DNA of 64,000 bases, taken from the NCBI RefSeq assembly GCF_016887965.1, contig NZ_JAFDVD010000027.1:1-64000 (forward strand), written 5' to 3'. Position 1 is the first letter of the stretch, and every line of letters starts with the position of its first letter. A program made the translations under genes and the position numbers. The notes under the pieces are model-generated. The model made no database searches, was not told the origin of the DNA, and saw only the letters and a program-made list of their open reading frames with translations. This document shows positions 1-64,000 of this stretch, piece by piece. The stretch is from Phycicoccus sonneratiae (lineage in GTDB: Bacteria > Actinomycetota > Actinomycetes > Actinomycetales > Dermatophilaceae).

Positions 1-26
1 CGGCCGCGGCGGGCCTCGTGTGTCCG

Positions 27-56
27 GCGGATGCGCGACAGGGAGGGCGCATCCGC
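27..56 (-). terminator. Hairpin after roadblock gene
   Basis: Ten-base arms (27-36 and 47-56, core CGGATGCGC/GCGCATCCG) enclose a 10 nt loop, a few bases past the stop codon of the minus-strand roadblock gene. There is no T-run, as is common for hairpin terminators in very GC-rich actinobacteria. It closes the three-gene GTPase/roadblock operon. Confidence 0.55.
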
Positions 57-63
57 GCGGGGG

Positions 64-423
64 TCAGTGGCCGACGGTGTGCTGGTTCACCGCCCGCCGC
101 AGCAGGGCGAGGTTGGTGTTGGCCTTGTTCGCGGCGAGGTAGAGGAACGTCGTGTTCCCGTCCATCACCTTGATGAGGTGGAGCTGGTCGCTCAGCGTGA
201 GGAGCATGTCCTCGAGCTCGGAGTCCAGACCCAGGGCCTTCATCGTCTTGAACTTCCCCTTGACCATCTCGCTGTTGTAGGCGCTCGCGACGTCGAGGTC
301 GAAGTCCGCGACCGCCGACCGGGAGGCCAGGGACATGCCGGAGTCGAGGTCGACGATGGTCGCCCCGATGAAGCCGGTGACGTCGGACTGGATCGCCTCG
401 ATGATGCTCTCGTAGTCAGCCAT
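64..423 (-). CDS. Roadblock/LC7 domain protein (distal)
   Basis: This is a 119-residue single-domain protein of the roadblock/LC7 (MglB/CvnB-like) type. Such proteins dimerise and act as activators or partners of small MglA/CvnD-type GTPases. The sequence begins MADYESIIEAI and has the alternating helix/strand pattern of the fold (IGATIVDLDSGMSLAS; TTFLYLAANKAN near the end). The start at 423 is chosen because AAGGA lies 9 nt upstream and the domain begins at once. An in-frame GTG at 666 overlaps the TGA of the upstream gene as GTGA and would add an 81-residue Pro/Thr/Ser-rich N-terminus. Both starts are possible. It is last in an operon with a second roadblock protein and a GTPase. The biological output is unknown. 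Confidence 0.8.
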   Translation of the reverse strand: MADYESIIEAIQSDVTGFIGATIVDLDSGMSLASRSAVADFDLDVASAYNSEMVKGKFKTMKALGLDSELEDMLLTLSDQLHLIKVMDGNTTFLYLAANKANTNLALLRRAVNQHTVGH

Positions 424-662
424 TCTCTGTGTTCCTTCGGTGTCGTGGCCCGTGGGGCCGGAGGGTGGTTGTCGTGCAGGTGTGGTGCTGGTCGGTGTGG
501 TGCTGGTCGGTGAGGTGCTCCCGGCCGTGACGGTCGACAGGACGACGGCCACGGCCGGGGGCGGCCCGGGGGCAGGGTTCCGGGCTCGCGGAGGCGGCTC
601 CGTGGGCGAGGCGTCCGGGGGCCGGTCGCCCCGGTCGAGTCCCAGGACGCGGCGCAGGCGGC

Positions 663-1154
663 TCACCGGTCCGCGGTGGACAGCTTCTGGGTGATCGCCT
701 CCGCGGTCCTGCGGGTCTCGACGAGGAGCACCCCGTGCTGGACGTCCGTCGCGTGGGCCCCGAGCACGAAGCTCCCGACCCCGGGGAGCTCGACCGAGAC
801 GAGGATCGTGTGCGAGTCCTCGGCCGAGAGGTGGACGCTCAGGCCGTGGGCGTCGGCGCGTGCTGCCTTCCGCAGGGCCGTCGCCACGCTGAAGATCGAT
901 CCGGTCAGCGCCGACAGCCGGCCGACGTCGCGCTCGAAGACCCCGAGGGTGCAGAGGTTCAGCCCGTCCGCGGTGCAGAACAGCACCGCCTCGACGCCCT
1001 CCACCCGCTCCCCGAGGGCCTCGAGCTCGGGCTGGGCAGCCGACCCGAGCAGCCGCGACAGGACGTCCCAGTCGGGCGAGGCCGTCGGCTCACCGCGGGC
1101 CGCCTCGTGCGGCTCGACGCGCGAGCCGAGGGATGCCTCCGCCGTGGCCGTCAC
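663..1154 (-). CDS. Roadblock/LC7 domain protein (proximal)
   Basis: This 163-residue protein has a roughly 40-residue flexible N-terminus followed by a roadblock/LC7-like domain (about residues 40-160; VEAVLFCTADGLNL, HTILVSVELPGVGSFVLGAH). Its GTG start overlaps the TGA of the upstream GTPase gene (GTGA at 1151-1154), so translation is probably coupled. It is a likely binding partner or GAP of that GTPase. It is clearly different in sequence from the distal roadblock protein at 64-423, so the pair may form a heterodimer or act at different steps. The family call is by motif and context, not by alignment. Confidence 0.72.
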   Translation of the reverse strand: MTATAEASLGSRVEPHEAARGEPTASPDWDVLSRLLGSAAQPELEALGERVEGVEAVLFCTADGLNLCTLGVFERDVGRLSALTGSIFSVATALRKAARADAHGLSVHLSAEDSHTILVSVELPGVGSFVLGAHATDVQHGVLLVETRRTAEAITQKLSTADR

Positions 1155-1777
1155 GCCCCGACCACCTGGGGCAGCGCACCCTCGCGTCCGATGGCCACGC
1201 CGACCACCCGTCGCACGTCGTCCCGATCCCTCGGGTCGGCGGCGAGCAGGCGGATCCCGGAGCCGAAGCGATCGAGGGTCTCCCGGTAGTCCTCGAGCCG
1301 GGGGTGGTCGCCCGGCTCGTCGAGCCGGGTCACCGCGACGGTCAGCGTGTCGTACACCGATGCGTCCTGGGCGCCCACGTAGCGCAGCCACTCGTCGGCC
1401 TCCTCCAGCGCGTAGTCGTTCTGGCCGAAGAGCCAGAGGACGACGTGCACGGAGAAGGACATCGTCGACGTGCGGACGGTGTCGAACCGCACCTGCCCCG
1501 GGGTGCCGTAGACCGCGACGTTCGAGCTCGCGTCCTCGTGCCACTCGCCGTAGTCGATGCCGACCGTGGTGGTCCTCTTCTCCGAGCGGGACCCACCCCC
1601 CTGCGGGTTGGCGGCCTGGGTGACGTCCGTGTTGGCCACCTCGACGTCGGAGACGGTCCGGACGGCCGTCGTCTTCCCCACCCCGAGAGGACCGCAGAAG
1701 ACGACGCGGTCCTGGGCGACCGTGCCGATGACGGCCGCGAGCTTGCGCGGTCCTCGGCGCTTCGTGTTCTTGGTCAT
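1151..1777 (-). CDS. Small GTPase, MglA/CvnD-like
   Basis: This 208-residue P-loop GTPase belongs to the conservon/MglA-like family (ATP/GTP-binding protein). The P-loop is GPLGVGKTT (residues 29-37). A YGTPGQ segment takes the place of DxxG, and TRLD is the guanine-specificity motif. The N-terminus is basic (MTKNTKRRGPRK). In streptomycete conservons the order is histidine kinase, roadblock, DUF742, GTPase; here only GTPase and two roadblock proteins are present. Known members act as polarity or signalling switches. No clear Shine-Dalgarno precedes the ATG. The stop overlaps the next start. A role as a nucleotide switch is firm by family; the pathway is unknown. Confidence 0.85.
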   Translation of the reverse strand: MTKNTKRRGPRKLAAVIGTVAQDRVVFCGPLGVGKTTAVRTVSDVEVANTDVTQAANPQGGGSRSEKRTTTVGIDYGEWHEDASSNVAVYGTPGQVRFDTVRTSTMSFSVHVVLWLFGQNDYALEEADEWLRYVGAQDASVYDTLTVAVTRLDEPGDHPRLEDYRETLDRFGSGIRLLAADPRDRDDVRRVVGVAIGREGALPQVVGA

Positions 1778-1968
1778 GGGGAAGAGTCGAGATGGTCAAG
1801 GGCGGGTAAAGACGCAGGTCAGGGTCCGCGTCGACCGAACGGTCCGGGCACCACCTCACCCGAACGGCCAGGGCGTCCGGACCCCGCCCATCCACGGCCG
1901 CCGCCGCGTCGAAGTTCTCGGTGGCTCGTGGTTCGACCCGGGCGGCAGGTGCCGGGACCGCGGCGGGC

Positions 1969-1974
1969 TAGCGT
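1969..1974 (+). promoter_or_regulatory. -10 box, leaderless start of DUF3151 gene
   Basis: TAGCGT lies 7 nt before the ATG at 1982, so transcription probably starts at or next to the start codon. No Shine-Dalgarno is visible. The 1778-1981 gap otherwise holds only the divergent upstream region of the GTPase operon. Confidence 0.5.
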
Positions 1975-1981
1975 GGCGCCC

Positions 1982-2389
1982 ATGAGCACCAGCGACCTCC
2001 TCGGCATCCCGCCCACCCACCTGCCGGACGACCCGGCGGCCGGCCCCCTCGAGACCGGGGTCGCCCCGGACCAGGTGGCCGCCGCGCACCCGGCGTCCTC
2101 GCTCGCCTGGGCCGTGCTCGCCGAGGACGCGCTCGCCGACGACCGCGCCGTCGAGGCCTACGCCTACGCGCGCACCGGCTACCACCGGGGCCTGGACGCG
2201 CTGCGCCGCAGCGGCTGGCGCGGGCAGGGCCCGGTGCCGTGGGAGCACGTCCCGAACCAGGGCTTCCTCCGGGCGCTCGCGGCCCTGTCGCGGGCCGCCG
2301 GCGACATCGGCGAGGAGGAGGAACGGCACCGCTGCGCCGAGTTCCTCCGGGCCTCGAGCGCCGAGGGAGCCCGAGCCCTGGGCCTGTGA
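1982..2389 (+). CDS. DUF3151 family protein
   Basis: This 135-residue protein matches the actinobacterial DUF3151 family throughout: LLGIPPTHLPDD at the N-terminus, AHPASSLAWAVLAE, AYAYARTGYHRGLD and the GPVPWEHVPNQGFLRAL segment. The helical repeats resemble a TPR-like fold. The function is not known. It sits upstream of purA, an association I recall from other actinobacteria. The start is set by the family N-terminus and by a -10 box 7 nt upstream. Confidence 0.88.
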   Translation: MSTSDLLGIPPTHLPDDPAAGPLETGVAPDQVAAAHPASSLAWAVLAEDALADDRAVEAYAYARTGYHRGLDALRRSGWRGQGPVPWEHVPNQGFLRALAALSRAAGDIGEEEERHRCAEFLRASSAEGARALGL

Positions 2390-2415
2390 CCTGCAGCGAC
2401 GCCGGGGTGCGGCAA

Positions 2416-2443
2416 AGGGCCCGGGCATGACTGCCCGGGCCCT
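2416..2443 (+). terminator. Strong hairpin after DUF3151 gene
   Basis: A perfect 12 bp stem AGGGCCCGGGCA / TGCCCGGGCCCT with a TGAC loop stands 27 nt after the stop codon. It has no T-run. It separates the DUF3151 gene from the regulator gene that follows. Confidence 0.7.
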
Positions 2444-2573
2444 CGACAACCAGGGACCTCCACCGGGCCCGGCGGCGCCCCGCTCTCGCTGCGGCGTGCC
2501 GATCCGGTGGTCCCCTGCCACCCGGTTGTCCCGATATCGTGCATCGACTGCACCCTTCCGTGCGACACTTGGC

Positions 2574-2594
2574 GGCCATTGACTGCAAATGGCC
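2574..2594. promoter_or_regulatory. Inverted repeat upstream of HTH regulator
   Basis: GGCCATT and AATGGCC are separated by 7 nt (GACTGCA). A possible upstream ATG for the regulator (2589) lies inside the right arm. If the true start is 2640 the repeat is a candidate operator in the leader, perhaps autoregulatory. Confidence 0.35.
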
Positions 2595-2639
2595 ACACCC
2601 GGCGGGACCGAGCCGGGACCGACGGGGGACGGTGCACGG

Positions 2640-3419
2640 ATGGGCGGCGACGAGGCGGGCGCGGACGGTGGGGTGCTGCTCGTCCTCGAGGAGCAGCTGC
2701 GGCGCGAGCGCGAGCGCATCGAGGCCCGTCGGCGCGACCTCGACGAGGCCGCCCACCTGCTGACCCGGGCGACCAGCCGCAGCCTCGGGGCGCACGAGAC
2801 CCGCGGCGAGGAGCTCGGGGGCGGGGTCACCCCGGCGGTCGTCAACCGGCTGCTCACCGAGAGCCGGGGGATGGTCCGCAACTTCGTGCTCACCGTCGAC
2901 CAGGGACCGGCCCTCGACGACTCGACCGTGCGCGCCAACCGCGAGCGGATCGAGCGCGGTGACACCCAGCGCGCGATCTACCCGGCCGAGGTGCTGACGA
3001 CCGTGCGGGGGCAGCGCTGGCTCGGGCTGTGGGCCGAGGCCGGGGAGGACCAGCGCGTGCTGCCCACCACCGCAACGGAGTTCGCCGTGTTCGGGGACAC
3101 CGCGGTCGTCGCGCTCGGGCACTGGGACGATGTCGACGGCGGGTACGTCGTGCTCCGCGACCCGCTCGTCGTGCGCCTCTACACCGCGTACTTCGACCTC
3201 GCCTGGCGGCACGCGGTGCCCGCGCCCTCGCCCGGTGACGAGGGCGGCGACCCGCGCCTCGTCGAGCTCCTCGAGCTCGGGCTCAAGGACGAGGCCATCG
3301 CGCGCCACCTCGGGGTCAGCCTGCGCACCGTCCGGCGGCGGGTGGCCCGGCTGATGTCGGTCAACGGGGTCGACACCCGGTTCCAGCTCGGGTGGGTGCT
3401 CGCGAGCCGGCGGTCCTGA
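2640..3419 (+). CDS. LuxR-type helix-turn-helix regulator with coiled coil
   Basis: This 259-residue protein is a predicted transcription factor. Residues about 10-45 form a charged coiled coil ([21 protein letters not shown]). The middle region resembles the effector or sensor part of TrmB/LuxR-like actinobacterial regulators. The C-terminal 55 residues hold a LuxR-type HTH ([20 protein letters not shown], then VRRRVARL). I prefer the ATG at 2640, with GGGGGA 11 nt upstream; an in-frame ATG at 2589 would add 17 low-complexity residues and has no ribosome-binding site. The target genes are unknown. It stands alone between DUF3151 and purA. Confidence 0.75.
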
Positions 3420-3483
3420 CCCCGACGGACCGTCCCGAGCCGGACGAGCCGTCCCGCCCCGGTGGCCCCGGCGGCCGGCGCGG

Positions 3484-3528
3484 TAGGGTGGGGTGGAACG
3501 AGGCCCCACCGCGATCCGCGAGGGGCCT
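3484..3528 (+). promoter_or_regulatory. purA promoter and leader hairpin
   Basis: A -10-like TAGGGT at 3484-3489 is followed by a leader with a 7 bp stem (AGGCCCC 3501-3507, GGGGCCT 3522-3528). The purA ribosome-binding site follows 43 nt later. Whether the hairpin is regulatory cannot be told from sequence. Confidence 0.4.
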
Positions 3529-3580
3529 TCGCCACGCCGGGGCGCCGACGTCCCGGCGCACGCGTTCGGAAGGAGCCGGG

Positions 3581-4885
3581 ATGCCGGCGATCGTGCTGGT
3601 CGGAGCCCAGTGGGGCGACGAGGGCAAGGGCAAGGCCACCGACCTCATGGGCACCGACGTCGACTACGTCGTCAAGTTCAACGGGGGCAACAACGCCGGC
3701 CACACCGTGGTCATCGAGGGCGAGGACGGGACGCGCGAGAAGTACGCGCTGCACCTGCTGCCGTCGGGCATCCTCACCCCGACGGTGACGCCGGTCATCG
3801 GCAACGGCGTGGTCGTCGACCTCGAGGTCCTCTTCCAGGAGCTCGACGGGCTCGAGGCGCGCGGGGTCGACACCTCCAAGCTCGTCGTGTCGGCCAACGC
3901 GCACGTCATCGCCCCGTACAACCGCACGCTCGACAAGGTCACCGAGCGCTTCCTGGGCAAGCGCCGCATCGGCACCACCGGTCGGGGCATCGGCCCGACG
4001 TACGCCGACAAGATGAACCGGGTCGGCATCCGCATCCAGGACCTGTTCGACGAGGGCATCCTGCGGCAGAAGGTCGAGGCCGCCCTGGGCTTCAAGAACC
4101 AGGTGCTCGTGAAGATCTACAACACGCGGGCCGTCGACGTCGACCTCGTCGTCGAGGAGCTTCTCGGGTACGCGGAGCGGCTGCGGCCGATGGTCGCCGA
4201 CACCGCGCTCGTGCTCGAGCAGGCCCTGGACGCCGGGCAGAACGTGCTGCTCGAGGCCGGCCAGGCGACCCTGCTCGACGTCGACCACGGCACCTACCCG
4301 TTCGTCACGTCGTCGTCGGCGACCGCGGGCGGGGCGTGCACCGGGTCGGGCATCCCGCCGACGCGGGTGTCGCGGGTCATCGCGATCCTCAAGGCGTACA
4401 CGACCCGGGTCGGGGAGGGTCCGTTCCCCACCGAGCTGTTCGACGACGACGGCGAGACGCTGCGCAAGACCGGCGCCGAGTACGGCACGACGACCGGCCG
4501 GCCGCGGCGCTGTGGCTGGATGGACACCGTCATCGGGCGCTACGCCACGCGGGTCAACGGCGTCACGGACTTCGTCATCACGAAGCTCGACGTGCTCACC
4601 GGGTTCGACAAGGTGCCCGTCTGCGTCGCGTACGAGGTCGACGGCGTCCGGCACGACGAGATGCCGGTGTCGCAGAGCGACTTCCACCACGCCAAGCCCG
4701 TCTACGAGTTGCTCGACGGCTGGTGGGAGGACATCTCGGGGTGTCGCGAGTTCGACGAGCTGCCCGCGGCGGCGCAGGCCTACGTGCTGCGGGTCGAGGA
4801 GCTCATCGGGGCGCGCGTGTCGGCCATCGGCGTCGGGCCGGGGCGGCACGAGATCATCCAGCGCCACCCCCTCCTCGACGCCTGA
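3581..4885 (+). CDS. purA: Adenylosuccinate synthetase
   Basis: This 434-residue enzyme makes adenylosuccinate from IMP and aspartate using GTP, the first step from IMP to AMP. Family hallmarks are [11 protein letters not shown] at the N-terminus (catalytic Asp and P-loop-like segment), [23 protein letters not shown], the [14 protein letters not shown] segment and [10 protein letters not shown] near the C-terminal third. The length is normal. The start is firm: AAGGAG stands 5 nt before the ATG. It is the first of five plus-strand purine genes in the window. A large palindrome follows the stop. Confidence 0.98.
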
Positions 4886-4908
4886 CCCCTCGGGCGGGCT
4901 CGACGTCC

Positions 4909-4999
4909 CACGAGTATCGGGTGACCCGGTAACCCTGCGCTTCACCCGGGAACGGTTCCCGGGTGAAGCGCGGCCGTATCGGGTGACCCGATACTCGTG
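4909..4999. repeat. Nested 91-nt palindrome downstream of purA
   Basis: The outer arms (4909-4927 and 4981-4999, starting CACGAGTATCGGGTGACCC) pair over 19 bp with one mismatch. The inner arms (4937-4953 and 4955-4971, GCGCTTCACCCGGGAAC) pair perfectly over 17 bp with a 1 nt centre. The short palindrome ATCGGGTGACCCG occurs once in each outer arm. It lies between the converging purA and helicase genes and may serve as a two-way terminator or be a REP/BIME-like element. Confidence 0.85.
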
Positions 5000-5037
5000 T
5001 GGTCTCGCGGCGGGAGGTGGTGACGGGTGGGGCGCGG

Positions 5038-7251
5038 TCAGGCGGTCGCGGGGCGGAGGACGTGCATCCGGTGCGCCGCGCGGGTCAGCACGACGTAGAG
5101 CACGCGCACGCCGCCCGGTGACTCCTCGGTGACGGCGTCGGGGTCGACGACGACCGTCGCGTCCCACTCCAGGCCCTTGGTCGACAACGGGTCGATGACC
5201 TGCACGCGCCCGTCGCCGGCGCCGTCGAGCGCCCCGAGCCGGTCGGCCCAGCGCCGCGGCGTGACGACGGCGATGGACCCGTCGACCTCACCGAGCAGCT
5301 GCTCCACCGCATCGGCCGCCGCCTCGGCGAGGGACCCGTCGACGACCCGGTCGACCGGATGGATCCCCGTCTCGCGCACCGCCTCCGGGATGTCGGCATC
5401 CGGCACGAGCGGGAGGATGACATCGCGCGCGTGGTCGAAGATCTCGCGGGCGTTGCGGTAGTTCGTGTCCATGTGGAAGGCCCGCCGCTCGAGCCCGGAG
5501 AACGCCTCCTCGCGCGCCCGGGTCGCCTCGGCGAGGTCCGGCCACGAGGCCTGCGCGGCGTCGCCGACGACCGTCCACGACGCCGAGCGTCCGCGGCGCG
5601 CGACCATCCGCCACTGCATCGGCGAGAGGTCCTGCGCCTCGTCGACGAGCACGTGCGCGTACCCGGAGGCCCGCTCGAGCCGGCCGGCCATCAGCCGCTC
5701 ACGGGCGTCGGCCGGCGTGACGACGGCGCGCGACCCGTCGGCCCGGCCGCCACCGCGCACCCCGGCCCGGACGTCGGAGACCCCGTAGGCCGAGAGGTCG
5801 TCGAGCTCCTCGATGTCGTAGAAGCCGGAGTCCTCGCGCTCGGGGTCCTGCACCGGACCGAGCCGGGCGAGCAGGTCGTCGGCGAGGGCGACGTCGGCCA
5901 CCGACCACTCGCCGGTCTCGAGCGCCTCGCGGAAGGAGTACGCGACGGCCGCGGCCTCCTCGTGGTCGAGGACCCCGCGCGAGACGGCGTACGCGTGGTC
6001 GGTGTCGGCGAGGGTGAGGAGCAGCTCGCGCGGGTCGAGCTGGCGCCACCAGGCGGCCATGAACTCGTCGACGTCGCGCGAGGCGTCGAAGGCGTCGAGG
6101 AAGGTGTCGCGCTCGCCCTGGCGCACCGAGCGCCACGCGGCCTCGGCCAGCGCCGATCGGGCGGCGTCGGTGGCGAGGTTGTGCTGGTGACCGCGCAGCA
6201 CCTCGGCCCGGACACGGCGCAGCACGTCGGCGTCGAGGCGCACGGCGTGCCCGGCGACGAACGCGCGGAAGGCCTCCGGCGCACCGTCGGGCGTGCGCGC
6301 GGCCAGCCGCGACAGCAGCCGCCGGATGCGCACGGCGCCCTTGACCTCGGCGACCTCGGGGGTGTCCGGGCGCAGGGCGGTCATCCCGTCGACGACGTCG
6401 CCGAGGGCTCGCAGCGCCACCGACTCCTCACCGAGGGAGGGCAGCACGCGCTCGATGTACGCGGTGTACGCGGCCGACGGGCCGATGACGAGGATGCCGC
6501 CGTGCTCGAAGCGCCGCCGCTCGGCGTAGAGCAGGTACGCCGCGCGGTGCAGGGCGACGACGGTCTTGCCGGTGCCCGGGCCGCCGGTGATCTCGGTGAC
6601 GCCGCGCGAGGGGGCGCGGATGGCCTCGTCCTGGTGGCGCTGGATGGTCGCGACGATGTCGCGCATCTGCCGGCCCCGGCTGCGGGTGAGGGCGGCCATC
6701 AGGGCACCGTCACCGACGACGACGATGTCGTCCGGGGCGACCGGCACCATGAGGTCGTCCTCGACGCCGACGACGCGGGAACCGGTGCAGCGCAGCACTC
6801 GTCGGCGCACGACACCCATCGGGTCGACGGGCGTGGCGCGGTAGAACGCGGCCGCCGCCGGCGCGCGCCAGTCGACGACGAGCGGCTCGTAGTCGTCGTC
6901 GCGGACGCCGAGCCGCCCGATGTGCCGCACCTCGCGCTCGGCGGCGGTGGAGTCCTCCTCGCCGAGGTCGAGGCGGCCGAACACGAGCCCCTCGTACTGG
7001 GTGTCGATCATCGCCCGGCGTCGGGCGGCCGCGAAGACGAGGGCGTCGCGCTCGAAGAGGCCGGTCATCTCCTCGTCGCGGACGTCGCCGGTGCGGTCGG
7101 TGCGTCCTCGGGCCAGGCCGTCGGCCTCGACGTCGGCGGCCCGCAGGCTGGCCTTCTCGAGCTCCGCGTAGACCCGGTCGACGTGGGCCTGCTCGACGGC
7201 GACCTCGGCGGCGACCTCGGGCGAGGCCTCGGCGGGGTGGTGGGCGGTCAC
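5038..7251 (-). CDS. HelD-type RNA polymerase-associated UvrD-like ATPase
   Basis: This 737-residue superfamily 1 helicase-like ATPase has a charged, probably coiled-coil N-terminus (residues 10-80), a Walker A GGPGTGKT (223-230) preceded by a domain with YEPLVVDWRAP, a Walker B-like VLVDEAQDLSP and an MDTNYRNARE motif. This is the layout of actinobacterial HelD/HelR proteins, which bind RNA polymerase and release stalled or rifampicin-bound enzyme, rather than of true DNA-unwinding UvrD. I take GTG at 7251 (AGGAG 11 nt upstream). GTG at 7308 would add 19 residues. No rifampicin-associated element was recognised upstream. It is divergent from purD. Confidence 0.82.
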   Translation of the reverse strand: MTAHHPAEASPEVAAEVAVEQAHVDRVYAELEKASLRAADVEADGLARGRTDRTGDVRDEEMTGLFERDALVFAAARRRAMIDTQYEGLVFGRLDLGEEDSTAAEREVRHIGRLGVRDDDYEPLVVDWRAPAAAAFYRATPVDPMGVVRRRVLRCTGSRVVGVEDDLMVPVAPDDIVVVGDGALMAALTRSRGRQMRDIVATIQRHQDEAIRAPSRGVTEITGGPGTGKTVVALHRAAYLLYAERRRFEHGGILVIGPSAAYTAYIERVLPSLGEESVALRALGDVVDGMTALRPDTPEVAEVKGAVRIRRLLSRLAARTPDGAPEAFRAFVAGHAVRLDADVLRRVRAEVLRGHQHNLATDAARSALAEAAWRSVRQGERDTFLDAFDASRDVDEFMAAWWRQLDPRELLLTLADTDHAYAVSRGVLDHEEAAAVAYSFREALETGEWSVADVALADDLLARLGPVQDPEREDSGFYDIEELDDLSAYGVSDVRAGVRGGGRADGSRAVVTPADARERLMAGRLERASGYAHVLVDEAQDLSPMQWRMVARRGRSASWTVVGDAAQASWPDLAEATRAREEAFSGLERRAFHMDTNYRNAREIFDHARDVILPLVPDADIPEAVRETGIHPVDRVVDGSLAEAAADAVEQLLGEVDGSIAVVTPRRWADRLGALDGAGDGRVQVIDPLSTKGLEWDATVVVDPDAVTEESPGGVRVLYVVLTRAAHRMHVLRPATA

Positions 7252-7387
7252 GGGCGGGTGGTCTCCTGGGGCGTGGGGCGCTCCGTCGGCGCAGGTCACG
7301 GAACTCACCAGTCTAGACCGGGCCCGGTCGCCACGAGCGAGGACCGGCCGATCGCGGGCGGCCCCGCCCGCGGCGGCTCGCGCCGCC

Positions 7388-7393
7388 TAGGAT
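7388..7393 (+). promoter_or_regulatory. -10 box, leaderless purD
   Basis: TAGGAT lies 8 nt before the purD GTG (7402), and no Shine-Dalgarno is present. The 150 bp between this start and the divergent helicase gene carries both promoters. Confidence 0.55.
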
Positions 7394-7401
7394 CGGGCCC
7401 C

Positions 7402-8688
7402 GTGAAGGTCCTCGTCATCGGGTCCGGTGCTCGCGAGCACGCCATCGTCCGGGCGCTGTCCCTCGACCCCACCGTCGACGCGGTGGTCGCCGCGCCGGGC
7501 AACCCGGGCATCGAGGCCGTCGCCCGCTGCGAACCGCTGCCCGGCGGGGTCACCGACGCCGAGGGCGTCGTCGACCTCGCCCGCCGGCTCGGCGTCGGGC
7601 TCGTCGTCGTCGGCCCCGAGGCGCCCCTCGTCGCGGGGGTCGCCGACGCCGTGCGCGCCGCGGGCATCCCGTGCTTCGGCCCGTCGGCGCAGGCGGCCCG
7701 GCTCGAGGGCAGCAAGGCCTTCGCGAAGGACGTGATGTCGGCCGCCGACGTGCCGACCGGCCGGGCCCTCGTGTGCACCGACCTCGCGGAGGTCGAGGAG
7801 GCCCTCGACGCGCTCGGTGCGCCCCACGTCGTCAAGGACGACGGGCTGGCCGCCGGCAAGGGCGTCGTCGTCACCGACGACCGGGACGCCGCCCTCGAGC
7901 ACGCCCGGGTCTGCCTCGACAAGCCCGACGGCCGGGTCGTCGTCGAGGAGTTCCTCTACGGCCCCGAGGTCTCCCTCTTCTGCGTCTGCGACGGCGAGGA
8001 CGTCGTGGCCCTCAGCCCGGCCCAGGACTTCAAGCGGGTCGGCGACGGCGACACCGGCCCGAACACCGGCGGGATGGGCGCCTACAGCCCGCTCGACTGG
8101 GCACCCGAGGGGCTCGTCGACGACGTCCTCGCCCGCATCGCCCGGCCGGTCGTCGCCGAGATGGCCCGCCGCGGAACGCCGTTCGCCGGGGTGCTCTACG
8201 TCGGCCTCGCGCTCACCGCCCGCGGCCCGCGGGTCATCGAGTTCAACGCCCGCTTCGGCGACCCCGAGACCCAGGTCGTCCTCGACCGGCTCCGGACGCC
8301 GCTCGGCACGCTCCTGCTCGCGGCTGCGACGGGGGGCCTCGCCGGCCTCGAGCCGCTGCGCTGGTCGGACGGGCACGCCGTGACGGTCGTCGTCGCGGCC
8401 CGCGACTACCCCGCGACGCCGCGCACCGGCGACGCCGTGACCGGGGTCGAGGACGTGCCGGGCGCTCCCGACGCCTACGTCCTGCACGCCGGCACCTCGC
8501 GCGACGCCGAGGGGGTGCTCGTCTCCTCCGGCGGGCGCGTGCTCTCGGTCGTCGGGCGGGGGGCCGGCCTCGCCGAGGCGCGCGAGCGGGCCTACGCGGC
8601 GGTCGACGCCGTCGGGCTCGACGGGTCGCACCACCGGCGCGACATCGCCGAGAAGGCCGAGCGCGGCGAGGTCGTCCTCCCCGCCTGA
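7402..8688 (+). CDS. purD: Phosphoribosylamine-glycine ligase (GAR synthetase)
   Basis: This 428-residue ATP-grasp enzyme joins phosphoribosylamine and glycine, step two of purine synthesis. It shows VIGSGAREHA and AAPGNPG at the N-terminus, FGPSAQAARLEGSKAF, KDDGLAAGKGVVV, DFKRVGDGDTGPNTGGMGAY and FNARFGDPETQ, all family signatures. The length is typical. The GTG start is fixed by the N-terminal Rossmann motif. It converges with the LLM oxidoreductase gene with 25 bp between stops. Confidence 0.98.
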   Translation: MKVLVIGSGAREHAIVRALSLDPTVDAVVAAPGNPGIEAVARCEPLPGGVTDAEGVVDLARRLGVGLVVVGPEAPLVAGVADAVRAAGIPCFGPSAQAARLEGSKAFAKDVMSAADVPTGRALVCTDLAEVEEALDALGAPHVVKDDGLAAGKGVVVTDDRDAALEHARVCLDKPDGRVVVEEFLYGPEVSLFCVCDGEDVVALSPAQDFKRVGDGDTGPNTGGMGAYSPLDWAPEGLVDDVLARIARPVVAEMARRGTPFAGVLYVGLALTARGPRVIEFNARFGDPETQVVLDRLRTPLGTLLLAAATGGLAGLEPLRWSDGHAVTVVVAARDYPATPRTGDAVTGVEDVPGAPDAYVLHAGTSRDAEGVLVSSGGRVLSVVGRGAGLAEARERAYAAVDAVGLDGSHHRRDIAEKAERGEVVLPA

Positions 8689-8713
8689 CGGCGCCCTCAG
8701 GCCGCTCAGGCCG

Positions 8714-9634
8714 TCAGGCCGTCAGGGCGGCGTGCGCGTCGGCGAGGTGGTCGAGGTCGGCGAGGTCGAGGACCTGGAGGTAGACCCGCGAGGCGCCGGC
8801 CTCGGCGAGCCGGCCGAGGCGGTCGCGCACCTCCTCGGGCGCCCCCGCGAGGCCATTGGCGCGCAGCTCGTCCGGTTCGCGTCCGATGGCCTCCGCCCGA
8901 CGACGGACGGCGGCGTCGTCCCGGCCGACGCAGAGCACCTGGGCGGCGCTGTGGACGAGGCTCAACGGGTCGCGGCCGTGCTCCTCGCAGACGGCGTCGA
9001 CGCGTGCGAAGAGCTCGCCGGTCTCCTCCGCGGACGAGAACGGGACGTTGAACTCGGCGGCGTAGCGGGCGGCGAGCGAGGGTGTGCGCCGCTTCCCCGC
9101 CCCGCCGACGATGACCGGCACCCCGCCCTCCTGCACCGGGCGCACGAGCGCCGGCGACCCGTGGACCGGGTAGTGCGAGCCGTCGTGCTCGTACGTCGAC
9201 CCCGGTGGCGCCGACCACATCCCGGTGATGACGGCCAGCTGCTCCTCGAGCCGGTCGAAGCGCTCGCCGAGCGGCGGGAAGGGGATGCCGAAGGCCCGGT
9301 GCTCGGCCTCGAACCACCCGGCCCCGAGGCCGAGCTCGACCCGGCCGCCACTCATCTGGTCGACCCCGGCGACGGTGACCGCGAGCGGCCCGGGGAGGCG
9401 GAAGGTCGCCGAGGTGACGAGGGTGCCGAGCCGGATGCGCCGCGTGTCGCGGGCCAGCCCGGCGAGCGTCGTCCACGCGTCCGTGGGCCCGGCCCCGCCG
9501 TCACCGGACATGTGCAGGTAGTGGTCGGATCGGAAGAAGGCGTCGTAGCCGAGGTCCTCGGCGGCGCGGGCGACCGCGAGGAGGTCGTCGTAGGTGGCGC
9601 CCTGCTGGGGCTCGGTGAAGATGCGCAGGTCCAT
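8714..9634 (-). CDS. LLM-class F420-dependent oxidoreductase
   Basis: This 306-residue luciferase-like monooxygenase-fold protein is probably coenzyme F420-dependent. It has the TIM-barrel start MDLRIFTEPQ, the AEDLGYDAFFRSDHYL segment, GGRVELGLGAGWFEAEH and PVIVGGAGKRR, as in the TIGR03560-like group. The substrate is unknown. TAGCGT 6 nt before the ATG suggests a leaderless transcript. It has its own promoter region, which overlaps the 3' end of the MFS gene. Confidence 0.85.
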   Translation of the reverse strand: MDLRIFTEPQQGATYDDLLAVARAAEDLGYDAFFRSDHYLHMSGDGGAGPTDAWTTLAGLARDTRRIRLGTLVTSATFRLPGPLAVTVAGVDQMSGGRVELGLGAGWFEAEHRAFGIPFPPLGERFDRLEEQLAVITGMWSAPPGSTYEHDGSHYPVHGSPALVRPVQEGGVPVIVGGAGKRRTPSLAARYAAEFNVPFSSAEETGELFARVDAVCEEHGRDPLSLVHSAAQVLCVGRDDAAVRRRAEAIGREPDELRANGLAGAPEEVRDRLGRLAEAGASRVYLQVLDLADLDHLADAHAALTA

Positions 9635-9640
9635 GGACCC

Positions 9641-9646
9641 ACGCTA
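9641..9646 (-). promoter_or_regulatory. -10 box, leaderless LLM gene
   Basis: On the minus strand TAGCGT is followed by 6 nt and then the ATG at 9634. The box lies within 10 nt of the last codons of the upstream MFS gene, so the promoter must overlap that gene's 3' end. Confidence 0.5.
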
Positions 9647-11077
9647 CGGAACGACCGGCCCGCCGTCCGCCCGGGACCCCGCCCCCGCCGCCACCCGGCC
9701 GCCCCCGGCCGCGACGACGAGCGCCGTGAGTGCGCCGGCGGCCATGAGGAGGGCGAAGCGCGGGCCGTCCATCGACGGCCCGAACCACGCGACGACGGCG
9801 CCGACGAGCGCGGTCTGGAGGGCGACCCCCGTCGAGCTCGCGAGGCCGTTGGCGGCGCTGGCCCGCCCCTGCTCACCGGCCGGCGCCTGGGCGAGCAGCT
9901 CGGTCGACAGGGTCGGCGTGACCAGGCCCATCCCGGTGGAGGCGGCCGCCCACCCGACGAAGCCGACGACGAGGCCGACGAGGTCGAGCGCGAGCAGCAC
10001 GGGCCCGAGCGACCCGACGGCGATGAGCAGACCGCCGAGGCGGGCGCGCACGCCGGCGTCGACCCGGTGCTGCACCGCGCCGATGCTGTTGACCCAGGAG
10101 CCGAACGCCCAGAACAGCCCGGTGACGGTGAGCGCGATGCCGGCGACGGCCGTCGAGACGTGGTGCGTCGTCACGAGCATGAGCGGCAGGACGGCCCCGA
10201 CGCCGGTGAAGGCGGCCGACACGAGCAGGCGCACGCCGACCACGGCCGGCACCCCGCGGGTCAGCCGGGCCGTCCCGCGGGGCAGCGCCCGCGCCGCCGC
10301 GGCGACGACGACCACGGCACCGGCCAGGACGACGGCAAGCCCGGCCGGGCGTGAGCCCGGGGAGGCGAGGAGCGGTGCGCTGAAGGTGGTCACGGCCAGC
10401 CCGGCGGCCAGGAGCACCGAGGCGGCGAGCCGTCCGCGCGCCCCGGGGTCGGCGACCGTCCCCTCGTCGGTGCGGCCACCGTGGCGCAGCGCGGGACGGA
10501 GCAGGAGCAGGGCGGGGACGACGACGAGCAGCGGTCCGGCGAAGACGACCCGCCATCCGGCGAGGGCCTCGATCCCGCCCGCCAGCCCCGGGCCGACGAG
10601 GGAGGGGAGGATCCACGCGGCGGCGAAGGAGGCGAACACCTTGGCGCGCAGCGACTCCGGGAGCGCCCGGGCCACGAGCACCATGAGGGTCGTGTCGATG
10701 ATCGCCTCGGCGGCCCCGGAGAGCGCACGCCCGGCGACGAAGACGAGCATCGTCGGTGCGAGGGCCGAGACCACTTGTGCCGCAGCGAAGGCCGCGAGAC
10801 CGCCGAAAAGGACCGGGCGCGGGCCGAACCGGTCGGTCCAGCCCCCGGAGAAGGCCGCGGCGATGGTGAAGGTGACGAGCGAGGCGCCGGTCGAGGCGCC
10901 GAACAGCGCCCAGCCGTCGAGGTCGCGCACGACGACGGGGAGGATGGTCTGCACCGCGCGGTTCTCGAACGCCGCCAGCGTGACGAGGGCGACGACCCCC
11001 ACGACCACCGGCAGGTTGCGCCGGTCGAGCAGCCGGTCGCCCCGTGCGGGCACGGCGGAGGCCTCGGTGGTGGTCAT
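9644..11077 (-). CDS. MFS transporter, SoxR-linked
   Basis: This 477-residue membrane protein has about 14 hydrophobic segments and the major-facilitator motif GGWTDRFGPRP between segments 2 and 3. It resembles the DHA2/EmrB-like drug exporters. It is divergent from soxR, and the 54 bp between the starts contains a perfect SoxR box. That context suggests export of a redox-active or toxic compound. The ATG at 11077 follows the operator-promoter directly. The substrate is not predictable from sequence. Confidence 0.85.
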   Translation of the reverse strand: MTTTEASAVPARGDRLLDRRNLPVVVGVVALVTLAAFENRAVQTILPVVVRDLDGWALFGASTGASLVTFTIAAAFSGGWTDRFGPRPVLFGGLAAFAAAQVVSALAPTMLVFVAGRALSGAAEAIIDTTLMVLVARALPESLRAKVFASFAAAWILPSLVGPGLAGGIEALAGWRVVFAGPLLVVVPALLLLRPALRHGGRTDEGTVADPGARGRLAASVLLAAGLAVTTFSAPLLASPGSRPAGLAVVLAGAVVVVAAAARALPRGTARLTRGVPAVVGVRLLVSAAFTGVGAVLPLMLVTTHHVSTAVAGIALTVTGLFWAFGSWVNSIGAVQHRVDAGVRARLGGLLIAVGSLGPVLLALDLVGLVVGFVGWAAASTGMGLVTPTLSTELLAQAPAGEQGRASAANGLASSTGVALQTALVGAVVAWFGPSMDGPRFALLMAAGALTALVVAAGGGRVAAGAGSRADGGPVVP

Positions 11078-11092
11078 GAACCCATCGTCACA

Positions 11093-11116
11093 CCTCAAGT
11101 GCACTTGAGGTAAACT
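11093..11116. promoter_or_regulatory. SoxR box with 19-bp-spacer promoter
   Basis: CCTCAAGTGCACTTGAGG (11093-11110) is a perfect 18 bp palindrome that matches the enterobacterial SoxR box except at its centre. On the minus strand TTTACC (a -35-like hexamer, 11111-11116) is followed by 19 nt and GACGAT, the stretched spacing typical of MerR-type activation, towards the MFS gene. The same site precedes soxR on the plus strand, so autoregulation is also likely. Confidence 0.9.
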
Positions 11117-11131
11117 GGATACTCTGGACCC

Positions 11132-11587
11132 ATGGACCGACACGACCTGCTCGGCATCGGCGAGGTCGCGCGGCGCTCCGGGGTGAGTGTCCCGACCGTC
11201 CGCTTCTACGAGGAGAAGGGGCTCATCACCTCGACCCGTGACGCGGCCGGCCGGCGCCGCTTCGAGCGGCACGTGCTGCGGCGCATCGCCGTGGTCCGGG
11301 CCGGCCAGCGCTTCGGGATGGGGCTGGCCGAGATCGGGGAGGCGCTCGCCGGCCTGCCCGTCGACCACCCGCCGACCAAGCGCGACTGGGAGCGGCTCTC
11401 CCGCTCATGGCACGCGGCGCTCACGGCCCGCATCGAGGCGATGGAGCGGGTGCGTGACGGGCTGTCGTCGTGCATCGGCTGCGGCTGCCTGTCGCTCAAG
11501 GCCTGCCCGGTCTACAACCACGACGACGAGCTGGCCGCCGAGGGGCCGGGACCCCGGCGCTGGCCGGCGGCCGCGCGCGACGGCTGA
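11132..11587 (+). CDS. soxR: Redox-sensitive activator SoxR
   Basis: This 151-residue MerR-family regulator has an N-terminal winged HTH (IGEVARRSGVSVPTVRFYEE), a dimerisation helix and a C-terminal [2Fe-2S] motif CIGCGCLSLKAC with Cys114, 117, 119 and 125. This spacing defines SoxR. In actinobacteria SoxR responds mainly to redox-active small molecules such as pigments and antibiotics. It is divergent from an MFS gene with a SoxR box between them. Its 3' end converges with the formamidase gene. Confidence 0.96.
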   Translation: MDRHDLLGIGEVARRSGVSVPTVRFYEEKGLITSTRDAAGRRRFERHVLRRIAVVRAGQRFGMGLAEIGEALAGLPVDHPPTKRDWERLSRSWHAALTARIEAMERVRDGLSSCIGCGCLSLKACPVYNHDDELAAEGPGPRRWPAAARDG

Positions 11588-11608
11588 CCGGGTCGGTGCG
11601 CGGGGCGT

Positions 11609-12529
11609 TCAGCCGCGGCCGAGGAGCCCCGCCGGCAGGAGCGCGTGCACGCCCCAGGTCCGGTTCGCCACCTGGGTGACGCGCAGGTCGACGACGGTGC
11701 TCGCGAGGGCCAGCGCGGTGGCGGTGTCGAGGTCGTGGAGCCGGCACAGCCAGCGGCACATCGCGTCGAGGGCGTCACCGGTGGCGGTGGTGAGGTCGGC
11801 GTCGAAGCCGAAGGTCACGAGCCCCGCGGGGGTCTCGGCGTGGACGCCGTCGAGCGGACGGTCACGGACGACGTCGACGGTCAGGGTGGTGCGCATCGGG
11901 CACTCGATGGCCGTGCCGCCGACCTCGCCGTCGCCCTGCGCGGCGTGGCCGTCGCCGAGGGAGAGCAGGGCGTCCGGCACCGTGACCGGCAGGTACACCG
12001 TGCTGCCGGCGACGAGCTCGCGGCAGTCGATGTTGCCGCCGTTGCCCGCGCGCGGCGGGATCGTCGAGTGCTCCTCGGGCTCGGCCGGGGCGGTGCCCAT
12101 GACGCCGAGGAAGGGCGCGGTCGGCCGTCGGAACCCGCGGCTCTCGACCGCCTCGCCGTCCGCGATGTCCCAGAGCAGCCACGTCGCGGGCGCGCCGCCG
12201 ATGCCGAGCCGGTCGGCGAACGCGCTCTGTCCGCCGGCGACCGTCCAGCCCCAGCCGAGGGGCTCGAGGTGCTCGACGTGGAGGGCGAGGTGGTCGCCGG
12301 GTCGGGCGCCGGTGACCGCGACCGGCCCGGTGAGGCAGTGCCCGCGCCGGTCCGGGAGGAGGAGGGGGCGCTGCTCGCCGGGTACCCGCTGGCGCTCGAG
12401 GTGCCCGGAGGCGTCGAGCGAGGTGACGGTGAGCCGGTCGCCGGGGTCGATGCGCAGGCACGGGGTGTGCCGGGGGTCGAACACGTCGACCGCGGTCCCG
12501 GGGCCGGCGTCCAGGCGGTGCTCCCTCAT
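11609..12529 (-). CDS. Acetamidase/formamidase family protein
   Basis: This 306-residue member of the FmdA/AmdA family hydrolyses formamide or a short amide to the acid and ammonia. The metal/active-site hallmark SLGDGHAAQGDGEV is present near residue 195, as are GNGGNIDCREL and FGFDADLTTAT. The start is chosen at the family N-terminus, with GAGGA upstream. It follows an MFS gene by 43 nt and a MarR gene before that, probably one operon. The true substrate is open. Confidence 0.85.
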   Translation of the reverse strand: MREHRLDAGPGTAVDVFDPRHTPCLRIDPGDRLTVTSLDASGHLERQRVPGEQRPLLLPDRRGHCLTGPVAVTGARPGDHLALHVEHLEPLGWGWTVAGGQSAFADRLGIGGAPATWLLWDIADGEAVESRGFRRPTAPFLGVMGTAPAEPEEHSTIPPRAGNGGNIDCRELVAGSTVYLPVTVPDALLSLGDGHAAQGDGEVGGTAIECPMRTTLTVDVVRDRPLDGVHAETPAGLVTFGFDADLTTATGDALDAMCRWLCRLHDLDTATALALASTVVDLRVTQVANRTWGVHALLPAGLLGRG

Positions 12530-12572
12530 CGGGTCATCCTCGCCGGGACGCCGGCCGGGTGGGGCGTCGGGG

Positions 12573-13787
12573 TCAGGCCGACCCGACCGTGACGGCCTCG
12601 GCCTCGGTCTCGGAGTCGAGCGGCTCGGCGCCGTGGCCGGGCTCGGCGTCGATGGTCCGCACGAAGGAGTGGCCGGTGGAGAGGACGGCGACCGCGAGGA
12701 CGACCGCGCCGGCGCCGACCCAGAAGGGGATGTGCACCGAGCGCTCGCCGAGGGTCCCGGCCAGCCACGGGGCGACGGCGCCACCGCTGAACCGGACGAA
12801 GCTGTAGGCCGCCGACGCGACACCGCGCTCCACGGGCGAGACCTTCATGACCGTCTCGGTGATGAGCGTGTTGTTGACGCCGAGGAAGCCGCCGGCGAGC
12901 ACGACCCCGACGACGAGCACCCGCTTGTCCTCGGTGAAGACGGCCATCACCGCGAGGATGGCGGCGAAGCCGAGCAGCGCGACGACCATCCCGGTGAAGG
13001 TGCCGACGTGGCGCTGCACCCACGGGGCGACGACGACGCTCGCGAGCGCGAGCAGCAGGCCCCAGCCGAAGAACACCAGCCCGGTGCCGTGCGCCGACAT
13101 GTCGAGCGGGAACGGCGTGAAGGCGAGCAGCGTGAAGAAGCCGAAGTTGTAGAGCAGCGCGGTGAGGCCCACGGTGAGCAGCCCACGGTGGCGGAGGGCC
13201 TTGAGCGGGGCGCTGATCGGGGTCGGGTGCGGACGCTCGTTCGCCGCGGGGAGGGTGACCCACGTGGCGACGAGGGCGACGGCCATCAGCGCGCTGACGC
13301 CGAAGAACGGTCCGCGCCAGGAGATCCCGCCGAGGGCGCCGCCGACGAGCGGGCCGGCGGCGATGCCGAGGCCGAGGGCCGCCTCGTACAGGATGATCGC
13401 CTGCGCGACCGAGCCCCGGGCCGCGCTGACGATCGTCGCGAGGGCGGTGGCGATGAACAGCGCGTTGCCGAGGCCCCAGACGGCGCGGAAGCCGACGATG
13501 GCCCCGACCGTGTCGGACATCCCGGCCAGGCCGGCGCCGACGATGATGATGGCCAGCCCGAGGAGCAGGGTGCGCTTGGCGCCGATGCGGCTCGAGACGA
13601 AGCCGGTGACGAGCATCGCGACGCCCATGACGGCCATGTAGCTCGTGAAGAGCAGGCTGACCTGGGACGGCGAGGCGCCGAGCTCGTCGGCGATCGGCTT
13701 GAGGATGGGGTCGACGAGGCCGATCCCCATGAACGCGACGACGCAGGCGAACGCCACGCTCCAGACGGTCTTGGGTTGACGCCACAT
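12573..13787 (-). CDS. MFS transporter, MarR-linked
   Basis: This 404-residue 12-segment transporter has the N-terminal WSVAFACVVAFMGIGLVDP helix and the loop motif GFVSSRIGAKR. It is a DHA1-like exporter. GGAAGGA lies 10 nt before the ATG. It follows the marR-type gene by 29 nt, so it is probably the main target of that repressor. The C-terminus ends in an acidic tail (EPLDSETEAEA). Confidence 0.87.
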   Translation of the reverse strand: MWRQPKTVWSVAFACVVAFMGIGLVDPILKPIADELGASPSQVSLLFTSYMAVMGVAMLVTGFVSSRIGAKRTLLLGLAIIIVGAGLAGMSDTVGAIVGFRAVWGLGNALFIATALATIVSAARGSVAQAIILYEAALGLGIAAGPLVGGALGGISWRGPFFGVSALMAVALVATWVTLPAANERPHPTPISAPLKALRHRGLLTVGLTALLYNFGFFTLLAFTPFPLDMSAHGTGLVFFGWGLLLALASVVVAPWVQRHVGTFTGMVVALLGFAAILAVMAVFTEDKRVLVVGVVLAGGFLGVNNTLITETVMKVSPVERGVASAAYSFVRFSGGAVAPWLAGTLGERSVHIPFWVGAGAVVLAVAVLSTGHSFVRTIDAEPGHGAEPLDSETEAEAVTVGSA

Positions 13788-13816
13788 GGGCTGGGTGGTC
13801 CTTCCGGTGGTGGTGG

Positions 13817-14272
13817 TCAGGAGGCGGTGCCGGCCGGCTCGGGCACGGCGGCGGTGCGGGTGGCCTCGACGAGCTCGACGAGCAGGTCGACGGCCGCGCG
13901 CACCCGGGCGGGGTCGGCGTCGAGGCCGGTGAGCACCGGCTCGAGGGTGCGGGCGCGGGCCCGTCGGGCGGCGGCGAGCGCCGCGGTGCCGGACGGCGTC
14001 AGCTCGACGAGGCTGGCGCGCGCGTCGGCCGGGTCGGAGCTGCGGGTGACGAAGCCCTCGGCCTCGAGCCGCTGTACCTGGGTGGTCATCGTCGGCTGGC
14101 TCGTGTCGTCGGCTGCGGCGAGCGTCGTGATGCGCGCCGGGCCGAGCTCCTCGACGAGGGACAGGACGCGGGCCTGGGCCCACGGCAGGTCGTGCGCGGC
14201 GTGCCGGCTCGCCCAGCGGGAGAGCCGGGCGGCCGAGCGCAGCAGGTCGTCGGCGAGGTCGTCGGTGCTCAC
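13817..14272 (-). CDS. MarR-family repressor
   Basis: This 151-residue winged-helix regulator carries the MarR core: ARVLSLVEELGPARITTLA, QPTMTTQVQRLEAEGFVTR and the wing segment DPADARASLVELT. The GTG start at 14272 fits the family length. A longer reading frame back to 14329 would run through the operator and is unlikely. It is first of a probable MarR-MFS-formamidase operon and is divergent from purC. Confidence 0.9.
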   Translation of the reverse strand: MSTDDLADDLLRSAARLSRWASRHAAHDLPWAQARVLSLVEELGPARITTLAAADDTSQPTMTTQVQRLEAEGFVTRSSDPADARASLVELTPSGTAALAAARRARARTLEPVLTGLDADPARVRAAVDLLVELVEATRTAAVPEPAGTAS

Positions 14273-14285
14273 CCGTTCCACGATA

Positions 14286-14300
14286 CATAGGAATCCTATG
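14286..14300. promoter_or_regulatory. MarR-type operator
   Basis: CATAGGAATCCTATG is a perfect palindrome with a 1 nt centre, 13 nt upstream of the marR GTG. On the minus strand it contains TAGGAT, a good -10 box, so a bound repressor would block its own promoter. Confidence 0.75.
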
Positions 14301-14328
14301 CACCTCAACTCGCGCGCAGGGCCGAACA

Positions 14329-14408
14329 TTCTCTCCGGATGCCGGAACCTTCGGTGACCTGCCGCTCACAACCGGCAGGTGGCTGAACCTTTCGGCATCC
14401 GGAGGGAA
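14329..14408. repeat. CGGCATCCGGAG element, copy 1 (inverted arms)
   Basis: Sixteen-base arms (14329-14344 and 14393-14408, the latter CGGCATCCGGAGGGAA) are inverted with one mismatch and enclose an 8 bp hairpin ACCTGCCG/CGGCAGGT (14357-14380). The right arm runs into AAGCTG, and purC starts 36 nt later. A related element with its arms in direct order precedes nagZ at 50533-50609. Confidence 0.75.
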
Positions 14409-14443
14409 AGCTGTGGCGGGGGCGGGGCTGGTTGGATAGGGGC

Positions 14444-15412
14444 ATGGCCGATGCCCCGACGCCCTCGTCCGACGCCTCCGCCCCCTCCGGCGCGGTGCCC
14501 GCCGGACCGGCCGCGCCGGTGCTCGACGGGTACGCCCACGTCTACTCGGGCAAGGTGCGCGACCTCTACGCGCCGCTCGACGACGCCGGCGCTCCTCGCG
14601 ACGACCTCCTGCTGCTCGTCGCCTCCGACCGCATCTCGGCCTTCGACTTCGTGCTCGACACCCCGGTGCCCGACAAGGGTGAGGTGCTCACCCGGATGTC
14701 GCTCTGGTGGTTCGAGCAGCTCGCCGACCTCGTGCCCAACCACGTCGTGTCCACCGACGTGCCGGACGCCGTGCGCGGGCGGGCGGTCCTCGTCCGGCGG
14801 CTCGAGATGCTTCCCGTCGAGTGCGTTGCCCGCGCGTACCTCACCGGCGGTGGCCTGCGCGAGTACCGGGCCGACGGCACGGTCAGCGGGCTGACCCTCC
14901 CCGAGGGCCTCACCGATGGGTCACGCTTCCCCGAGCCGCTCTTCACCCCGTCGACCAAGGCGCCCGAGGGGCAGCACGACGAGCCGATGAGCTACGCCGA
15001 GGTCGAGGCGGCCGTCGGCCCGTCGCTCGCCGCACGCGCCCGTGACCTGACGACGCGGATCCTGGCCCGGGGCAACGAGATCGCGCAGGCACGCGGCATC
15101 ATCGTCGCCGATACCAAGGTCGAGTTCGGCGTCGAGGCCGACGAGCTGGTGCTCGCCGACGAGGTGCTGACCCCCGACTCCTCGCGCTTCTGGCCGGCCG
15201 ACCAGTGGGAGCCCGGCCACCCGCAGCCGAGCTTCGACAAGGAGTTCGTCCGCGAGTGGCTGCTGTCGCGGGCGAGCGGATGGGACAAGGCGTCGGGCGA
15301 GGCGCCGCCGTCGCTGCCCGACGACGTCCTCGAGCGCACCCGGGCCAAGTACGTCGAGGCCTACGAGCGCCTGACCGGAGAGACGTTCCGACCGCGAGGG
15401 GCGGACCGATGA
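14444..15412 (+). CDS. purC: SAICAR synthetase
   Basis: This 322-residue enzyme condenses CAIR with aspartate in purine synthesis. It shows the nucleotide-binding SGKVRDLYAP (about residues 35-45), SDRISAFDFVL, CVARAYLTGGGLREY, DTKVEFGVE and DEVLTPDSSRFW. The N-terminal 25 residues are Ala/Pro-rich and non-conserved. The ATG at 14444 is preferred; an in-frame TTG at 14432 would add four residues. The stop overlaps the next gene as ATGA. Confidence 0.97.
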   Translation: MADAPTPSSDASAPSGAVPAGPAAPVLDGYAHVYSGKVRDLYAPLDDAGAPRDDLLLLVASDRISAFDFVLDTPVPDKGEVLTRMSLWWFEQLADLVPNHVVSTDVPDAVRGRAVLVRRLEMLPVECVARAYLTGGGLREYRADGTVSGLTLPEGLTDGSRFPEPLFTPSTKAPEGQHDEPMSYAEVEAAVGPSLAARARDLTTRILARGNEIAQARGIIVADTKVEFGVEADELVLADEVLTPDSSRFWPADQWEPGHPQPSFDKEFVREWLLSRASGWDKASGEAPPSLPDDVLERTRAKYVEAYERLTGETFRPRGADR

Positions 15413-15795
15413 GCGAGCAGTCCGCACCGCGGCAGGGCCCCGACTGGCGCACGGCCGGCTGGCCGATCCCCGTCACGACCGCCTTCGACTTCCCCGACCT
15501 CGAGGTGCGCACGACGATCGGGGCGGTGTCCGGCGTCTACGCGACGAGCCTCGGCCTGGCGCGTGGCGTGTCGGCGTCCTTCTCCGCGCTCTCCCGCGGC
15601 GAGGTCGTCGACATGACGGCCCTCCTCGCCGAGGCCCGCCACCACGCGCTCCAGCGGGTCGTCGGCGAGGCGCAGCGGCACGGCGGCAACGCCCTCCTCG
15701 GGGTGCGCTTCGACTCCAACGAGGTCGGGCAGGGCCAGATCATCGAGATCCACTGCTACGGGACGGCGGTCGTCGTCGGAGCCCGCCGACCCTGA
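15409..15795 (+). CDS. YbjQ/UPF0145-like protein
   Basis: This 128-residue protein resembles the YbjQ (UPF0145, heavy-metal-binding-like) family: VRTTIGAVSGVYATSLG, then a helix with EARHHALQRVVGEAQRHGGN and ALLGVRFD. These proteins form small oligomeric rings. No function is firmly known. Its ATG overlaps the purC TGA, so translation is coupled, although there is no obvious purine link. Confidence 0.7.
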   Translation: MSEQSAPRQGPDWRTAGWPIPVTTAFDFPDLEVRTTIGAVSGVYATSLGLARGVSASFSALSRGEVVDMTALLAEARHHALQRVVGEAQRHGGNALLGVRFDSNEVGQGQIIEIHCYGTAVVVGARRP

Positions 15796-15819
15796 TCCTC
15801 CGCCTCCGGCCCGATGCGG

Positions 15820-16395
15820 TCACCGCGTCTCGATCTCGTGCCGCACCATCGCCGTCCAGCGTTCCATCGCGACGTCCGCCGCCGCCCGGTCGCCGGTGAC
15901 GGCGACCTCGAAGAGCAGCCCGCGGGCCATGGCCAGCGACTGCAGGGCCAGGGTCCGGGCCTCGGCGTCGTCGACCCCGAGCCGGCGGTAGGCGTCGGCC
16001 AGCGCGTCGGTCCACCCCTCGGCGAACCACCGGCGCAGCGGCTCGGCGTGCGGCTCGCCGCGCATCGCGTGGGTCGAGAGCTCGAAGAAGAGCGGCGCGA
16101 AGACCGCGGCCCGGTCGGCGACGTGCCGCCAGAACAGCGCCCCGGCCTGGTACGGGTCCTCGTGCGTGGCGGCCAGCTGGAGGAGGGCGTCCTGCTCCGC
16201 GCGTTCGACGGCCTCCACCACCGCCCCGAGCAGCCCTGCGCGCGACCCGAAGTGGTAGTTCAGCATCCGGTGGCTGGTGCCGATGCCGGTGGCCAGGGTG
16301 CGCAGGCTGGTGTCGCCGACCCCGTGCTCGGCGAACCACGCGACGGCCCGCCCGAGCAGCTCGTCGCGGGCAGCGCCGTCGTGCGGCGGGGTCAC
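15820..16395 (-). CDS. TetR-family regulator
   Basis: This 191-residue protein has an N-terminal TetR HTH (AVAWFAEHGVGDTSLRTLA, GTSHRMLNYHFGSRAGLL) and a helical ligand domain. GTG at 16395 overlaps the TGA of the SRPBCC gene (GTGA), so both are made from one message. It is a likely repressor of that two-gene operon through the palindrome at 16814-16847. The ligand is unknown. Confidence 0.88.
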   Translation of the reverse strand: MTPPHDGAARDELLGRAVAWFAEHGVGDTSLRTLATGIGTSHRMLNYHFGSRAGLLGAVVEAVERAEQDALLQLAATHEDPYQAGALFWRHVADRAAVFAPLFFELSTHAMRGEPHAEPLRRWFAEGWTDALADAYRRLGVDDAEARTLALQSLAMARGLLFEVAVTGDRAAADVAMERWTAMVRHEIETR

Positions 16396-16823
16396 GCGCC
16401 GGTCGTGCGGGCCGCGGCGGTCGACTCGAGGGCGGCGGCCTCGCGGGTCACGTAGTCGGCGGCCTTGCGCCCGACGAGCCACCGGACGAGGCCGGCCAGC
16501 GGTCCCTCCCACCGGATGCCGAGCCGGATGGTCGTGCCGTCCGGTCCCTCGACGAGGTCGTGCGTGCCGGTGCTGCGGACCCCCCTCGCCCGCGACTCCC
16601 AGGTGAAGGACCGGCCGGGCGTCCACGCCGTGATCGTCCACGTGGCGCGGGGGAGCCCGGGCTGCACGACCACGTAGGAGGCGCCCACCTCGTCCGGTCG
16701 GTCGGGCTCGACCGGGGTGACGGAGTCGACGGTCGGCAGCCAGTCGCCCCAGCGGCGGACGTCGGAGAGCAGCGGCCAGAGCGTCGTCGCGGGGAGCGGG
16801 GTCGTGCGGCTCACGTCGATCAT
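16392..16823 (-). CDS. SRPBCC (START-like) family protein
   Basis: This 143-residue protein has the SRPBCC/polyketide-cyclase-like fold pattern: VSRTTPLPATTLWPLLSDV at the N-terminus, WGDWLPTVDSVTPVE, and a long C-terminal helix. Such proteins bind hydrophobic ligands in a deep pocket. Its start codon lies inside a perfect 34 bp operator and 7 nt after a -10 box, so the transcript is predicted to be leaderless. It is co-transcribed with the TetR gene. Confidence 0.82.
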   Translation of the reverse strand: MIDVSRTTPLPATTLWPLLSDVRRWGDWLPTVDSVTPVEPDRPDEVGASYVVVQPGLPRATWTITAWTPGRSFTWESRARGVRSTGTHDLVEGPDGTTIRLGIRWEGPLAGLVRWLVGRKAADYVTREAAALESTAAARTTGA

Positions 16824-16847
16824 GTACCAAATGGTACATGATCGACG
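16814..16847. promoter_or_regulatory. 34-bp TetR-type operator over a start codon
   Basis: The perfect 15 bp arms CGTCGATCATGTACC (16814-16828) and its complement (16833-16847) flank AAAT. The site covers the -10 box and the ATG of the SRPBCC gene. Binding of the co-encoded TetR protein here would give tight autorepression. Confidence 0.85.
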
Positions 16848-16858
16848 ACCGGCGTCAA
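16831..16858 (-). promoter_or_regulatory. Promoter of SRPBCC-tetR operon
   Basis: On the minus strand TTGACG (16853-16858), a 16 nt spacer and TACCAT (16831-16836) are followed by 7 nt and the ATG. The -35 box overlaps the stop codon of the VOC gene just upstream. Confidence 0.65.
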
Positions 16859-17238
16859 GACCGACGGAGCTCCTGGAGCGACCACCCGTTCCCGTCGGGG
16901 TCGCCGAAGAAGGCGAACCGGCTGCCCGGCTGGCCCTCGGGGCCGAGCTGCTGCACCTCGGTGATCTCGACCCCGCGGCCGGCGAGTGCGGCCCGGGCGG
17001 CGTCGATGTCCTCGACGACGAGCTGCACGCCGCGGGTCGTGCCCGGCTCGCCGAGCGGCAGGCCGCTGCCGAGGACGACGGACGTGGGGGAGCCGGGAGG
17101 CGTGAGCTGGACGACCCGCATCCCCGGCGCGGGCGAGATGTCGTGGTCGAGGTGGAAGCCGACCTGCTCGGTGTAGAAGGCGACGGCCGCGTCGACGTCC
17201 GAGACGCTCAGGCCGACGACCTCGAGGCGCATGTCCAT
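16855..17238 (-). CDS. VOC-family (glyoxalase-like) protein
   Basis: This 127-residue vicinal-oxygen-chelate protein has two beta-alpha-beta modules (VVGLSVSDVDAAVAFYTEQV; VQLVVEDIDAARAAL) and the terminal FGDPDGNGWSLQE segment with the metal-site Glu. It may be a lyase, dioxygenase or binding protein. The start is firm: AAGGAG stands 6 nt before the ATG. It is divergent from a TetR gene with repeated half-sites between them and is probably its target. Confidence 0.87.
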   Translation of the reverse strand: MDMRLEVVGLSVSDVDAAVAFYTEQVGFHLDHDISPAPGMRVVQLTPPGSPTSVVLGSGLPLGEPGTTRGVQLVVEDIDAARAALAGRGVEITEVQQLGPEGQPGSRFAFFGDPDGNGWSLQELRRS

Positions 17239-17263
17239 GGTGATCTCCTTGAGTAGCGGAATG

Positions 17264-17303
17264 TTCCGTTCCACTAATGTAGCAGAACGGAACGCACCGT
17301 TCC
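17264..17303. promoter_or_regulatory. GGAACG/CGTTCC half-sites between VOC and tetR
   Basis: TTCCGTTC (17264-17271) pairs with GAACGGAA (17285-17292), and GGAACG (17289-17294) pairs with CGTTCC (17298-17303). These half-sites surround a minus-strand -10 (TACATT, 17276-17281) for the VOC gene and lie just upstream of the plus-strand -10 (TAGGCT, 17309-17314) of the TetR gene. They are a candidate operator array for that TetR protein. Confidence 0.6.
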
Positions 17304-17320
17304 AGAGGTAGGCTGGCCCC

Positions 17321-17953
17321 GTGAGTGACTCTGCACGGCTCGACGGCCGACGACGCCAGGCATCGGTCAACGACGGCCTGATCCTCGACGCCGCCCGTGC
17401 CGTCTTCCTCGCCGACCCGGCGGCCCCCATCGCCGACGTGGCCCGTCGCGCCGGCGTCGGCATCAGTGCGCTCTACCGCCGCTACCCGAGCAAGGAGGCT
17501 CTCCTGCGCGAGCTGACCCGCGACGGCCTCCAGCGGTTCGCGGCGGCGCTCGAGGCCGGTCTCGCCGACGAGCGCGACGCGTGGACGGCGTACTGCGCGA
17601 CGCTGGCGGCGGTCGTCGAGGGCGGGAGCCAGGCGCTCGCACAACGTCTCGCCGGCACGTTCACCCCTGATGCGGACCTCGGCGACCTGGCCACCCGGGC
17701 CGACGGGCTGTACCGCGCACTGCACCGACGGGTCCGGGAGGCCGGGGTGCTGCGCGACGACGTGAGCGCGGCCGACGTCATCCTCCTCCTCGAGGTCGTC
17801 ATGCTCGTCGACCTGCCCGACTCCACCCGGATCGGCGAGCTGCGCCAGCGCTACCTCGCGCTCGTGCTGCAGTCGCTGCGAGCGCCCGCGGCGGGCGCGC
17901 TGCCGGGGGCCGCCGCCGGCGGGGAGGAGCTGGCCGCCCGCTGGCAGGGCTGA
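17321..17953 (+). CDS. TetR-family regulator
   Basis: This 210-residue protein has a TetR HTH in residues 20-65 (ILDAARAVFL, IADVARRAGVGISALYRRYP, SKEALLREL) and a helical C-terminal domain (SetR-like). GTG at 17321 lies 6 nt after TAGGCT with no Shine-Dalgarno, so the message is probably leaderless. It is divergent from the VOC gene, which it likely controls together with itself. Confidence 0.88.
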   Translation: MSDSARLDGRRRQASVNDGLILDAARAVFLADPAAPIADVARRAGVGISALYRRYPSKEALLRELTRDGLQRFAAALEAGLADERDAWTAYCATLAAVVEGGSQALAQRLAGTFTPDADLGDLATRADGLYRALHRRVREAGVLRDDVSAADVILLLEVVMLVDLPDSTRIGELRQRYLALVLQSLRAPAAGALPGAAAGGEELAARWQG

Positions 17954-18010
17954 CGGGCCGTCGGGCCCCCCGGCCCCGGACGCGGACGTCGGGTGCGGCG
18001 CCCACGCCGG

Positions 18011-18016
18011 TAGCCT
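18011..18016 (+). promoter_or_regulatory. purL -10 box
   Basis: TAGCCT lies 60 nt upstream of the purL ATG, so here a real leader of about 50 nt with GGGAG 10 nt before the start is predicted, unlike the leaderless neighbours. Confidence 0.4.
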
Positions 18017-18076
18017 GAGCACCGGCGCCCCGCCGTGTCCCGCCGCCCCGCCGCACCCCCCGGGAGAACCCCCGCC

Positions 18077-21000
18077 ATGGCCTCGTCGCACGACCTCGTG
18101 CTGACCACCGTCCCCGGGGGCGCCGCCCTCTCCTCCTTCCGCGCCGTCGGCCTGCTCGCCCGGCTGCGGGTCGTGGCGCCCTCGGTCACGGCGGTGGCCG
18201 CCGAGCACGTGCACTGGGTCGCCAGCGAGGGCGCCCTCGACACCGCCACGGCGGCCACGGTCCGGCGCCTGCTGACCTACGGCGCGCCCTTCGTCCCGGC
18301 CGAGCCGGCCGGCCCGCACACCGCCCTCGTCGTCGTCGCGCCACGCCTCGGCACCCTCTCGCCCTGGGCGTCGAAGGCCACCGACATCGCGCACAGCTGC
18401 GGGGTCGCGGTCCGCCGCGTCGAGCGGGTCACCGAGTACCACCTCGTCTCCGACGACCCGCTCTCCGAGGCCGAGTGGGCCGCCTGCGCCGACCTGCTGC
18501 ACGACCGGATGACCGAGTCCGCCCTCCCCGACCGTGACGCGGCCGCCCACCTCTTCGACGAGCGCGAGGCCGAGCCGATGGCGCACGTCGACGTGCTCGG
18601 CCGCGGCCGGGAGGCGCTCGATGAGGCCGACCGCGCGTTCGGCCTCGCCCTCTCCGACGACGAGGTCGACTACCTCGTCGAGGCGTTCACCGGCCTGCGC
18701 CGCAACCCCACCGACGTCGAGCTGATGATGTTCGCGCAGGCGAACTCCGAGCACTGCCGGCACAAGATCTTCAACGCCGACTTCGTCGTCGACGGTGAGC
18801 CGCAACCGCGGTCGCTCTTCGGGATGATCCGCCACACGGAGGAGGTGTCGCCGGCCGGCACGGTCGTCGCCTACTCCGACAACGCCAGCGTGATGGAGGG
18901 CGGCCGGCGGGTCCGGTGGCTGCCGGAGGACACCGACGGCCCGAGTGCCTACCGCGGGCGCGAGGACGACGTGCACGTCCTCATGAAGGTCGAGACGCAC
19001 AACCACCCGACGGCCATCAGCCCGTTCCCGGGAGCGGCCACCGGCGCCGGCGGCGAGATCCGTGACGAGGGCGCGACCGGCCGCGGCTCGCAGCCCAAGG
19101 CCGGGCTCACCGGGTTCGTCGTCTCCAACCTGCACCTGCCGGGCACCGAGGAGCCCTGGGAGAGCGAGGAGTACGGCGCCCCGGCCCACGTGGCGAGCCC
19201 CCTCGAGATCATGCTCGACGGGCCCATCGGCGCCGCCGCGTTCAACAACGAGTTCGGCCGGCCGGGCCTCGGCGGCTTCTTCCGGGTCTACGAGCAGACC
19301 GTCGACGGCGTCCGCCGCGGCTTCCACAAGCCGATCATGTCCGCGGGCGGGCTCGGCACCATCAGCGCCGACCTCACGCACAAGGTGCTCTTCCCCGCAG
19401 GCACCCTCCTCGTCCAGCTCGGTGGACCCGGCATGCGCATCGGGATGGGTGGTGGTGCGGCGTCGTCGATGGCCGCGGGCGCCAACGCCGCCGACCTCGA
19501 CTTCGACTCCGTGCAGCGGGGCAACCCCGAGATCGAGCGACGGGCCCAGGAGGTCGTCAACCACTGCTGGAGCCTGGGCCCGGACGAGAACCCCATCCTG
19601 GCCATCCACGACGTCGGCGCCGGCGGCCTCTCGAACGCCTTCCCCGAGCTCGTCGACGGGGCCGGCCTCGGCGCCCGGTTCGACCTCTCCGCCGTCCCCC
19701 TCGAGGAGTCGGGTCTCGCGCCGAAGGAGGTGTGGTGCAACGAGTCCCAGGAGCGGTACGTCGTCGCCATCGCCCCGACGTCGCTCGCCCGGCTCGCGGC
19801 CCTGTGCGAGCGCGAGCGGTGCCCGTACGCCGTGGTCGGGGTCGCGAAGGCCGACGGGCAGCTGGTCCTGGCCGACGGCCCGGACGACGTCGAGGGCGAG
19901 GACCGGCCCATCGACATGCCGATGGAGACCCTGCTCGGCAAGCCTCCGCGGATGACCCGCGACGTCACCCGCGTGCCGCGACACGGCGACGACCTCGACC
20001 CCGACGCCCTCGACCTGCGCGAGGCCGCGTACGCGGTGCTCCGGCACCCGACGGTCGCGAGCAAGCGGTTCCTCGTGACGATCGCCGACCGCACGGTCGG
20101 GGGGCTCACGCACCGCGACCAGATGGTCGGTCCCTGGCAGGTGCCCGTCGCCGACGTCGCGGTCACCCTGGCCGACCACGTCGGCTTCGCCGGGGAGGCG
20201 ATGGCCAGCGGCGAGCGGATGCCCCTCGCCTCGGTCGACGCCCCGGCCTCCGGGCGGATGGCCGTCGGCGAGGCGCTGACCAACCTGCTCGCCGCCCCCG
20301 TGGCCGAGCTCGGCCGGGTCAAGCTCTCCTGCAACTGGATGGCCGCGTGCGGCGAGGACGGCGAGGACGCCGCGCTGTACGACACGGTGTCGGCCGTCGC
20401 GATGGAGCTGTGCCCGGCGCTCGGCGTCTCGGTGCCGGTCGGCAAGGACTCGCTGTCGATGCGCACCCGGTGGACCGACCCGGTGAGCGGCGACCCGAAG
20501 CAGGTGACCTCCCCGGTCTCCCTCGTCGTCACCGCGTTCGCCTCGCTGCCCGACGTCCGCACCACGTGGACCCCGCAGCTGCGCCCCGGGGACGAGCTCG
20601 TGGTCGTCGACCTCGGCGCCGGCCGCGACCGGATCGGCGGCTCGATGCTCGCCCAGGTGTCCGGGGCCTTCGGCCGTGAGGTCCCCGACGTCGACGACCC
20701 GCAGCGCCTCGTGTCCCTCGCGGCGGCCTTGCGCGAGATCCGTTCCCGTGGAGTCGAGCTCGCCTACCACGACCGGTCCGACGGTGGGCTCTGGGCCGCG
20801 GTGTGCGAGATGGCCTTCGCCGGTGGGGTCGGGGTCGACGTCTCCGCGCCCTCCGTCGCCGCCCTCTTCGCCGAGGAGCTCGGCGTCGTCCTCGGGGTCG
20901 CCCCCGACGACGTCCCGGCGGTCCGCGAGGTGCTCGCCGCGCACGGGCTCGACGACCTCACCCACGGCGTCGGACGCACCGCGACCGACCGCCGGGTCCG

Positions 21001-21991
21001 GGTGTCCGTCGCCGACGTCGCCGAGCGCCCCGCCCTCGACGAGAGCCTCCGCGACCTCGCGCAGGCCTGGGACGAGGTGTCGTGGCGGATCAGCGTCCTG
21101 CGCGACAACCCGGGCTGCGCCGACGAGGAGCATGCGGCCGTCGGTGCGGACGACGACCCCGGCCTCACGGTGGCCCCGTCCTTCGACCCCACCGACGACG
21201 TCGCGCTGCCGTACCTCGCCACCGGCGTCCGCCCGAAGGTCGCCGTGCTGCGCGAGCAGGGGGTCAACAGCCACGTCGAGACCGCGTTCATGCTCGACCG
21301 CGCGGGCTTCGACGCCTACGACGTGCACATGACCGACCTCCAGAGCGGCCGTGCCGACCTCGCGGACGTCGAGGGGCTCGTGGCGGCCGGTGGCTTCTCG
21401 TACGGCGACACGCTCGGCGCCGGCGAGGGCTGGGCGCGTTCGGTCCTGTTCTCCGAGAGGCTCACCGAGCAGTTCCACGAGTTCTTCCACCGCGACGGCA
21501 CGTTCGGCCTCGGCATCTGCAACGGGTGCCAGATGTTCGCCGCGCTGGCCGACCTCGTCCCGGGTGCCGAGGCGTGGCCGCGCTTCACCCGCAACCGCTC
21601 CGAGCAGTACGAGGCCCGGCTCACCCTCGTCGAGGTCCTCGACAGCCCCTCGGTGCTCACCGCGGGGATGGCCGGGAGCCGCCTCCCGATCGCGGTGGCG
21701 CACGGCGAGGGGTTCGCGGACTTCTCGGCCCGGGGCGACCTCGCGTCGGTGGCGAGGGTCGCCCGCTTCGTCGACCACCACGGCGAGCCCGCGACCACGC
21801 ACCCGTTCAACCCGAACGGCTCGCCCGGCGGCCTGACGGCGGTCACGAGCACCGACGGCCGGTTCACCGCGATGATGCCCCACCCGGAGCGGGTCTCCCG
21901 TAACGTCCAGATGTCGTGGACCAGCGGGACCGTCGAGGACGAGAGCCCCTGGCTGCGGATGTTCCGCAACGCCCGCGTCTTCGTGGGCTGA
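18077..21991 (+). CDS. purL: FGAM synthase, long single-chain type
   Basis: This 1304-residue enzyme converts FGAR to FGAM with ATP and glutamine. It is the proteobacterial/eukaryotic long form: an N-terminal PurS-like and linker part, two AIRS-type ATP-binding halves ([53 protein letters not shown]) and a C-terminal class I glutaminase (residues about 1050-1304) with GICNGCQ nucleophile and MPHPERV. Most actinobacteria I know use separate purS, purQ and a short purL, so the long form is notable. Start: GGGAG 10 nt before the ATG at 18077. Confidence 0.97.
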
Positions 21992-22005
21992 CGAGAGGGG
22001 GCCGG

Positions 22006-22425
22006 GTGCTCACGCCCGAGGACGTCCAGAACACCCACTTCACGCAGACGCAGTTCCGGGAGGGCTACGACGAGCGCGAGGTCGACGACTTGCTCGACGA
22101 GGTCGTCGCGACCCTCCGCCACCTCGACGGCTCCTCGGCGACGGCGCCCCGCCGGCCGCTCACCGCCGCCGCCGTCCGCGACCGGCGCCTGTCGGTGACC
22201 TCCTTCCGGCGCGGCTACGACGTGCGCGAGGTCGACGCCCTGCTCGCCCGGGTCGCCGACGCGCTGGCCGAGCGCGAGGCGTCCCGGTCCACCACGGCGA
22301 CCGGGAAGGCCGCCTCGGACAGTCGCCCGGTGACGGTCGACCCGGCCTTCTCGGCCACCCCGGGCCCCCGCGAGGGACTCGGGGCCCGGCTCCTGCGGGT
22401 CCTGCGCGGGGATCCCCGGCGGTGA
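22006..22425 (+). CDS. Small DivIVA-motif protein
   Basis: This 139-residue protein contains two copies of the short DivIVA N-terminal motif: LTPEDVQNTHFTQ...FREGYDEREVDDLLDEV at residues 1-34 and LSVTSFRRGYDVREVDALLARV around 58-88. The remainder is disordered with a basic tail. Full DivIVA/Wag31 has one motif and long coiled coils; this is a short, double-motif form of unknown role, possibly a membrane or polar adaptor. GAGAGGGGG precedes the GTG. It lies 14 nt after purL and overlaps the next gene. Confidence 0.8.
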   Translation: MLTPEDVQNTHFTQTQFREGYDEREVDDLLDEVVATLRHLDGSSATAPRRPLTAAAVRDRRLSVTSFRRGYDVREVDALLARVADALAEREASRSTTATGKAASDSRPVTVDPAFSATPGPREGLGARLLRVLRGDPRR

Positions 22426-23534
22426 GCCCCGCGGCGGTCGACGACCGGGCGATCGCCCGCTGGCGCTTCCGCACGCAGCTGCTCGACGGCCGGTCCGCAC
22501 CGGACGCCCCCACGGCCGTCCGCTCCCTCCTCGCCGTCCAGGCCGAGAACCTCGACCAGACGGGATGGGCGCTGGCCTCCCGGGCGCCGGGCCTCACCCC
22601 GCCGGCGCTCGTCGACCTGCTCGCCGACGGCACGCTGGTGCGCACCCACGTGCTGCGTCCGACGTGGCACCTCGTGCACCGGGCCGACCTGCGCTGGCTC
22701 CTCGAGCTCACCGGGCCGCGCGTCCGGCAGCAGGTGGGGCGCCAGCTCGAGCGCGACCTCGGGCTCGACGCCGCCACGGTCGCCGCGTGCACCGACGCCG
22801 TGCTCACGGCCCTCGACGGCACCGCGGACCTCACCCGGGACGAGCTCGGCGCGTCCCTCGGGCGCGCCGGGCACGTCCTCGACGGCATGCGCCTCATGGT
22901 CGTCCTCGCCCACGTCGAGATGGGCCTGCTCGTCGGTAGCGGGGCCCCGCGCCCGGACGGTGGCACCGGTACCCAGACCTACCGCCTCCTCGACGACCGG
23001 CTCGACCCGTCGCCGTACCCCGACCGGGACGAGGCCCTCACGGCCCTGGCCGCCCGGTACGTCCTCGGCCACGGACCGGCCACCGAGCGCGACCTCGCCT
23101 ACTGGGCGACCCTCACGCTCACCGACGTGCGTCGCGGGCTCGCCTCCGCCGCAACGCAGCTCGAGTCCTTCGAGCACGACGGGCGCACGTTCTGGCACGC
23201 CCCCGGCGAGGAGCCCCCACCGCGCCCCCGCACCCCGCGCGTGCACCTCATCCACCTCCTCGACGAGTGGTACCGCGGCCACCAGGACTCCCGGATGGTC
23301 GTCGACGCCGCCGGGCTGCACCCGGTGGGCCGGGAGCCGTCCATCGGCCTGCTCGTCTGCGACGCCCAGATCGCCGGCACCGTGCGTCGCACGGTCCGCC
23401 CGCACTCGGTGGCGTTCGAGGTCGCTCCCTACCGTCCCCTCACCGCGGCCGAGCGACGGGCGCTCGACGGGGAGGCCCGCGCCTACGGGGCGTACCTCGA
23501 CCGCGAGGCCCACGTCTCCGTCACCGGCGACTGA
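22422..23534 (+). CDS. AlkZ-like winged-helix protein (first of pair)
   Basis: This 370-residue protein resembles the AlkZ/YcaQ (winged-helix DNA-binding, DUF1006) family, some members of which are DNA glycosylases that unhook crosslinks or remove alkylated bases. Characteristic parts are ARWRFRTQLL, the SLLAVQAENLDQTGWAL segment and the VLRPTWHLVHRADLRWLL segment. At the place of the catalytic QxQ/QxD motif it reads QAE, so activity is uncertain. The GTG start overlaps the DivIVA-like stop (GTGA). A second, divergent homologue follows. Confidence 0.78.
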   Translation: MSPAAVDDRAIARWRFRTQLLDGRSAPDAPTAVRSLLAVQAENLDQTGWALASRAPGLTPPALVDLLADGTLVRTHVLRPTWHLVHRADLRWLLELTGPRVRQQVGRQLERDLGLDAATVAACTDAVLTALDGTADLTRDELGASLGRAGHVLDGMRLMVVLAHVEMGLLVGSGAPRPDGGTGTQTYRLLDDRLDPSPYPDRDEALTALAARYVLGHGPATERDLAYWATLTLTDVRRGLASAATQLESFEHDGRTFWHAPGEEPPPRPRTPRVHLIHLLDEWYRGHQDSRMVVDAAGLHPVGREPSIGLLVCDAQIAGTVRRTVRPHSVAFEVAPYRPLTAAERRALDGEARAYGAYLDREAHVSVTGD

Positions 23535-23583
23535 CCGGCCGACCCGGACGGCGACCGTCCGCAACCCGTGCCACGCTGCGCGG

Positions 23584-24702
23584 ATGGACCGACGACCGCA
23601 GGCATCGACGACCTGGGCCCGGGCCCTCGGCTGGCGGCTCGGACGGAACCTCCTCGACCCCGTCGGGACCGAGTCGGTGGCCGAGGTGGTGCGTCGCCTC
23701 GGGGCCGTCCCGGCGATGGACGCCTCGCTGGCGGAGCTCGCGATCCGGACCCGCCGACGGTCGTCGCGCCCGGGCGAGCTGGCCGCGGCCCGGGCCGAGG
23801 GGTCGGTCATCACGGCCTTCGCCTTCCGGGGCGCGGTGCACCACCTGTCGGCCGCCGAGGGAGGCGCGTTCCTCGTCCTGCGTGCGGCCGGCCGGCAGTG
23901 GGAGCGGCGCAGCTGGGTCGAGCACTACGGGCTCTCGGCGGACGCGTGGCCGGACTTCCGGGCCACGGTCCGCGACGCCCTGGCCGGCGGTCCGCTGACC
24001 GTCACCGAGCTCGGGGAGGCCGTCACCCGGCGCCCGGCCTACCGCCACCTCACCCCGGTGTTCGCGGAGGGGGCGGGCACCCTCGTCAAGCCCCTCACCT
24101 GGCAGGGCGACATGGTCTTCGGCCCCCCACGGGAGGGGCGCTCCACCTTCCAGCGCCTCGACACCAACCCGCACTGGGGCGGGCTGCCCGACCTCGACGC
24201 CGCGGGGGAGTACGCCGTCACCTCCTTCCTGCGGACCTACGGCCCGGCGACCCCGGAGCACGTCCACCACTGGCTCGGTGACGGGCTCAGCGCGGGTCGG
24301 CGGAGGATCGAGGGCTGGCTCGCGGCCCTCGGCGACCGGCTCGTCGCCGTCGACGTCGAGGGCACGACGGCGTACGTGCTCGCCGAGGACGTCACCGCGC
24401 TGGACGCCGCCGAACCGTCCGACGAGGTGCGCCTGCTCCCGGGCCACGACCAGTGGGTGATGGCGCCGGGCACGGCGGACGAGCGCATCGTGCCGCCCGC
24501 GCGCCGGGAGGCCGTGACGCGCAAGGCGAACATCGTCGTGGCCGGTGGCGTCGTGCGCGGCGTGTGGACGCGCCGGGGCGAGGCCCTGACCGTCGAGTGG
24601 CTCGACGACGCGCCCGTCCCCGAGGCCGCGGTCGCCGCGGAGGCCGAGCGGCTGGCCGGCGTCCTCGGGGTCGACCTGCGCCTGCACCTCACCGCCGGCT
24701 GA
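23584..24702 (+). CDS. AlkZ-like winged-helix protein (second of pair)
   Basis: This 372-residue protein has the same overall layout as its neighbour (helical start, AFAFRGAVHHLSAAEG in the place of RPTWHLVHRAD, C-terminal LLPGHDQWVMAPG). It resembles the AlkZ-like group but reads VPAMD where the Q-containing catalytic motif should be, so by eye the first Gln is missing. It may be a non-catalytic DNA-binding paralogue. It is separated from the first copy by 49 nt and converges with the methyltransferase-like gene with only 3 nt between stops. Confidence 0.7.
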   Translation: MDRRPQASTTWARALGWRLGRNLLDPVGTESVAEVVRRLGAVPAMDASLAELAIRTRRRSSRPGELAAARAEGSVITAFAFRGAVHHLSAAEGGAFLVLRAAGRQWERRSWVEHYGLSADAWPDFRATVRDALAGGPLTVTELGEAVTRRPAYRHLTPVFAEGAGTLVKPLTWQGDMVFGPPREGRSTFQRLDTNPHWGGLPDLDAAGEYAVTSFLRTYGPATPEHVHHWLGDGLSAGRRRIEGWLAALGDRLVAVDVEGTTAYVLAEDVTALDAAEPSDEVRLLPGHDQWVMAPGTADERIVPPARREAVTRKANIVVAGGVVRGVWTRRGEALTVEWLDDAPVPEAAVAAEAERLAGVLGVDLRLHLTAG

Positions 24703-24705
24703 CCG

Positions 24706-25512
24706 TCAGCGTCGACGCCAGGACCCGGGGTCCGGGGGCTCGGGGGACGCGGCGGCCGTCGCGTCGGAGGCCCGCAGCGGGCGGGCGGAGGGCACCCGAC
24801 GGGCGACGTCCGCGCCCGGCAGCACCCCGGTGGGCAGCGCGGCCGAGGCCGCGGCCCGGCGCAGCGTGTAGAGGTCGAGCGGGGAGGCCGACGCGACGAG
24901 GACGAGGTTGCCGAACCGCCGCCCCTTGAGGACCTCGTGCAGGCCGACGAGTGCGGTGTGCCCGAACGCCTCTCGCGCCCCGGCCACGACCCGCGCGACG
25001 TACCGCATCCCCGGCTCGTCGGTGAGGTTGGCGAGGAGGAGACCGGTGTCGCCGAGCACCCGGCGGACGTCGGTGAGCCACTCCACGGTGCCCAGACCGG
25101 CGGGGACCCGACCCTCCGCGAAGGCGTCGAGGACGACGACGTCCGCGCTCGCGTCGCGCAGCGCGGCGACCCCGTCCTCGCCGCGCACCGGCCGGACCCG
25201 GATGCGGTGGCCGCGGGGGAGGGGCAGCTCGCGGCGCACGGACTCGGTGAGGGCGGCGTCGGGCTCGAGGACCACCTGGGTCGACCCCGGCCGGGTGTGG
25301 TGCAGCCACCGCGCGAGGGTCAGCCCGGCGCCCCCGACGTGGGTGACGCGCAGCCGCCCCGCCGGCGCCAGCGCGTCGACGGCGAGGGCGAGGTGCTGCA
25401 CGTACTCGAAGTGCAGCGCGGCGGGGTCCGCGAGGTCGACCGCTGACTGGGGGAAGCCGTCGACGAGGACGGTGACGGCACCCCCGTCCTCCTCGAAGCG
25501 CACGTCGACCAC
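24706..25512 (-). CDS. Spermidine synthase-like methyltransferase-fold protein
   Basis: This 268-residue Rossmann-fold protein resembles the spermidine-synthase-like group of actinobacteria. It has VTHVGGAGLTLARWLHH (nucleotide-binding loop), LEPDAALTESV and VVVLDAFAEGRVP (catalytic-loop Asp region). The C-terminal 45 residues are disordered. Whether it makes polyamines is doubtful; such stand-alone proteins often lack activity. GTG at 25512 follows TAGCCT (25520-25525) by 7 nt and is probably leaderless. Confidence 0.75.
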   Translation of the reverse strand: MVDVRFEEDGGAVTVLVDGFPQSAVDLADPAALHFEYVQHLALAVDALAPAGRLRVTHVGGAGLTLARWLHHTRPGSTQVVLEPDAALTESVRRELPLPRGHRIRVRPVRGEDGVAALRDASADVVVLDAFAEGRVPAGLGTVEWLTDVRRVLGDTGLLLANLTDEPGMRYVARVVAGAREAFGHTALVGLHEVLKGRRFGNLVLVASASPLDLYTLRRAAASAALPTGVLPGADVARRVPSARPLRASDATAAASPEPPDPGSWRRR

Positions 25513-25551
25513 GGTCAGGAGGCTACGGGCACGGTCGTCGGCGGCCGCGGG

Positions 25552-25557
25552 TAGCGT
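25552..25557 (+). promoter_or_regulatory. -10 box, leaderless sterol-carrier-like gene
   Basis: TAGCGT is 7 nt before the ATG at 25565. Together with TAGCCT at 25520-25525 on the other strand it forms a compact divergent promoter pair in a 52 bp gap. Confidence 0.5.
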
Positions 25558-25564
25558 CGTCGGC

Positions 25565-25942
25565 ATGCCACCCCGCCGTCGCACCGACCCCGCCGCCGGC
25601 ACGGCGGCCCTGGCCGCCTGGCGTGCCGACCCCGAGGGCACCGACCGCGCCACCCGGGCCACCGCCGTCCGGCACACCCTCGACGAGCTCGCCGCGCGAG
25701 CCCCGGGCAACAGCGTCGAGGTGCGGGTGCCGCCCTTCGGCGTCGTCCAGTGCGTCGAGGGTCCGCGGCACACCCGCGGCACCCCGCCCAACGTCGTCGA
25801 GACCGACGCCGAGTCGTGGCTGCGGCTCGCCACCGGCACCCTCGCCTGGGCGCAGGCCCTCGCCGAGGGGGTGCTGCGGGTCAGCGGCACCCGCGCCGAC
25901 CTCTCGCCCCTGCTGCCCCTCACCCGCGAGGAGGCCATGTGA
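25565..25942 (+). CDS. Sterol-carrier-family small protein
   Basis: This 125-residue protein resembles the sterol carrier (SCP-X-like, MDMPI-related) family protein found near purF in mycobacteria. Motifs are VRHTLDELAARAPGNSVEVRVPPFGVVQC and TPPNVVETDAESWLRLATG. The role is unknown; a lipid-like ligand is only a family inference. The stop is overlapped by the next gene as GTGA. Confidence 0.75.
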   Translation: MPPRRRTDPAAGTAALAAWRADPEGTDRATRATAVRHTLDELAARAPGNSVEVRVPPFGVVQCVEGPRHTRGTPPNVVETDAESWLRLATGTLAWAQALAEGVLRVSGTRADLSPLLPLTREEAM

Positions 25943-26799
25943 GCGGGCTGCGGCAGGGCGTCGTCCTCCTCACCGACGAGCCGTGGCGCGAGAGCGCCCC
26001 ACGCTGGCGGGCCGTCGAGGAGATGGGCTTCGACCACGCGTGGACCTACGACCACCTCGTCTGGGGCGGCCTCCCCGACAGCCCGTGGTTCAGCGCGCTG
26101 CCCACGCTGGCGGCCGCGGCGGGCGTCACCGAGCGCATCGGCCTCGGCACCTTCGTCTCCTCGCCCAACCAGAACCACCCGTACACGTACGCCCGCGACG
26201 TCATCACCCTCGACGACCTCACGGGGGGCCGGTTCCTCTGCGGTCTCGGCACCGGGGGCGACCTCGACTCCCGGCTCCTCGGGGCCGACCTCGTCCTGCG
26301 CCAGCGGGTCGAGCGCTTCCACGAGTTCGTCCCCCTCCTCGACCGGCTGCTGCGCGAGGACCACGTCACGCACGACGGTGAGTGGTACACCACGCGGGAC
26401 GCCCGCACCCTCCCCGGCCCGGTGCGCCACCGGGTGCCCCTGCTCGTCGCGGCCAACGGCCCCCGGTCCATCCGGCTCGCCGCCGCGCACGCCGACGGAT
26501 GGGTCACCTACGGCGGGAAGGGCGACACGCTCGATGCGTGGTTCGCCCACGTCGCCGAGCTCGTCGAGCGCTTCGAGGCCGCCGTCGCGGAGTCCGGGCG
26601 CGGCCCGCTCGACCGCTACCTCTCCCTCGACTCCTCGCCCCGGTTCTCGCTCGAGTCGGCCGGCCTGCACGCCGAGATGACCGGCCGGGCCGCCGCGCTG
26701 GGCTTCACCGACGTCGTCGTCCACTGGCCGCGGGCGGAGGGCCCGTACGCGGGCGACCCCGCCGTCCTCGAGGAGGTGGCGGGGTCGCTCGGGGCGTGA
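25939..26799 (+). CDS. LLM-class flavin-dependent oxidoreductase
   Basis: This 286-residue luciferase-like protein has GVVLLTDEPWRES at the start, AVEEMGFDHAWTYDHLVW, GLGTFVSSPNQNHPYTYARDVITLD and GGRFLCGLGTGGDL. The cofactor may be FMN or F420. GTG overlaps the preceding stop, so it is made together with the sterol-carrier-like protein, which suggests a common substrate. It converges with rskA, 4 nt apart. Confidence 0.85.
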   Translation: MSGLRQGVVLLTDEPWRESAPRWRAVEEMGFDHAWTYDHLVWGGLPDSPWFSALPTLAAAAGVTERIGLGTFVSSPNQNHPYTYARDVITLDDLTGGRFLCGLGTGGDLDSRLLGADLVLRQRVERFHEFVPLLDRLLREDHVTHDGEWYTTRDARTLPGPVRHRVPLLVAANGPRSIRLAAAHADGWVTYGGKGDTLDAWFAHVAELVERFEAAVAESGRGPLDRYLSLDSSPRFSLESAGLHAEMTGRAAALGFTDVVVHWPRAEGPYAGDPAVLEEVAGSLGA

Positions 26800-26803
26800 C
26801 GCG

Positions 26804-27553
26804 TCAGGCGACGGCCATCACCATGATCGGGTCGGTCGTCGGGGCCTGCGAGCCACCGGTCGGCTCGACGGTGACGCCCACCGCGGACGCGCCGTCGATG
26901 CCACCCTCGAGCACGGCTTCGCCGTGGCCGTCGGCGCCGGCGGTGAGGAAGCCGGCCGAGCGGGCGACCTCGTCGGAGCCGACGTACCAGAGCTGGTAGG
27001 TCTTGCCGTCGGGCGCGGGGGGCATCCCGGCGACGGTGATGGCCGAGCGGTCGAGCCGCCGGCTGTAGGCGAGCGTCGCGGTCACCGCACCCTTGTGGCT
27101 CGTGACCGTGGCCGCGTCGTCGGCCCGTTCGACCTGCTGCACCGCGCTGAGGGTCGGCGCGTCGCCGGACCAGGGGCTCCAGGCGATGCCGCCCACCGCG
27201 ATGGCGGCGGCGGCCGCCGCGGCAGCCAGCCAGGTGCTCGCGCGACGGAACAGGGGCACGACCGGGGCCACGGGCGTGGACGGGTCGTCGGCGGCGGAGA
27301 CGAGCGAGGAGTCGGTGACCAGGGGAGGCAGTGGCCGGACCTGGGCGATGCCGGCGAGCACGGACGTGCGGAGGGACGCCGGTGGCGTCGCCTCCCCGAG
27401 GACGGCGAGCGAGTGGGCGGCATCGCTGAGCTCGGCGACCTCCGCGCGGCAGGCGTCGCAGACCGACAGGTGGTGCTCGAACGACTCGCGCTCGGCGCGG
27501 TCGAGCGCGTCGACCGCGTACGCACCGCTGAGGTGGTGCAGATCGGGGCTCAT
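26804..27553 (-). CDS. rskA: Anti-sigma-K factor
   Basis: This 249-residue RskA-type membrane protein has an N-terminal zinc-binding anti-sigma domain with HHLSVCDACRAE (HxxxCxxC), a single membrane helix near residues 108-125 (WLAAAAAAAAIAVGGIAW) and an extracytoplasmic domain with GKTYQLWYVG. In mycobacteria RskA holds SigK at the membrane until site-1/2 proteolysis releases it. ATG overlaps the sigK stop (ATGA), giving matched amounts. Confidence 0.93.
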   Translation of the reverse strand: MSPDLHHLSGAYAVDALDRAERESFEHHLSVCDACRAEVAELSDAAHSLAVLGEATPPASLRTSVLAGIAQVRPLPPLVTDSSLVSAADDPSTPVAPVVPLFRRASTWLAAAAAAAAIAVGGIAWSPWSGDAPTLSAVQQVERADDAATVTSHKGAVTATLAYSRRLDRSAITVAGMPPAPDGKTYQLWYVGSDEVARSAGFLTAGADGHGEAVLEGGIDGASAVGVTVEPTGGSQAPTTDPIMVMAVA

Positions 27554-28152
27554 GCCGGTACTCCCAACGTGTCCCGGAGGCGGATGAGTCCGTCCCGGAT
27601 CCTGGTCTTCGCGGTGCCGAGGGGCAGGCCCAGCAGGCCGGCGACCTCGGTGTGCGTGTACCCACCGAGGTAGGCCAGCTCCACGGCGGAGCGCTGGGCC
27701 TCGGTGAGGGTGAGCAGGGCCTTGCGGACCCGCTGCGCCTCGAGGGCGGTGGTGGCGGCCTCCGAGGTCTCGTCGAACTCGACGGGGCGGGTGGCGGCCG
27801 CGTGGGCGTCGTCGCGCCGACGGGAGGCCTCGCTCGAGCGGACCCGGTCGACGGCCGCGCGGTGCGCGATGGTCATCAGCCATGAGAGGGCACTGCCCCG
27901 GGCGGGGTCGAAGCGGGCGCTGCTGCGCCACACGTCGAGGTAGACCTCCTGGGTCACCTCCTCCGACATCGCGTGGTCCCGGACGATCCGCAGGACCAGC
28001 CCGAACACCCGGCGGGAGGTGGCGTCGTAGAGGTCGGCGAAGGCCGCCTCGTCACCACGTGCCGACCGGCGGAGCAGCTCCGCGAGGTCGGCCGGGGAGG
28101 CGGCCGCCCCCCCGGACACCGAGGTTCGTGGTCCGGGGGAAGCAGCCGTCAT
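27550..28152 (-). CDS. sigK: ECF sigma factor SigK
   Basis: This 200-residue ECF sigma factor has region 2 (AFADLYDATSRRVFGLVLRI, DVWRSSARFDPARGSALSWL, AHRAAVDRVR) and region 4 (LTEAQRSAVELAYLGGYTHTEVA, GTAKTRIRDGLIRLRD). Its partner rskA overlaps downstream and a fasciclin lipoprotein lies 22 nt upstream, as in the mycobacterial sigK/mpt83 arrangement. The ATG at 28152 is chosen; in-frame ATGs at 28161 and 28164 are alternatives. Confidence 0.93.
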   Translation of the reverse strand: MTAASPGPRTSVSGGAAASPADLAELLRRSARGDEAAFADLYDATSRRVFGLVLRIVRDHAMSEEVTQEVYLDVWRSSARFDPARGSALSWLMTIAHRAAVDRVRSSEASRRRDDAHAAATRPVEFDETSEAATTALEAQRVRKALLTLTEAQRSAVELAYLGGYTHTEVAGLLGLPLGTAKTRIRDGLIRLRDTLGVPA

Positions 28153-28174
28153 GTCCTCCATCATCGCTGATCCG

Positions 28175-28816
28175 TCACATCTCCGGGACGAGAACCTTGT
28201 CGATGATGTACACGGTCGCGTTGGCGGTCTGCACGTTGCCGCAGACGACCTTGGCGTCACCCGGGGTGACGGTGAAGTCCTCGCCCGAGCCCATGACGTT
28301 GATCGACTTGCCGGAGAGGGTCTTGTGCTCGCCGGACAGCTGGTCCGGGGAGAGCCGGCCCTCGACGACGTGGTTGGTGAGGACGGTGGTGAGCAGGCCC
28401 TTGGGGTCGGCCATCGCCTTGTCGAGGGTCGCCTTGTCGAGCGCCGCGAACGCGTCGTCGGTCGGGGCGAAGACGGTGATGTCCTTCGCGCTGTTCAGCG
28501 TGTCGCCGAGGCCGGCCTCGCCGACCGCGGTGACGAGGGTCTTCAGGGCCGGGTTGTTGCTCGCGGCGGTGGCGACCGGGTCCTTGGACATGCCGTCGAA
28601 CGAGCCGGCACCACTGGTCGGGACACCGGCGCAGGCGGGGCCGAAGGGCTCGTCCATCGAGGAGCTCATCGACTCCGAGGGGCTGGCCGAGGGGGCCGCC
28701 GAGGTCATCGTGTCGCTCGAGCCGGAGCCCGAGCCGCTGTCGTCGGAGCCGCAGGCGGCGAGGGTCAGGGGGAGGGCCAGCGCCAGGGCGGCGACCGTCA
28801 GGCGGGTGGAACGCAT
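28175..28816 (-). CDS. Fasciclin-domain lipoprotein (MPT83/MPT70-like)
   Basis: This 213-residue secreted lipoprotein has a signal peptide with lipobox LTLAAC, a Ser/Met-rich linker and one fasciclin (FAS1) domain (about 75-213: ITVFAPTDDAFAAL, VLTNHVVEGRL, VYIIDKVLVP). Homologues in Mycobacterium (MPT70/MPT83) are the main SigK targets. AGGAG is 8 nt before the ATG. It heads the fasciclin-sigK-rskA operon. Adhesion is the usual role of FAS1 domains but is not proven here. Confidence 0.93.
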   Translation of the reverse strand: MRSTRLTVAALALALPLTLAACGSDDSGSGSGSSDTMTSAAPSASPSESMSSSMDEPFGPACAGVPTSGAGSFDGMSKDPVATAASNNPALKTLVTAVGEAGLGDTLNSAKDITVFAPTDDAFAALDKATLDKAMADPKGLLTTVLTNHVVEGRLSPDQLSGEHKTLSGKSINVMGSGEDFTVTPGDAKVVCGNVQTANATVYIIDKVLVPEM

Positions 28817-28860
28817 GGGGAGTGCTCCTTGATGGAGGGTGTCTTGCTTCGTACACCTGT

Positions 28861-28888
28861 CGTTCGAGGCGCCGTGCGACGCGGATTG
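28861..28888 (-). promoter_or_regulatory. Candidate SigK-type promoter
   Basis: On the minus strand CAATCC (28883-28888), a 16 nt spacer and CGAACG (28861-28866) resemble the mycobacterial SigK promoter (CCATCC / CCGAAT as I recall it). It lies about 45 nt upstream of the fasciclin gene and would make sigK autoregulated. Confidence 0.45.
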
Positions 28889-28962
28889 GTTGTGGGGCAA
28901 CTTTTCCGGCCGTTCCTGGTCACGAGTCGGTCACGGCCCGGGAGTGTGGCGTCGCGCACACG

Positions 28963-29002
28963 ACGACGCCCACCGGCTGCAGGTGCAGCCGGTGGGCGTC
29001 GT
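28963..29002 (-). terminator. Hairpin after molybdoenzyme gene
   Basis: Perfect 19 bp arms (28963-28981 and 28984-29002, ACGACGCCCACCGGCTGCA and its complement) are separated by 2 nt, 12 nt past the stop codon of the minus-strand oxidoreductase gene. It insulates that gene from the fasciclin promoter. Confidence 0.85.
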
Positions 29003-29014
29003 GGGCCGGAGAGG

Positions 29015-30619
29015 TCACTCGACGGTGACGATGACCGAGTGCCAGCCGGTCGCTCCCTTGGGGAACGGCGTCTGTCGTGCGTCGGTCTGGGCCTGCCCGT
29101 CCTCGTCGGTGGCCCGCACCTCGAGGGTGTGCCGCCCCGGCAGGGCGTCCCAGGGCAGGTACCACTGGCGCCAGTAGTCGATGCCGGCGTCCGGGCCGAG
29201 CCGCGTCTCCATCCAGCGGCCGCCGTCGACGCGCACCTCGACCTTCGCGACGCCGCGTTGCTGCGCCCAGGCGACGCCCCCGATGACGACCCGCCCGGCC
29301 GCGACCGTGGACAGCGGCTTCGGGGTGTCGATGCGGCTCTCGGTGTAGATCGGGGCGTCGGTGGCCCAGTCGCGGCCGGTCCAGTACGCGGTCTCCTTCG
29401 CGTACGTCGTCGCCGTGAGCTTCGTGAGCCACTTCGTCGCGCCGACGAAGCCGTAGAGGCCGGGGGTGACGAGCCGGGCGGGGAAGCCGTGCACCGGGGG
29501 GAGGGGCTCGCCGTTCATCCCGACGGCGACGAGGGCGTCGCGGTCGTCCATGAGGGCCTGGAGCGGTGTCGAGATGGTCATGCCCTCGGTGGAGGTGCTG
29601 AAGATCTGGTCGACTCCCTGCTGCACGCCGGCCCGCTCGAGGAGGTCGCGCACGCGCACCCCGAGCCAGCGGGCGCTGCTGATGTACGGTCCGCCGACCT
29701 CGTTCGAGACGCAGGTGAGGGTGATGTCCTTCTCGATCATCGGGAGGTCGAGCAGCTCGTCGAAGGACAGCGTGAAGGGGTTGTCGACCATCCCGTCGAT
29801 GCTCAGCTCCCACCCGGTCGTGCTGACCCGGGGGATGACGAGGGCGGTGTCGATCCGGTAGAAGGCGTCGTTCGCGGTGCGAAAGGAGGACACCCCCTTG
29901 ACCATCTCCTCCAGCCCCTGCGGCAGCGGCGGGAGCGGGGTGGCCGGGGTCGGGAGGACGACGTCGGAGGTCACCGTCGCACGGCGGACGAGGGCCTGGC
30001 CGAGCCCACCGCCCGTGGCGGCGACGGCGCCGAGGCCGGCCGCGGCGACGATGACCGAGCGCCGGCCGCTCGTGCCGTCGCCCGCGGCGGTGCGGTTCGG
30101 GCCCGCTCCGGCGGTCGGGTCGGCGTCGGCCGCCGCCCAGCGGTCGAGGGCCGCGAACAGCCACGACGCACCGAAGACGCCGACGAGGGCCGTGACCAGC
30201 CCGGGGAGGAGGTCGACGGGCTGGGCGGTCGGACGGGTGGCCGCCGCGGCGACGGCGAGCAGCGCGAGAACCCCGATGAGGGCGAGACCGAGGGTGCGCC
30301 GGGTGCGGGCCACGATGCCGATCGCGGCCGCGGCGAGGAGGGTGACGAGCGCGACCGACCCGATGAGGATCGGCTTGTCGGCCGTGCCGAAGGTCGAGAC
30401 CGCCCACTCCTTGACCGGCGTGGGGGTGGCGTCGATGACCGTCGAGCCGACGGCGAGCACGGGGGAGGCCTCCGGCGAGACGAGGCCCGCGACGAGGTGC
30501 CCGGCGCCGGCGCCGGCCGCGGTGGCCAGCAGGGCGCCGACCGCGTACCACCGACGGGACGCGCGACGGGCGTCCGTCGGGCGGGGTGGGCTCTGCGGGC
30601 TGGCCTGCGAGGTGGTCAT
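29015..30619 (-). CDS. Membrane-anchored molybdopterin oxidoreductase (sulfite oxidase family)
   Basis: This 534-residue protein has four predicted membrane helices in residues about 25-165, then a twin-arginine-like GRRSVIVAAAG stretch near 190, a sulfite-oxidase-type Mo-cofactor domain (about 265-410; LTCVSNEVGG with the likely Mo-ligand Cys, HGFPARLVTPGLYG, GATKWLTKL) and a C-terminal dimerisation domain. The catalytic part should face outside. It commonly neighbours sigK/fasciclin loci in actinobacteria. The substrate is unknown; methionine sulfoxide or sulfite-type chemistry is possible. Confidence 0.88.
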   Translation of the reverse strand: MTTSQASPQSPPRPTDARRASRRWYAVGALLATAAGAGAGHLVAGLVSPEASPVLAVGSTVIDATPTPVKEWAVSTFGTADKPILIGSVALVTLLAAAAIGIVARTRRTLGLALIGVLALLAVAAAATRPTAQPVDLLPGLVTALVGVFGASWLFAALDRWAAADADPTAGAGPNRTAAGDGTSGRRSVIVAAAGLGAVAATGGGLGQALVRRATVTSDVVLPTPATPLPPLPQGLEEMVKGVSSFRTANDAFYRIDTALVIPRVSTTGWELSIDGMVDNPFTLSFDELLDLPMIEKDITLTCVSNEVGGPYISSARWLGVRVRDLLERAGVQQGVDQIFSTSTEGMTISTPLQALMDDRDALVAVGMNGEPLPPVHGFPARLVTPGLYGFVGATKWLTKLTATTYAKETAYWTGRDWATDAPIYTESRIDTPKPLSTVAAGRVVIGGVAWAQQRGVAKVEVRVDGGRWMETRLGPDAGIDYWRQWYLPWDALPGRHTLEVRATDEDGQAQTDARQTPFPKGATGWHSVIVTVE

Positions 30620-30732
30620 GTCGTCGGTTCGGAGCGGACGAGGGCGGCGGATGGTCGGACGACGCGTCTCACGAGGGGGTGCACGCCCTCCAGTGTGGGC
30701 GGCCCGGGGCCGGTGCGGGAGGTGGCGGGCCG

Positions 30733-30738
30733 TACCGT
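30733..30738 (+). promoter_or_regulatory. -10 box of membrane-protein/purF operon
   Basis: TACCGT is 7 nt before the GTG at 30746. AAGGA also occurs but only 2 nt before the start, too close for a ribosome-binding site, so a leaderless start is more likely. Confidence 0.4.
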
Positions 30739-30745
30739 AAGGACC

Positions 30746-30988
30746 GTGAAACCTGCCCGGCGTCCCCGCTTCCTCCCGTTCATCCTCACGGGTGCGGTCC
30801 TCGGTTTCGCGCTCGGCGCCGCGATCGCCGACTTCGGGTGGCTCGAGGACACCGACACGGCGTTGGCGCAGAACCAGTACTCGCCCACCGCCGCTATCGG
30901 CTACCTCGGCCTCCTCGGCGCGGCCCTGCTGGCGCTCGTCGCGGCGCTCGTCGCCCTGTTCGTCGAGCGGTTGTCCCGACGCCCCTGA
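30746..30988 (+). CDS. Small two-helix membrane protein upstream of purF
   Basis: This 80-residue protein has two hydrophobic segments (FILTGAVLGFALGAAIADF and a GYLGLLGAALLALVAAL stretch) and a basic end. Proteins of this pattern stand upstream of purF in other actinobacteria. The function is unknown. It lies 25 nt before purF and is probably in the same transcript. Confidence 0.65.
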   Translation: MKPARRPRFLPFILTGAVLGFALGAAIADFGWLEDTDTALAQNQYSPTAAIGYLGLLGAALLALVAALVALFVERLSRRP

Positions 30989-31013
30989 CCGACCCCGTGA
31001 GAGGATGGAGCAC

Positions 31014-32642
31014 GTGCCACGCGGAGACGGACGCCTCAGCCACGACCTGCTTCCCGGTGAGAAGGGCCCCCAGGACGCCTGCGGGGTGTTCGGGGTCTGG
31101 GCCCCCGGCGAGGACGTCGCCAAGCTGACCTACTACGGGCTCTACGCGCTCCAGCACCGCGGCCAGGAGTCGGCGGGCATCGCGACCTCCGACGGCAAGC
31201 GGCTCCTCGTCTACAAGGACATGGGGCTGGTGTCGCAGGTCTTCGACGAGCGCTCGCTCGCCTCGCTGCGCGGGCACCTCGCCGTCGGCCACTGCCGCTA
31301 CTCGACGACCGGCGGGTCGACCTGGGAGAACGCCCAGCCCACCCTCGACGGGCACGACGGCAGCACGGTCGCGCTGGCGCACAACGGCAACCTCATCAAC
31401 TCCGCCGAGCTGCGCGACGTCGTCCTCGGCCGGCGGGTCGAGGGCCACCGCGGCGAGATGGCGCGCGGCAACACCACCGACACCGCGCTCGTCACCGCCC
31501 TGCTCACCGCCGACCCCGACCGCACCGTCGAGGCCGCGGCCCTCGAGGTGCTGCCGCTGCTGCGCGGCGCCTTCTGCCTCGTCTTCATGGACGAGCACAC
31601 CCTCTACGCCGCCCGCGACCCCCAGGGCATCCGGCCGCTCGTCATCGGGCGGCTCGAGCGCGGCTGGGTCGTCGCGTCCGAGACCGCAGCGCTCGACATC
31701 GTCGGTGCCTCGTTCGTCCGCGAGGTCGAGCCCGGCGAGCTCATCGCCGTCGACGAGGACGGCCTGCGCTCGCAGCACTTCGCGCAGGCCCAGCCCAAGG
31801 GGTGCGTCTTCGAGTACGTGTACCTCGCGCGGCCGGACACGACGATCGCGGGGCAGGTCGTCCACGAGTCGCGGGTCGAGATGGGACGGGCGCTGGCGCG
31901 CGAGCACCCGGTCGAGGCCGACCTCGTGATGCCGACGCCCGAGTCGGGGACACCGGCGGCCATCGGGTACGCGCAGGAGTCGGGGATCCCGTACGGGCAG
32001 GGGCTGGTCAAGAACTCGTACGTCGGGCGGACCTTCATCGCGCCGTCGCAGACCATCCGGCAGCTCGGTATCCGGTTGAAGCTCAACCCTCTTCGTGACG
32101 TCATCAAGGGCAAGCGGCTCGTGGTCGTCGACGACTCGATCGTCCGGGGCAACACGCAGCGAGCGCTCGTGCGGATGCTGCGCGAGGCCGGGGCCGCCGA
32201 GGTGCACGTGCGCATCTCGTCGCCGCCGGTGCGCTGGCCGTGCTTCTACGGCATCGACTTCGCGACGCGTGCCGAGCTGATCGCCACCGGGCTCGGGGTC
32301 GACGAGGTGTGCAACTCGATCGGCGCCGACAGCCTCGGGTACATCTCCGAGGACGGGATGGTCGCGGCCACGAACCAGCCGCGCGAGCGCCTGTGCACGG
32401 CGTGCTTCACCGGCTCCTACCCCGTCGCGCTGCCCGAGGACGGCCGGCTCGGCAAGGGGGTCCTCGAGCTCGAGCTGCCGCTGGGTGACGGCGTCGGCGG
32501 GGACGGTGACGGCGGTGGTCGCGCCGTCGGCGAGCGCCACCCGCACCGGCAGGCCCCGCTCGTCGACGTGCCGGTGCTCGACGTCGAGGGGGTCCCGACC
32601 TCCGCCGGGGGTGGCGCGGCCGAGGCCGTCCTCCGCCCCTGA
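31014..32642 (+). CDS. purF: Amidophosphoribosyltransferase
   Basis: This 542-residue enzyme catalyses the committed step of purine synthesis, PRPP plus glutamine to phosphoribosylamine. A propeptide of about 22 residues precedes the nucleophile (DACGVFGVWAPGED). The PRPP motif is VVVDDSIVRGNT. Four cysteines (PCFYGIDF, VCNSIG, CTAC) fit the B. subtilis-type Fe-S class. After the conserved end (GVLELELPLG) there is an unusual 55-residue Gly/His-rich tail. GTG at 31014 is preferred; ATG at 31005 is an alternative. purM, its usual neighbour, is absent. Confidence 0.97.
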   Translation: MPRGDGRLSHDLLPGEKGPQDACGVFGVWAPGEDVAKLTYYGLYALQHRGQESAGIATSDGKRLLVYKDMGLVSQVFDERSLASLRGHLAVGHCRYSTTGGSTWENAQPTLDGHDGSTVALAHNGNLINSAELRDVVLGRRVEGHRGEMARGNTTDTALVTALLTADPDRTVEAAALEVLPLLRGAFCLVFMDEHTLYAARDPQGIRPLVIGRLERGWVVASETAALDIVGASFVREVEPGELIAVDEDGLRSQHFAQAQPKGCVFEYVYLARPDTTIAGQVVHESRVEMGRALAREHPVEADLVMPTPESGTPAAIGYAQESGIPYGQGLVKNSYVGRTFIAPSQTIRQLGIRLKLNPLRDVIKGKRLVVVDDSIVRGNTQRALVRMLREAGAAEVHVRISSPPVRWPCFYGIDFATRAELIATGLGVDEVCNSIGADSLGYISEDGMVAATNQPRERLCTACFTGSYPVALPEDGRLGKGVLELELPLGDGVGGDGDGGGRAVGERHPHRQAPLVDVPVLDVEGVPTSAGGGAAEAVLRP

Positions 32643-32669
32643 CGGCTCCCGGCTCCCGGCTCCCTCGGG

Positions 32670-32712
32670 TCGAGGTGAAACCCGACCGGATGCGGGTCGC
32701 CCTTCACCTCGA
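32670..32712 (+). repeat. REP-like element A1
   Basis: This 43 nt unit has outer arms TCGAGGTGAA/TTCACCTCGA and an inner stem ACCCG/CGGGT. It is identical to A2 and differs from A3 by two bases. It lies between the converging 3' ends of purF and the next gene. Confidence 0.9.
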
Positions 32713-32732
32713 ACCAAGTGAGGGCTGCGCGG

Positions 32733-32775
32733 TCGAGGTGAAACCCGACCGGATGCGGGTCGCCCTTCACCTCGA
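32733..32775 (+). repeat. REP-like element A2
   Basis: This is the second copy in the same orientation, 20 nt after A1, identical in sequence over 43 nt. A1 and A2 thus form a direct tandem with a short unique spacer. Confidence 0.9.
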
Positions 32776-32790
32776 ACGGGCACCAGCCGG

Positions 32791-33741
32791 TCAGGCCGAG
32801 CGCTGGACGCGGTGCCAGTACGCGGCGCAGATCTGGTCGAGGTAGGCCTCTGGCGTGAGGCGCCAGCCGAGGAGGCCGACCCGCAGGACGAGCGAGGCGC
32901 CCAGGGCCACGGAGTTCTGGCGCAGGGTGTCGTCCGAGGTCGCGAGGGCCAGCAGGTGCCCGGTGCCGTCGACCTCGACGACCAGGCGGGCCTCCGGCCA
33001 CTCGAGGTCGAGGTACGCCCGTCCGTCCGGGAGACGCCGCACCGTCTGTCGCGCGGGCGGCGGCAGGCCCCGGCGCAGGCACGCCGCCGCGACGTCGAGC
33101 TCGCCGAGCGAGTGGGCGCCGTCGGCCACGTCGGAGACGACCTGGCGGACGAAGGCCCGGCGGCTCCTGCCCCGGACGCGACCGACCGCGTCGAGCAGCT
33201 GCGCACCGGTGCACAGCCGCTGCTGCACAGGCATGACGAGGAGCAACGCCGCCTGCGGGTCGCTGACCGCCCAGTGGGCCGCACGCACCGCCGCGACCGC
33301 CGGCCGCGTGCGGGGGAGCCCGCCGGCCACGAGCTCGCCGTCGACCCGCCGGACGACCTTGTGGAGGTGGACACCGTCGACGGGGCAGACCTCGGCGGTG
33401 TGCTTGACGGACACGTGGACGACGTCGTCGTCGAACCCGGTCATGCCGGCGTGCTGGAGCGCGGTCACGCCGTCGACGGCGGCGATGTCGGCACCGACCT
33501 CCCAGACCGCACGCCACCGGTGCGCGAGCGGGCCGAGCGCTCCGGTGACCGTGGCGACGGTCTGCACCCCGTGCAGGGCCCAGCGACCGGCGGCCACCTC
33601 GCGACGGACCATCCGGTGGTCGACACCGACCGTGCGGAGCAGCCCGCGCGAGACGACACCGTCGAACTCGTCGGCCAGGGCGCGTGACCGCTCGCGGCGA
33701 CGGCGCACCGGCTCGCGGTGCGGTGACTTGGCGTCCATCAT
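32791..33741 (-). CDS. AbiEi-like/DUF559-like hypothetical protein
   Basis: This 316-residue protein appears to have two parts: an N-terminal winged-helix region like the AbiEi antitoxin-domain group (DEFDGVVSRGLLRTVGVDH, RREVAAGRWAL) and a C-terminal Vsr/DUF559-like nuclease-fold region (AYLDLEWPEARLVVEVDGTGH). Such fusions are common in actinobacteria and usually stand alone without an AbiEii toxin, as here. The function is unknown. TAGGATG overlaps the start at 33741, so the exact start is unsure (33738 is possible). REP-like repeats lie on both sides. Confidence 0.65.
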   Translation of the reverse strand: MMDAKSPHREPVRRRRERSRALADEFDGVVSRGLLRTVGVDHRMVRREVAAGRWALHGVQTVATVTGALGPLAHRWRAVWEVGADIAAVDGVTALQHAGMTGFDDDVVHVSVKHTAEVCPVDGVHLHKVVRRVDGELVAGGLPRTRPAVAAVRAAHWAVSDPQAALLLVMPVQQRLCTGAQLLDAVGRVRGRSRRAFVRQVVSDVADGAHSLGELDVAAACLRRGLPPPARQTVRRLPDGRAYLDLEWPEARLVVEVDGTGHLLALATSDDTLRQNSVALGASLVLRVGLLGWRLTPEAYLDQICAAYWHRVQRSA

Positions 33742-33830
33742 CCTACGGTGCCGCGCGCCCGACCCGGACGCCTCAGCGGATGACGGACCTGTGGACGACG
33801 GCCCGTCGGTCGTCGCCTGTGGACGACGGG

Positions 33831-33873
33831 TCGAGGTGAAACCCGACCGGATGTCGGTCGCCCTTCACCTCGA
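33831..33873 (+). repeat. REP-like element A3
   Basis: This third copy (43 nt) has the same orientation as A1/A2 and differs only in the inner loop (ATGTCGG for ATGCGGG). It lies 18 nt from the stop of the amino-acid permease. Just before it a 14 nt direct repeat CCTGTGGACGACGG occurs twice. Confidence 0.88.
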
Positions 33874-33890
33874 CCCGGGGGGGCGAAGCG

Positions 33891-35387
33891 TCAGGTCGTC
33901 GTGGAGGAGGTGGTCGAGGGCTCCTGCTCACCGGTGGCGCCGACCGCCATCCGGCTGCGGCGCACGCCGTAGGTGAAGTAGATGACGAAGCCGAGGGCCA
34001 TCCAGATGATGAACCGCAGCCAGGTCTCGACCGACAGGTTGACCATGAGGTAGAGGCTGATCAGCGCGGCGAGCACGGGCAGCACCGGCGAGAACGGCAC
34101 CCGGAAGGCGCGCTCGAGGTCCGGACGCCGCGAGCGCAGCACCGGCACCGCGAGCGACACCAGCGCGAACGCCGACAGGGTGCCGATGTTGACCATCTCC
34201 TCGAGCTTGCCGATGGGCGTCAGCGAGGCGATGAGCGCGACGGCGGTGCCGATGATGAGGGTGAGGCGCACCGGGGTCCCGGTGCGGGGGTTGGTCCGGC
34301 CGAGCCCGCGGGGCAGCAGCCAGTCGCGCGACATCGCGAAGGTCACGCGGGTCGCCCCGATGATCAGCGTCATGACGACCGTCATCAGGCCGGCCACCGC
34401 GCCGGCGGCGATGATCGTCGCGTACCCGGGCTTGCCGACCGACTCGAACGCAGCGGCGAGCGCGGCCTCGGGGTCGATCTTGTCGTAGGGAACCATCCCG
34501 GTGATGACGAGCGTCGTCGCGACGTAGAGCACGGTGCAGATGACGAGCGAGGCGATGATCCCGATCGGCAGGTCGCGCTGGGGGTTCTTCGCCTCCTCGG
34601 CCGTCGTGGCCACGACGTCGAACCCGATGTAGGCGAAGAAGACGATCGAGGCCCCGGAGACGATGCCGAGGACGCCGTAGGTCGTCGGTTCCAGCCCGAA
34701 GAGCACCTGGATGAGCGGTGCGGCCAGCCCCTCGGTGGCCTTCCCGGCCTGGGCCGGCGGGATGAACGGCGAGTAGTTCGCGGAGTTGACGAACGAGATG
34801 CCGGCGATGATGACGAACAGGACGATGAAGAGCTTGACCGCCACGAGGACGAGGTTGACCCGCAGCGACTCCTTGATGCCGATCGCGATGAGCGCCGTGA
34901 GCACGGCGACGAGGACGAACGCCGGCAGGTCGAAGTGCGACCCCGGCGCCACCGCCGCGGGCACGGTGATGCTCAGCTTCTCGAGGAAGAGGGTCGCGTA
35001 CTGCGACCAGCCCTGGGCCACGACGCTCGCGCCGAGCATCAGCTCGAGGAGGAGGTCCCAGCCGATGATCCACGCGACCAGCTCGCCGAGGGAGGCGTAC
35101 GAGAACGTGTACGCGGACCCGGACACCGGCACGGTGGAGGCGAACTCGGCGTAGCAGAGCGCGGCGAGCCCGCAGCAGACCGCCGCGAGGACGAACGAGA
35201 TGGCGATCGACGGGCCGGCGTAGTCGGCGGCCGCCCGACCCGTGAGGGTGAAGATGCCGGCGCCGATGATGACGCCGATGCCGAAGACGGTGAGGTCGAG
35301 GGCGGTGAGCTTCTTCTTGAGCTGGAACTCCGGTTCGTCGGTCTCGCGGATGGACTGCTCGATCGACTTGGTGCGCATGACGCCCAT
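33891..35387 (-). CDS. APC-family amino-acid permease (CAT-like)
   Basis: This 498-residue, 12-helix transporter resembles the YhdG/cationic amino-acid transporter group: LTALDLTVFGIGVIIGAGIFTLTG at the start of helix 1, PVSGSAYTFSYASLGELVAWIIGWDL, FFAYIGFDVVATTAEEAKNPQRDLP. AGGAGG lies 5 nt before the ATG. The C-terminus ends in a Ser/Thr run. It stands alone, with a REP-like element after it. Substrates are amino acids by family. Confidence 0.9.
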   Translation of the reverse strand: MGVMRTKSIEQSIRETDEPEFQLKKKLTALDLTVFGIGVIIGAGIFTLTGRAAADYAGPSIAISFVLAAVCCGLAALCYAEFASTVPVSGSAYTFSYASLGELVAWIIGWDLLLELMLGASVVAQGWSQYATLFLEKLSITVPAAVAPGSHFDLPAFVLVAVLTALIAIGIKESLRVNLVLVAVKLFIVLFVIIAGISFVNSANYSPFIPPAQAGKATEGLAAPLIQVLFGLEPTTYGVLGIVSGASIVFFAYIGFDVVATTAEEAKNPQRDLPIGIIASLVICTVLYVATTLVITGMVPYDKIDPEAALAAAFESVGKPGYATIIAAGAVAGLMTVVMTLIIGATRVTFAMSRDWLLPRGLGRTNPRTGTPVRLTLIIGTAVALIASLTPIGKLEEMVNIGTLSAFALVSLAVPVLRSRRPDLERAFRVPFSPVLPVLAALISLYLMVNLSVETWLRFIIWMALGFVIYFTYGVRRSRMAVGATGEQEPSTTSSTTT

Positions 35388-35482
35388 GTCGTCCTCCTCG
35401 CCTGGCGGGTGGCCTGTCGCCGGACGACGCTAGCGAACTCGCGGGGCGGGAGAGGCCTGCGGTGCAGACGGGTTCGGGACGG

Positions 35483-36403
35483 TCAGCGCCCCGGGTGCTG
35501 CTCGTCGACCCACTCGCGCGGCGGGAAGAGTGGGATGGCCCGGGCGTCGTCCTCGCGCAGGTCCTCGGCCCGGACGACCGGGATCTCCCCGGTGTCGCCG
35601 AGCCGGCCGAGCGGTCCGAGGTTCGAGCTGCGGTACCAGGTCTCGGGGCTGGTGCGCGGCATCGTCGGGTGGCCCGCCGGCGAGACGTCGACCCCGCCGG
35701 TGCCGGGGCCGTCGTCGCGCGGCGCCGGACCGGGACCCCGGCCGCGCGGCGGACCGCCGTCACCGTCGTCCGGCGGGTCCTCGCGACGCCGGCTCCGGCG
35801 GGGCAGCTTGGGCCACGGCCGGTCGGCGTCGCGCCGCTTGGTGCGCGGCTTCTCGCCGAAGATCTCGGAGTTGAGCGCCGCGTTGACCTCGTCGGGCTCG
35901 GGGATGTGGGTCAGCTCGCGGATGGCCTGCTGCTGGCCGGCGCTCTCGATGACGATCGTGCCGAAGCCGAGCAGCTCGCCGACGAAGCTGCGGTGGTAGG
36001 TCATGTCCGTGACCTTGGTGAGCCGCATCATCGGGACGCTGAGGCTGAGCACCCCCTCGTGGATGAGGATGCGCTTGTTCGTCGCGACGAACCACCGGTA
36101 CCGGCGCTGCAGCTCGGTCCACCCGAGCCGGGCGAGCCCGACGAGGAACCCGACGAAGACGAGGTCGATGAGCCGGGGCGCGGCCTTGACGTCGACGACG
36201 AGCCACCACCACAGCCAGCCGGCGAGCACCGGCCAGAGCAGGTGGCGCACGAGCACGGAGGGGTGCTGCCGGGTGCGGATGACGATGCGCTCACCCTCGG
36301 CGAGCTGGCGCAGGAGGCTGTTCCGCACGCGGCCGGGCATCACCGCGAGGTCGTCCTCGACGCTGTCCGGGGTCCCGTCCGTGACGGCGTGAACCCGCGG
36401 CAC
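35483..36403 (-). CDS. Bacterial PH-domain (DUF304-like) membrane protein
   Basis: This 306-residue protein has two closely spaced membrane helices (about 50-90) followed by a bacterial PH domain (RYRWFVATNKRILIHEGVLS, MMRLTKVTDMTYHRS, GTIVIESAGQQQ). The last 120 residues are Pro/Arg/Gly-rich and disordered. bPH proteins act at the membrane in stress or secretion, but no precise role is known. GTG at 36403 is 3 nt after the stop of the small upstream gene, so the two form an operon. Confidence 0.82.
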   Translation of the reverse strand: MPRVHAVTDGTPDSVEDDLAVMPGRVRNSLLRQLAEGERIVIRTRQHPSVLVRHLLWPVLAGWLWWWLVVDVKAAPRLIDLVFVGFLVGLARLGWTELQRRYRWFVATNKRILIHEGVLSLSVPMMRLTKVTDMTYHRSFVGELLGFGTIVIESAGQQQAIRELTHIPEPDEVNAALNSEIFGEKPRTKRRDADRPWPKLPRRSRRREDPPDDGDGGPPRGRGPGPAPRDDGPGTGGVDVSPAGHPTMPRTSPETWYRSSNLGPLGRLGDTGEIPVVRAEDLREDDARAIPLFPPREWVDEQHPGR

Positions 36404-36406
36404 GGG

Positions 36407-36574
36407 TCAGCCTCTCAGCAGGCTGTCGAAGAAGCGGCCGATGTTGCTCACGCCGCCCGCGACGACGTCCCACGCCGAGCCGAAGATGTTCGCGGCCGAG
36501 TCGGGCGAGGTGAGGATCGCGTAGAGCAGGAAGACGACGACGAGCCACATCACGATCTTCTTGACCGGGGGCAT
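36407..36574 (-). CDS. 55-residue membrane protein
   Basis: This small protein has one N-terminal hydrophobic helix (IVMWLVVVFLLYAILT) followed by an amphipathic part (NIFGSAWDVVAGGVSNIGRFFDSLL). AGGAGG stands 7 nt before the ATG, which is strong support. It is translationally close to the PH-domain gene (3 nt). I recognise it as a recurring small protein next to PH-domain genes, without known function. Confidence 0.75.
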   Translation of the reverse strand: MPPVKKIVMWLVVVFLLYAILTSPDSAANIFGSAWDVVAGGVSNIGRFFDSLLRG

Positions 36575-36695
36575 GGCGAGTCCTCCTGCTGCGGGCGCAC
36601 CCTGTGCACGCCTCGCCGTCGATGGTCCCAGACGTGACTCGTGTGACGGATGAGGTCGGGCATCGGGCGTGTCGGGGTGCCGTGCGCGGGGCGAC

Positions 36696-37337
36696 CTACT
36701 GGGCGACGCCGTAGAGCCGGTCGCCCGCGTCGCCGAGGCCCGGCACGATGTAGCCGACCTCGTTGAGCTTCTCGTCGATGGCGCCGGTGACGAGGGTGAC
36801 CGGCGCCTCGATGCCGGCGACCGACTCCTCGAGGTGCGCGATGCCCTCGGGGGCGGCGAGCAGGCAGACGGCGGTGATGTCGTCGGCGCCGCGCTCGACG
36901 AGGTAGTGGATGGCGTCGGCCATCGAGCCGCCGGTGGCGAGCATCGGGTCGAGGACGTAGACCTGCCGGCCGGAGAGGTCGTCGGGCAGGCGGTTGGCGT
37001 AGGTGACGGCCTCGAGGGTCTCCTCGTCGCGCTGCATCCCGAGGAAGCCGACCTCGGCGCTCGGCAGCAGGCGCACCATCCCCTCGAGCATGCCGAGGCC
37101 CGCACGGAGGATCGGCACGATGAGCGGCTTGGGGTTGGAGAGCTTGATGCCCGTCGTCGGCGCGACCGGGGTCTCGATCTCGAAGGGCTCGACGCGCACC
37201 TCGCGGGTCGCCTCGTAGGCGAGGAGGGTCATCAGCTCCTCGGCGAGCCGGCGGAAGGTCGGCGAGTCCGTGCGCTGGTCCCGGAGGTAGGTCAGCTTGT
37301 GGGCGATGAGCCGGTGGTCCGGGTTGATGACGCGCAT
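36696..37337 (-). CDS. upp: Uracil phosphoribosyltransferase
   Basis: This 213-residue enzyme makes UMP from uracil and PRPP (pyrimidine salvage). Signatures are [20 protein letters not shown], the [12 protein letters not shown] segment, the PRPP loop [12 protein letters not shown] and the uracil-binding [15 protein letters not shown] at the C-terminus. The length is standard. TAAGTT 6 nt before the ATG suggests a leaderless message. It is divergent from tadA with 16 bp between the starts. Confidence 0.97.
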
Positions 37338-37353
37338 GGGTGAAACTTAGCGC

Positions 37354-37821
37354 GTGAGCCCTCCCGCCGACCCCGCCGACCTGGCGCTGATGCGCCGTGC
37401 GCTGGCGCTGGCCGAGCGGGCCGCGGCGGCCGGGGACGTACCCGTCGGGGCGGTCGTCGTCGGCGCGTCCGGCGAGGTGCTCGGCGAGGGCTGGAACGTC
37501 CGGGAGGCGGTCGGCGACCCGACCGGGCACGCGGAGGTCGTCGCGCTGCGGGCGGCCGCCGCGGCGCTCGGCACCTGGCGGCTCGAGGGCTGCGACCTCG
37601 TCGTGACGATGGAGCCCTGCCCGATGTGCGCCGGCGCCCTCGTGCTCGCCCGGGTCGCTCGCGTGGTCATCGGCGGGTGGGACCCCAAGCTCGGCGCGTG
37701 CGGCTCGGTGTGGGACGTCCCGCGCGACCGGCGGGTGACCCACCGGGTCGAGGTCGTCGGCGGGGTGCTCGGGGAGGAGTGCGGGGCCCTCGTCCGAGAC
37801 TTCTTCGCCGACCACCGCTGA
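37354..37821 (+). CDS. tadA: tRNA adenosine(34) deaminase
   Basis: This 155-residue zinc deaminase converts A34 to inosine in tRNA-Arg(ACG). The zinc/catalytic motifs are GHAEV (His, Glu) and PCPMCAGAL. The helix after it (VARVVIGGWDPKLGACG) fits TadA. GTG at 37354 follows the short divergent promoter region shared with upp. That gap holds a TTAGCG-like box 1 nt before the start, so the exact start could also be internal. Confidence 0.94.
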   Translation: MSPPADPADLALMRRALALAERAAAAGDVPVGAVVVGASGEVLGEGWNVREAVGDPTGHAEVVALRAAAAALGTWRLEGCDLVVTMEPCPMCAGALVLARVARVVIGGWDPKLGACGSVWDVPRDRRVTHRVEVVGGVLGEECGALVRDFFADHR

Positions 37822-37897
37822 CCTGCGGGAACGTGGCGCCCAGGGGACCCGGGAAACTCGTCTGCACCTCACGTCGAATCTCTGTCGAAGGTTCCGC

Positions 37898-37903
37898 TAG
37901 CGT
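37898..37903 (+). promoter_or_regulatory. -10 box of GlsB-like gene
   Basis: TAGCGT lies 52 nt before the ATG, giving a leader of about 45 nt with AAAGG 7 nt before the start. The rest of 37822-37955 shows no other feature. Confidence 0.4.
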
Positions 37904-37955
37904 CGGGTCGCGCCGGCTCCAGATCGGGGTCGGTCTCTCGACGAAAGGCTGCACC

Positions 37956-38216
37956 ATGGGCTTGGGCATCATCGGCTGGATCATCATCGGCGGCCTCGCC
38001 GGTTGGGTCGCGAGCAAGATCATGAACACCGACGCGCAGCAGGGCATCATCCTCAACATCGTCGTCGGCATCATCGGCGGCCTCCTCGGTGGCTGGCTGC
38101 TCGGCCTCTTCGGCATGGACATGGCCGGGGCCGGTGTCATCGCCAGCTTCCTCACGGCCCTGCTCGGAGCGGTGATCCTGCTGTTCATCGTCAAGGCCGT
38201 CACCAAGCGGGCCTGA
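37956..38216 (+). CDS. GlsB/YeaQ/YmgE-family membrane protein
   Basis: This 86-residue, three-helix Gly-rich membrane protein has the family pattern GIIGWIIIGGLAGWVASKIM, IVVGIIGGLLGGWLLGLF and AVILLFIVKAV. It was called transglycosylase-associated in old annotation; members respond to stress, and the function is not established. AAAGG is 7 nt before the ATG. Confidence 0.92.
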   Translation: MGLGIIGWIIIGGLAGWVASKIMNTDAQQGIILNIVVGIIGGLLGGWLLGLFGMDMAGAGVIASFLTALLGAVILLFIVKAVTKRA

Positions 38217-38224
38217 CCCCGCGG

Positions 38225-38254
38225 CGCCGCTCCCGGGCGATTTCGGGAGCGGCG
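38225..38254 (+). terminator. Hairpin after GlsB-like gene
   Basis: Eleven-base arms CGCCGCTCCCG (38225-38235) and CGGGAGCGGCG (38244-38254) enclose an 8 nt loop that ends in TTT, 8 nt past the stop codon. Confidence 0.7.
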
Positions 38255-38265
38255 CGGGCCTCGGG

Positions 38266-38271
38266 TAGCCT
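38266..38271 (+). promoter_or_regulatory. -10 box of tRNA-Ser(CGA)
   Basis: TAGCCT ends 7 nt before the first base of the mature tRNA, so there is almost no 5' leader to be trimmed. Confidence 0.5.
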
Positions 38272-38278
38272 CTCCGGC

Positions 38279-38368
38279 GGTGGCGTGTCCGAGCGGCCTA
38301 AGGAGCACGCCTCGAAAGCGTGTGACGGGGCAACCCGTCCGTGGGTTCAAATCCCACCGCCACCGCCA
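38279..38368 (+). tRNA. tRNA-Ser(CGA)
   Basis: This is a complete class II tRNA. Acceptor GGTGGCG (38279-38285) pairs with CGCCACC (38358-38364), with discriminator G and an encoded CCA (38366-38368). The anticodon loop CTCGAAA carries CGA at 38313-38315, the variable arm is long as expected for serine, and the T loop is GTTCAAATC. It reads UCG codons. Confidence 0.97.
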
Positions 38369-38413
38369 AACGCAAACGCCCCGCGCCAGCGGGGCGTTCT
38401 GCGTTTGGCGGTG
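38361..38413 (+). terminator. tRNA terminator whose outer stem includes the tRNA 3' end
   Basis: The inner stem AACGCCCCGC/GCGGGGCGTT (38375-38384, 38389-38398) is extended after one unpaired C by a 14 bp outer stem CACCGCCAAACGCA (38361-38374) / TGCGTTTGGCGGTG (38400-38413). Eight bases of the outer left arm are the 3' end of the tRNA itself. Confidence 0.8.
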
Positions 38414-38816
38414 AGGGGGGATGCCGGGAGCCGGAGGGCTGCGCCCGAGGCACGAGGGCGCAGGCCGACGGCGGCGTCCCACCGCCACCCCGACGCGGCG
38501 CAGGCCGACGGCGGCGTCCCCCCGCGACCGCCACACACCGCATCGAGGTCGCGCGACCTGCGGACCGCGCGCCCGGAGCCTCGGCATGTCGCGCACTCTC
38601 GTCCGGCGTCGTCGGACCGTCGACGGACCGAGGCGTCGGCGATAGCGTGGACGTCGAGGTCGCCACCCCTCCCGAGGGGTCGGCGATCGGCATCGGGGGC
38701 ACCGCGCGCACCCGTCCCCCTGGTGCACCTGCATCACGACGGGTGATGCATCGGGGTCTGTCGGGGCGGGTGTGCGGAGTCGGAGAATGCAGGTGACCGA
38801 CGGCAGGGAGTGGGAG
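38414..38816. other. Gene-free stretch before response regulator operon
   Basis: About 400 bases contain no convincing gene. There is a 24 nt direct repeat (38457-38480 and 38497-38520, GGCGCAGGCCGACGGCGGCG then TCCC) with a 40 nt period, and the TGCATCAC palindrome near the end. Reading frames here are shadows, some of them antisense to the tRNA. Confidence 0.6.
38730..38750. promoter_or_regulatory. TGCATCAC palindrome upstream of regulator operon
   Basis: TGCATCAC (38730-38737), 5 nt GACGG, GTGATGCA (38743-38750). The same 8-mer pair in the other order recurs at 41392-41409, just after the operon. It is a candidate operator of one of the response regulators. Confidence 0.55.
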
Positions 38817-39491
38817 ATGCCCCCCAGCGCCTCAGCGGTGCGACCCGGCACCGGGACCATCACGGTGGTCATCGTCGACGACCACCTGTTGGTCGCCGAC
38901 GCCGTGGCATCCGGCCTGCACGGCGACCACGGACTCGCCGTGCTCGCCGTCGCCGGCAGCTGTGCCGAGGGGCTGGCCCAGGTGCGCCGCCACCGCCCGC
39001 GCGTGTGCCTGCTCGACCAGCGGCTCCCCGACGGCCTCGGCACCGACCTCGTGCCGCGGTTGCTGGAGGCCAGCCCGGAGACCGCGGTCCTCCTCGTGAC
39101 CGGCGACGACACCGTCGACGTCCTGCACCGGGCGGTACGCGCCGGGGTGATGGGCATCGTGCGCAAGGGTCAGCGGGTCTCGGCCCTGCGCGACGCGATC
39201 CTCCGCGCGGCCGAGGGCGTGACGGTCCTCAGCGCGCGCGACGTGAAGCGGCTGCTGCCGCCCTCCGGGGGCCACCGGCCGGGCCCGGGGGAGGACCTCA
39301 CACCCCGGGAGCGCGAGGTCCTCGGCCTGCTCGTCCAGGGGCTCGCCCCGCGCGAGATCGCCTCCCGCCTGTCGATCTCGTACGCGACGGCGCGCAACCA
39401 CGTCCAGTCGGTCATCGGCAAGCTCGGGGCGCACAGCACGCTCGAGGCGGTGACGATCGCCCTGCGGGAGAACATCGTGAGCGGGCCGTGA
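38817..39491 (+). CDS. NarL/FixJ-type response regulator
   Basis: This 224-residue protein has a receiver domain (acidic pair DD at 21-22, phospho-acceptor Asp67 in CLLDQRLPDG, VTGDD and a K-containing VRKGQ) and a C-terminal LuxR HTH (LTPREREVLGLLVQGLAPRE, SISYATARNHVQSV). ATG at 38817 is chosen because GGGAG is 6 nt upstream; starts at 38787 and 38793 are possible. It is followed by a second receiver gene with GTGA overlap and a histidine kinase. Confidence 0.9.
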   Translation: MPPSASAVRPGTGTITVVIVDDHLLVADAVASGLHGDHGLAVLAVAGSCAEGLAQVRRHRPRVCLLDQRLPDGLGTDLVPRLLEASPETAVLLVTGDDTVDVLHRAVRAGVMGIVRKGQRVSALRDAILRAAEGVTVLSARDVKRLLPPSGGHRPGPGEDLTPREREVLGLLVQGLAPREIASRLSISYATARNHVQSVIGKLGAHSTLEAVTIALRENIVSGP

Positions 39492-39898
39492 CCGCGGCGA
39501 GCCACGTCACCCCGGAGCCGGACCGCGACACGACCCGGGTGTTCATCTGCGACGACCAGGCGGACGTGCTGGTCGCCCTGCACGAGGCGGTCGAGTCGGT
39601 GCCCGGCTTCCGGGTCGTGGGCACCGCCGGGGACGGCGACGGCTGTCTCCGGGGGCTGCGCCGGCACCGGCCGGACCTGCTGGTGCAGGACGTCAGCATG
39701 CCGGGCGGCGGGCCGGAGCTCACCGCCAGCGTCCGGGCCGAGCATCCGGCCCTCGTCATCGTCGCCTACTCGGCGCACGCCGACCCCGCCCTGCGCCGGG
39801 CGCTGCGGGAGGCCGGCGCCGACGACTACGTCGTGAAGACCGGGCGGCTCGCCCCGCTGCGGGAGGCCCTCCTCCGGCACAAAGTGCCTGATCAGTGA
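39488..39898 (+). CDS. Stand-alone receiver protein
   Basis: This 136-residue single receiver domain has the acidic pair CDD at 21-23, phospho-acceptor Asp68 in VQDVSMPGG, Ser/Thr in AYSAH and Lys in YVVKTG. It lacks an output domain and so probably works as a phosphate sink, relay or allosteric partner. GTG overlaps the previous stop, so production is coupled to the LuxR-type regulator. Confidence 0.87.
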   Translation: MTAASHVTPEPDRDTTRVFICDDQADVLVALHEAVESVPGFRVVGTAGDGDGCLRGLRRHRPDLLVQDVSMPGGGPELTASVRAEHPALVIVAYSAHADPALRRALREAGADDYVVKTGRLAPLREALLRHKVPDQ

Positions 39899-39981
39899 CC
39901 GGGTGAGGGTCTTTCCGTCGGCACCGCGGGGTCCTACCATGGCGCGGGACGGGACTTCTGTGACGGTCCCGGGGAGGGCCA

Positions 39982-41373
39982 GTGGCCGAGCACGACGCCG
40001 ACCGGACGGGACGCGGGGCCGCCGCTGCGCAGGCGCTCGAGCGCATGTCCGGCGGCGTGTTCTCCCTGTCCCGGGACGGCACCGTGCTGTACGTCAACGA
40101 GGCGATCCTCGCGCTGGCGCGGATGGAGTGGGACGACCTCGTCGGGCGCAGCGTCCACGACCTCGCGGCGCAGAGTCGCGACCTCGACTTCCTCCACGTC
40201 CTCGACCGCGCCCTGGCCTCCGGGGAGGTCGAGGAGTTCGAGTCCTTCGCCCCGCGGGTCGGCCGCTGGCTGCGCCGCAGGCTCTACCCCACGGACGACG
40301 GGGTCACGGTGCTCGTCGACGAGGGGCGTCCCTCCGCCGGACCGGACGTCCCCGACTCCCTCCGCGACGCCCTCGAGCGCGCCGAGGCGGCCGAGGTGCG
40401 CTACCGCGACCTCCTGGACTCCATGGCGGAGGGGTGGAAGGAGACCTCGCCGAGTGGTGACCTGCTCGTCGTCAACGACTCCCTCGCGCACCTGCTCGGG
40501 TACGACGACGCCGCCGACCTCCTCGCGCACGTGTCGTCGGCGAACGACCTGTACGTCGACCCCGAGGACCGCCTGCGTGGTCTCGCGAGCGAGACGGGCG
40601 GCCGGCCGCGGATGATCGAGGCGCAGATGCGGCGCCGGGACGGGGGGACGGTGTGGGTCCGCGCGGTCCTGACACCGCGCCTCTCGGTCACGGGGGAGAT
40701 CCAGAGCTACCGCGGCTTCGTCGAGGACGTCACCGAGCGGCGCGATGCCGAGCGCCGGCGCCGCGAGGCCGAGGAGCACATCGAGTCCCGGGAGCGCTCC
40801 CTGCTCGCCGAGGTCGTCCACGACGAGCCGCTGCAGCTCGTCGTCGCGGCGATGCTCCGGCTCGAGGTCCTCGAGCCGCGGCTGGCCCCGGACCTGTCGG
40901 AGCCGGTCGACCAGGTCGTCTCCCTCCTCGAGCAGAGCGTGGAGCGGCTCCGGAACCTCGTCGCGGCGCTGAGCCCACCCGACCTGAGCGACGGCCTGGC
41001 CCCGGGGCTGCGCACGCTGGCGGACGGCATCTTCATGGGGACGCCGACGACGGTCGAGGTGGTCGACGCCCTCGGGGTGCCGCTCGCCGCCGAGACGCAG
41101 GCTCGCGCCTACCGGATCCTGCGCGAGGCGCTGGTCAACGCCCGCCGGCACGCCCGGGCCGCGCAGGTGGTCGTCGACCTCGAGGAGCGGGACGGGGACG
41201 TCGTCCTCTCGGTCGCCGACGACGGTGTGGGCGGAGCCGTGCCGAACCCCGACCCCGGCCACCTCGGCATGACGTCGATGGCCACCCGCGCCGAGGACCT
41301 CGGGGGACGGCTGCGCATCGAGAGCCCCCCGGGCGGCGGGACCACCGTCTCGCTCGTGCTCTCGCGGGCCTGA
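39982..41373 (+). CDS. Soluble PAS-PAS histidine kinase
   Basis: This 463-residue kinase has no membrane segment. PAS domain 1 spans about residues 15-115 and PAS 2 about 135-255 (YRDLLDSMAEGWKET, GYDDAADLLAH, then a PAC-like GTVWVRAVLTPR...YRGFVEDVTER). The HisKA_3-type phospho-acceptor is His280 (AEVVHDEPLQ). The ATPase has REALVNARRHA, DDGVG and GHLGMTSMATRAEDLGG. GTG has GGGGAGGG just upstream. The signal is unknown; cytosolic redox, light or gas sensing through PAS is possible. Confidence 0.9.
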   Translation: MAEHDADRTGRGAAAAQALERMSGGVFSLSRDGTVLYVNEAILALARMEWDDLVGRSVHDLAAQSRDLDFLHVLDRALASGEVEEFESFAPRVGRWLRRRLYPTDDGVTVLVDEGRPSAGPDVPDSLRDALERAEAAEVRYRDLLDSMAEGWKETSPSGDLLVVNDSLAHLLGYDDAADLLAHVSSANDLYVDPEDRLRGLASETGGRPRMIEAQMRRRDGGTVWVRAVLTPRLSVTGEIQSYRGFVEDVTERRDAERRRREAEEHIESRERSLLAEVVHDEPLQLVVAAMLRLEVLEPRLAPDLSEPVDQVVSLLEQSVERLRNLVAALSPPDLSDGLAPGLRTLADGIFMGTPTTVEVVDALGVPLAAETQARAYRILREALVNARRHARAAQVVVDLEERDGDVVLSVADDGVGGAVPNPDPGHLGMTSMATRAEDLGGRLRIESPPGGGTTVSLVLSRA

Positions 41374-41391
41374 AACCCCACGCGGGCGGCC

Positions 41392-41409
41392 GTGATGCAG
41401 ATGCATCAC
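41392..41409. promoter_or_regulatory. TGCATCAC palindrome after kinase gene
   Basis: GTGATGCA, GA, TGCATCAC (18 nt). It uses the same half-site as 38730-38750 with the arms in opposite order, so the two sites bracket the three-gene signalling operon. Confidence 0.55.
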
Positions 41410-41485
41410 CGAGATGGGGCCACCCGTATCTGTCGCCGGCGGACCCACCCGGCGAGGATGGAGCCGTGCCCCGGGGCCCCGGCCT

Positions 41486-41559
41486 CCGAACCCCTGCACG
41501 GGGGGCGTGTCCCACGGCGCACACGACGGGACTCCAGCCCCCGAACCCCTGCACGGGGG
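41486..41559. repeat. 19-nt direct repeat with internal hairpin
   Basis: CCGAACCCCTGCACGGGGG occurs at 41486-41504 and 41541-41559. Each copy folds as CCCC/GGGG around TGCA. The two lie between the kinase gene and dedA in a 300 nt gene-free gap that also holds a terminator-like hairpin. Confidence 0.65.
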
Positions 41560-41578
41560 ACGGAGACCCCCGACGTCA

Positions 41579-41622
41579 GGGAGCCCGGTCCCCCACCCCC
41601 CCTCTCGTGGGACCGGGCTCCC
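41579..41622. terminator. Hairpin upstream of dedA-like gene
   Basis: Perfect 14 bp arms GGGAGCCCGGTCCC (41579-41592) and complement (41609-41622) enclose a 16 nt C-rich loop. It probably ends the signalling operon and insulates the DedA gene. Confidence 0.65.
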
Positions 41623-41673
41623 GCTCGTGCCCGGGTCCAGCGAGGACCCAGACTCGGGGGGCAGGATGGGGCC

Positions 41674-42336
41674 GTGCTCTCCGGCCTCCTCGAGCAGATC
41701 CTCGGCCAGCCCGCCTGGGTGGTCTACCTCGTCGTCGGGCTCCTCGTGTTCGTCGAGGACGCCCTCTTCGTCGGCTTCGTCGTGCCGGGTGAGACCGCCG
41801 CGATCCTCGGCGGGGTCTCGGCCGTGCTCGGTCACACCTCGCTGACCTGGGTCGCGGTCGTCGTCGTCGCCACCGCGATCATCGGCGACTCGGTCGGCTA
41901 CGAGGTGGGCCGGGTCCTCGGTCCGCGCCTCGTCGAGCTCCGGCCGCTGCGCCGGGCGCGGCCCCGGGTCGAGGCCGCGCAGGCCTTCCTCGTCCGCCGT
42001 GGCGCCGCGTCGGTGTTCCTCGCCCGGTGGACCGCCTTCCTGCGGGCCGTCGTCCCGGCGCTCGCCGGCTCCTCGCGGCTGCCCTACCCGACCTTCCTCG
42101 TGTGGAACGCCATCGGCGGCCTCGCGTGGGGGCTGACCTGCGTCGTCGGCGGCTACCTCGCCGGCCGGTCCTACCAGCGGCTGGAGTCCTGGCTCGGCAC
42201 CGGGGCCCTCGTGGTCGTCGGCGTCGTCGTGGTCGCGGCGGTCGTCCTGCACCTGCGCCGACGTCGGGCCGAGCGGGCGGTCGACGCGGCCGGCACGGCG
42301 GGCGCCGGCGACGTCGAGGCCACCGAGCGCGCCTGA
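41674..42336 (+). CDS. DedA-family membrane protein
   Basis: This 220-residue protein has five or so helices and the DedA signatures FVEDALFVGFVVPGETAAILGG, IGDSVGYEVGR and FLARWTAFLRAVVPALAGSSRLPY. DedA proteins are lipid-carrier/undecaprenyl-phosphate-type flippases or related. GTG at 41674 lies 5 nt after CAGGAT, a likely -10 box, so the message may be leaderless. Confidence 0.92.
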   Translation: MLSGLLEQILGQPAWVVYLVVGLLVFVEDALFVGFVVPGETAAILGGVSAVLGHTSLTWVAVVVVATAIIGDSVGYEVGRVLGPRLVELRPLRRARPRVEAAQAFLVRRGAASVFLARWTAFLRAVVPALAGSSRLPYPTFLVWNAIGGLAWGLTCVVGGYLAGRSYQRLESWLGTGALVVVGVVVVAAVVLHLRRRRAERAVDAAGTAGAGDVEATERA

Positions 42337-42340
42337 GCGC

Positions 42341-42892
42341 TCAGCTGGGGGTGGCCGAGGGGTCGGGGCACATCGGCAGCTGCTGGGTCGGGGCGGCCGC
42401 CGGCTTGAGCGTCTTGAACTTCGTGCCGAGGGCGATGTCGACGGTGGCGTCCTTGCGCTTGTCGGCGACGAGCTTGGTGCCCGAGGGCATGACGCCGGCG
42501 ACGAGCTTGGCGGCGGCGGCGCCGGTGGGGCCGTGCCGCACCTCGGCGACCGCGGGCGTCTTGCGGGTCGTCGGGTCGTTGGCGACCTTGCCGACGACGA
42601 AGCCGCGGTCGGCGACGAGCTTGGCGGTGCTCCCGGCGAGCCCGGTGCGCCCCGTCGCGTTGTAGACGTTGACGGTGACCTCGTCGGCGGTGACCTCGTT
42701 CGGGTCGAACGGGCGGCAGGTGGGCGCCGGCGGGCGCGCGGCCCGGGCCTTGTTGTCGGCCTCGTAGTAGGACAGGCCGTACCAGAACGCGAAGAACAGC
42801 CCGAGGAGGACGACCCCGATGGTCAGCAGCGAGCGCCGGCGGCGCTGGCGCGCGGCGACCGATGCGGGGGACTCCGTCGTGTACTCGCTCAT
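42341..42892 (-). CDS. LytR C-terminal-domain membrane protein
   Basis: This 183-residue protein has a basic start, one membrane helix (about 20-42, LLTIGVVLLGLFFAFWYGL), and an extracytoplasmic LytR_C domain (about 68-160: VTVNVYNATGRTGLAGSTAKLVADRGF). Stand-alone LytR_C proteins in actinobacteria are linked to cell-wall polymer attachment; the exact role is unknown. It follows a VapB-like gene by 8 nt. Confidence 0.85.
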   Translation of the reverse strand: MSEYTTESPASVAARQRRRRSLLTIGVVLLGLFFAFWYGLSYYEADNKARAARPPAPTCRPFDPNEVTADEVTVNVYNATGRTGLAGSTAKLVADRGFVVGKVANDPTTRKTPAVAEVRHGPTGAAAAKLVAGVMPSGTKLVADKRKDATVDIALGTKFKTLKPAAAPTQQLPMCPDPSATPS

Positions 42893-42900
42893 CGCGGGTC

Positions 42901-43191
42901 CTAGAGGCTGAGCACCCGGGCGTGGAGGGTGGGGCGCTGGTGCAGCGCGGCCCGCAGCGCGCGGTGCAGGCCGTCCTCGAGGTAGAGGGTGCCCTCCCAC
43001 TCGACGACGTGCGCGAAGAGGTCGCCGTAGAACGTCGAGTCCTCGGCGAGGAGCTGGTGGAGGTCGAGCTCGCGCTTGGTCGTGACGAGCTCGTCGAGGC
43101 GGACCAGCCGCGGGGGCACACCGGACCACTGCCGCCCCGAGTACCCGTGGTCCGGGTACGGGCGGGAGTCGCCGACGGCCTTGAAGATCAC
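42901..43191 (-). CDS. Conserved VapB-annotated small protein
   Basis: This 96-residue protein has a strongly conserved actinobacterial pattern: MIFKAVGD, YPDHGY, VPPRLVRLDELVTTKRELDL and LYLEDGLHRALRAALHQR. It is often labelled VapB antitoxin, but there is no toxin gene beside it and the label is doubtful. The GTG start lies 6 nt after TAGAGT (43198-43203), so it is probably leaderless. It forms an operon with the LytR_C gene and is divergent from the HerA-like gene. Confidence 0.8.
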   Translation of the reverse strand: MIFKAVGDSRPYPDHGYSGRQWSGVPPRLVRLDELVTTKRELDLHQLLAEDSTFYGDLFAHVVEWEGTLYLEDGLHRALRAALHQRPTLHARVLSL

Positions 43192-43249
43192 GCGTCCACT
43201 CTAGGGCGACCCCGCCGTGGGACCACGGTGCGAAACCCCGGGGGAGCAC

Positions 43250-43255
43250 TACATT
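43250..43255 (+). promoter_or_regulatory. -10 box, leaderless DUF853 gene
   Basis: TACATT is followed by 7 nt and the GTG at 43263. The divergent box for the VapB-like gene is 47 nt away, so two leaderless promoters share this gap. Confidence 0.55.
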
Positions 43256-43262
43256 GGCGCTC

Positions 43263-44903
43263 GTGAGCGACAGCAGCCTCATCGACGAGATCCGCGCCGG
43301 CTACGGGTTCGAGGGCCCGGCCCTCGAGTTCGGGGCGGCGGTGGTCGACGGCACCGCGCACCCCGACGCGCCGGTCCGGATCCCCCTGGCCGCGATGAAC
43401 CGGCACGGCCTCGTCGCCGGCGCCACGGGCACGGGCAAGACCAAGACCCTCCAGCTGATGGCCGAGCAGCTCCTCGCGCAGGGCGTGCCGGTCTTCCTCG
43501 CCGACATCAAGGGCGACCTCTCGGGGATGGCCAGCCCGGGCGAGCCCAACGACAAGGTCACCGCGCGCTCGCAGGATGTCGGGATGGCCTGGGAGTCCAC
43601 CGCGTACCCCGTCGAGTTCTACTCGCTCGGCGGCCAGGGCAAGGGCATCCCCATCCGGGCCACGGTGTCGACCTTCGGGCCCACGCTGCTCTCGAAGGTG
43701 CTGGGGCTCAACGCGACCCAGGAGTCGAGCCTCGGGCTGGTCTTCCACTACGCGGATGCGCGGGGCTTGTGGCTCGACACCGTCGCCGACCTGCGGGCGG
43801 TCGTGCAGCACCTGACGTCCGACGAGGGCAAGGAGGACCTCAAGGAGCTCGGCGGGCTCTCGTCGGCGACGGCGGGCGTCATCCTCCGCGAGCTGATCAC
43901 CTTCTCCGACCAGGGTGCCGACGCGTTCTTCGGCCTGCCCGAGTTCGACACCGCCGCCCTGCTGCGCACAGCGCCGGACGGCCGTGGGCTGGCTTCGATG
44001 CTCGAGCTGCCGGCCGTCCAGGACCGCCCGCAGCTGTTCTCGACCTTCCTCATGTGGCTGCTCGCCGACCTCTTCCACGACCTCCCGGAGGTCGGCGACC
44101 TCGACAAGCCGAAGCTCGTCTTCTTCTTCGACGAGGCGCACCTGCTGTTCAACGACGCGAGCAAGGACTTCCTCGACGCGATCCAGCAGACCGTGCGGCT
44201 CATCCGGTCCAAGGGCGTCGGCGTCTTCTTCGTCACCCAGTCGCCGAAGGACGTGCCCGCCGACGTGCTGGCCCAGCTCGGCAACCGCGTGCAGCACGCG
44301 CTGCGGGCCTTCACGCCCGACGACGCCGCAGCGCTCAAGGCCGCCGTCAAGACGTACCCGAAGACCGCCTACGACCTCGAGGAGCTGCTCACCCAGCTCG
44401 GCACCGGGGAGGCGGTCGTCACCGTCCTGTCCGAGAAGGGGGCGCCGACCCCGGTGGCGTGGACCCGGATGCGGGCGCCGCAGTCGCTCATGGCGCCCTC
44501 GCCCGACGCGCTCATCGACTCCACGGTGGCGGCCTCGCCCCTGTCGGCCCAGTACGCGACCGCCGTCGAGCGCGAGTCGGCGGCGGAGATGCTCGGCAAG
44601 GCCACGCAGGAGCGGGCTGCGGCCGATGCGGCCGCCACGGCGGCGGCGGAGCAGGCCAAGGTCGACGCCGCCGCCGCGAAGGAGGCCGAGAAGGCCCGGG
44701 CCGCCGCGGAGAAGGCCGCGGAGAAGGAGCGGCTCGCCGCCGAGAAGGCCCGCGCGGCCGAGGAGCGCCGGAAGGCCGCCGAGCCCGGGATGGTCGAGCA
44801 GGTCGTCAAGTCCTCGGCGTTCCGGTCGATGCTGCGCTCGGCCGGCACCGCGCTCGGGCGCGAGATCACCCGCTCGGTGTTCGGCACCAGCCGCAAGCGC
44901 TGA
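43263..44903 (+). CDS. HerA-like ATPase (DUF853)
   Basis: This 546-residue P-loop ATPase has Walker A GATGTGKT (53-60), FLADIKGDLSGM, Walker B KLVFFFDEAHLLF, and the VTQSPKDVPADVLAQLGNRVQHALRAF arginine-finger region. It matches DUF853 (YjgR-like). Residues about 450-515 form an Ala/Lys/Glu-rich coiled coil. These proteins are hexameric motors of unknown substrate. The start follows a -10 box by 7 nt. Two REP-like repeats follow its stop. Confidence 0.93.
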   Translation: MSDSSLIDEIRAGYGFEGPALEFGAAVVDGTAHPDAPVRIPLAAMNRHGLVAGATGTGKTKTLQLMAEQLLAQGVPVFLADIKGDLSGMASPGEPNDKVTARSQDVGMAWESTAYPVEFYSLGGQGKGIPIRATVSTFGPTLLSKVLGLNATQESSLGLVFHYADARGLWLDTVADLRAVVQHLTSDEGKEDLKELGGLSSATAGVILRELITFSDQGADAFFGLPEFDTAALLRTAPDGRGLASMLELPAVQDRPQLFSTFLMWLLADLFHDLPEVGDLDKPKLVFFFDEAHLLFNDASKDFLDAIQQTVRLIRSKGVGVFFVTQSPKDVPADVLAQLGNRVQHALRAFTPDDAAALKAAVKTYPKTAYDLEELLTQLGTGEAVVTVLSEKGAPTPVAWTRMRAPQSLMAPSPDALIDSTVAASPLSAQYATAVERESAAEMLGKATQERAAADAAATAAAEQAKVDAAAAKEAEKARAAAEKAAEKERLAAEKARAAEERRKAAEPGMVEQVVKSSAFRSMLRSAGTALGREITRSVFGTSRKR

Positions 44904-44920
44904 CCTGCGGGTCCGTCCGG

Positions 44921-44964
44921 TCGAGGTGAAGGGCGACCCGATCCCGGTCCGGGTTTCACCTCGA
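44921..44964 (-). repeat. REP-like element A4
   Basis: This 44 nt unit has the same TCGAGGTGAA/TTCACCTCGA arms; its inner part is the reverse complement of A1-A3, so it is in inverted orientation. It lies 17 nt after the HerA-like stop. Confidence 0.88.
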
Positions 44965-44984
44965 CCCGGGACGGAGTCGGCCGG

Positions 44985-45027
44985 TCGAGGTGAAGGGCGA
45001 CCCGATGGCGGTCGGGTTTCACCTCGA
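44985..45027 (-). repeat. REP-like element A5
   Basis: This fifth copy (43 nt) has the same orientation as A4 and follows it by 20 nt, the same spacer length as between A1 and A2. It ends 28 nt before the barstar-like stop codon. Confidence 0.88.
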
Positions 45028-45055
45028 CCAGGCGCGGAGGGGTCGGCGGCGGACG

Positions 45056-45406
45056 TCAGCGGTCGACGACGGTGACCCGTAGCCGCGGCTTCTCGTCCTC
45101 GGCGTCCCCGAGGATGCGCCGGACCATCTCGTACACCTCCGGGTGCGCCTCGCGCAGCGCGGTGACGCCGTCCCAGACGAGGTGCACCGGCGCCCCACCG
45201 GCCGCGTCGTGCACGTGCTGGAGGAGGCAGTCGAAGAGGGCGTCGTAGTTGAGGCCGTACCAGTCCGGGAAGTGCAGCGCCTCGCCGAACCGCGCGAGGG
45301 TCTCGGCCTTGTCGACGCCGGCGGGGACGACGTGGACCGCGCCCTGCCCGCGCAGGCGGCGGACGAGCGCGCCGAGGTCGGTGGCGGGGCCGAGCACGGT
45401 GCTCAC
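45056..45406 (-). CDS. Barstar-family RNase inhibitor
   Basis: This 116-residue protein carries the barstar motif FPDWYGLNYDALFDCLLQH after a helix with DKAETLARFGEAL, and ends with RLRVTVVDR. Barstar binds and blocks barnase inside the producing cell. GTG overlaps the TGA of the adjacent RNase gene, so enzyme and inhibitor are made together. It is the immunity half of the pair. Confidence 0.92.
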   Translation of the reverse strand: MSTVLGPATDLGALVRRLRGQGAVHVVPAGVDKAETLARFGEALHFPDWYGLNYDALFDCLLQHVHDAAGGAPVHLVWDGVTALREAHPEVYEMVRRILGDAEDEKPRLRVTVVDR

Positions 45407-45858
45407 GGGTCCTCCTCGATGACGCCGAAGCTCGCGTAGTGGTCGGGCGACCAGTAGGCCAGACCGTCGCGGCCGGTGACGATGCGTCGGGCCCCGCGGT
45501 CGGTCTCACCGGGGGTCGGCACCGTGTACTCGTGGTACCAGCCACGGGCCTGCGCGGGCAGCAGGCGTTCGCGGTTCTGGAAGACGGCCCCGTCGCGGTC
45601 GGACGGGAACGGGCCGCCGGCGTCGATGAGGGCGAGGGTGTCGCGGGCCTCGGGCGGCAGGTCGGCGACCCGCACGACCGGCAACCCGGACGCCGGGTCG
45701 ACCGAGGCGGCGGCCGTTGACGGCACCGTCGGTCGCGCCGTGGCCTGCCCGACGTCGTCGGTCGTCCGCCCGAGCCACCAGACGGCAGCGAGGACGACGG
45801 CCGCGACGGCGAGCAGCGCGACAGCGGCGGACCGGGACGGGTTGCGCGACAACGGCAT
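45403..45858 (-). CDS. Secreted/anchored barnase-type ribonuclease
   Basis: This 151-residue protein has an N-terminal hydrophobic helix (AAVALLAVAAVVLAAVWWL) with no clear cleavage site, then a microbial guanyl-specific RNase domain. Catalytic residues of the barnase type are visible: Glu110 (YHEY), the RGARRI arginines 121-125 and His140 (DHYASF). FQNRERLLP is also typical. It is paired with barstar downstream. Possible roles are nucleic-acid scavenging or contact-independent antagonism. Confidence 0.9.
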   Translation of the reverse strand: MPLSRNPSRSAAVALLAVAAVVLAAVWWLGRTTDDVGQATARPTVPSTAAASVDPASGLPVVRVADLPPEARDTLALIDAGGPFPSDRDGAVFQNRERLLPAQARGWYHEYTVPTPGETDRGARRIVTGRDGLAYWSPDHYASFGVIEEDP

Positions 45859-45863
45859 CCGGC

Positions 45864-46256
45864 TCAGAGGCTGAGGACCGCGCGCGCGTAGGCGCACTCG
45901 ATGTCGGCGTCGGTGACGCTCTGCACGTACCCGGGCCGGACGGCGTAGGTGGCCTCCCAGCCGGCGTCCGTGCGCCGCACCGTCTCGAGCCGGTCGCCGA
46001 GCAGCTCGCGGAGCTGGTCCTCGCGGGGCAGCCAGAGCGCCTGGTCGAGGGTCACCGAGTCGAGGGCCCACTCGGTGGTGCCGTTGAACCCGAGGAGGGA
46101 CTGGTCGCGGAAGGTCTGCACCTCGACGGTGAGGTCGGAGATCCAGAACACCTGGCCGGTGAGCAGCTGGGCGTCGATGACGAAGCGGTCGCCCGCCGCC
46201 GGCTCCCAGAGCACGCCGGAGTCGACGAGGGCCCTGGCCAGCTCGACGGAGATCAC
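45864..46256 (-). CDS. Conserved actinobacterial protein (often mislabelled CpaE)
   Basis: This 130-residue protein begins VISVELARALVDSGVLWEPAAGDRFVI and has FNGTTEWALDSVTLDQALWLPREDQLRELLG, a conserved pattern in actinobacteria that databases sometimes call pilus assembly protein CpaE without basis: there is no ATPase motif. The function is unknown. It lies 5 nt upstream of the RNase gene, so it probably shares its transcript. Confidence 0.75.
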   Translation of the reverse strand: MISVELARALVDSGVLWEPAAGDRFVIDAQLLTGQVFWISDLTVEVQTFRDQSLLGFNGTTEWALDSVTLDQALWLPREDQLRELLGDRLETVRRTDAGWEATYAVRPGYVQSVTDADIECAYARAVLSL

Positions 46257-46266
46257 GGGTCCATCC

Positions 46267-47190
46267 TCACCCGAGGACGGCCGTCAGCGCGACGACGAGG
46301 GGCACGCAGCCGACGGTCGTCACGAGGATGGTGTCGCGCGCGAGCGTCGTCGAGCGCTGGTAGCGCGTCGCGTGGACGAAGATGTTCTGCGCCGTCGGCA
46401 GCGCCGAGCAGACGACGACGGCGAGCAGCGGGTGGCCGTCGAGCCCGAGCATCAGGTGCGCCACCGCCCAGACGACGAGCGGCTGCACCCCGAGCTTGAG
46501 TGCCGACGCGAGCCCCACCTCGCCGAGCGGCACGCCGCCCCCGAAGCCCGGACCCAGCCGCAGCGCCACCCCGTACGCGAGCAGCATCGCCGGGACGGCC
46601 ATCGCCCCGACGAGCTCGACGGGCGACCGGACCAGCTCGGGCAGCCGCCACCCCGTCACGGACAGCACCACCCCGACGAGCGTGCCGATGGTCAGCGGGT
46701 TGGTCAGCGGCCGGCGCAGCAGCTGCCCGACCGACGGCCGCCGCCCGCGCACGTCGGCGTCGAGCAGGGCGAGGGCAAGCGGCTGGAGGACGAGGAGCTG
46801 GAGCAGCAGGGTCGGTGCGACGAAGGCCGCGTCGCCGAGCATGTACGCCGCGACCGGGAGGCCGAGGTTGCCGGCGTTGACGTACGAGCTCGCCAGCGCC
46901 CCGACGACCAGCTCGCCGACGTTGCGGCGCCACCGCCGGCGGGCGACGCCCACATACACGGCCGCTGCCACCGCCACCCCCGCGGCGGTCGCGACGAGGT
47001 TGCGGGACAGCACGTCGTGGACGTCGGTCCGGGCCAGGGTCGTGACGAGCAGTGCCGGCGAGGCGACGAAGAACGCGACCTTGCTGAGGACCACCTGGGC
47101 CTCGAGCCCGACGACCCCGAGGTGCGCCACGAGGGCGCCGAGGCCGATGACGGCCGCGATCGTCACGAACCCCAGGAGGACGCCCTGCAC
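46267..47190 (-). CDS. AEC-family transporter
   Basis: This 307-residue membrane protein has about ten helices, fitting the auxin efflux carrier family: VQGVLLGFVTIAAVIGLGALV at the N-terminus, SYVNAGNLGLPVAAYMLGD and SALPTAQNIFVHATRY, a family signature. The GTG at 47190 places the first helix at the N-terminus; GTG at 47205 is an alternative. It probably exports small carboxylates or amino acids. It is 10 nt upstream of the preceding small gene. Confidence 0.88.
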   Translation of the reverse strand: MQGVLLGFVTIAAVIGLGALVAHLGVVGLEAQVVLSKVAFFVASPALLVTTLARTDVHDVLSRNLVATAAGVAVAAAVYVGVARRRWRRNVGELVVGALASSYVNAGNLGLPVAAYMLGDAAFVAPTLLLQLLVLQPLALALLDADVRGRRPSVGQLLRRPLTNPLTIGTLVGVVLSVTGWRLPELVRSPVELVGAMAVPAMLLAYGVALRLGPGFGGGVPLGEVGLASALKLGVQPLVVWAVAHLMLGLDGHPLLAVVVCSALPTAQNIFVHATRYQRSTTLARDTILVTTVGCVPLVVALTAVLG

Positions 47191-47243
47191 CCGGCCATGC
47201 TGCACCCCGACGGCGCTGTGCCGCAGCGGGGTCCGTCAGCCGG

Positions 47244-49151
47244 TCAGCCCTCGGGCCGCAGCACCGACGCGAGCCGGTCGAGCACCGACACGTCCTCGAT
47301 GGTGCCGGGGACCACCGGCGTCTTCCCGTCGGCGAGCTCGCGCATCGTCTTGCGCAGGATCTTCCCCGAGCGCGTCTTCGGCAGGCCGCCGACGATGTCG
47401 ACCTGCTTGAGGCTGGCCACCGCGCCGACCTCGTCGCGCACCCGCTGGACGAGCTCGCGGCGGATCCGCTCGCCGTCGGCCTCGGCGTCGACCCCACCCT
47501 TGAGCACGACGAGCCCCCGCGGCACCTGGCCCTTGAAGTCGTCCGTGACCCCGATGACGGCGCACTCGGCGACCGCCGGGTGGCCGGCGAGCGCCGCCTC
47601 GATCGAACCGGTCGACAGCCGGTGCCCGGCGACGTTGAGCACGTCGTCGGTGCGGCCCATGACGTAGACGTAGCCGTCCTCGTCGATCATCCCGCCGTCG
47701 CCGGTGAGGTAGTAGCCGTCGTAGACCGACAGGTAGCTCGCGACGTACCGCTCGTCGTCCTGCCACAGCGTCGGCAGGGTGCCGGGGGGCAGGGGCAACC
47801 GGATGGCGATGGCGCCCTCGGTGCCGGGCGGCACCTGGTGCGCGGACTCGTCGAGGACCTGCACGTCGTACCCCGGCACCGGCACCGACGGCGAGCCCGC
47901 CTTGATCGGCATCGGGTCCAGGCCGCGGAGGTTGGCCGCGATGGGCCACCCGGTCTCGGTCTGCCACCAGTTGTCGACGACCGGCACGCCGAGCACCGAC
48001 GTGGCCCACTCGTAGGTGTCGGGGTCGAGGCGCTCGCCGGCGAGGAAGACGGTCTCCAGGCAGGACAGGTCGTACCCCTTCATCAGCTCGCCGGCGGAGT
48101 CCTCGCGCTTGATGGCGCGGTAGGCCGTGGGAGCGGTGAACATCGCCTTGCACCGGTACTGCGAGACGACTCGCCAGAACGCGCTGGCGTCGGGAGTGCC
48201 GACCGGCTTCCCCTCGTAGAGAACGGTGGTCGCACCGGTGAGCAGCGGGGCGTAGACGATGTACGAGTGGCCGACGACCCATCCGACGTCCGAGGCCGTG
48301 AACCACACGTCGCCCGGCCCGATGTCGTAGACGTTCTCCATCGACCAGCGCAATGCCACGGCGTGGCCGCCGTTGTCGCGGACGATGCCCTTGGGCCGGC
48401 CGGTCGTGCCGGACGTGTAGAGCACGTAGAGCGGGTCGGTGGCCTCGACGGGGACGCAGTCGGCCGGCTCGGCGTCCGCGTCGACCTCGTCCCAGGTCAT
48501 CTCCTCCCACTCGGTGTCGCGGACGCCGACCTCGGCCGGGGCCTGCGGGCGCTGGAGGACGATGACCGACTCGGGCTTGTGGCTGCTGCGGTCGAGGGCG
48601 CCGTCGAGCATCGGCTTGTACTCGACGACCCGGCTCGGCTCGATGCCGCAGGACGCCGAGACGATGACCTTGGGCTCGGCGTCCTCGATGCGGGCCGCGA
48701 GCTCGGCGGGCGCGAAGCCGCCGAAGACGACCGAGTGCACGGCGCCGATGCGGGCGCAGGCGAGCATCGCGACGACCGCCTCCGGGACCATCGGCATGTA
48801 GACGACGACGCGGTCGCCCTTCTCGACACCGAGGGAGGCGAGCGCGCCGGCGAACCGCGCCACCCGCTCGAGCAGCTCGCCGTAGGTGAAGGTCGCCGTC
48901 GTGCCGGTGACGGGGGAGTCGTAGTGCAGGGCGGGCTGGTCGCCGCGGCCGTCGCGCACGTGCCGGTCGAGGGCGTTGAAGCAGGTGTTGAGCACGCCGC
49001 CGCGGAACCACCGGTAGAACGGCGGGTTCGAGTCGTCGAGGACGGTCGTGGGCTCGGTGACCCACTCGATGCCGGAGGCCGCCGCGCCCCAGAACGCGGT
49101 GGGGTCGGTGATCGACTGCTTGTGGGCCGCTGCGTGGGCGCCGGTGCTCAT
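47244..49151 (-). CDS. Acetyl/propionyl-CoA synthetase (PrpE-like)
   Basis: This 635-residue AMP-forming acyl-CoA synthetase has the AMP-binding loop YTSGTTGRPKG, the DVGWVVGHSY and WWQTETGWPI segments, YYLTGDGGMIDEDGYVYVMGRTDDVLNVAGHR and the catalytic Lys region KTRSGKILRK. The N-terminus (PTAFWGAAASGIEW, DSNPPFYRWFRGG) is nearer to PrpE (propionate) than to Acs. It is probably leaderless (GACGAT 6 nt before the ATG). Confidence 0.9.
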   Translation of the reverse strand: MSTGAHAAAHKQSITDPTAFWGAAASGIEWVTEPTTVLDDSNPPFYRWFRGGVLNTCFNALDRHVRDGRGDQPALHYDSPVTGTTATFTYGELLERVARFAGALASLGVEKGDRVVVYMPMVPEAVVAMLACARIGAVHSVVFGGFAPAELAARIEDAEPKVIVSASCGIEPSRVVEYKPMLDGALDRSSHKPESVIVLQRPQAPAEVGVRDTEWEEMTWDEVDADAEPADCVPVEATDPLYVLYTSGTTGRPKGIVRDNGGHAVALRWSMENVYDIGPGDVWFTASDVGWVVGHSYIVYAPLLTGATTVLYEGKPVGTPDASAFWRVVSQYRCKAMFTAPTAYRAIKREDSAGELMKGYDLSCLETVFLAGERLDPDTYEWATSVLGVPVVDNWWQTETGWPIAANLRGLDPMPIKAGSPSVPVPGYDVQVLDESAHQVPPGTEGAIAIRLPLPPGTLPTLWQDDERYVASYLSVYDGYYLTGDGGMIDEDGYVYVMGRTDDVLNVAGHRLSTGSIEAALAGHPAVAECAVIGVTDDFKGQVPRGLVVLKGGVDAEADGERIRRELVQRVRDEVGAVASLKQVDIVGGLPKTRSGKILRKTMRELADGKTPVVPGTIEDVSVLDRLASVLRPEG

Positions 49152-49262
49152 GGAGCCATCGTCGCGTCGCGGCGCGCGGGCCGTCCACGGGTCGTGACCG
49201 AGGTCTCCGTGGACGGCCGCTCGCGTGCGCCGAGCGGGTGCACCTGCCGCTCGGCCGGTGCC

Positions 49263-49634
49263 TCAGCCCCAGTTCGCGGCCTGCGTGAGGCAGAACGGAT
49301 GGCCGCTGGGGTCGAGGAGGACCCGCCAGGTCTCGCCCGGCTGCTCGTGGGGCAGCGTGCCGCCGAGCCCGACGACCTCCTGCGCCGCGGCGTCGAGGTC
49401 GTCGACCGCGAGGTCGAGGTGGAACTGCTTGCTGCCGTTCTCGTTCGGCCAGCCCGGCGCCTCGTACCCCTCGACGAGCCCGAACCCGAGGGCGAGGCCG
49501 TCCGGGCTCGTGAGCATCCCGTACTCGTCCTGCTCGTGCGCGACGTCCCAGCCGAGCACGGCGTGCCAGAAGGCGATGTCGCGGCGCACGTCGGAGCTGT
49601 CGAGCGTGACCATCTTGAGGGCGGCGGTGGCCAT
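49263..49634 (-). CDS. VOC-family protein
   Basis: This 123-residue glyoxalase/bleomycin-resistance-fold protein has MVTLDSSDVRRDIAFWHAVLGW, FHLDLAVDDLDAAAQEVVGLGG and LLDPSGHPFCL at the C-terminus. The Asp-Pro-x-Gly-His-Pro-Phe-Cys end is common in bacterial VOC proteins of unknown activity. AGAGGA precedes the ATG. It is divergent from an AraC-type gene with 55 bp between. Confidence 0.85.
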   Translation of the reverse strand: MATAALKMVTLDSSDVRRDIAFWHAVLGWDVAHEQDEYGMLTSPDGLALGFGLVEGYEAPGWPNENGSKQFHLDLAVDDLDAAAQEVVGLGGTLPHEQPGETWRVLLDPSGHPFCLTQAANWG

Positions 49635-49677
49635 GGGGTTCCTCTCGTCGGGGTCGGTCGGTGTCGCCCATCCTCCC

Positions 49678-49683
49678 TAGGCT
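49678..49683 (+). promoter_or_regulatory. -10 box, leaderless AraC-type gene
   Basis: TAGGCT is followed by 6 nt and the GTG at 49690; no Shine-Dalgarno is seen. It lies in the short gap shared with the VOC gene. Confidence 0.5.
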
Positions 49684-49689
49684 GGCGGC

Positions 49690-50526
49690 GTGCCGGATAG
49701 GACAAACGCGACGGCGTCGACCGCCGGAGTGCTGCGCCCGGACGAGTTCGCGCGGCACGTCCGGCTCGAGCGCTCGCCCGCCGGCCCGGGCGTCGCGCCG
49801 TGGGTCGAGAACCACTGGGGCCTGCGGTGGGCGCTGCCGGACGGGCGGTGGTTCGCGAGCGAGGTGCTGCCGCACCCGACGTGCTCGCTCACCGTCGAGC
49901 ACGGGCACCGGCGCGCGGGGATGCCGGAGGGCGAGACCGTCGTCGTCACCGGGGTGTGCACCCGGCGCTTCGACGTCGAGATCCGCGGCGAGGGGGTCGT
50001 CCACGGGGTGCGGTTCCGCCCGGGCGGGCTGACGGCCCTCACCGGGCGTCCGGCCTCGGGATGGGTCGACCGCTCGGTGCCGGCCCGCGACGTGCTGCCC
50101 GAGCGGCTCGTCGCGCGCCTCGCCGACCCCGCCCTCGTGGAGGACCCTGCGGCGTGGCGGGCGGCCGTGGAGGAGGAGCTGGCGGCCGTCGTTCCCGCGC
50201 CCGACCCGCGGCACGAGGAGCTGCTGCGCATCGTGGCGGACGTGCTCGAGGACCGGTCGCTGCTCACCGTCGCCGACGTCGCCGCACGCCACGGCACGAC
50301 GCCGCGCAGCCTCCAGCGGCTCTTCACGCACTACGTGGGGGTCGGGCCGAAGTGGGTGCTCGCCCGGTACCGGATGCACGACGTGGTCACGGCCCTGGAC
50401 GACGGCTACGACGGCACCCTCACCGACCTCGCGCACCGCTTCGGCTGGTACGACCAGGCGCACTTCACCCGCGACTTCACCGCCCTCGTCGGTGTGACGC
50501 CCGGGCGGTACCGCAGCCGCCGCTGA
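49690..50526 (+). CDS. AraC-family regulator
   Basis: This 278-residue protein has an N-terminal cupin-like effector part with a DUF6597-type pattern (WVENHWGLRWALPDGRWFASEVLPHP, GVRFRPGGLTALTG) and a C-terminal AraC double HTH (about 180-278: TVADVAARHGTTPRSLQRLF, LTDLAHRFGWYDQAHFTRDF). The target is unknown; the neighbouring VOC gene is a natural candidate. It precedes the MurNAc cluster but a repeat element and a separate promoter lie between. Confidence 0.9.
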   Translation: MPDRTNATASTAGVLRPDEFARHVRLERSPAGPGVAPWVENHWGLRWALPDGRWFASEVLPHPTCSLTVEHGHRRAGMPEGETVVVTGVCTRRFDVEIRGEGVVHGVRFRPGGLTALTGRPASGWVDRSVPARDVLPERLVARLADPALVEDPAAWRAAVEEELAAVVPAPDPRHEELLRIVADVLEDRSLLTVADVAARHGTTPRSLQRLFTHYVGVGPKWVLARYRMHDVVTALDDGYDGTLTDLAHRFGWYDQAHFTRDFTALVGVTPGRYRSRR

Positions 50527-50532
50527 AGGGTC

Positions 50533-50609
50533 CGGCATCCGGAGGGAAGGTTCGGCGACCTGCCGGTTGCAACCGATCGGTCGCAGAAGGTTCCGGCATC
50601 CGGAGAGAA
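50533..50609. repeat. CGGCATCCGGAG element, copy 2 (direct arms)
   Basis: CGGCATCCGGAGGGAA (50533-50548) and CGGCATCCGGAGAGAA (50594-50609) lie in the same direction, around a dyad GCGACC/GGTCGC (50555-50584) with the inner palindrome CGGTTGCAACCG. The downstream flank AAGCTGGGACGGG parallels AAGCTGTGGCGGG after copy 1 at 14329-14408. Confidence 0.75.
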
Positions 50610-50634
50610 AGCTGGGACGGGTGGGGCGCTCCCG

Positions 50635-50663
50635 TTGCCGGATCCTCCGAGCGTGACTAAGTT
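50635..50663 (+). promoter_or_regulatory. Promoter of nagZ-namZ-amiE operon
   Basis: TTGCCG (50635-50640), a 17 nt spacer and TAAGTT (50658-50663) form a good sigma-70-type promoter 48 nt before the nagZ-like GTG. A pair of AAGTTACG motifs overlaps and follows it. Confidence 0.6.
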
Positions 50664-50697
50664 ACGTCGTATCTCACAACGACGTGAACAAGTTACG
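50659..50697. promoter_or_regulatory. Candidate MurR operator at nagZ
   Basis: AAGTTACG occurs at 50659-50666 and 50690-50697, and between them ACGTCGT/ACGACGT (50664-50670, 50679-50685) form an inverted repeat. The first copy overlaps the -10 box. GTTAC also recurs, in both orientations, around the murQ promoter. Confidence 0.45.
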
Positions 50698-50711
50698 CAT
50701 CTGGAGGAACC

Positions 50712-52520
50712 GTGACCTGGACGCCCACCCGCCGCACCGCCCTCACCGGAGGCCTGGCCGTCGCCCTCGCGGGGGCCGGAGCACCGATCGCCGAGGCCGG
50801 CGGTCGTCACCCCGACCACGGTCACCACCACGGCTGGGTCACCTCGACCCTGGCCCGGATGAGCTTGCGCGAGAAGGTCGGCCAGCTCTTCGTGCAGCAG
50901 GTCTACGGCGACACCGCCACCACCGCGCGCACCGAGAACACCACGCTCTACGGCGTCGCGACCCCGGCCGAGGTCGTGCAGAAGTACATGCTCGGGGGCG
51001 TCATCTACTTCGCGTGGACCGACAGCGTCAAGGACCCCGACCAGATCACCGCCCTGAGCAACGGCCTCCAGAAGGCGGCGCTGACCCGCCGCACGAAGGC
51101 CCGCGTCCCGCTCACCGTCGGGGTCGACCAGGAGCAGGGAGTCGTCACGCGCATCGGCCCGCCGGCCACCCAGTTCCCCGGCTCGATGGCCCTCGGCGCC
51201 GGCCGCAGCACGAAGGACGCCCGCAGCGCCGCCGCCATCACCGGGCAGGAGCTGCGCGCGATGGGCATCACGACGAACTTCGCGCCCGACGCCGACACCA
51301 ACGTCAACCCGCTCAACCCGGTCATCGGCACCCGGTCGTTCTCCTCCGACCCGGCGCTCGCGTCGCAGATGGTCGCCGCCCAGGTCACGGGCTACCAGCG
51401 CGACGGGGGCGTGATGGCCGCCGCCAAGCACTTCCCGGGGCACGGCGACACCGCCACCGACAGCCACGTCGCGTTCCCGGTCATCACGCACACGCGCGAG
51501 CAGTGGGAGACCATCGACGCCCCGCCGTTCCGGGCCGCGATCGAGGCCGGCATCGACATGGTGATGACCGCCCACCTCGCCTTCCCGGCCCTCGACGACA
51601 GCGGCGACCCCGCCACGCTGAGCAAGCCGATCCTCACCGGCCTGCTGCGCGAGGAGCTCGGCTTCGAGGGCGTCATCATCACCGACTCCCTCGAGATGCA
51701 GGGCGTGCGCGACAAGTACGGCGACGAGGAGGTGGCGGTGCGCGCGCTCGAGGCCGGCGCCGACCAGCTGCTGATGAGCCCGGCGCTCCCGAAGGCCTTC
51801 GAGGCCGTCGTCGCTGCCGTCGAGTCCGGCCGGATCAGCCGGCGCGACCTCGACGCGAAGGTCCGCCGCGTCCTCACCCTCAAGGCCGAGCGCGGCGTCG
51901 TGCGGCGTCCCTGGTCCGACCCCCGCCGGGTCGACGACGTCGTCGGCACCGCCGCGCACCTCGCGGTCGCCGACGCCGTGTCGAACCGCACGACGACGCT
52001 CGTGCGCAACGACGACGGCGTCCTGCCGATGGCGGTCTCCGGCAAGAACCTCCTCGTCACCGGCTACGGCGACACGACGACGAAGACCCTCGCCGCCGGC
52101 CTCGCCGGCCAGGGCGCGAGCACGACGGTCCTCACCACCGGCTCCTCGCCCACCGACGCCCAGATCGCGGCGGCCGTCTCCGCGGCGGCCGGGCGCGACG
52201 CGGTGGTCGTCACGACGATGAAGGCCTGGGACACCACGGTCACCGACAAGACCCGCGGCCAGCAGAAGCTCGTGGCCGCCCTGCGGCAGACGGGGGTTCC
52301 CGTCGTCGTCGTCGCCACGCGCGACCCCTACGACGTCGCGTACCTCGGCGACTGCGAGACCTACCTCGCCACGTACAGCTACAGCCCCGTCGCCCTGCAG
52401 GCCGCGGCCCGGGTCATCACCGGCGCGGTGTCGCCGACGGGCAAGCTGCCCGTCGACGTCCCCGTCGCCGGCGACCCCACGACCGTCCTCTACCCGTTCG
52501 GCTTCGGCCTCGGCTACTGA
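50712..52520 (+). CDS. nagZ: Exported GH3 beta-N-acetylglucosaminidase (NagZ-like)
   Basis: This 602-residue enzyme removes GlcNAc from peptidoglycan fragments. A twin-arginine signal (TRRTALTGGLAVALAGAG, residues 6-23) exports it. The GH3 barrel has VDQEQGVVTR, the His/Asp loop KHFPGHGDTATDSH characteristic of NagZ, and the nucleophile Asp in ITDSLEMQG; a C-terminal Rossmann-like domain follows, as in B. subtilis NagZ. GGAGG is 4 nt before the GTG. It is the first gene of the MurNAc cluster; with NamZ and the AmiE-like protein it forms an extracellular set. Confidence 0.92.
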   Translation: MTWTPTRRTALTGGLAVALAGAGAPIAEAGGRHPDHGHHHGWVTSTLARMSLREKVGQLFVQQVYGDTATTARTENTTLYGVATPAEVVQKYMLGGVIYFAWTDSVKDPDQITALSNGLQKAALTRRTKARVPLTVGVDQEQGVVTRIGPPATQFPGSMALGAGRSTKDARSAAAITGQELRAMGITTNFAPDADTNVNPLNPVIGTRSFSSDPALASQMVAAQVTGYQRDGGVMAAAKHFPGHGDTATDSHVAFPVITHTREQWETIDAPPFRAAIEAGIDMVMTAHLAFPALDDSGDPATLSKPILTGLLREELGFEGVIITDSLEMQGVRDKYGDEEVAVRALEAGADQLLMSPALPKAFEAVVAAVESGRISRRDLDAKVRRVLTLKAERGVVRRPWSDPRRVDDVVGTAAHLAVADAVSNRTTTLVRNDDGVLPMAVSGKNLLVTGYGDTTTKTLAAGLAGQGASTTVLTTGSSPTDAQIAAAVSAAAGRDAVVVTTMKAWDTTVTDKTRGQQKLVAALRQTGVPVVVVATRDPYDVAYLGDCETYLATYSYSPVALQAAARVITGAVSPTGKLPVDVPVAGDPTTVLYPFGFGLGY

Positions 52521-52551
52521 CGCCGGCCACCCCGAGACCCCAGGAGAACGC

Positions 52552-53862
52552 ATGACCTCGCTCGACCGCCGCACCCTCTTCGCGGCCGGCGCCCTCGGCG
52601 CCGCGGCCACCGCCGCCACCGTCGGGGCCGCCCCCGCCTCCGCCACCTCCGGCCACGGTCACGGGAAGGGCGTCGTCCCCGGCGCCGACCGGGCCGCCGC
52701 CGACCGCTGGAAGGTCCTGCGCGGACGGAAGGTCGGGGTGGTCACCAACCCGACCGGCATCCTGCGCAACCTCCGCAGCATCGTGGACGAGATGCACGAC
52801 TCCGGCGCCGTCGACCTGCACGCGGTCTTCGGTCCCGAGCACGGCTTCCGCGGCACCGCCCAGGCGGGCGACGCCGAGGAGACCTACACCGACCCGCGCA
52901 CCGGCGTGACGGTCTACGACGCCTACGGCGCCACCGCGGACTCACTGACCCGGATGGTCCGCGAGGCCGGCGTCGACACCGTCGTCTTCGACATCCAGGA
53001 CGTCGGCGCGCGCTTCTACACCTACGTCTGGACGATGTACACGGCGATGCGGGCGGCCCTGCGCGCCGGCGCCTCGTTCGTCGTCCTCGACCGCCCGAAC
53101 CCCATCGGCGGGACGGCCCGCGGCCCGATGATGACGACCGCCTTCACGACCGGCGTCGGCGCGAAGGAGATCGTCCAGGCCCACGGCATGACCGTCGGCG
53201 AGCTGGCCCGCTTCTTCGACGGCGAGTTCCTCGAGGCCGAGGAGGGGCGGACGCTCGGCGACCGGCTCGAGGTCGTGGAGGTCTCCGGCTGGCGCCGCGA
53301 CACCGTCTTCGCCGACACCGGGCTCACGTGGGTGCTGCCGAGCCCGAACATGCCGACGCCGAACACCGCGCTCGTCTACCCCGGCACCTGCCTGTTCGAG
53401 GGCACGAACCTCTCCGAGGGGCGTGGCACGACGGCCCCGTTCGAGCTCGTCGGCGCCCCGTTCGTCGACCACCGCTGGGCCGAGCGGCTCGTCGCCCGCG
53501 ACGTCCCCGGCGTCGCGTTCCGCGAGGCGTACTTCAACCCGGTCGTCAACAAGCACGTCGGGAAGGTCTGCGGTGGCGTGCAGGTGCACGTCACCGACCC
53601 GCTGCGGCTCGACGGGCCGCGGCTCGGGGCCGAGATGCTCGTCGCCGCCAAGGCCCTCTACGCCGACTTCGCCTGGCGCCAGGACAGCTACGACCCCGCC
53701 CGTCCGTTCTGGGTCGACAAGCTGACCGGGTCGCCGCGCCTGCGGGAGATGGTCGACGCCGGCGCCCCGGCCGACGAGGTCGTCGGCGCCTGGCGCGAGG
53801 AGCTCGCGGCGTTCGACCGCCGTCGGAAGCCCTACCTGCTCTACCGCGGCGGCCGCCGGTGA
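52552..53862 (+). CDS. namZ: Exported exo-beta-N-acetylmuramidase (NamZ-like, DUF1343/GH171)
   Basis: This 436-residue protein carries a twin-arginine signal (DRRTLFAAGALGAAA) and a full DUF1343 domain: VGVVTNPTG, the FGPEHGFRGTAQAGD active-site segment, TVVFDIQDVGARFYTY, VLDRPNPIGG and LPSPNMPTPNTALVYPGTCLFEGTNLSEGRGT. The B. subtilis homologue NamZ (YbbC) splits MurNAc from the non-reducing end of wall fragments. AGGAG is 5 nt before the ATG, 31 nt after nagZ. The stop is overlapped by the next gene. Confidence 0.94.
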   Translation: MTSLDRRTLFAAGALGAAATAATVGAAPASATSGHGHGKGVVPGADRAAADRWKVLRGRKVGVVTNPTGILRNLRSIVDEMHDSGAVDLHAVFGPEHGFRGTAQAGDAEETYTDPRTGVTVYDAYGATADSLTRMVREAGVDTVVFDIQDVGARFYTYVWTMYTAMRAALRAGASFVVLDRPNPIGGTARGPMMTTAFTTGVGAKEIVQAHGMTVGELARFFDGEFLEAEEGRTLGDRLEVVEVSGWRRDTVFADTGLTWVLPSPNMPTPNTALVYPGTCLFEGTNLSEGRGTTAPFELVGAPFVDHRWAERLVARDVPGVAFREAYFNPVVNKHVGKVCGGVQVHVTDPLRLDGPRLGAEMLVAAKALYADFAWRQDSYDPARPFWVDKLTGSPRLREMVDAGAPADEVVGAWREELAAFDRRRKPYLLYRGGRR

Positions 53863-55601
53863 CCGCCCCGACCGGCGCCCGCCGACGGGCCTGGGCCGTC
53901 CTCGCGACGACCGGCGTGCTCGCCGCGTCCGTCGTCGCCGCCTCGCCCGCGACCGCGAACGACGTCGACCGACCCGAGAAGGGGTTCATGCCCGCCAGCA
54001 CCGTCCTGCGCGACCGCGCGCCGCAGAAGGTCGGCCTCGACCCCGCGCCCATCGCCGAGGCCGAACGCCTCATCGCCTCCCACGAGGAGGCCCCGACGCC
54101 CGACGGCCACCCGATGTACGGCGGAGCCGTGGGCGTCATGGGCCACGACGGCGCGGTCGTCGCCCGGCACGCCAGCGGGTGGGCGGTGCGCTGGCAGGAC
54201 GCGACGACCGAGCTCCCCCGCGACGAGTGGGTGCCGATGCGCGAGGACACCGTCTTCGACCTCGCGTCGGTGAGCAAGCTGTTCACCTCGCTCGTCACCG
54301 TGCAGCTCGTCGAGCAGGGGGAGGTCGACCTCGACGCCCCCGTGGCGACCTACCTCCCGGAGTTCGCCGCGAACGGCAAGGAGGCGGTCACCGTCCGCCA
54401 GCTGCTGACGCACACCTCCGGCTTCACCTCGTGGCTGCCGCTGTGGTCGAAGTACCCCGACGAGGCGTCGCGCATCCAGGCCGTCATGGACCAGCCGCTC
54501 ACCAACCCGGCCGGCTCGACCTACCTCTACAGCGACCTCAACCTCATCACCCTCGGCGTGATGGCCGAGCGCCTCACCGGCACGACCCTCGACCGGCTGG
54601 TGCACGACCGCATCACGGCCCCGCTGGGGATGCGCGACACGGGGTACAACCCGGCCGACAGGGAGCGCACGGCCGCCACCGAGTACCAGACGGCGCCGCC
54701 GCGCGGGCTCGTGTGGGGCGAGGTGCACGACGAGAACGCCTGGTCGCTCGGCGGCGTCGCCGGGCACGCCGGTGTCTTCTCGACGGCCGACGACCTCGCG
54801 GTCCTCGCCCAGGCGCTGCTCAACGGCGGCACCTACCGGGGCCACCGGATCCTCGACCGCAGGAGCGTCGAGCTGCTCGTCACGAACTTCAACCAGGCCT
54901 TCCCGGGCGACGCGCACGGCCTCGGGTTCGAGCTCGACCAGCGCTGGTACATGGACGGCCTCTCGGGTCCCCGCACGGCCGGGCACACCGGGTACACCGG
55001 CACCTCGATCGTCATCGACTTCGACAGCCGCTCCTTCGCCGTCCTCCTCACCAACCGGGTGCACCCCTCGCGCGAGTGGGGCAGCAACAACCAGGCGCGC
55101 CGCGAGTGGGCCCGCGGCCTCGCGCTCGCGATGCCCGTCGACCCCCGGCACGGGCGCACGGCCTGGGAGTCCGGGCACGCCGACGCCACGACCGCCACGC
55201 TGACCGCTCCGGTGCAGGTGCCGGCCCGCGGCGGGCGGCTCGCCTTCGACCTCTTCGTCGACACCGAGGACACCGACGTCCTCACCCTCGAGACCTCCGC
55301 CGACGGCGGCACGACGTGGACCCCGCTGCCCTTCGCCCTGCGCGAGCGGGGGACCGAGACGACCACCGACGGCACCGTCTCCGGGTACCACGAGCGGCGC
55401 TGGGCCCAGGCCCGGGCCGACCTCCCGGCCGGTGACCTGCTGCTCCGGTGGCGGATGACGACCGACGCCCAGTACCTGGGGCGCGGCGTCCTCGTCGACG
55501 GCGTGCGCGCCACGGCCGGACACCACGTGCTGCTCGACGGCGAGCGGCACGCGTCCGTGTTCGACCCCCGCGGGTGGAGCGTCGTGCGCAGAGGGACCTA
55601 G
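53859..55601 (+). CDS. Exported serine hydrolase (AmiE/class C beta-lactamase-like) with C-terminal domain
   Basis: This 580-residue protein has a signal peptide (residues 8-34, ending SPATAND), a serine beta-lactamase-fold domain (about 55-425) with nucleophile motif SVSK (Ser137, Lys140), YSDLN (Tyr224) and GHTGYTG, and an extra C-terminal beta-sandwich-like region (about 435-580, STSADGG-type pattern). In B. subtilis the same cluster position is held by AmiE, an N-acetylmuramyl-L-alanine amidase of this fold that frees MurNAc from peptide. GTG overlaps the namZ stop. An amidase role is inferred from context. Confidence 0.82.
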   Translation: MTAPTGARRRAWAVLATTGVLAASVVAASPATANDVDRPEKGFMPASTVLRDRAPQKVGLDPAPIAEAERLIASHEEAPTPDGHPMYGGAVGVMGHDGAVVARHASGWAVRWQDATTELPRDEWVPMREDTVFDLASVSKLFTSLVTVQLVEQGEVDLDAPVATYLPEFAANGKEAVTVRQLLTHTSGFTSWLPLWSKYPDEASRIQAVMDQPLTNPAGSTYLYSDLNLITLGVMAERLTGTTLDRLVHDRITAPLGMRDTGYNPADRERTAATEYQTAPPRGLVWGEVHDENAWSLGGVAGHAGVFSTADDLAVLAQALLNGGTYRGHRILDRRSVELLVTNFNQAFPGDAHGLGFELDQRWYMDGLSGPRTAGHTGYTGTSIVIDFDSRSFAVLLTNRVHPSREWGSNNQARREWARGLALAMPVDPRHGRTAWESGHADATTATLTAPVQVPARGGRLAFDLFVDTEDTDVLTLETSADGGTTWTPLPFALRERGTETTTDGTVSGYHERRWAQARADLPAGDLLLRWRMTTDAQYLGRGVLVDGVRATAGHHVLLDGERHASVFDPRGWSVVRRGT

Positions 55602-55604
55602 GTT
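55599..55604 (+). promoter_or_regulatory. -10 box, leaderless murR
   Basis: TAGGTT overlaps the TAG stop codon of the serine hydrolase gene and lies 6 nt before the murR ATG (55611), so the regulator has its own leaderless promoter inside the cluster. Confidence 0.5.
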
Positions 55605-55610
55605 GTGCTC

Positions 55611-56486
55611 ATGGCCAGCCAGCCCCTCGACGGTGCTCCCTCGCTCCTCGTCCGGCTCCGCGGCGTCCGGCCCTCGCTCTCACCGGCCGAGGACCGCGTC
55701 GCGGAGCAGGTCCTCGCCGACCCCCGCGCCGCCGCCGGGCTGACGATCAGCGAGCTCGCGGTCGCCGCCTCGACGTCCGAGACCACCGTCCTGCGCTTCT
55801 GCAAGCGGCTCGGGCTGCGCGGCTACCCGCAGCTGCGGCTCGCGCTCGCCGAGGCCTCCACCGGAGGGCGTCCGCAGGCCCCGACGAGCGACATCAGCGA
55901 CGAGGACTCCGTCGACGACGTCATCGCCAAGGTCGCGCACGCCGACGCCAGCGCCGTCGACGAGACCGCCCAGACCATCGACCGCGGGGCCCTCACCGCG
56001 GCCGCCGAGGCGATCTCGCGGGCCACGCGCGTCGACGTCTACGGCATCGGGGCCAGCGCCCTCGTCGGGATGGACCTCCAGCAGAAGCTGCACCGCATCG
56101 GCTCGATGGTGTTCTGCTGGAACGACCCCCACATCGCCCTGACGAGCGCGACGCTGCTCGGGCCGGGCGATGTCGCCATCGGCGTCTCGCACTCCGGCAC
56201 CACGGTCGAGACCGTCGAGGCGCTCGAGCTCGCCCGGACGCGGGGCGCGACGACCGTCGCCATCACGAACTTCCCGGTCTCCCGGCTCGCCGAGGTGGCC
56301 GACCACGTGCTGGCCACCGCGGCCCGCGAGTCGAGCCTGCGCTCCGGGGCCACCGCGAGCCGCATCGCGGCGCTCACGGTCGTCGACTGCCTCTACATCA
56401 CCGTCGCCCAGCGCGACCTCGCCCGCGCGCGCTCGGCCGTCGAGCACACCCGGCAGGCCGTCGCCGGGCACCACGTCCGTTACTGA
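55611..56486 (+). CDS. murR: RpiR-family regulator (MurR-like)
   Basis: This 291-residue protein has an N-terminal RpiR HTH (LSPAEDRVAEQVLADPRAAAGLTISEL, AVAASTSETTVLRFCKRLGLRGYPQLRLAL) and a C-terminal SIS sugar-phosphate domain (about 125-265: VYGIGASALVGMDLQQKLHRIG, VSHSGTTVETVEA). MurR proteins bind MurNAc-6-phosphate. Its position directly upstream of murQ supports that ligand. A possible operator repeats GTTAC/GTAAC in the nagZ and murQ promoters. Confidence 0.88.
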   Translation: MASQPLDGAPSLLVRLRGVRPSLSPAEDRVAEQVLADPRAAAGLTISELAVAASTSETTVLRFCKRLGLRGYPQLRLALAEASTGGRPQAPTSDISDEDSVDDVIAKVAHADASAVDETAQTIDRGALTAAAEAISRATRVDVYGIGASALVGMDLQQKLHRIGSMVFCWNDPHIALTSATLLGPGDVAIGVSHSGTTVETVEALELARTRGATTVAITNFPVSRLAEVADHVLATAARESSLRSGATASRIAALTVVDCLYITVAQRDLARARSAVEHTRQAVAGHHVRY

Positions 56487-56516
56487 TTCACGGGATTGCG
56501 GACTCGGACGGAGGAA

Positions 56517-56524
56517 AGTAACAT
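56517..56524 (+). promoter_or_regulatory. -10 box of murQ operon with GTAAC motif
   Basis: TAACAT (56519-56524) is 7 nt before the murQ GTG. AGTAAC (56517-56522) overlaps it, and the complementary GTTACT lies at 56479-56484 across the murR stop codon. A bound regulator could block this promoter. Confidence 0.45.
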
Positions 56525-56531
56525 CGCTCGG

Positions 56532-57509
56532 GTGAGCACCGAGGCCACCGTCATCGCCCCCACCGAGGAGCGGCATCCCGGCACCGTGGGCATCGACGCC
56601 CTCGGCACCCTCGACGTGCTCCGGCTGCTCAACGCCGAGGACGCGCTCGTCGCACCGGCCGTGGCCGAGGTCCTCCCCGCGCTCGCCGCCCTCGTCGACG
56701 CCGCCGTCGAGGCCGTCCGGGCGGGCGGCACCGTGCACTACGTCGGGGCCGGCACCTCGGGTCGGCTCGCCGTCCTCGACGCCGCCGAGCTGCTCCCCAC
56801 CTTCAACGCCCCACCGGGGCTCGTCGTCGCGCACCACGCGGGTGGGGCCGAGGCCCTGCTGCGCGCGGTCGAGAACGTCGAGGACGACGCGGACCGGGGG
56901 AGGGCCGACCTCGACGCCGTGGGCGGGGGCGACGTCGTGGTCGGCCTCACCGCGTCCGGGCGCACGCCGTACGTCGGCGGCGCCCTCGCCCTGGCTCGCG
57001 AGCGCGGTGCCGTCACCGCCCTCGTCACCTCGAACCCGCACCCGGAGCTCGCCGCCCTCGCCGACCACCTGCTCGCCGTCGACACCGGCCCCGAGGTGAT
57101 CACCGGCTCGACCCGGCTCAAGGCCGGTACCGCGCAGAAGCTCGTCCTCAACGCCTTCTCGACCGCGGTGATGATCCGCCTCGGCCGCACCTGGTCCAAC
57201 CTCATGGTCGACGTCGTCGCGACGAACGCCAAGCTGCGCGGACGCGTCGTGCGCATCCTCCGTGAGGCGAGCGGCGCCGACGAGGCCGAGGCCCGTGCGG
57301 CGCTCGAGGCCACCGACGGCGAGCTGAAGCCGGCGCTCGTCACCCTCCTCGCCGGGGTGGACGCCGCGACCGCCCGCACCGCGCTCGCCACCCACGGCGG
57401 CTCGGTCGCCCGCGCCCTCACCGCCGTCGGTGGCGTCCCCGCCGACCCCGACTCCCACCGCAGCACCCACCGGCCCCTGGCCCCCGTCCCGACAGGAGAC
57501 CACGCATGA
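56532..57509 (+). CDS. murQ: N-acetylmuramic acid 6-phosphate etherase
   Basis: This 325-residue SIS-domain enzyme cleaves the lactyl ether of MurNAc-6-P to give GlcNAc-6-P and D-lactate. Hallmarks are TEERHPGTVGIDAL, VGAGTSGRLAVLDAAELLPTF (first catalytic Glu), AVENVEDD (second Glu) and TGSTRLKAGTAQKLVLNAFSTA. The length is normal. It is the diagnostic enzyme for a MurNAc catabolic route. Its stop is overlapped by the binding-protein gene (ATGA). Confidence 0.97.
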   Translation: MSTEATVIAPTEERHPGTVGIDALGTLDVLRLLNAEDALVAPAVAEVLPALAALVDAAVEAVRAGGTVHYVGAGTSGRLAVLDAAELLPTFNAPPGLVVAHHAGGAEALLRAVENVEDDADRGRADLDAVGGGDVVVGLTASGRTPYVGGALALARERGAVTALVTSNPHPELAALADHLLAVDTGPEVITGSTRLKAGTAQKLVLNAFSTAVMIRLGRTWSNLMVDVVATNAKLRGRVVRILREASGADEAEARAALEATDGELKPALVTLLAGVDAATARTALATHGGSVARALTAVGGVPADPDSHRSTHRPLAPVPTGDHA

Positions 57510-58792
57510 CCACCCGAACCTCCCGGAGCCGGATCGCCCTCGCGCTCGGCGCGGGCGTCCTCGCCCTCGCGGCGTGTGCGCCCTCGTCGTCCTCGGGCGG
57601 CGACGACGGCGACGGCACCACGCTGACCGTCTGGTCCTGGCGCGTCGAGGACAAGGCCGCGTACGACAAGATCTTCGACGTCTACGAGAAGTCCCACCCG
57701 GGCGTCACGGTCGACTTCAAGCCCTTCAAGGCCACCGAGTACAACAAGATCCTCGCCACCGGCCTCGCCGGCAAGGACGGGCCCGACGTGCCGCAGGTGC
57801 GCTCCTACGGCCAGCTCCAGGGCACCGTCGCGGCCGGCTCGCTCGTCCCGCTCGACGGCAAGGTCGACCTGTCGTCGTGGGACGAGAACGTCGTCGCCAG
57901 CGCCAAGGGCAAGGAGGACGGCAAGATCTACTCCGTGCCGCTCGCCCGCCAGGCGACCGTGCTCTTCTACGACAAGAAGATGTTCTCGGACAACGGGGTC
58001 CAGGTCCCGACCACGTGGGACCAGTTCATCGCCGCCAACGAGACCTTCCTGAAGAAGGGCATCACGCCGCTCGCCGTCGGGGCCAAGGACGACTGGACCC
58101 TGCCGATCGTCCACGAGGTGCTCGCCGGTGCCCGCTTCGGCGGCGCCGACTTCCAGGAGGCCGTGACCTCCGGCGCCAAGGACTTCACCGACCCCGACTT
58201 CGTCGCCTCGGTCGAGGTGCTCAAGCAGCTCGAGAAGTACATGCCGAAGAGCGTCACCGGTGTCGCCGTCACCGACGCGATGACCCTCTTCACGTCGGGC
58301 AAGGCCGCGATGTACCCCGGCGGGTCCTACGACCTCGCCACCCTCCAGAAGGGCAACCCGGAGATGGAGATCGGCGTCATGCAGGTGCCGCCGGCCTCCG
58401 GCGCCCCGAGCGGCGCCACCGGCACGACGGCCGGCTGGGCCGACGGCAACTTCGCGGTCAACAGCAAGTCGCCGCACCAGGAGGAGGCCACCGAGCTCGT
58501 GACGTGGATGGCCACCCCCGAGTTCGGCCAGCTCGTCGCCGACGAGGTCAAGCAGATCTCGGCCGTCCCGGGTGTCACCTACTCCGACCCGGTGCTCAAG
58601 CAGGTCGCGGACGACTACGACAAGACCGGGTCGCCCTACCTCCTGCTCACCGACTTCCGCTACGGCACCCCGACGGGCACCGACCTGCTCGGCAAGGGCG
58701 CCCAGGAGCTCTTCCTCGGCAGCAAGGACGCCAAGACCGTCAGCACCGAGCTGAACTCCGGTGTGATGACCTGGTTCGAGCCCACCAGCTGA
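57506..58792 (+). CDS. ABC sugar-binding lipoprotein
   Basis: This 428-residue extracellular solute-binding protein (family 1) has a lipoprotein signal with LALAAC (Cys24), then TLTVWSWRVEDKAAYDKIF, the GKDGPDVPQVRSYGQL segment, a Trp-rich hinge and WADGNFAVNSKSPHQEEATELVTWM. AGGAG is 7 nt before the ATG, which overlaps the murQ stop. Context points to MurNAc or a MurNAc-containing muropeptide sugar as ligand. Confidence 0.93.
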   Translation: MTTRTSRSRIALALGAGVLALAACAPSSSSGGDDGDGTTLTVWSWRVEDKAAYDKIFDVYEKSHPGVTVDFKPFKATEYNKILATGLAGKDGPDVPQVRSYGQLQGTVAAGSLVPLDGKVDLSSWDENVVASAKGKEDGKIYSVPLARQATVLFYDKKMFSDNGVQVPTTWDQFIAANETFLKKGITPLAVGAKDDWTLPIVHEVLAGARFGGADFQEAVTSGAKDFTDPDFVASVEVLKQLEKYMPKSVTGVAVTDAMTLFTSGKAAMYPGGSYDLATLQKGNPEMEIGVMQVPPASGAPSGATGTTAGWADGNFAVNSKSPHQEEATELVTWMATPEFGQLVADEVKQISAVPGVTYSDPVLKQVADDYDKTGSPYLLLTDFRYGTPTGTDLLGKGAQELFLGSKDAKTVSTELNSGVMTWFEPTS

Positions 58793-58810
58793 CCCACCCC
58801 GACCACCCCG

Positions 58811-58838
58811 GCGGCCGGCGCCCACGAGGCCCGGCCGC
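58811..58838 (+). promoter_or_regulatory. Intercistronic hairpin between binding protein and permease
   Basis: GCGGCCGG (58811-58818) pairs with CCGGCCGC (58831-58838) around a 12 nt loop in the 85 nt gap. Such hairpins often stabilise the binding-protein message or attenuate downstream genes, giving more binding protein than permease. Confidence 0.5.
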
Positions 58839-58877
58839 TGGGTGAGCCGGTCACCGACCTCCCACCCCCCGGAAGCC

Positions 58878-59777
58878 ATGAACCGACGTACCGGACTGCT
58901 CTTCGTCACCCCGGCCCTCGCGCTGTTCGGGGTGTTCGTCCTCTACCCGATGGTCACCGCGTTCTCCTACGCGTTCTACGACTGGCAGGGCACCGCCCGC
59001 GGCGGCTTCGCCGGGCTCGAGAACTTCACGGCGCTCTTCACGCGCGCACCGTTCACCACCGACCTGCCCCGCGCGCTGCTGCACAACGTCCTCTTCTTCG
59101 TCGGGACGATGCTCGTGCAGAACACGATCGGGCTCACCGTCGCGTTCCTGCTGCACCGACGGGTCCGCACCCGCCGGGCGCTCCAGACGCTCTACGCGAT
59201 GCCCTACCTCGTCAGCCCGATCGTCATCGGCTACCTGTGGACGCTCCTGCTGTCCCCGACCTTCGGGCCCGTCAACACCCTGCTGACGAAGGTCGGCCTC
59301 GAGTCGTGGGCGCTGCCCTGGCTCGGTGACCCGGACACCGCGCTCTGGGTCGTCATCCTCGTCAGCGTCTGGCAGTGGATCGGCTTCCCGGTCCTGCTCT
59401 ACGGGGCCGCGCTCGGCGGGGTGCCCGAGGAGCTGTCCGAGGCGGCCCGGGTCGACGGCGCCTCGCACGCGCAGACCTTCCGGCGGGTCACCTTCCCGCT
59501 CCTCGTGCCGGCCATCGGCACGGTGAGCGTGCTGACCTTCATCTTCGCGATGGAGGCCTTCGCGCTGCCCTACGCGTTCGGCGGCTCGACGGGCAACCCG
59601 GCGGGCTCGACCGACTTCATCTCGCTGCTCTTCTACCGGACGGCCTTCGACTCCGGGGCGACCGACGCCATCGGCACCTCGTCGGCGCTGGCCACGCTGC
59701 TCTTCGTCCTGATCTTCGGAGGGGCGTACGCCGCGACCGCGGTGCTGCGCCGGCACGAGCGGAGGATCACCGCGTGA
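58878..59777 (+). CDS. ABC sugar permease 1
   Basis: This 299-residue MalF-type permease has six helices and the cytoplasmic EAA loop EELSEAARVDGASHAQTFRRV for contact with the ATPase. RRTGLLFVTPALALFGVFVLYPM is the first helix. ATG at 58878 is preferred because GGAAG precedes it; GTG at 58842 would add 12 residues. It overlaps the second permease as GTGA. Confidence 0.92.
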   Translation: MNRRTGLLFVTPALALFGVFVLYPMVTAFSYAFYDWQGTARGGFAGLENFTALFTRAPFTTDLPRALLHNVLFFVGTMLVQNTIGLTVAFLLHRRVRTRRALQTLYAMPYLVSPIVIGYLWTLLLSPTFGPVNTLLTKVGLESWALPWLGDPDTALWVVILVSVWQWIGFPVLLYGAALGGVPEELSEAARVDGASHAQTFRRVTFPLLVPAIGTVSVLTFIFAMEAFALPYAFGGSTGNPAGSTDFISLLFYRTAFDSGATDAIGTSSALATLLFVLIFGGAYAATAVLRRHERRITA

Positions 59778-60709
59778 GCGTCGTCCCGGCCGGCATCGGC
59801 ACCGCCGACGAGCCCGCGGACGTCACCCCCGCCACCGGAGACGGCGGCCCCGGGTCGGGTGCCCCGCGCCGGCAGCGCGCGCGCGGCCGCACCGCGCCCG
59901 TCGGGGGGCGGACGGCCAGCGTCGCGCTCTGGGTGTACGCCGCCTTCGCCCTCGTGCCGCTGCTCCTCATGCTCAGCAGCTCGTTCCGCAGCAACGGCGA
60001 CCTCATCTCGAACCCGCTCGGCGCGCCGTGGCCGCTGTCGTTCGATGCGTACGAGGAGGCCTGGACCGCAGGCAACTTCGCGACGTACTTCGGCAACAGC
60101 CTGCTCGTGACGCTCGGCGCGGTGGTGCTCTCGACGACGGTCGCGACGATGGCGTCGTACGCGCTGGCCCGGGGTCGCTCGCGCATCTTCCGGTGGCTGG
60201 AGTCGCTCTTCCTCTCCGGGCTGATGCTGCCCATCCACCTCGCGATCCTGCCGATCTTCTACCTCTTCGACGGGGTCGGCCTCGTCGACTCCCGGCTCGG
60301 GCTGGCGCTGCTGTACGGGGCGTCCGGCGTGCCGTTCTCGATCTTCGTCCTCACGACGTTCTTCCGGCAGCTGCCCGAGGAGCTCGAGGAGGCGGCGACC
60401 CTCGACGGCGCGAGCGCCTGGCAGACCTTCTCGCGGATCATGGTGCCGCTCGTCCGGCCGGCCCTGGCCACCGTGGCGGTCTTCCGGTTCGTCCCGATCT
60501 GGAACGACTTCCTCTTCCCGCTCGTGCTGCTGCGCGACGACGCGAAGTACACCCTGCCCGTCGGCCTCACGCAGTTCTTCGGCGAGAACGCGACGAACTA
60601 CGCGGCCGTCTTCGCCGGGCTGGTCATCACGACCCTGCCGCTCATCGCCCTCTTCCTCGTCGCGACCCGGCAGATCGTCGCCGGCTTGACCGCGGGCATG
60701 TCCAAGTGA
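59774..60709 (+). CDS. ABC sugar permease 2
   Basis: This 311-residue MalG-type permease has a disordered cytoplasmic N-terminus (about 45 residues), six helices and the EAA motif EELEEAATLDGASAWQTFSRI. It pairs with permease 1. No ATPase gene lies in the cluster, so a shared MsiK/MalK-type ATPase elsewhere is expected, as is common for CUT1 importers of actinobacteria. Confidence 0.92.
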   Translation: MSVVPAGIGTADEPADVTPATGDGGPGSGAPRRQRARGRTAPVGGRTASVALWVYAAFALVPLLLMLSSSFRSNGDLISNPLGAPWPLSFDAYEEAWTAGNFATYFGNSLLVTLGAVVLSTTVATMASYALARGRSRIFRWLESLFLSGLMLPIHLAILPIFYLFDGVGLVDSRLGLALLYGASGVPFSIFVLTTFFRQLPEELEEAATLDGASAWQTFSRIMVPLVRPALATVAVFRFVPIWNDFLFPLVLLRDDAKYTLPVGLTQFFGENATNYAAVFAGLVITTLPLIALFLVATRQIVAGLTAGMSK

Positions 60710-60722
60710 TCGGCTCGCGCGG

Positions 60723-61661
60723 GTGAGCACCCTCGTGGCCGTCGACGTCGGCGGCAGCGGCCTGCGACTGCTCGTGTGCCGCGACGGCGTGGGCGGACCG
60801 CCGCGCAGCGCGGCCGGGGCTCGGGTCGGCGCCGCCGGGCTCGACGTCGCGGCCCTGGCCGCCGACGCCCGCGCGCTCCTCGACGCCGAGGGCGTCGACC
60901 GGCCGGACGCCGTCTGCTGGTCGACCCGCGGGCTGCTCTTCCTCGCCGACCCGGCCGACGTCCTGCTCGCCGTGGGGGCGGCGCTCGGAGCCCGGCGCAC
61001 CGCCGTCGTCAGCGACGCGGTCGCCAGCCTCGTCGGGGCGCTCGGCGAGGTCGTCCCCGGCGCGGTCGTGGCGGCCGGCACCGGCGCCGTGGCCTTCGGC
61101 TCCGACTTCGACGACCACTGGACCCGCGTCGACGGCTGGGGGCACGTGCTCGGCGACCGGGGCTCGGCCGCGTGGGTCGGGATGGAGGGCCTGCGCGTCG
61201 CGCTGCGGGCCCGGGACGGTGTCGACGGCGGGTCGGCCGGCCTCCTCGACGCCGCGCAGGACCTGCTCGGGCCGTGCGAGACCTGGCCCCGCCGGGTGAT
61301 GACCGGGGCCGACGCCCCCGAGGCGCTGGCCTCGGTCGCGCCGCTCGTCACGGCGGCCGCCGCGTCCGGCGACGTCGTCGCGGCGGGCGTCTGCGTCGCG
61401 GCGGGACGCTCGCTCGGGGAGTCGCTCCTCGCGGCGGCCGCCGGCCTGGAGCGTCCCCGGCTCGTCGTCACCGGAGGGCTGCTGCGCGCCGACGCGGTGC
61501 GCAGCGCCCTCGACGAGGTCGTGCACGACGCCGGCCTCGACGTCACCCGCTCGGTCGGCGGGGCGCTCGACGGCGCCCTCGTCCTCGCCTCGCGCCTCGA
61601 CGCCACGGGCGACCTGCCGCGGCACCCGGAGTACGTGCACGTCGGCGCACCCCGCGCCTGA
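60723..61661 (+). CDS. BadF/BadG-type sugar kinase (MurNAc/GlcNAc kinase candidate)
   Basis: This 312-residue ASKHA-fold kinase shows the phosphate-1 motif AVDVGGSGLRLLV, the phosphate-2 motif AGTGAVAFGS and the sugar-site segment GWGHVLGDRGSAAWVG. The family includes GlcNAc kinase and the MurNAc/GlcNAc kinase MurK. Because the ABC importer delivers unphosphorylated sugar and MurQ needs MurNAc-6-P, this enzyme should supply that phosphate. It lies 13 nt after the permease, the last gene of the cluster. Confidence 0.88.
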   Translation: MSTLVAVDVGGSGLRLLVCRDGVGGPPRSAAGARVGAAGLDVAALAADARALLDAEGVDRPDAVCWSTRGLLFLADPADVLLAVGAALGARRTAVVSDAVASLVGALGEVVPGAVVAAGTGAVAFGSDFDDHWTRVDGWGHVLGDRGSAAWVGMEGLRVALRARDGVDGGSAGLLDAAQDLLGPCETWPRRVMTGADAPEALASVAPLVTAAAASGDVVAAGVCVAAGRSLGESLLAAAAGLERPRLVVTGGLLRADAVRSALDEVVHDAGLDVTRSVGGALDGALVLASRLDATGDLPRHPEYVHVGAPRA

Positions 61662-61675
61662 CAGACTCTGCCGCC

Positions 61676-62740
61676 ATGGACATCCCCCAGCACTGGGTGC
61701 GGGTCGAGGGCTTCAGCCCGCACCTCGGGCGCTCCGGCGGCCCGGTGTCGGTCTGGGGCTGGTCGACCACCTCCGACGAGGAGGCCCGGCAGGTCGGCGA
61801 GCAGCGGCTCGCGGACCTCCTCGACCGGGTCGCGCGCGAGGGTCGCCTGCCCGCCACCCGCGGCTACTACCCGCGCACCCCGCTGCGCGAGCCGGTGCTC
61901 GAGGACGTCGAGTCCGCTGATGGACGGCGGGTCGGGGTCGTCACCCGCAACCGGATGGGCTGCGAGGTGCTGTGCACCGACGTCCTGTTCGTCGCCGACG
62001 TCGACGTGCCCGAGCTCGCGGACGAGGTGCCCCCCGCGGGGGAGGCGTCGGCAGCCCCGGCCCCGCGGTCCCGGGGGGCGGGGTCGTTCCTGCGCCGGCT
62101 GTTCCTCGGGCGTCCCGACCCCACGCCGATGGCACCGGGGGGCGAGGACGCGGCGGGGCTCGACGCGCCGTCGGCCCCGAGCCCGGCACCCGCGCCCGAC
62201 ACCGGCTACGAGGCCTACCCCGCCGATCCCACCGACCCGACCGGAATCCGGGTCGCGGCGACCGGCCCCGAGACGCCGTCCGTCGCGGAGTGCCTTGCGG
62301 CGGAACCGGTCTGGGAGTTCGGGCGACGCCACCCCGAGCTGGGGGTCCGGGTGTACCGGACGGCTGCCGGGTTGCGTGTGCTCGTCACGGGGGTCGACGC
62401 CGCGCCGGGGTCCGAGCGGGCGGCGCAGCTGCTCGCCGAGCTCGACAGCGACCCGTTGTACGCCGAGCTGTGCGCGACGCACGGCAGCTACCGGGCCCGG
62501 TTGACACCCAAGCCGTTCCGCGTGGGTCGGCGGGCCCTCGACGTCTCGTGGCCGTGCGCCGACGAGGCCGCCGAGCGGCGCTGGATGCGCTGGGTCGACC
62601 GGTACGAGTCGCGCACCGTCGAGTACGCCACCTGCCGGCTGATCAGCGCCTCCGGGCCGGTGCCCGGTCCCGACGAGCAGCGCCTGGTCGAGCTCCACGA
62701 CGAGCGCACCGGCGTGGGCGTGCGCCTGCCCCTCGCCTGA
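61676..62740 (+). CDS. Conserved hypothetical protein
   Basis: This 354-residue protein is of an unnamed family: N-terminal WVRVEGFSPHLGRSGGPVSVWGWS, then RGYYPRTPLREPVLEDV and a TRNRMGCEVLCTDVLFVADVD segment, a 75-residue Pro/Ala-rich linker (about 118-195), and a C-terminal part with LGVRVYRTAAGLRVLVTG, YRARLTPKPFRVG and VEYATCRLISASG. No signal or catalytic motif is recognised. It starts 14 nt after the kinase gene but has its own possible promoter; a link to MurNAc use is not supported. Confidence 0.7.
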   Translation: MDIPQHWVRVEGFSPHLGRSGGPVSVWGWSTTSDEEARQVGEQRLADLLDRVAREGRLPATRGYYPRTPLREPVLEDVESADGRRVGVVTRNRMGCEVLCTDVLFVADVDVPELADEVPPAGEASAAPAPRSRGAGSFLRRLFLGRPDPTPMAPGGEDAAGLDAPSAPSPAPAPDTGYEAYPADPTDPTGIRVAATGPETPSVAECLAAEPVWEFGRRHPELGVRVYRTAAGLRVLVTGVDAAPGSERAAQLLAELDSDPLYAELCATHGSYRARLTPKPFRVGRRALDVSWPCADEAAERRWMRWVDRYESRTVEYATCRLISASGPVPGPDEQRLVELHDERTGVGVRLPLA

Positions 62741-62838
62741 GGTCCCCGCGGGCTCGACGGGTCGGAGGATGGGGGACTCCGCGGGGTGCGTGACCTCGTC
62801 CCTCGGTCCCGCACTCCGCTCCCGGCATCCCCCTCCGT

Positions 62839-62893
62839 CCGCCACACACGACGAAGCCCCGCGCTGGCGCGCGGGGCTCGTCGTGAGTGGCGG
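62839..62893 (-). terminator. tRNA terminator whose outer stem includes the tRNA 3' end
   Basis: The arms (62839-62863 and 62870-62893; core AAGCCCCGCG/CGCGGGGCT) extend outward through ACGACGA/TCGTCGT to CCGCCAC/GTGGCGG. The right arm on this strand covers positions 62888-62893, the 3' end of tRNA-Ser(GGA). The layout matches the terminator after tRNA-Ser(CGA). Confidence 0.78.
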
Positions 62894-62975
62894 AGGATGG
62901 GGGATTTGAACCCCCGAGGGTTTTATCCCAACACGATTTCCAATCGTGCGCACTAGGCCACTATGCGAATCCTCC
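62888..62975 (-). tRNA. tRNA-Ser(GGA)
   Basis: This is a class II tRNA on the minus strand. Acceptor GGAGGAT (5' end at 62975) pairs with ATCCTCC, with discriminator G and encoded CCA (62888-62890). The anticodon loop TTGGAAA carries GGA, the variable arm is long, and the T loop is GTTCAAATC. It reads UCC/UCU codons. Confidence 0.97.
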
Positions 62976-63093
62976 GCGGAGGAGGCTACCGGAGCCGACG
63001 CCGCACCCGAAATCGGTCGGGGGCGCCCGGGTCCGTCGCGAGAACGCGCAGGTCCTCTCGACACCCGGGGCGGCGCGCTGCCACCATCACCCC

Positions 63094-63906
63094 ATGAGCA
63101 GCACGGGGGCGACGGGGACGGTGGCACGGCCACCCGGTGGGACGACCGAGGCGAGCGGGCGGGTGGGCCGGCTCCGCGGCGACCGCGCGTTCGGGGCGGT
63201 CCTCGTGGCGCTCTGGGTCGCCTGGCTCGTCCTCACGCTGCTCACCCAGACCCGGCTGGTCACCTCCGACCGGCTCGTCGACGACCTCGCGGCCGGCCGA
63301 GTCGTCGCCTGGCGGGTCGTCCAGCTCGACACCTCCGACGACGGGCGAGCCTGGAGCCACGGCGTCGAGTACTCGCTGACGGACGTGACCGACGACGTCG
63401 ACGCCGCCTTCTCCGAGCCGGGCTCCCCGGCCATCGCCTATTGGACCGACGGGTGGTTCGCCCCCGCCCGCGTGCTCGACCCTAACGGCCTCACCGTGGG
63501 TCCGCCGGACGTCCGCGAGCGGCTGCTCGCCGCCGGGGTGCCGACGCTCGAGCGGCTCGAGGACGCCCCGTCGGTCACCGCGGACCGTCGGCAGAACTGG
63601 ACGGCCTGGGCCGGCGCGCCGCTGCTGCTCCTCACCCTGGGCTCGATCGTGGGGGGTCGCGCGCCGACCCGCGGCACGCGGTGGTTCTGGTTCTGGCAGA
63701 CGTGGGTGACCTTCGGCCTCGGGGTGCTCGCCTACGCGATGCTCGAGCAGCTGCGGCCCGCCCCGGCGCCGGGCACGGTCGGGGCGCCGGCCCGGCTCGG
63801 CGGCTGGCGGGGCCTGGGCATCTCGATCCTCGGCTCGCTCGTCGTCGCCGCGTCGGCCGACCTGCTCGCCTCGAACACCCACTGGCTGTGGCTGCTCCGC
63901 CCCTGA
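63094..63906 (+). CDS. Membrane protein of unknown function
   Basis: This 270-residue protein has one N-terminal helix (AFGAVLVALWVAWLVLTLL, about 33-52), an extracytoplasmic part of about 110 residues (WRVVQLDTSDDGRAWSHGVEY, PAIAYWTDGWFAPARVL) and three C-terminal helices from about residue 175. I do not recognise the family. The start is at 63094; longer frames run through the tRNA gene and are artefacts. A related reading frame starts just after it. Confidence 0.72.
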   Translation: MSSTGATGTVARPPGGTTEASGRVGRLRGDRAFGAVLVALWVAWLVLTLLTQTRLVTSDRLVDDLAAGRVVAWRVVQLDTSDDGRAWSHGVEYSLTDVTDDVDAAFSEPGSPAIAYWTDGWFAPARVLDPNGLTVGPPDVRERLLAAGVPTLERLEDAPSVTADRRQNWTAWAGAPLLLLTLGSIVGGRAPTRGTRWFWFWQTWVTFGLGVLAYAMLEQLRPAPAPGTVGAPARLGGWRGLGISILGSLVVAASADLLASNTHWLWLLRP

Positions 63907-63923
63907 GCCGCGCGCCCTCGCGC

Positions 63924-64000
63924 GTGCCGTCCGCCGTGGGCCGTCGCGTGCTCGGTGCCGTCCTCGTGCTGCTGTGGGTCGCGTTCGTCGCCCTCGCGAC
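63924..64000 (+). CDS. Partial gene, membrane protein (cut by window end)
   Basis: Only the first 25 codons are visible: VPSAVGRRVLGAVLVLLWV then AFVALA. They resemble the first helix of the preceding protein (GAVLVALWVAWLVLTLL), which suggests a tandem paralogue. The start is chosen at the GTG 18 nt after the previous stop; it could also be a later GTG (63936). Confidence 0.5.
   Translation, partial: MPSAVGRRVLGAVLVLLWVAFVALA

Follow-up and report, generated by a model that had tools for sequence, protein, structure and literature searches.

A PTS-free gene cluster in an actinobacterium with a candidate ABC importer and kinase for MurNAc

Among described systems, the Bacillus subtilis murQ-murR-murP-amiE-nagZ-ybbC cluster shares secreted NagZ, NamZ, and AmiE, as well as MurR and MurQ, with the locus analyzed here (PMC5061867; here and below, papers are cited for those parts of their text that were available). 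The B. subtilis cluster, however, has the PTS permease MurP (EIIBC), whereas our locus has a substrate-binding protein (SBP), two permeases, and a kinase, and the gene order differs. The product of B. subtilis ybbC is presumably NamZ. Tannerella forsythia likewise has a PTS-free operon, MurT-MurK-MurQ, in which MurQ is encoded together with a transporter and a kinase for MurNAc (PMC5790795), but MurT is a single secondary transporter, whereas our locus encodes an ABC importer; in the papers available here, the dedicated MurNAc importers described are the PTS permease MurP and MurT (PMC5790795). In Streptomyces coelicolor, the SCO4307 (murQ) locus also combines MurQ and a MurR-like regulator, likewise with no MurP orthologue in the available account, and a murQ mutant accumulates MurNAc-6-P despite this lack; that locus has SCO4305 and SCO4306, of unknown function, whereas ours has importer genes (PMC5061867). 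The actinobacterial GlcNAc and chitobiose systems NgcEFG and DasABC-MsiK share the CUT1 design and a lipoprotein SBP with our importer, whose putative MsiK-type ATPase would likewise be encoded away from the importer genes (for DasABC-MsiK, PMC6167110). YejBEF-YepA of Agrobacterium is likewise an ABC importer serving wall recycling, but is a broad-specificity peptide transporter with a peptidoglycan-specific SBP in Alphaproteobacteria (PMC9790009), whereas the SBP of our locus belongs to SBP_bac_1.

In the 64,000-nucleotide stretch of Phycicoccus sonneratiae DNA that we analyzed (the window), nine plus-strand genes between positions 50712 and 61661 encode, in order, NagZ, NamZ, an AmiE-like hydrolase, a MurR-like regulator, MurQ, the SBP, two CUT1 permeases, and a BadF-type kinase. 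The original prediction of nine such adjacent genes was borne out by coordinates, Pfam, and TIGR00274, and so was its analogy with B. subtilis, in that exported NagZ, NamZ, and AmiE (export being judged by eye) stand in one cluster with a MurR-like regulator and MurQ. The genes overlap by 4 bp at the NamZ/AmiE, MurQ/SBP, and permease/permease junctions, and the remaining gaps measure 3-49 bp. Because the same nine-gene set recurs in identical order and strand at 9 of 61 named loci, all retrieved with MurQ as the sole query, we do not regard the arrangement as due to chance. MurQ, the MurNAc-6-phosphate etherase (56532..57509, plus strand), scores over the curated TIGR00274 equivalog cut-off (306.7 versus 302 bits) and has a solved homologue in 4s12 (E 1.7e-75). 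The ORF caller started it at 56496, but the true start is probably the GTG at 56532, giving 325 aa, which we prefer because the TTG at 56496 forms a proposed -35 element. The cluster's own path ends at GlcNAc-6-P, and NagA-like and NagB-like genes are present elsewhere in the genome.

The first three genes encode the putative wall-digesting enzymes. The NagZ-like GH3 beta-N-acetylglucosaminidase (50712..52520, plus strand; 602 aa) contains both a GH3 N-terminal domain and KH(F/I)PGHG..D.H, which we take to be the NagZ signature motif, as KHFPGHGDTATDSH from residue 239. It exceeds the Pfam gathering scores for Glyco_hydro_3 (PF00933, 297) and the C-terminal domain (PF01915, 76), and its best solved match is B. 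subtilis YbbD/NagZ (3bmx, E 2.2e-91), while it falls under the curated NF003740 cut-off (168.5 versus 207). The exo-beta-N-acetylmuramidase NamZ (52552..53862, plus strand; 436 aa), of a family that we take to be GH171, consists of NamZ_N (245.6 bits, gathering 26.9) and NamZ_C (177.9 bits, gathering 25), with 4k05 and 4jja as solved homologues. Twin-arginine signals had been predicted on two exported enzymes, and by eye we find TRRTAL in NagZ and DRRTLF in NamZ. A loose regular expression found an RR motif in 32 of 35 NamZ relatives and 12 of 33 NagZ relatives, counts that include some relatives with misassigned starts (e.g., L055 and L091) and that are blind to RRQTL, present in seven of nine Kribbella NagZ proteins. 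The AmiE-like serine hydrolase (53859..55601, plus strand; 580 aa) carries SVSK at 137, YSD at 224, and HTG at 376, matches Pfam Beta-lactamase at 242 bits, and has an extra C-terminal MAM-like domain at 427-561 (Pfam InhA-like_MAM, 28 bits). Its best curated model is PBP4B (177.5 versus a cut-off of 385), and we call it AmiE-like, the predicted MurNAc-L-Ala amidase identity being drawn from its beta-lactamase fold family and its context. If exported, NagZ and NamZ would release GlcNAc and MurNAc from glycan or muropeptide ends, and AmiE would strip peptide from MurNAc.

The RpiR-family regulator (55605..56486, plus strand; 293 aa) has HTH_6 (60.6 bits) and SIS (82.7 bits) domains in Pfam, and since it misses the cut-off of the curated MurR model NF012026 (125.8 versus 408 bits), we name it MurR-like. 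Three MurR-type boxes were found, namely (i) GTGACTAAGTTAC at 50653..50665, overlapping the proposed nagZ -10 element, (ii) GTGAACAAGTTAC at 50684..50696, 31 bp past the first, and (iii) GTTACTGATTCAC at 56479..56491, directly upstream of murQ. The box GTNA-N5-TNAC lies within 120 bp upstream of nagZ at 21 of 34 loci (window included), against a mean of 0.5 and a maximum of 2 in shuffles, the motif having been derived from the same nagZ locus set in which it was counted. A box precedes murQ at 16 of 45 loci, and at 15 of the 45 it is combined with a TTG -35 and a TAAC.T -10 element, a combination seen 0 times in 200 shuffles; ahead of murR, amiE, or sbp, the GTNA-N5-TNAC box was not found. We tentatively propose a nagZ promoter at 50635..50663 on the plus strand (TTGCCG at 50635, a 17-bp spacer, and TAAGTT at 50658), recognized by eye in relatives' upstream sequences, and an internal murQ promoter at 56496..56524 on the same strand (TTGCGG at 56496, a 17-bp spacer, and TAACAT at 56519), whose architecture is conserved in relatives; a strict sigma-70 consensus scan of 50500-61900 returned zero sites, including at both of these. 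As candidate operators, the boxes may tie the digesting half of the cluster to its importing half, with MurR presumably binding them and sensing MurNAc-6-P, so that the whole would form a scavenging regulon under MurR control in a host that has no sugar PTS.

The importer genes directly follow murQ. The first encodes a lipoprotein SBP and candidate MurNAc-binding protein (57506..58792, plus strand; 428 aa; Pfam SBP_bac_1, 122), with the lipobox LAAC recognized by eye. Its Pfam matches are restricted to SBP_bac_1 and SBP_bac_8, and do not include SBP_bac_5, which we take to be the family of YejBEF-YepA-type peptide SBPs. A MalF-like permease (58842..59777) and a MalG-like permease (59774..60709), both on the plus strand and matching BPD_transp_1 (83 and 67, respectively), complete the composition of a CUT1 importer. 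An ABC ATPase gene is absent from the nine-gene cluster; an MsiK/UgpC-type ATPase encoded elsewhere in the genome (G000:C32; 474.2 versus the UgpC-family cut-off of 432 bits) is its putative partner. The proposal that an ABC importer and a kinase replace the PTS permease is supported, as the genome has zero matches to EIIC (PF02378), and hence no MurP-type EIIBC, and the SBP is tied to murQ. Nor does any genomic match to EI (TIGR01417) exceed the cut-off (best, 84.4 versus 341.7 bits), and both EI matches sit in one 900-aa frame that we take to be pyruvate phosphate dikinase.

The SBP is not NgcE, since it scores 77.6 bits against the TIGR03851 cut-off of 399.65. Its predicted structure (pLDDT 89.1) retrieved, among the 50 best fold matches, sugar binders at 16-24% identity, the nearest including 4g68 (a xylan-utilization protein), 2i58 (raffinose), and 7eho (chitin oligosaccharides). 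These oligosaccharide binders, together with the precedent of YejBEF-YepA for ABC import of muropeptides (PMC9790009), might suggest that the importer takes MurNAc-peptide, GlcNAc-MurNAc, or a larger muropeptide, with trimming partly inside the cell. We consider this highly improbable: NagZ, NamZ, and AmiE bear apparent export signals, which predicts that monosaccharides and peptide form outside; a monosaccharide would also be the substrate of the kinase and of MurQ; the cluster contains no cytoplasmic amidase or glycosidase; and SBP_bac_1 is a sugar family. In our preferred reading, the lipoprotein would bind free MurNAc, which the two permeases would import, powered by the shared MsiK/UgpC-type ATPase. 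The SBP family forms one group in the tree (support 94/86), and Arg99 is invariant in all 23 members and found in none of 11 comparison SBPs (of 12, own_L126 being dropped as not an SBP), 3 of which are gapped at this column, where the outgroup alignment is uncertain.

The last gene encodes a BadF/NAGK-type sugar kinase (60723..61661, plus strand; 312 aa; BcrAD_BadFG, 59.6 bits, gathering 31.5), a candidate MurNAc kinase that we call MurK-like. Its best PDB sequence match is the Clostridium acetobutylicum MurNAc/GlcNAc kinase MurK (8zo3, E 2.5e-13), yet the identity is only about 20% (fold E 2.6e-16). The predicted model (pLDDT 93.9) matches 2e2n/2e2o, 8zo3, 1zc6, and 2ch5 (human NAGK), with Sulfolobus tokodaii hexokinase as the top match, and T. 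forsythia MurK is a distant fold match only, at 15-17% identity. The kinase scores far under the curated GlcNAc kinase (NagK) model NF046058 (49.5 versus 370 bits), has D-G-W at the position of S-P-L in T. forsythia MurK (a correspondence that is our own reading of the available part of PMC10465942), and has an Arg or Ala following the GD motif, which is no more than suggestive as a sign of MurNAc preference. As a candidate activity, it would phosphorylate MurNAc at C6, and MurQ would split the resulting MurNAc-6-P into GlcNAc-6-P and D-lactate, after which the NagA-like and NagB-like enzymes encoded elsewhere would complete the path.

The same proteins could instead serve GlcNAc, or GlcNAc and MurNAc alike, with a GlcNAc or dual kinase and with MurNAc secondary or entering by another route. 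NagZ releases GlcNAc too, the curated model closest to the SBP is the GlcNAc/chitobiose binder NgcE, though the score is far under its cut-off, and 8zo3 was crystallized with GlcNAc and belongs to a kinase that accepts either sugar while slightly favoring GlcNAc (PMC5790795). Against this, the SBP stays linked to murQ in one Nakamurella and both Microtetraspora loci (L048, L065, and L066) that lack NagZ, NamZ, and AmiE within 10 kb on either side; a second ABC set in the genome, located close to the nagA-like gene together with a DeoR-type regulator and a kinase of the ROK family, is a better candidate for the GlcNAc importer; and two Actinoplanes clusters have a true NgcE in place of the window-type SBP. 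We accordingly regard the GlcNAc reading as unlikely.

MurNAc as the imported sugar agrees with the distribution of the SBP family. Of 297 genomes searched in the order, 15 carry it, and every one of these belongs to the 110 that contain murQ (Fisher 1.8e-7, treating genomes as independent although the sequences are related). In the murQ neighbourhood comparison that had been suggested, 12 of the 16 SBP copies in the order adjoin murQ, as do copies in distant lineages; two lie at contig edges, and two are apart from murQ, beside MurR and NamZ (L105) or MurR (L110). A phylum survey added three SBP genomes, each from another family outside the class and each with the SBP beside murQ. Genome G517 has all nine parts in an order different from that of the window, G336 has eight, reordered, with no MurR match in the stretches examined, and in G352 the importer is followed by NagA and by a SIS gene resembling NagB-II. 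Both Microtetraspora loci combine MurQ and the importer with no kinase match in the stretch examined, and a search of one genome from this genus gave two EIIC matches. In L043 and L047, loci of Janibacter and Knoellia, murQ and the kinase gene stand without importer genes.

The importer is not universal among murQ-bearing relatives. Half of the 12 same-family genomes with murQ (our own included) show no SBP when at most 5 candidates are scored in each, and 18 of the 61 named loci have NagZ, NamZ, AmiE, MurR, and MurQ without a window-type importer. The ABC genes of two Actinoplanes loci were rejected as SBP orthologues, being NgcE-type (610.7 bits in L088 and 617.2 in L076). Ten genomes chosen for an importer-less murQ cluster yielded no SBP orthologue when all candidates were scored, six giving only 25-31% matches and four no match, and 13 importer-less loci inspected by eye showed no PTS permease after murQ, contrary to the expectation of one in Kribbella, Kutzneria, and Actinoplanes. 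EIIC was found in three of these ten genomes and is absent from the other seven, so other MurNAc import routes must exist.

Taken together, these data support the original prediction of PTS-free MurNAc scavenging, and we judge it likely that the known pathway is here supplied by a new import module, an ABC-type MurNAc importer with a MurNAc kinase. With somewhat less assurance, we favor the view that the importer represents a dedicated CUT1 subfamily working together with MurQ and a MurK-like kinase. This subfamily may read the lactyl carboxylate through conserved Arg46, Arg99, and Arg385; it extends across several lineages of actinobacteria, has one distant alphaproteobacterial relative, and would take the place of MurP in bacteria that lack this permease or the PTS altogether. 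The suggestion that such an importer may be undescribed agrees with the literature, no ABC MurNAc importer being among the matches listed from open-licence papers. Compatible with this biochemistry is a role in recovering the cell's own wall turnover, as in B. subtilis, rather than in feeding on others, which we hold to be quite possible, if short of probable: murQ mutants of B. subtilis, Staphylococcus aureus, and S. coelicolor pile up MurNAc-6-P from their own walls (PMC5061867), but the patchy presence of the pathway (murQ in neither of two other same-genus genomes searched) fits an optional nutrient path better, without being decisive. For the wider group, the mosaic of importer-less enzyme sets and EIIC-free genomes implies at least one further import route, and the cluster described here offers one testable set of proteins for MurNAc import in part of the MurP-less actinobacteria.

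The nine genes originally described at 50712-61661 on the plus strand were confirmed, and Pfam and NCBIfam searches identified, for the first five genes, a NagZ-like GH3 enzyme, NamZ, a serine beta-lactamase-fold hydrolase (AmiE-like), an RpiR regulator (MurR-like), and MurQ; and, for the last four, a CUT1 lipoprotein (SBP; 57506-58792), two CUT1 permeases, and a BadF-type kinase (60723-61661). The closest solved relatives, namely Bacillus subtilis YbbD/NagZ for the GH3 enzyme, two NamZ-family proteins for NamZ, three distinct MurQ sequences for MurQ, and Clostridium acetobutylicum MurK for the kinase, agree with these family assignments. The gene junctions are tight, with a 4-bp overlap at three of them, and a tRNA-Ser(gga) lies directly past the cluster on the minus strand (62888-62975). 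The AmiE-like protein (53859-55601) carries a C-terminal MAM-like domain (residues 427-561; 28 bits against a gathering threshold of 26.9). Upstream of nagZ resides an AraC-type regulator (DUF6597 and HTH_18; 49690-50526), which occupies an upstream position also in L034 and L036, two of the three Phycicoccus loci, and in a Janibacter locus (L043).

Consistent with the prediction that the pathway is PTS-free, the window genome (4.1 Mb, 33 contigs, 98.8% complete) gave no match to EIIC (PF02378), in a search that was positive in 7 of 14 control genomes, and nothing over the cut-off for EI (TIGR01417). The two EI matches both fall within one 900-aa frame, which, by length and sequence, is taken to be pyruvate phosphate dikinase. 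Outside the cluster, the genome encodes a UgpC/MsiK-family ATPase (contig C32), and, below their cut-offs, a NagA-like gene (168 bits; cut-off, 225.65) and a NagB-like gene (227 bits; cut-off, 236.9), with no NgcE over the cut-off. On contig C30, the nagA-like gene is accompanied by two permeases, a sugar SBP, a ROK kinase, and a regulator of the DeoR type (L125, G000:C30:48000-64000, at 5589-12417), a candidate separate GlcNAc uptake set, and on C24 a nagB-like gene has a further GH3 enzyme and one more sugar ABC set as neighbors (L127, G000:C24:25000-36000, at 158-6247). Among the matches listed, the named relative closest by MurQ comes from Phycicoccus sp. HDW14 (91% across the best segment), and murQ is absent from both other genomes of this genus included in the order sample.

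Searching one genome per species with MurQ yielded at least 61 loci, and nine of the 61 listed (L034-L041 and L044) preserve the complete nine-gene set, with the same order and strand as in the window. The SBP family (>400 bits) occurs in 13 of the 61, the four others being from Nakamurella, Microtetraspora (two), and Agromyces; NagZ, NamZ, and AmiE were not found within the fetched stretches of the Nakamurella and Microtetraspora loci, nor a kinase within those of Microtetraspora. In a survey of 297 genomes of the order, murQ (>200 bits) was present in 110 and the SBP (E <= 1e-60, with at most 5 candidates scored in each genome) in 15, all among the 110 (Fisher one-sided p 1.8e-7, uncorrected for relatedness). 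Twelve of the 16 SBP copies lie next to murQ (L095-L102, L104, L106, L108, and L109); two copies end at a contig edge (G154 and G137), with a partial murQ match on another contig, one (L105) lies next to MurR and NamZ, and one, a second copy (L110), next to MurR. A diverged SBP-permease set, the second copy of G067, lies next to MurR and a BadF kinase without murQ (L132, 4468-9575), and its SBP lacks Arg385.

When the survey was extended to the phylum (396 genomes, at most 4 candidates scored in each), the SBP was recovered in five, three of them new and each from another family outside the class; the SBP adjoins murQ in all three. G517 has all nine parts in an order unlike the window's, with a NagA-like gene and then a further sugar ABC set after them: in L147 (G517:C1:3914000-3924000), at 3100-9030, NamZ and AmiE precede the kinase, the NagA-like gene, and one more SBP-permease-permease set, whose proteins score 126, 162, and 188 bits against those of the window. 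G336 has eight parts, with MurQ-SBP-permeases-kinase convergent with NagZ-NamZ-AmiE and no MurR match in its fetched stretches, and G352 has MurR-MurQ-SBP-permeases-NagA, a NagB-II-like SIS gene, and a divergent BadF kinase. In the tree, the members of the SBP family group together (support 94/86; recovered in 96% of 200 bootstrap trees); the deepest of them, from a Hyphomicrobiales genome, has a long branch and an unsure placement. In that genome, a NagK-like kinase is divergent from MurQ-SBP-permease-permease-MalK/UgpC ATPase (L093, 8920-15501), so that a complete ABC set, including its own ATPase, adjoins murQ.

The SBP models well (pLDDT 89.1) as a sugar binder of the CUT1 type, and none of the solved proteins among its best 50 fold matches exceeds 24% identity. 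Its family signature comprises SWR.ED near residue 46, TEYN at 77-80, Arg99, and FRYG at 384-387. Arg99 is present in 23/23 family members vs 0/11 valid comparison SBPs (three of the 11 are gapped at that column), Arg46 in 22/23 (the exception, L105, lies away from murQ), and Arg385 in 21/23 (the exceptions being L110, away from murQ, and the distant L093, which adjoins it). This arginine pattern would suit a carboxylate-reading pocket, as a correlation only. The kinase model (pLDDT 93.9) lies nearest to Sulfolobus tokodaii hexokinase, C. acetobutylicum MurK, and NAGK, with Tannerella forsythia MurK a weaker match. After its GD motif (residues 137-148) stands an Arg or Ala, where C. acetobutylicum MurK has Glu; this holds for 14/14 kinases that are importer-linked or directly follow murQ in L043 and L047 (window included).

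The coupling of murQ to this importer is not strict. The SBP was not seen in 6 of 12 same-family genomes with murQ >200 bits (window genome counted), 18 of the 61 listed loci, including Kribbella, Kutzneria, and Actinopolymorpha, carry NagZ, NamZ, AmiE, MurR, and MurQ on the same strand without it, and in Janibacter and Knoellia Soil729 loci murQ is followed by the kinase, with the importer missing. In ten genomes chosen for a murQ cluster without this importer, scoring all candidates revealed no SBP orthologue (six gave only 25-31% matches, four nothing at E <= 1e-20), and seven of the ten also lack EIIC; this importer is therefore one of several solutions. Among six importer-bearing genomes, EIIC was absent from four, gave a single 51.5-bit match in one, and two matches in Microtetraspora. 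Two Actinoplanes loci instead carry a true NgcE-type SBP (610.7 bits in L088, 617.2 in L076) with permeases and AmiE (L088, 439-4858; L076, 1625-6454), divergent from the next hydrolase gene (NagZ in L088, NamZ in L076); a weak kinase match is divergent from MurR in both, that of L088 being NagK-like and under the cut-off (78.8 bits). In an actinomycete MAG, murQ and a NagK-like kinase flank a sugar ABC set of another kind (L064, 3830-10885).

A 13-bp box, GTNA-N5-TNAC, was read from nagZ upstream regions, and occurs <=120 bp upstream of nagZ in 21/34 loci, the set that also served to define it, against a mean of 0.5 and a maximum of 2 in shuffles. It was found upstream of murR in 0/53, amiE in 0/29, sbp in 0/14, and namZ in 1/36. 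Upstream of murQ, whose sites played no part in defining the box apart from one window site already seen, it occurs in 16/59 loci with ORF-caller starts (shuffles: mean 0.6, max 3) and in 16/45 when the conserved N-terminus is used to anchor the start (mean 0.8, max 4), the 45 being those of 62 loci (the 61 and the window) with a recognizable anchor and 130 bp upstream. These murQ matches are related sequences, because all come from Intrasporangiaceae plus Nakamurella. The box with a TTG -35 and a TAAC.T -10, a combination fitted post hoc, occurs at 15/45 murQ genes vs 0 in 200 shuffles; a strict sigma-70 scan found no site across the cluster region. We infer that a single regulator governs two transcription units, nagZ-namZ-amiE-murR and murQ-sbp-permF-permG-kinase, with murQ probably starting at 56532 rather than at the ORF caller's 56496. 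Nine Kribbella loci (L049-L054, L056, L058, and L092) share a promoter-like TTGAA ... TAACAT sequence upstream of murQ without the box.

Gene content, families, the lack of an EIIC match, linkage, and the shared box are the observations bearing on mechanism. NagZ, NamZ, and AmiE would, judging by their signals, be exported; they are predicted to act in succession; the importer would carry MurNAc, with MsiK driving import by ATP, the kinase would phosphorylate the imported sugar, and MurR may sense MurNAc-6-P. No description of an ABC importer of MurNAc was found in the open-licence literature among the matches listed; PMC5061867, PMC10465942, PMC5790795, PMC13041923, PMC6572805, PMC5507952, PMC9007349, PMC9790009, PMC13209645, and PMC6593405 were drawn on. 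The cluster is a genuine and conserved form of the MurNAc scavenging pathway that dispenses with the PTS, and its importer likely represents a new ABC importer family, with MurNAc as the candidate ligand.
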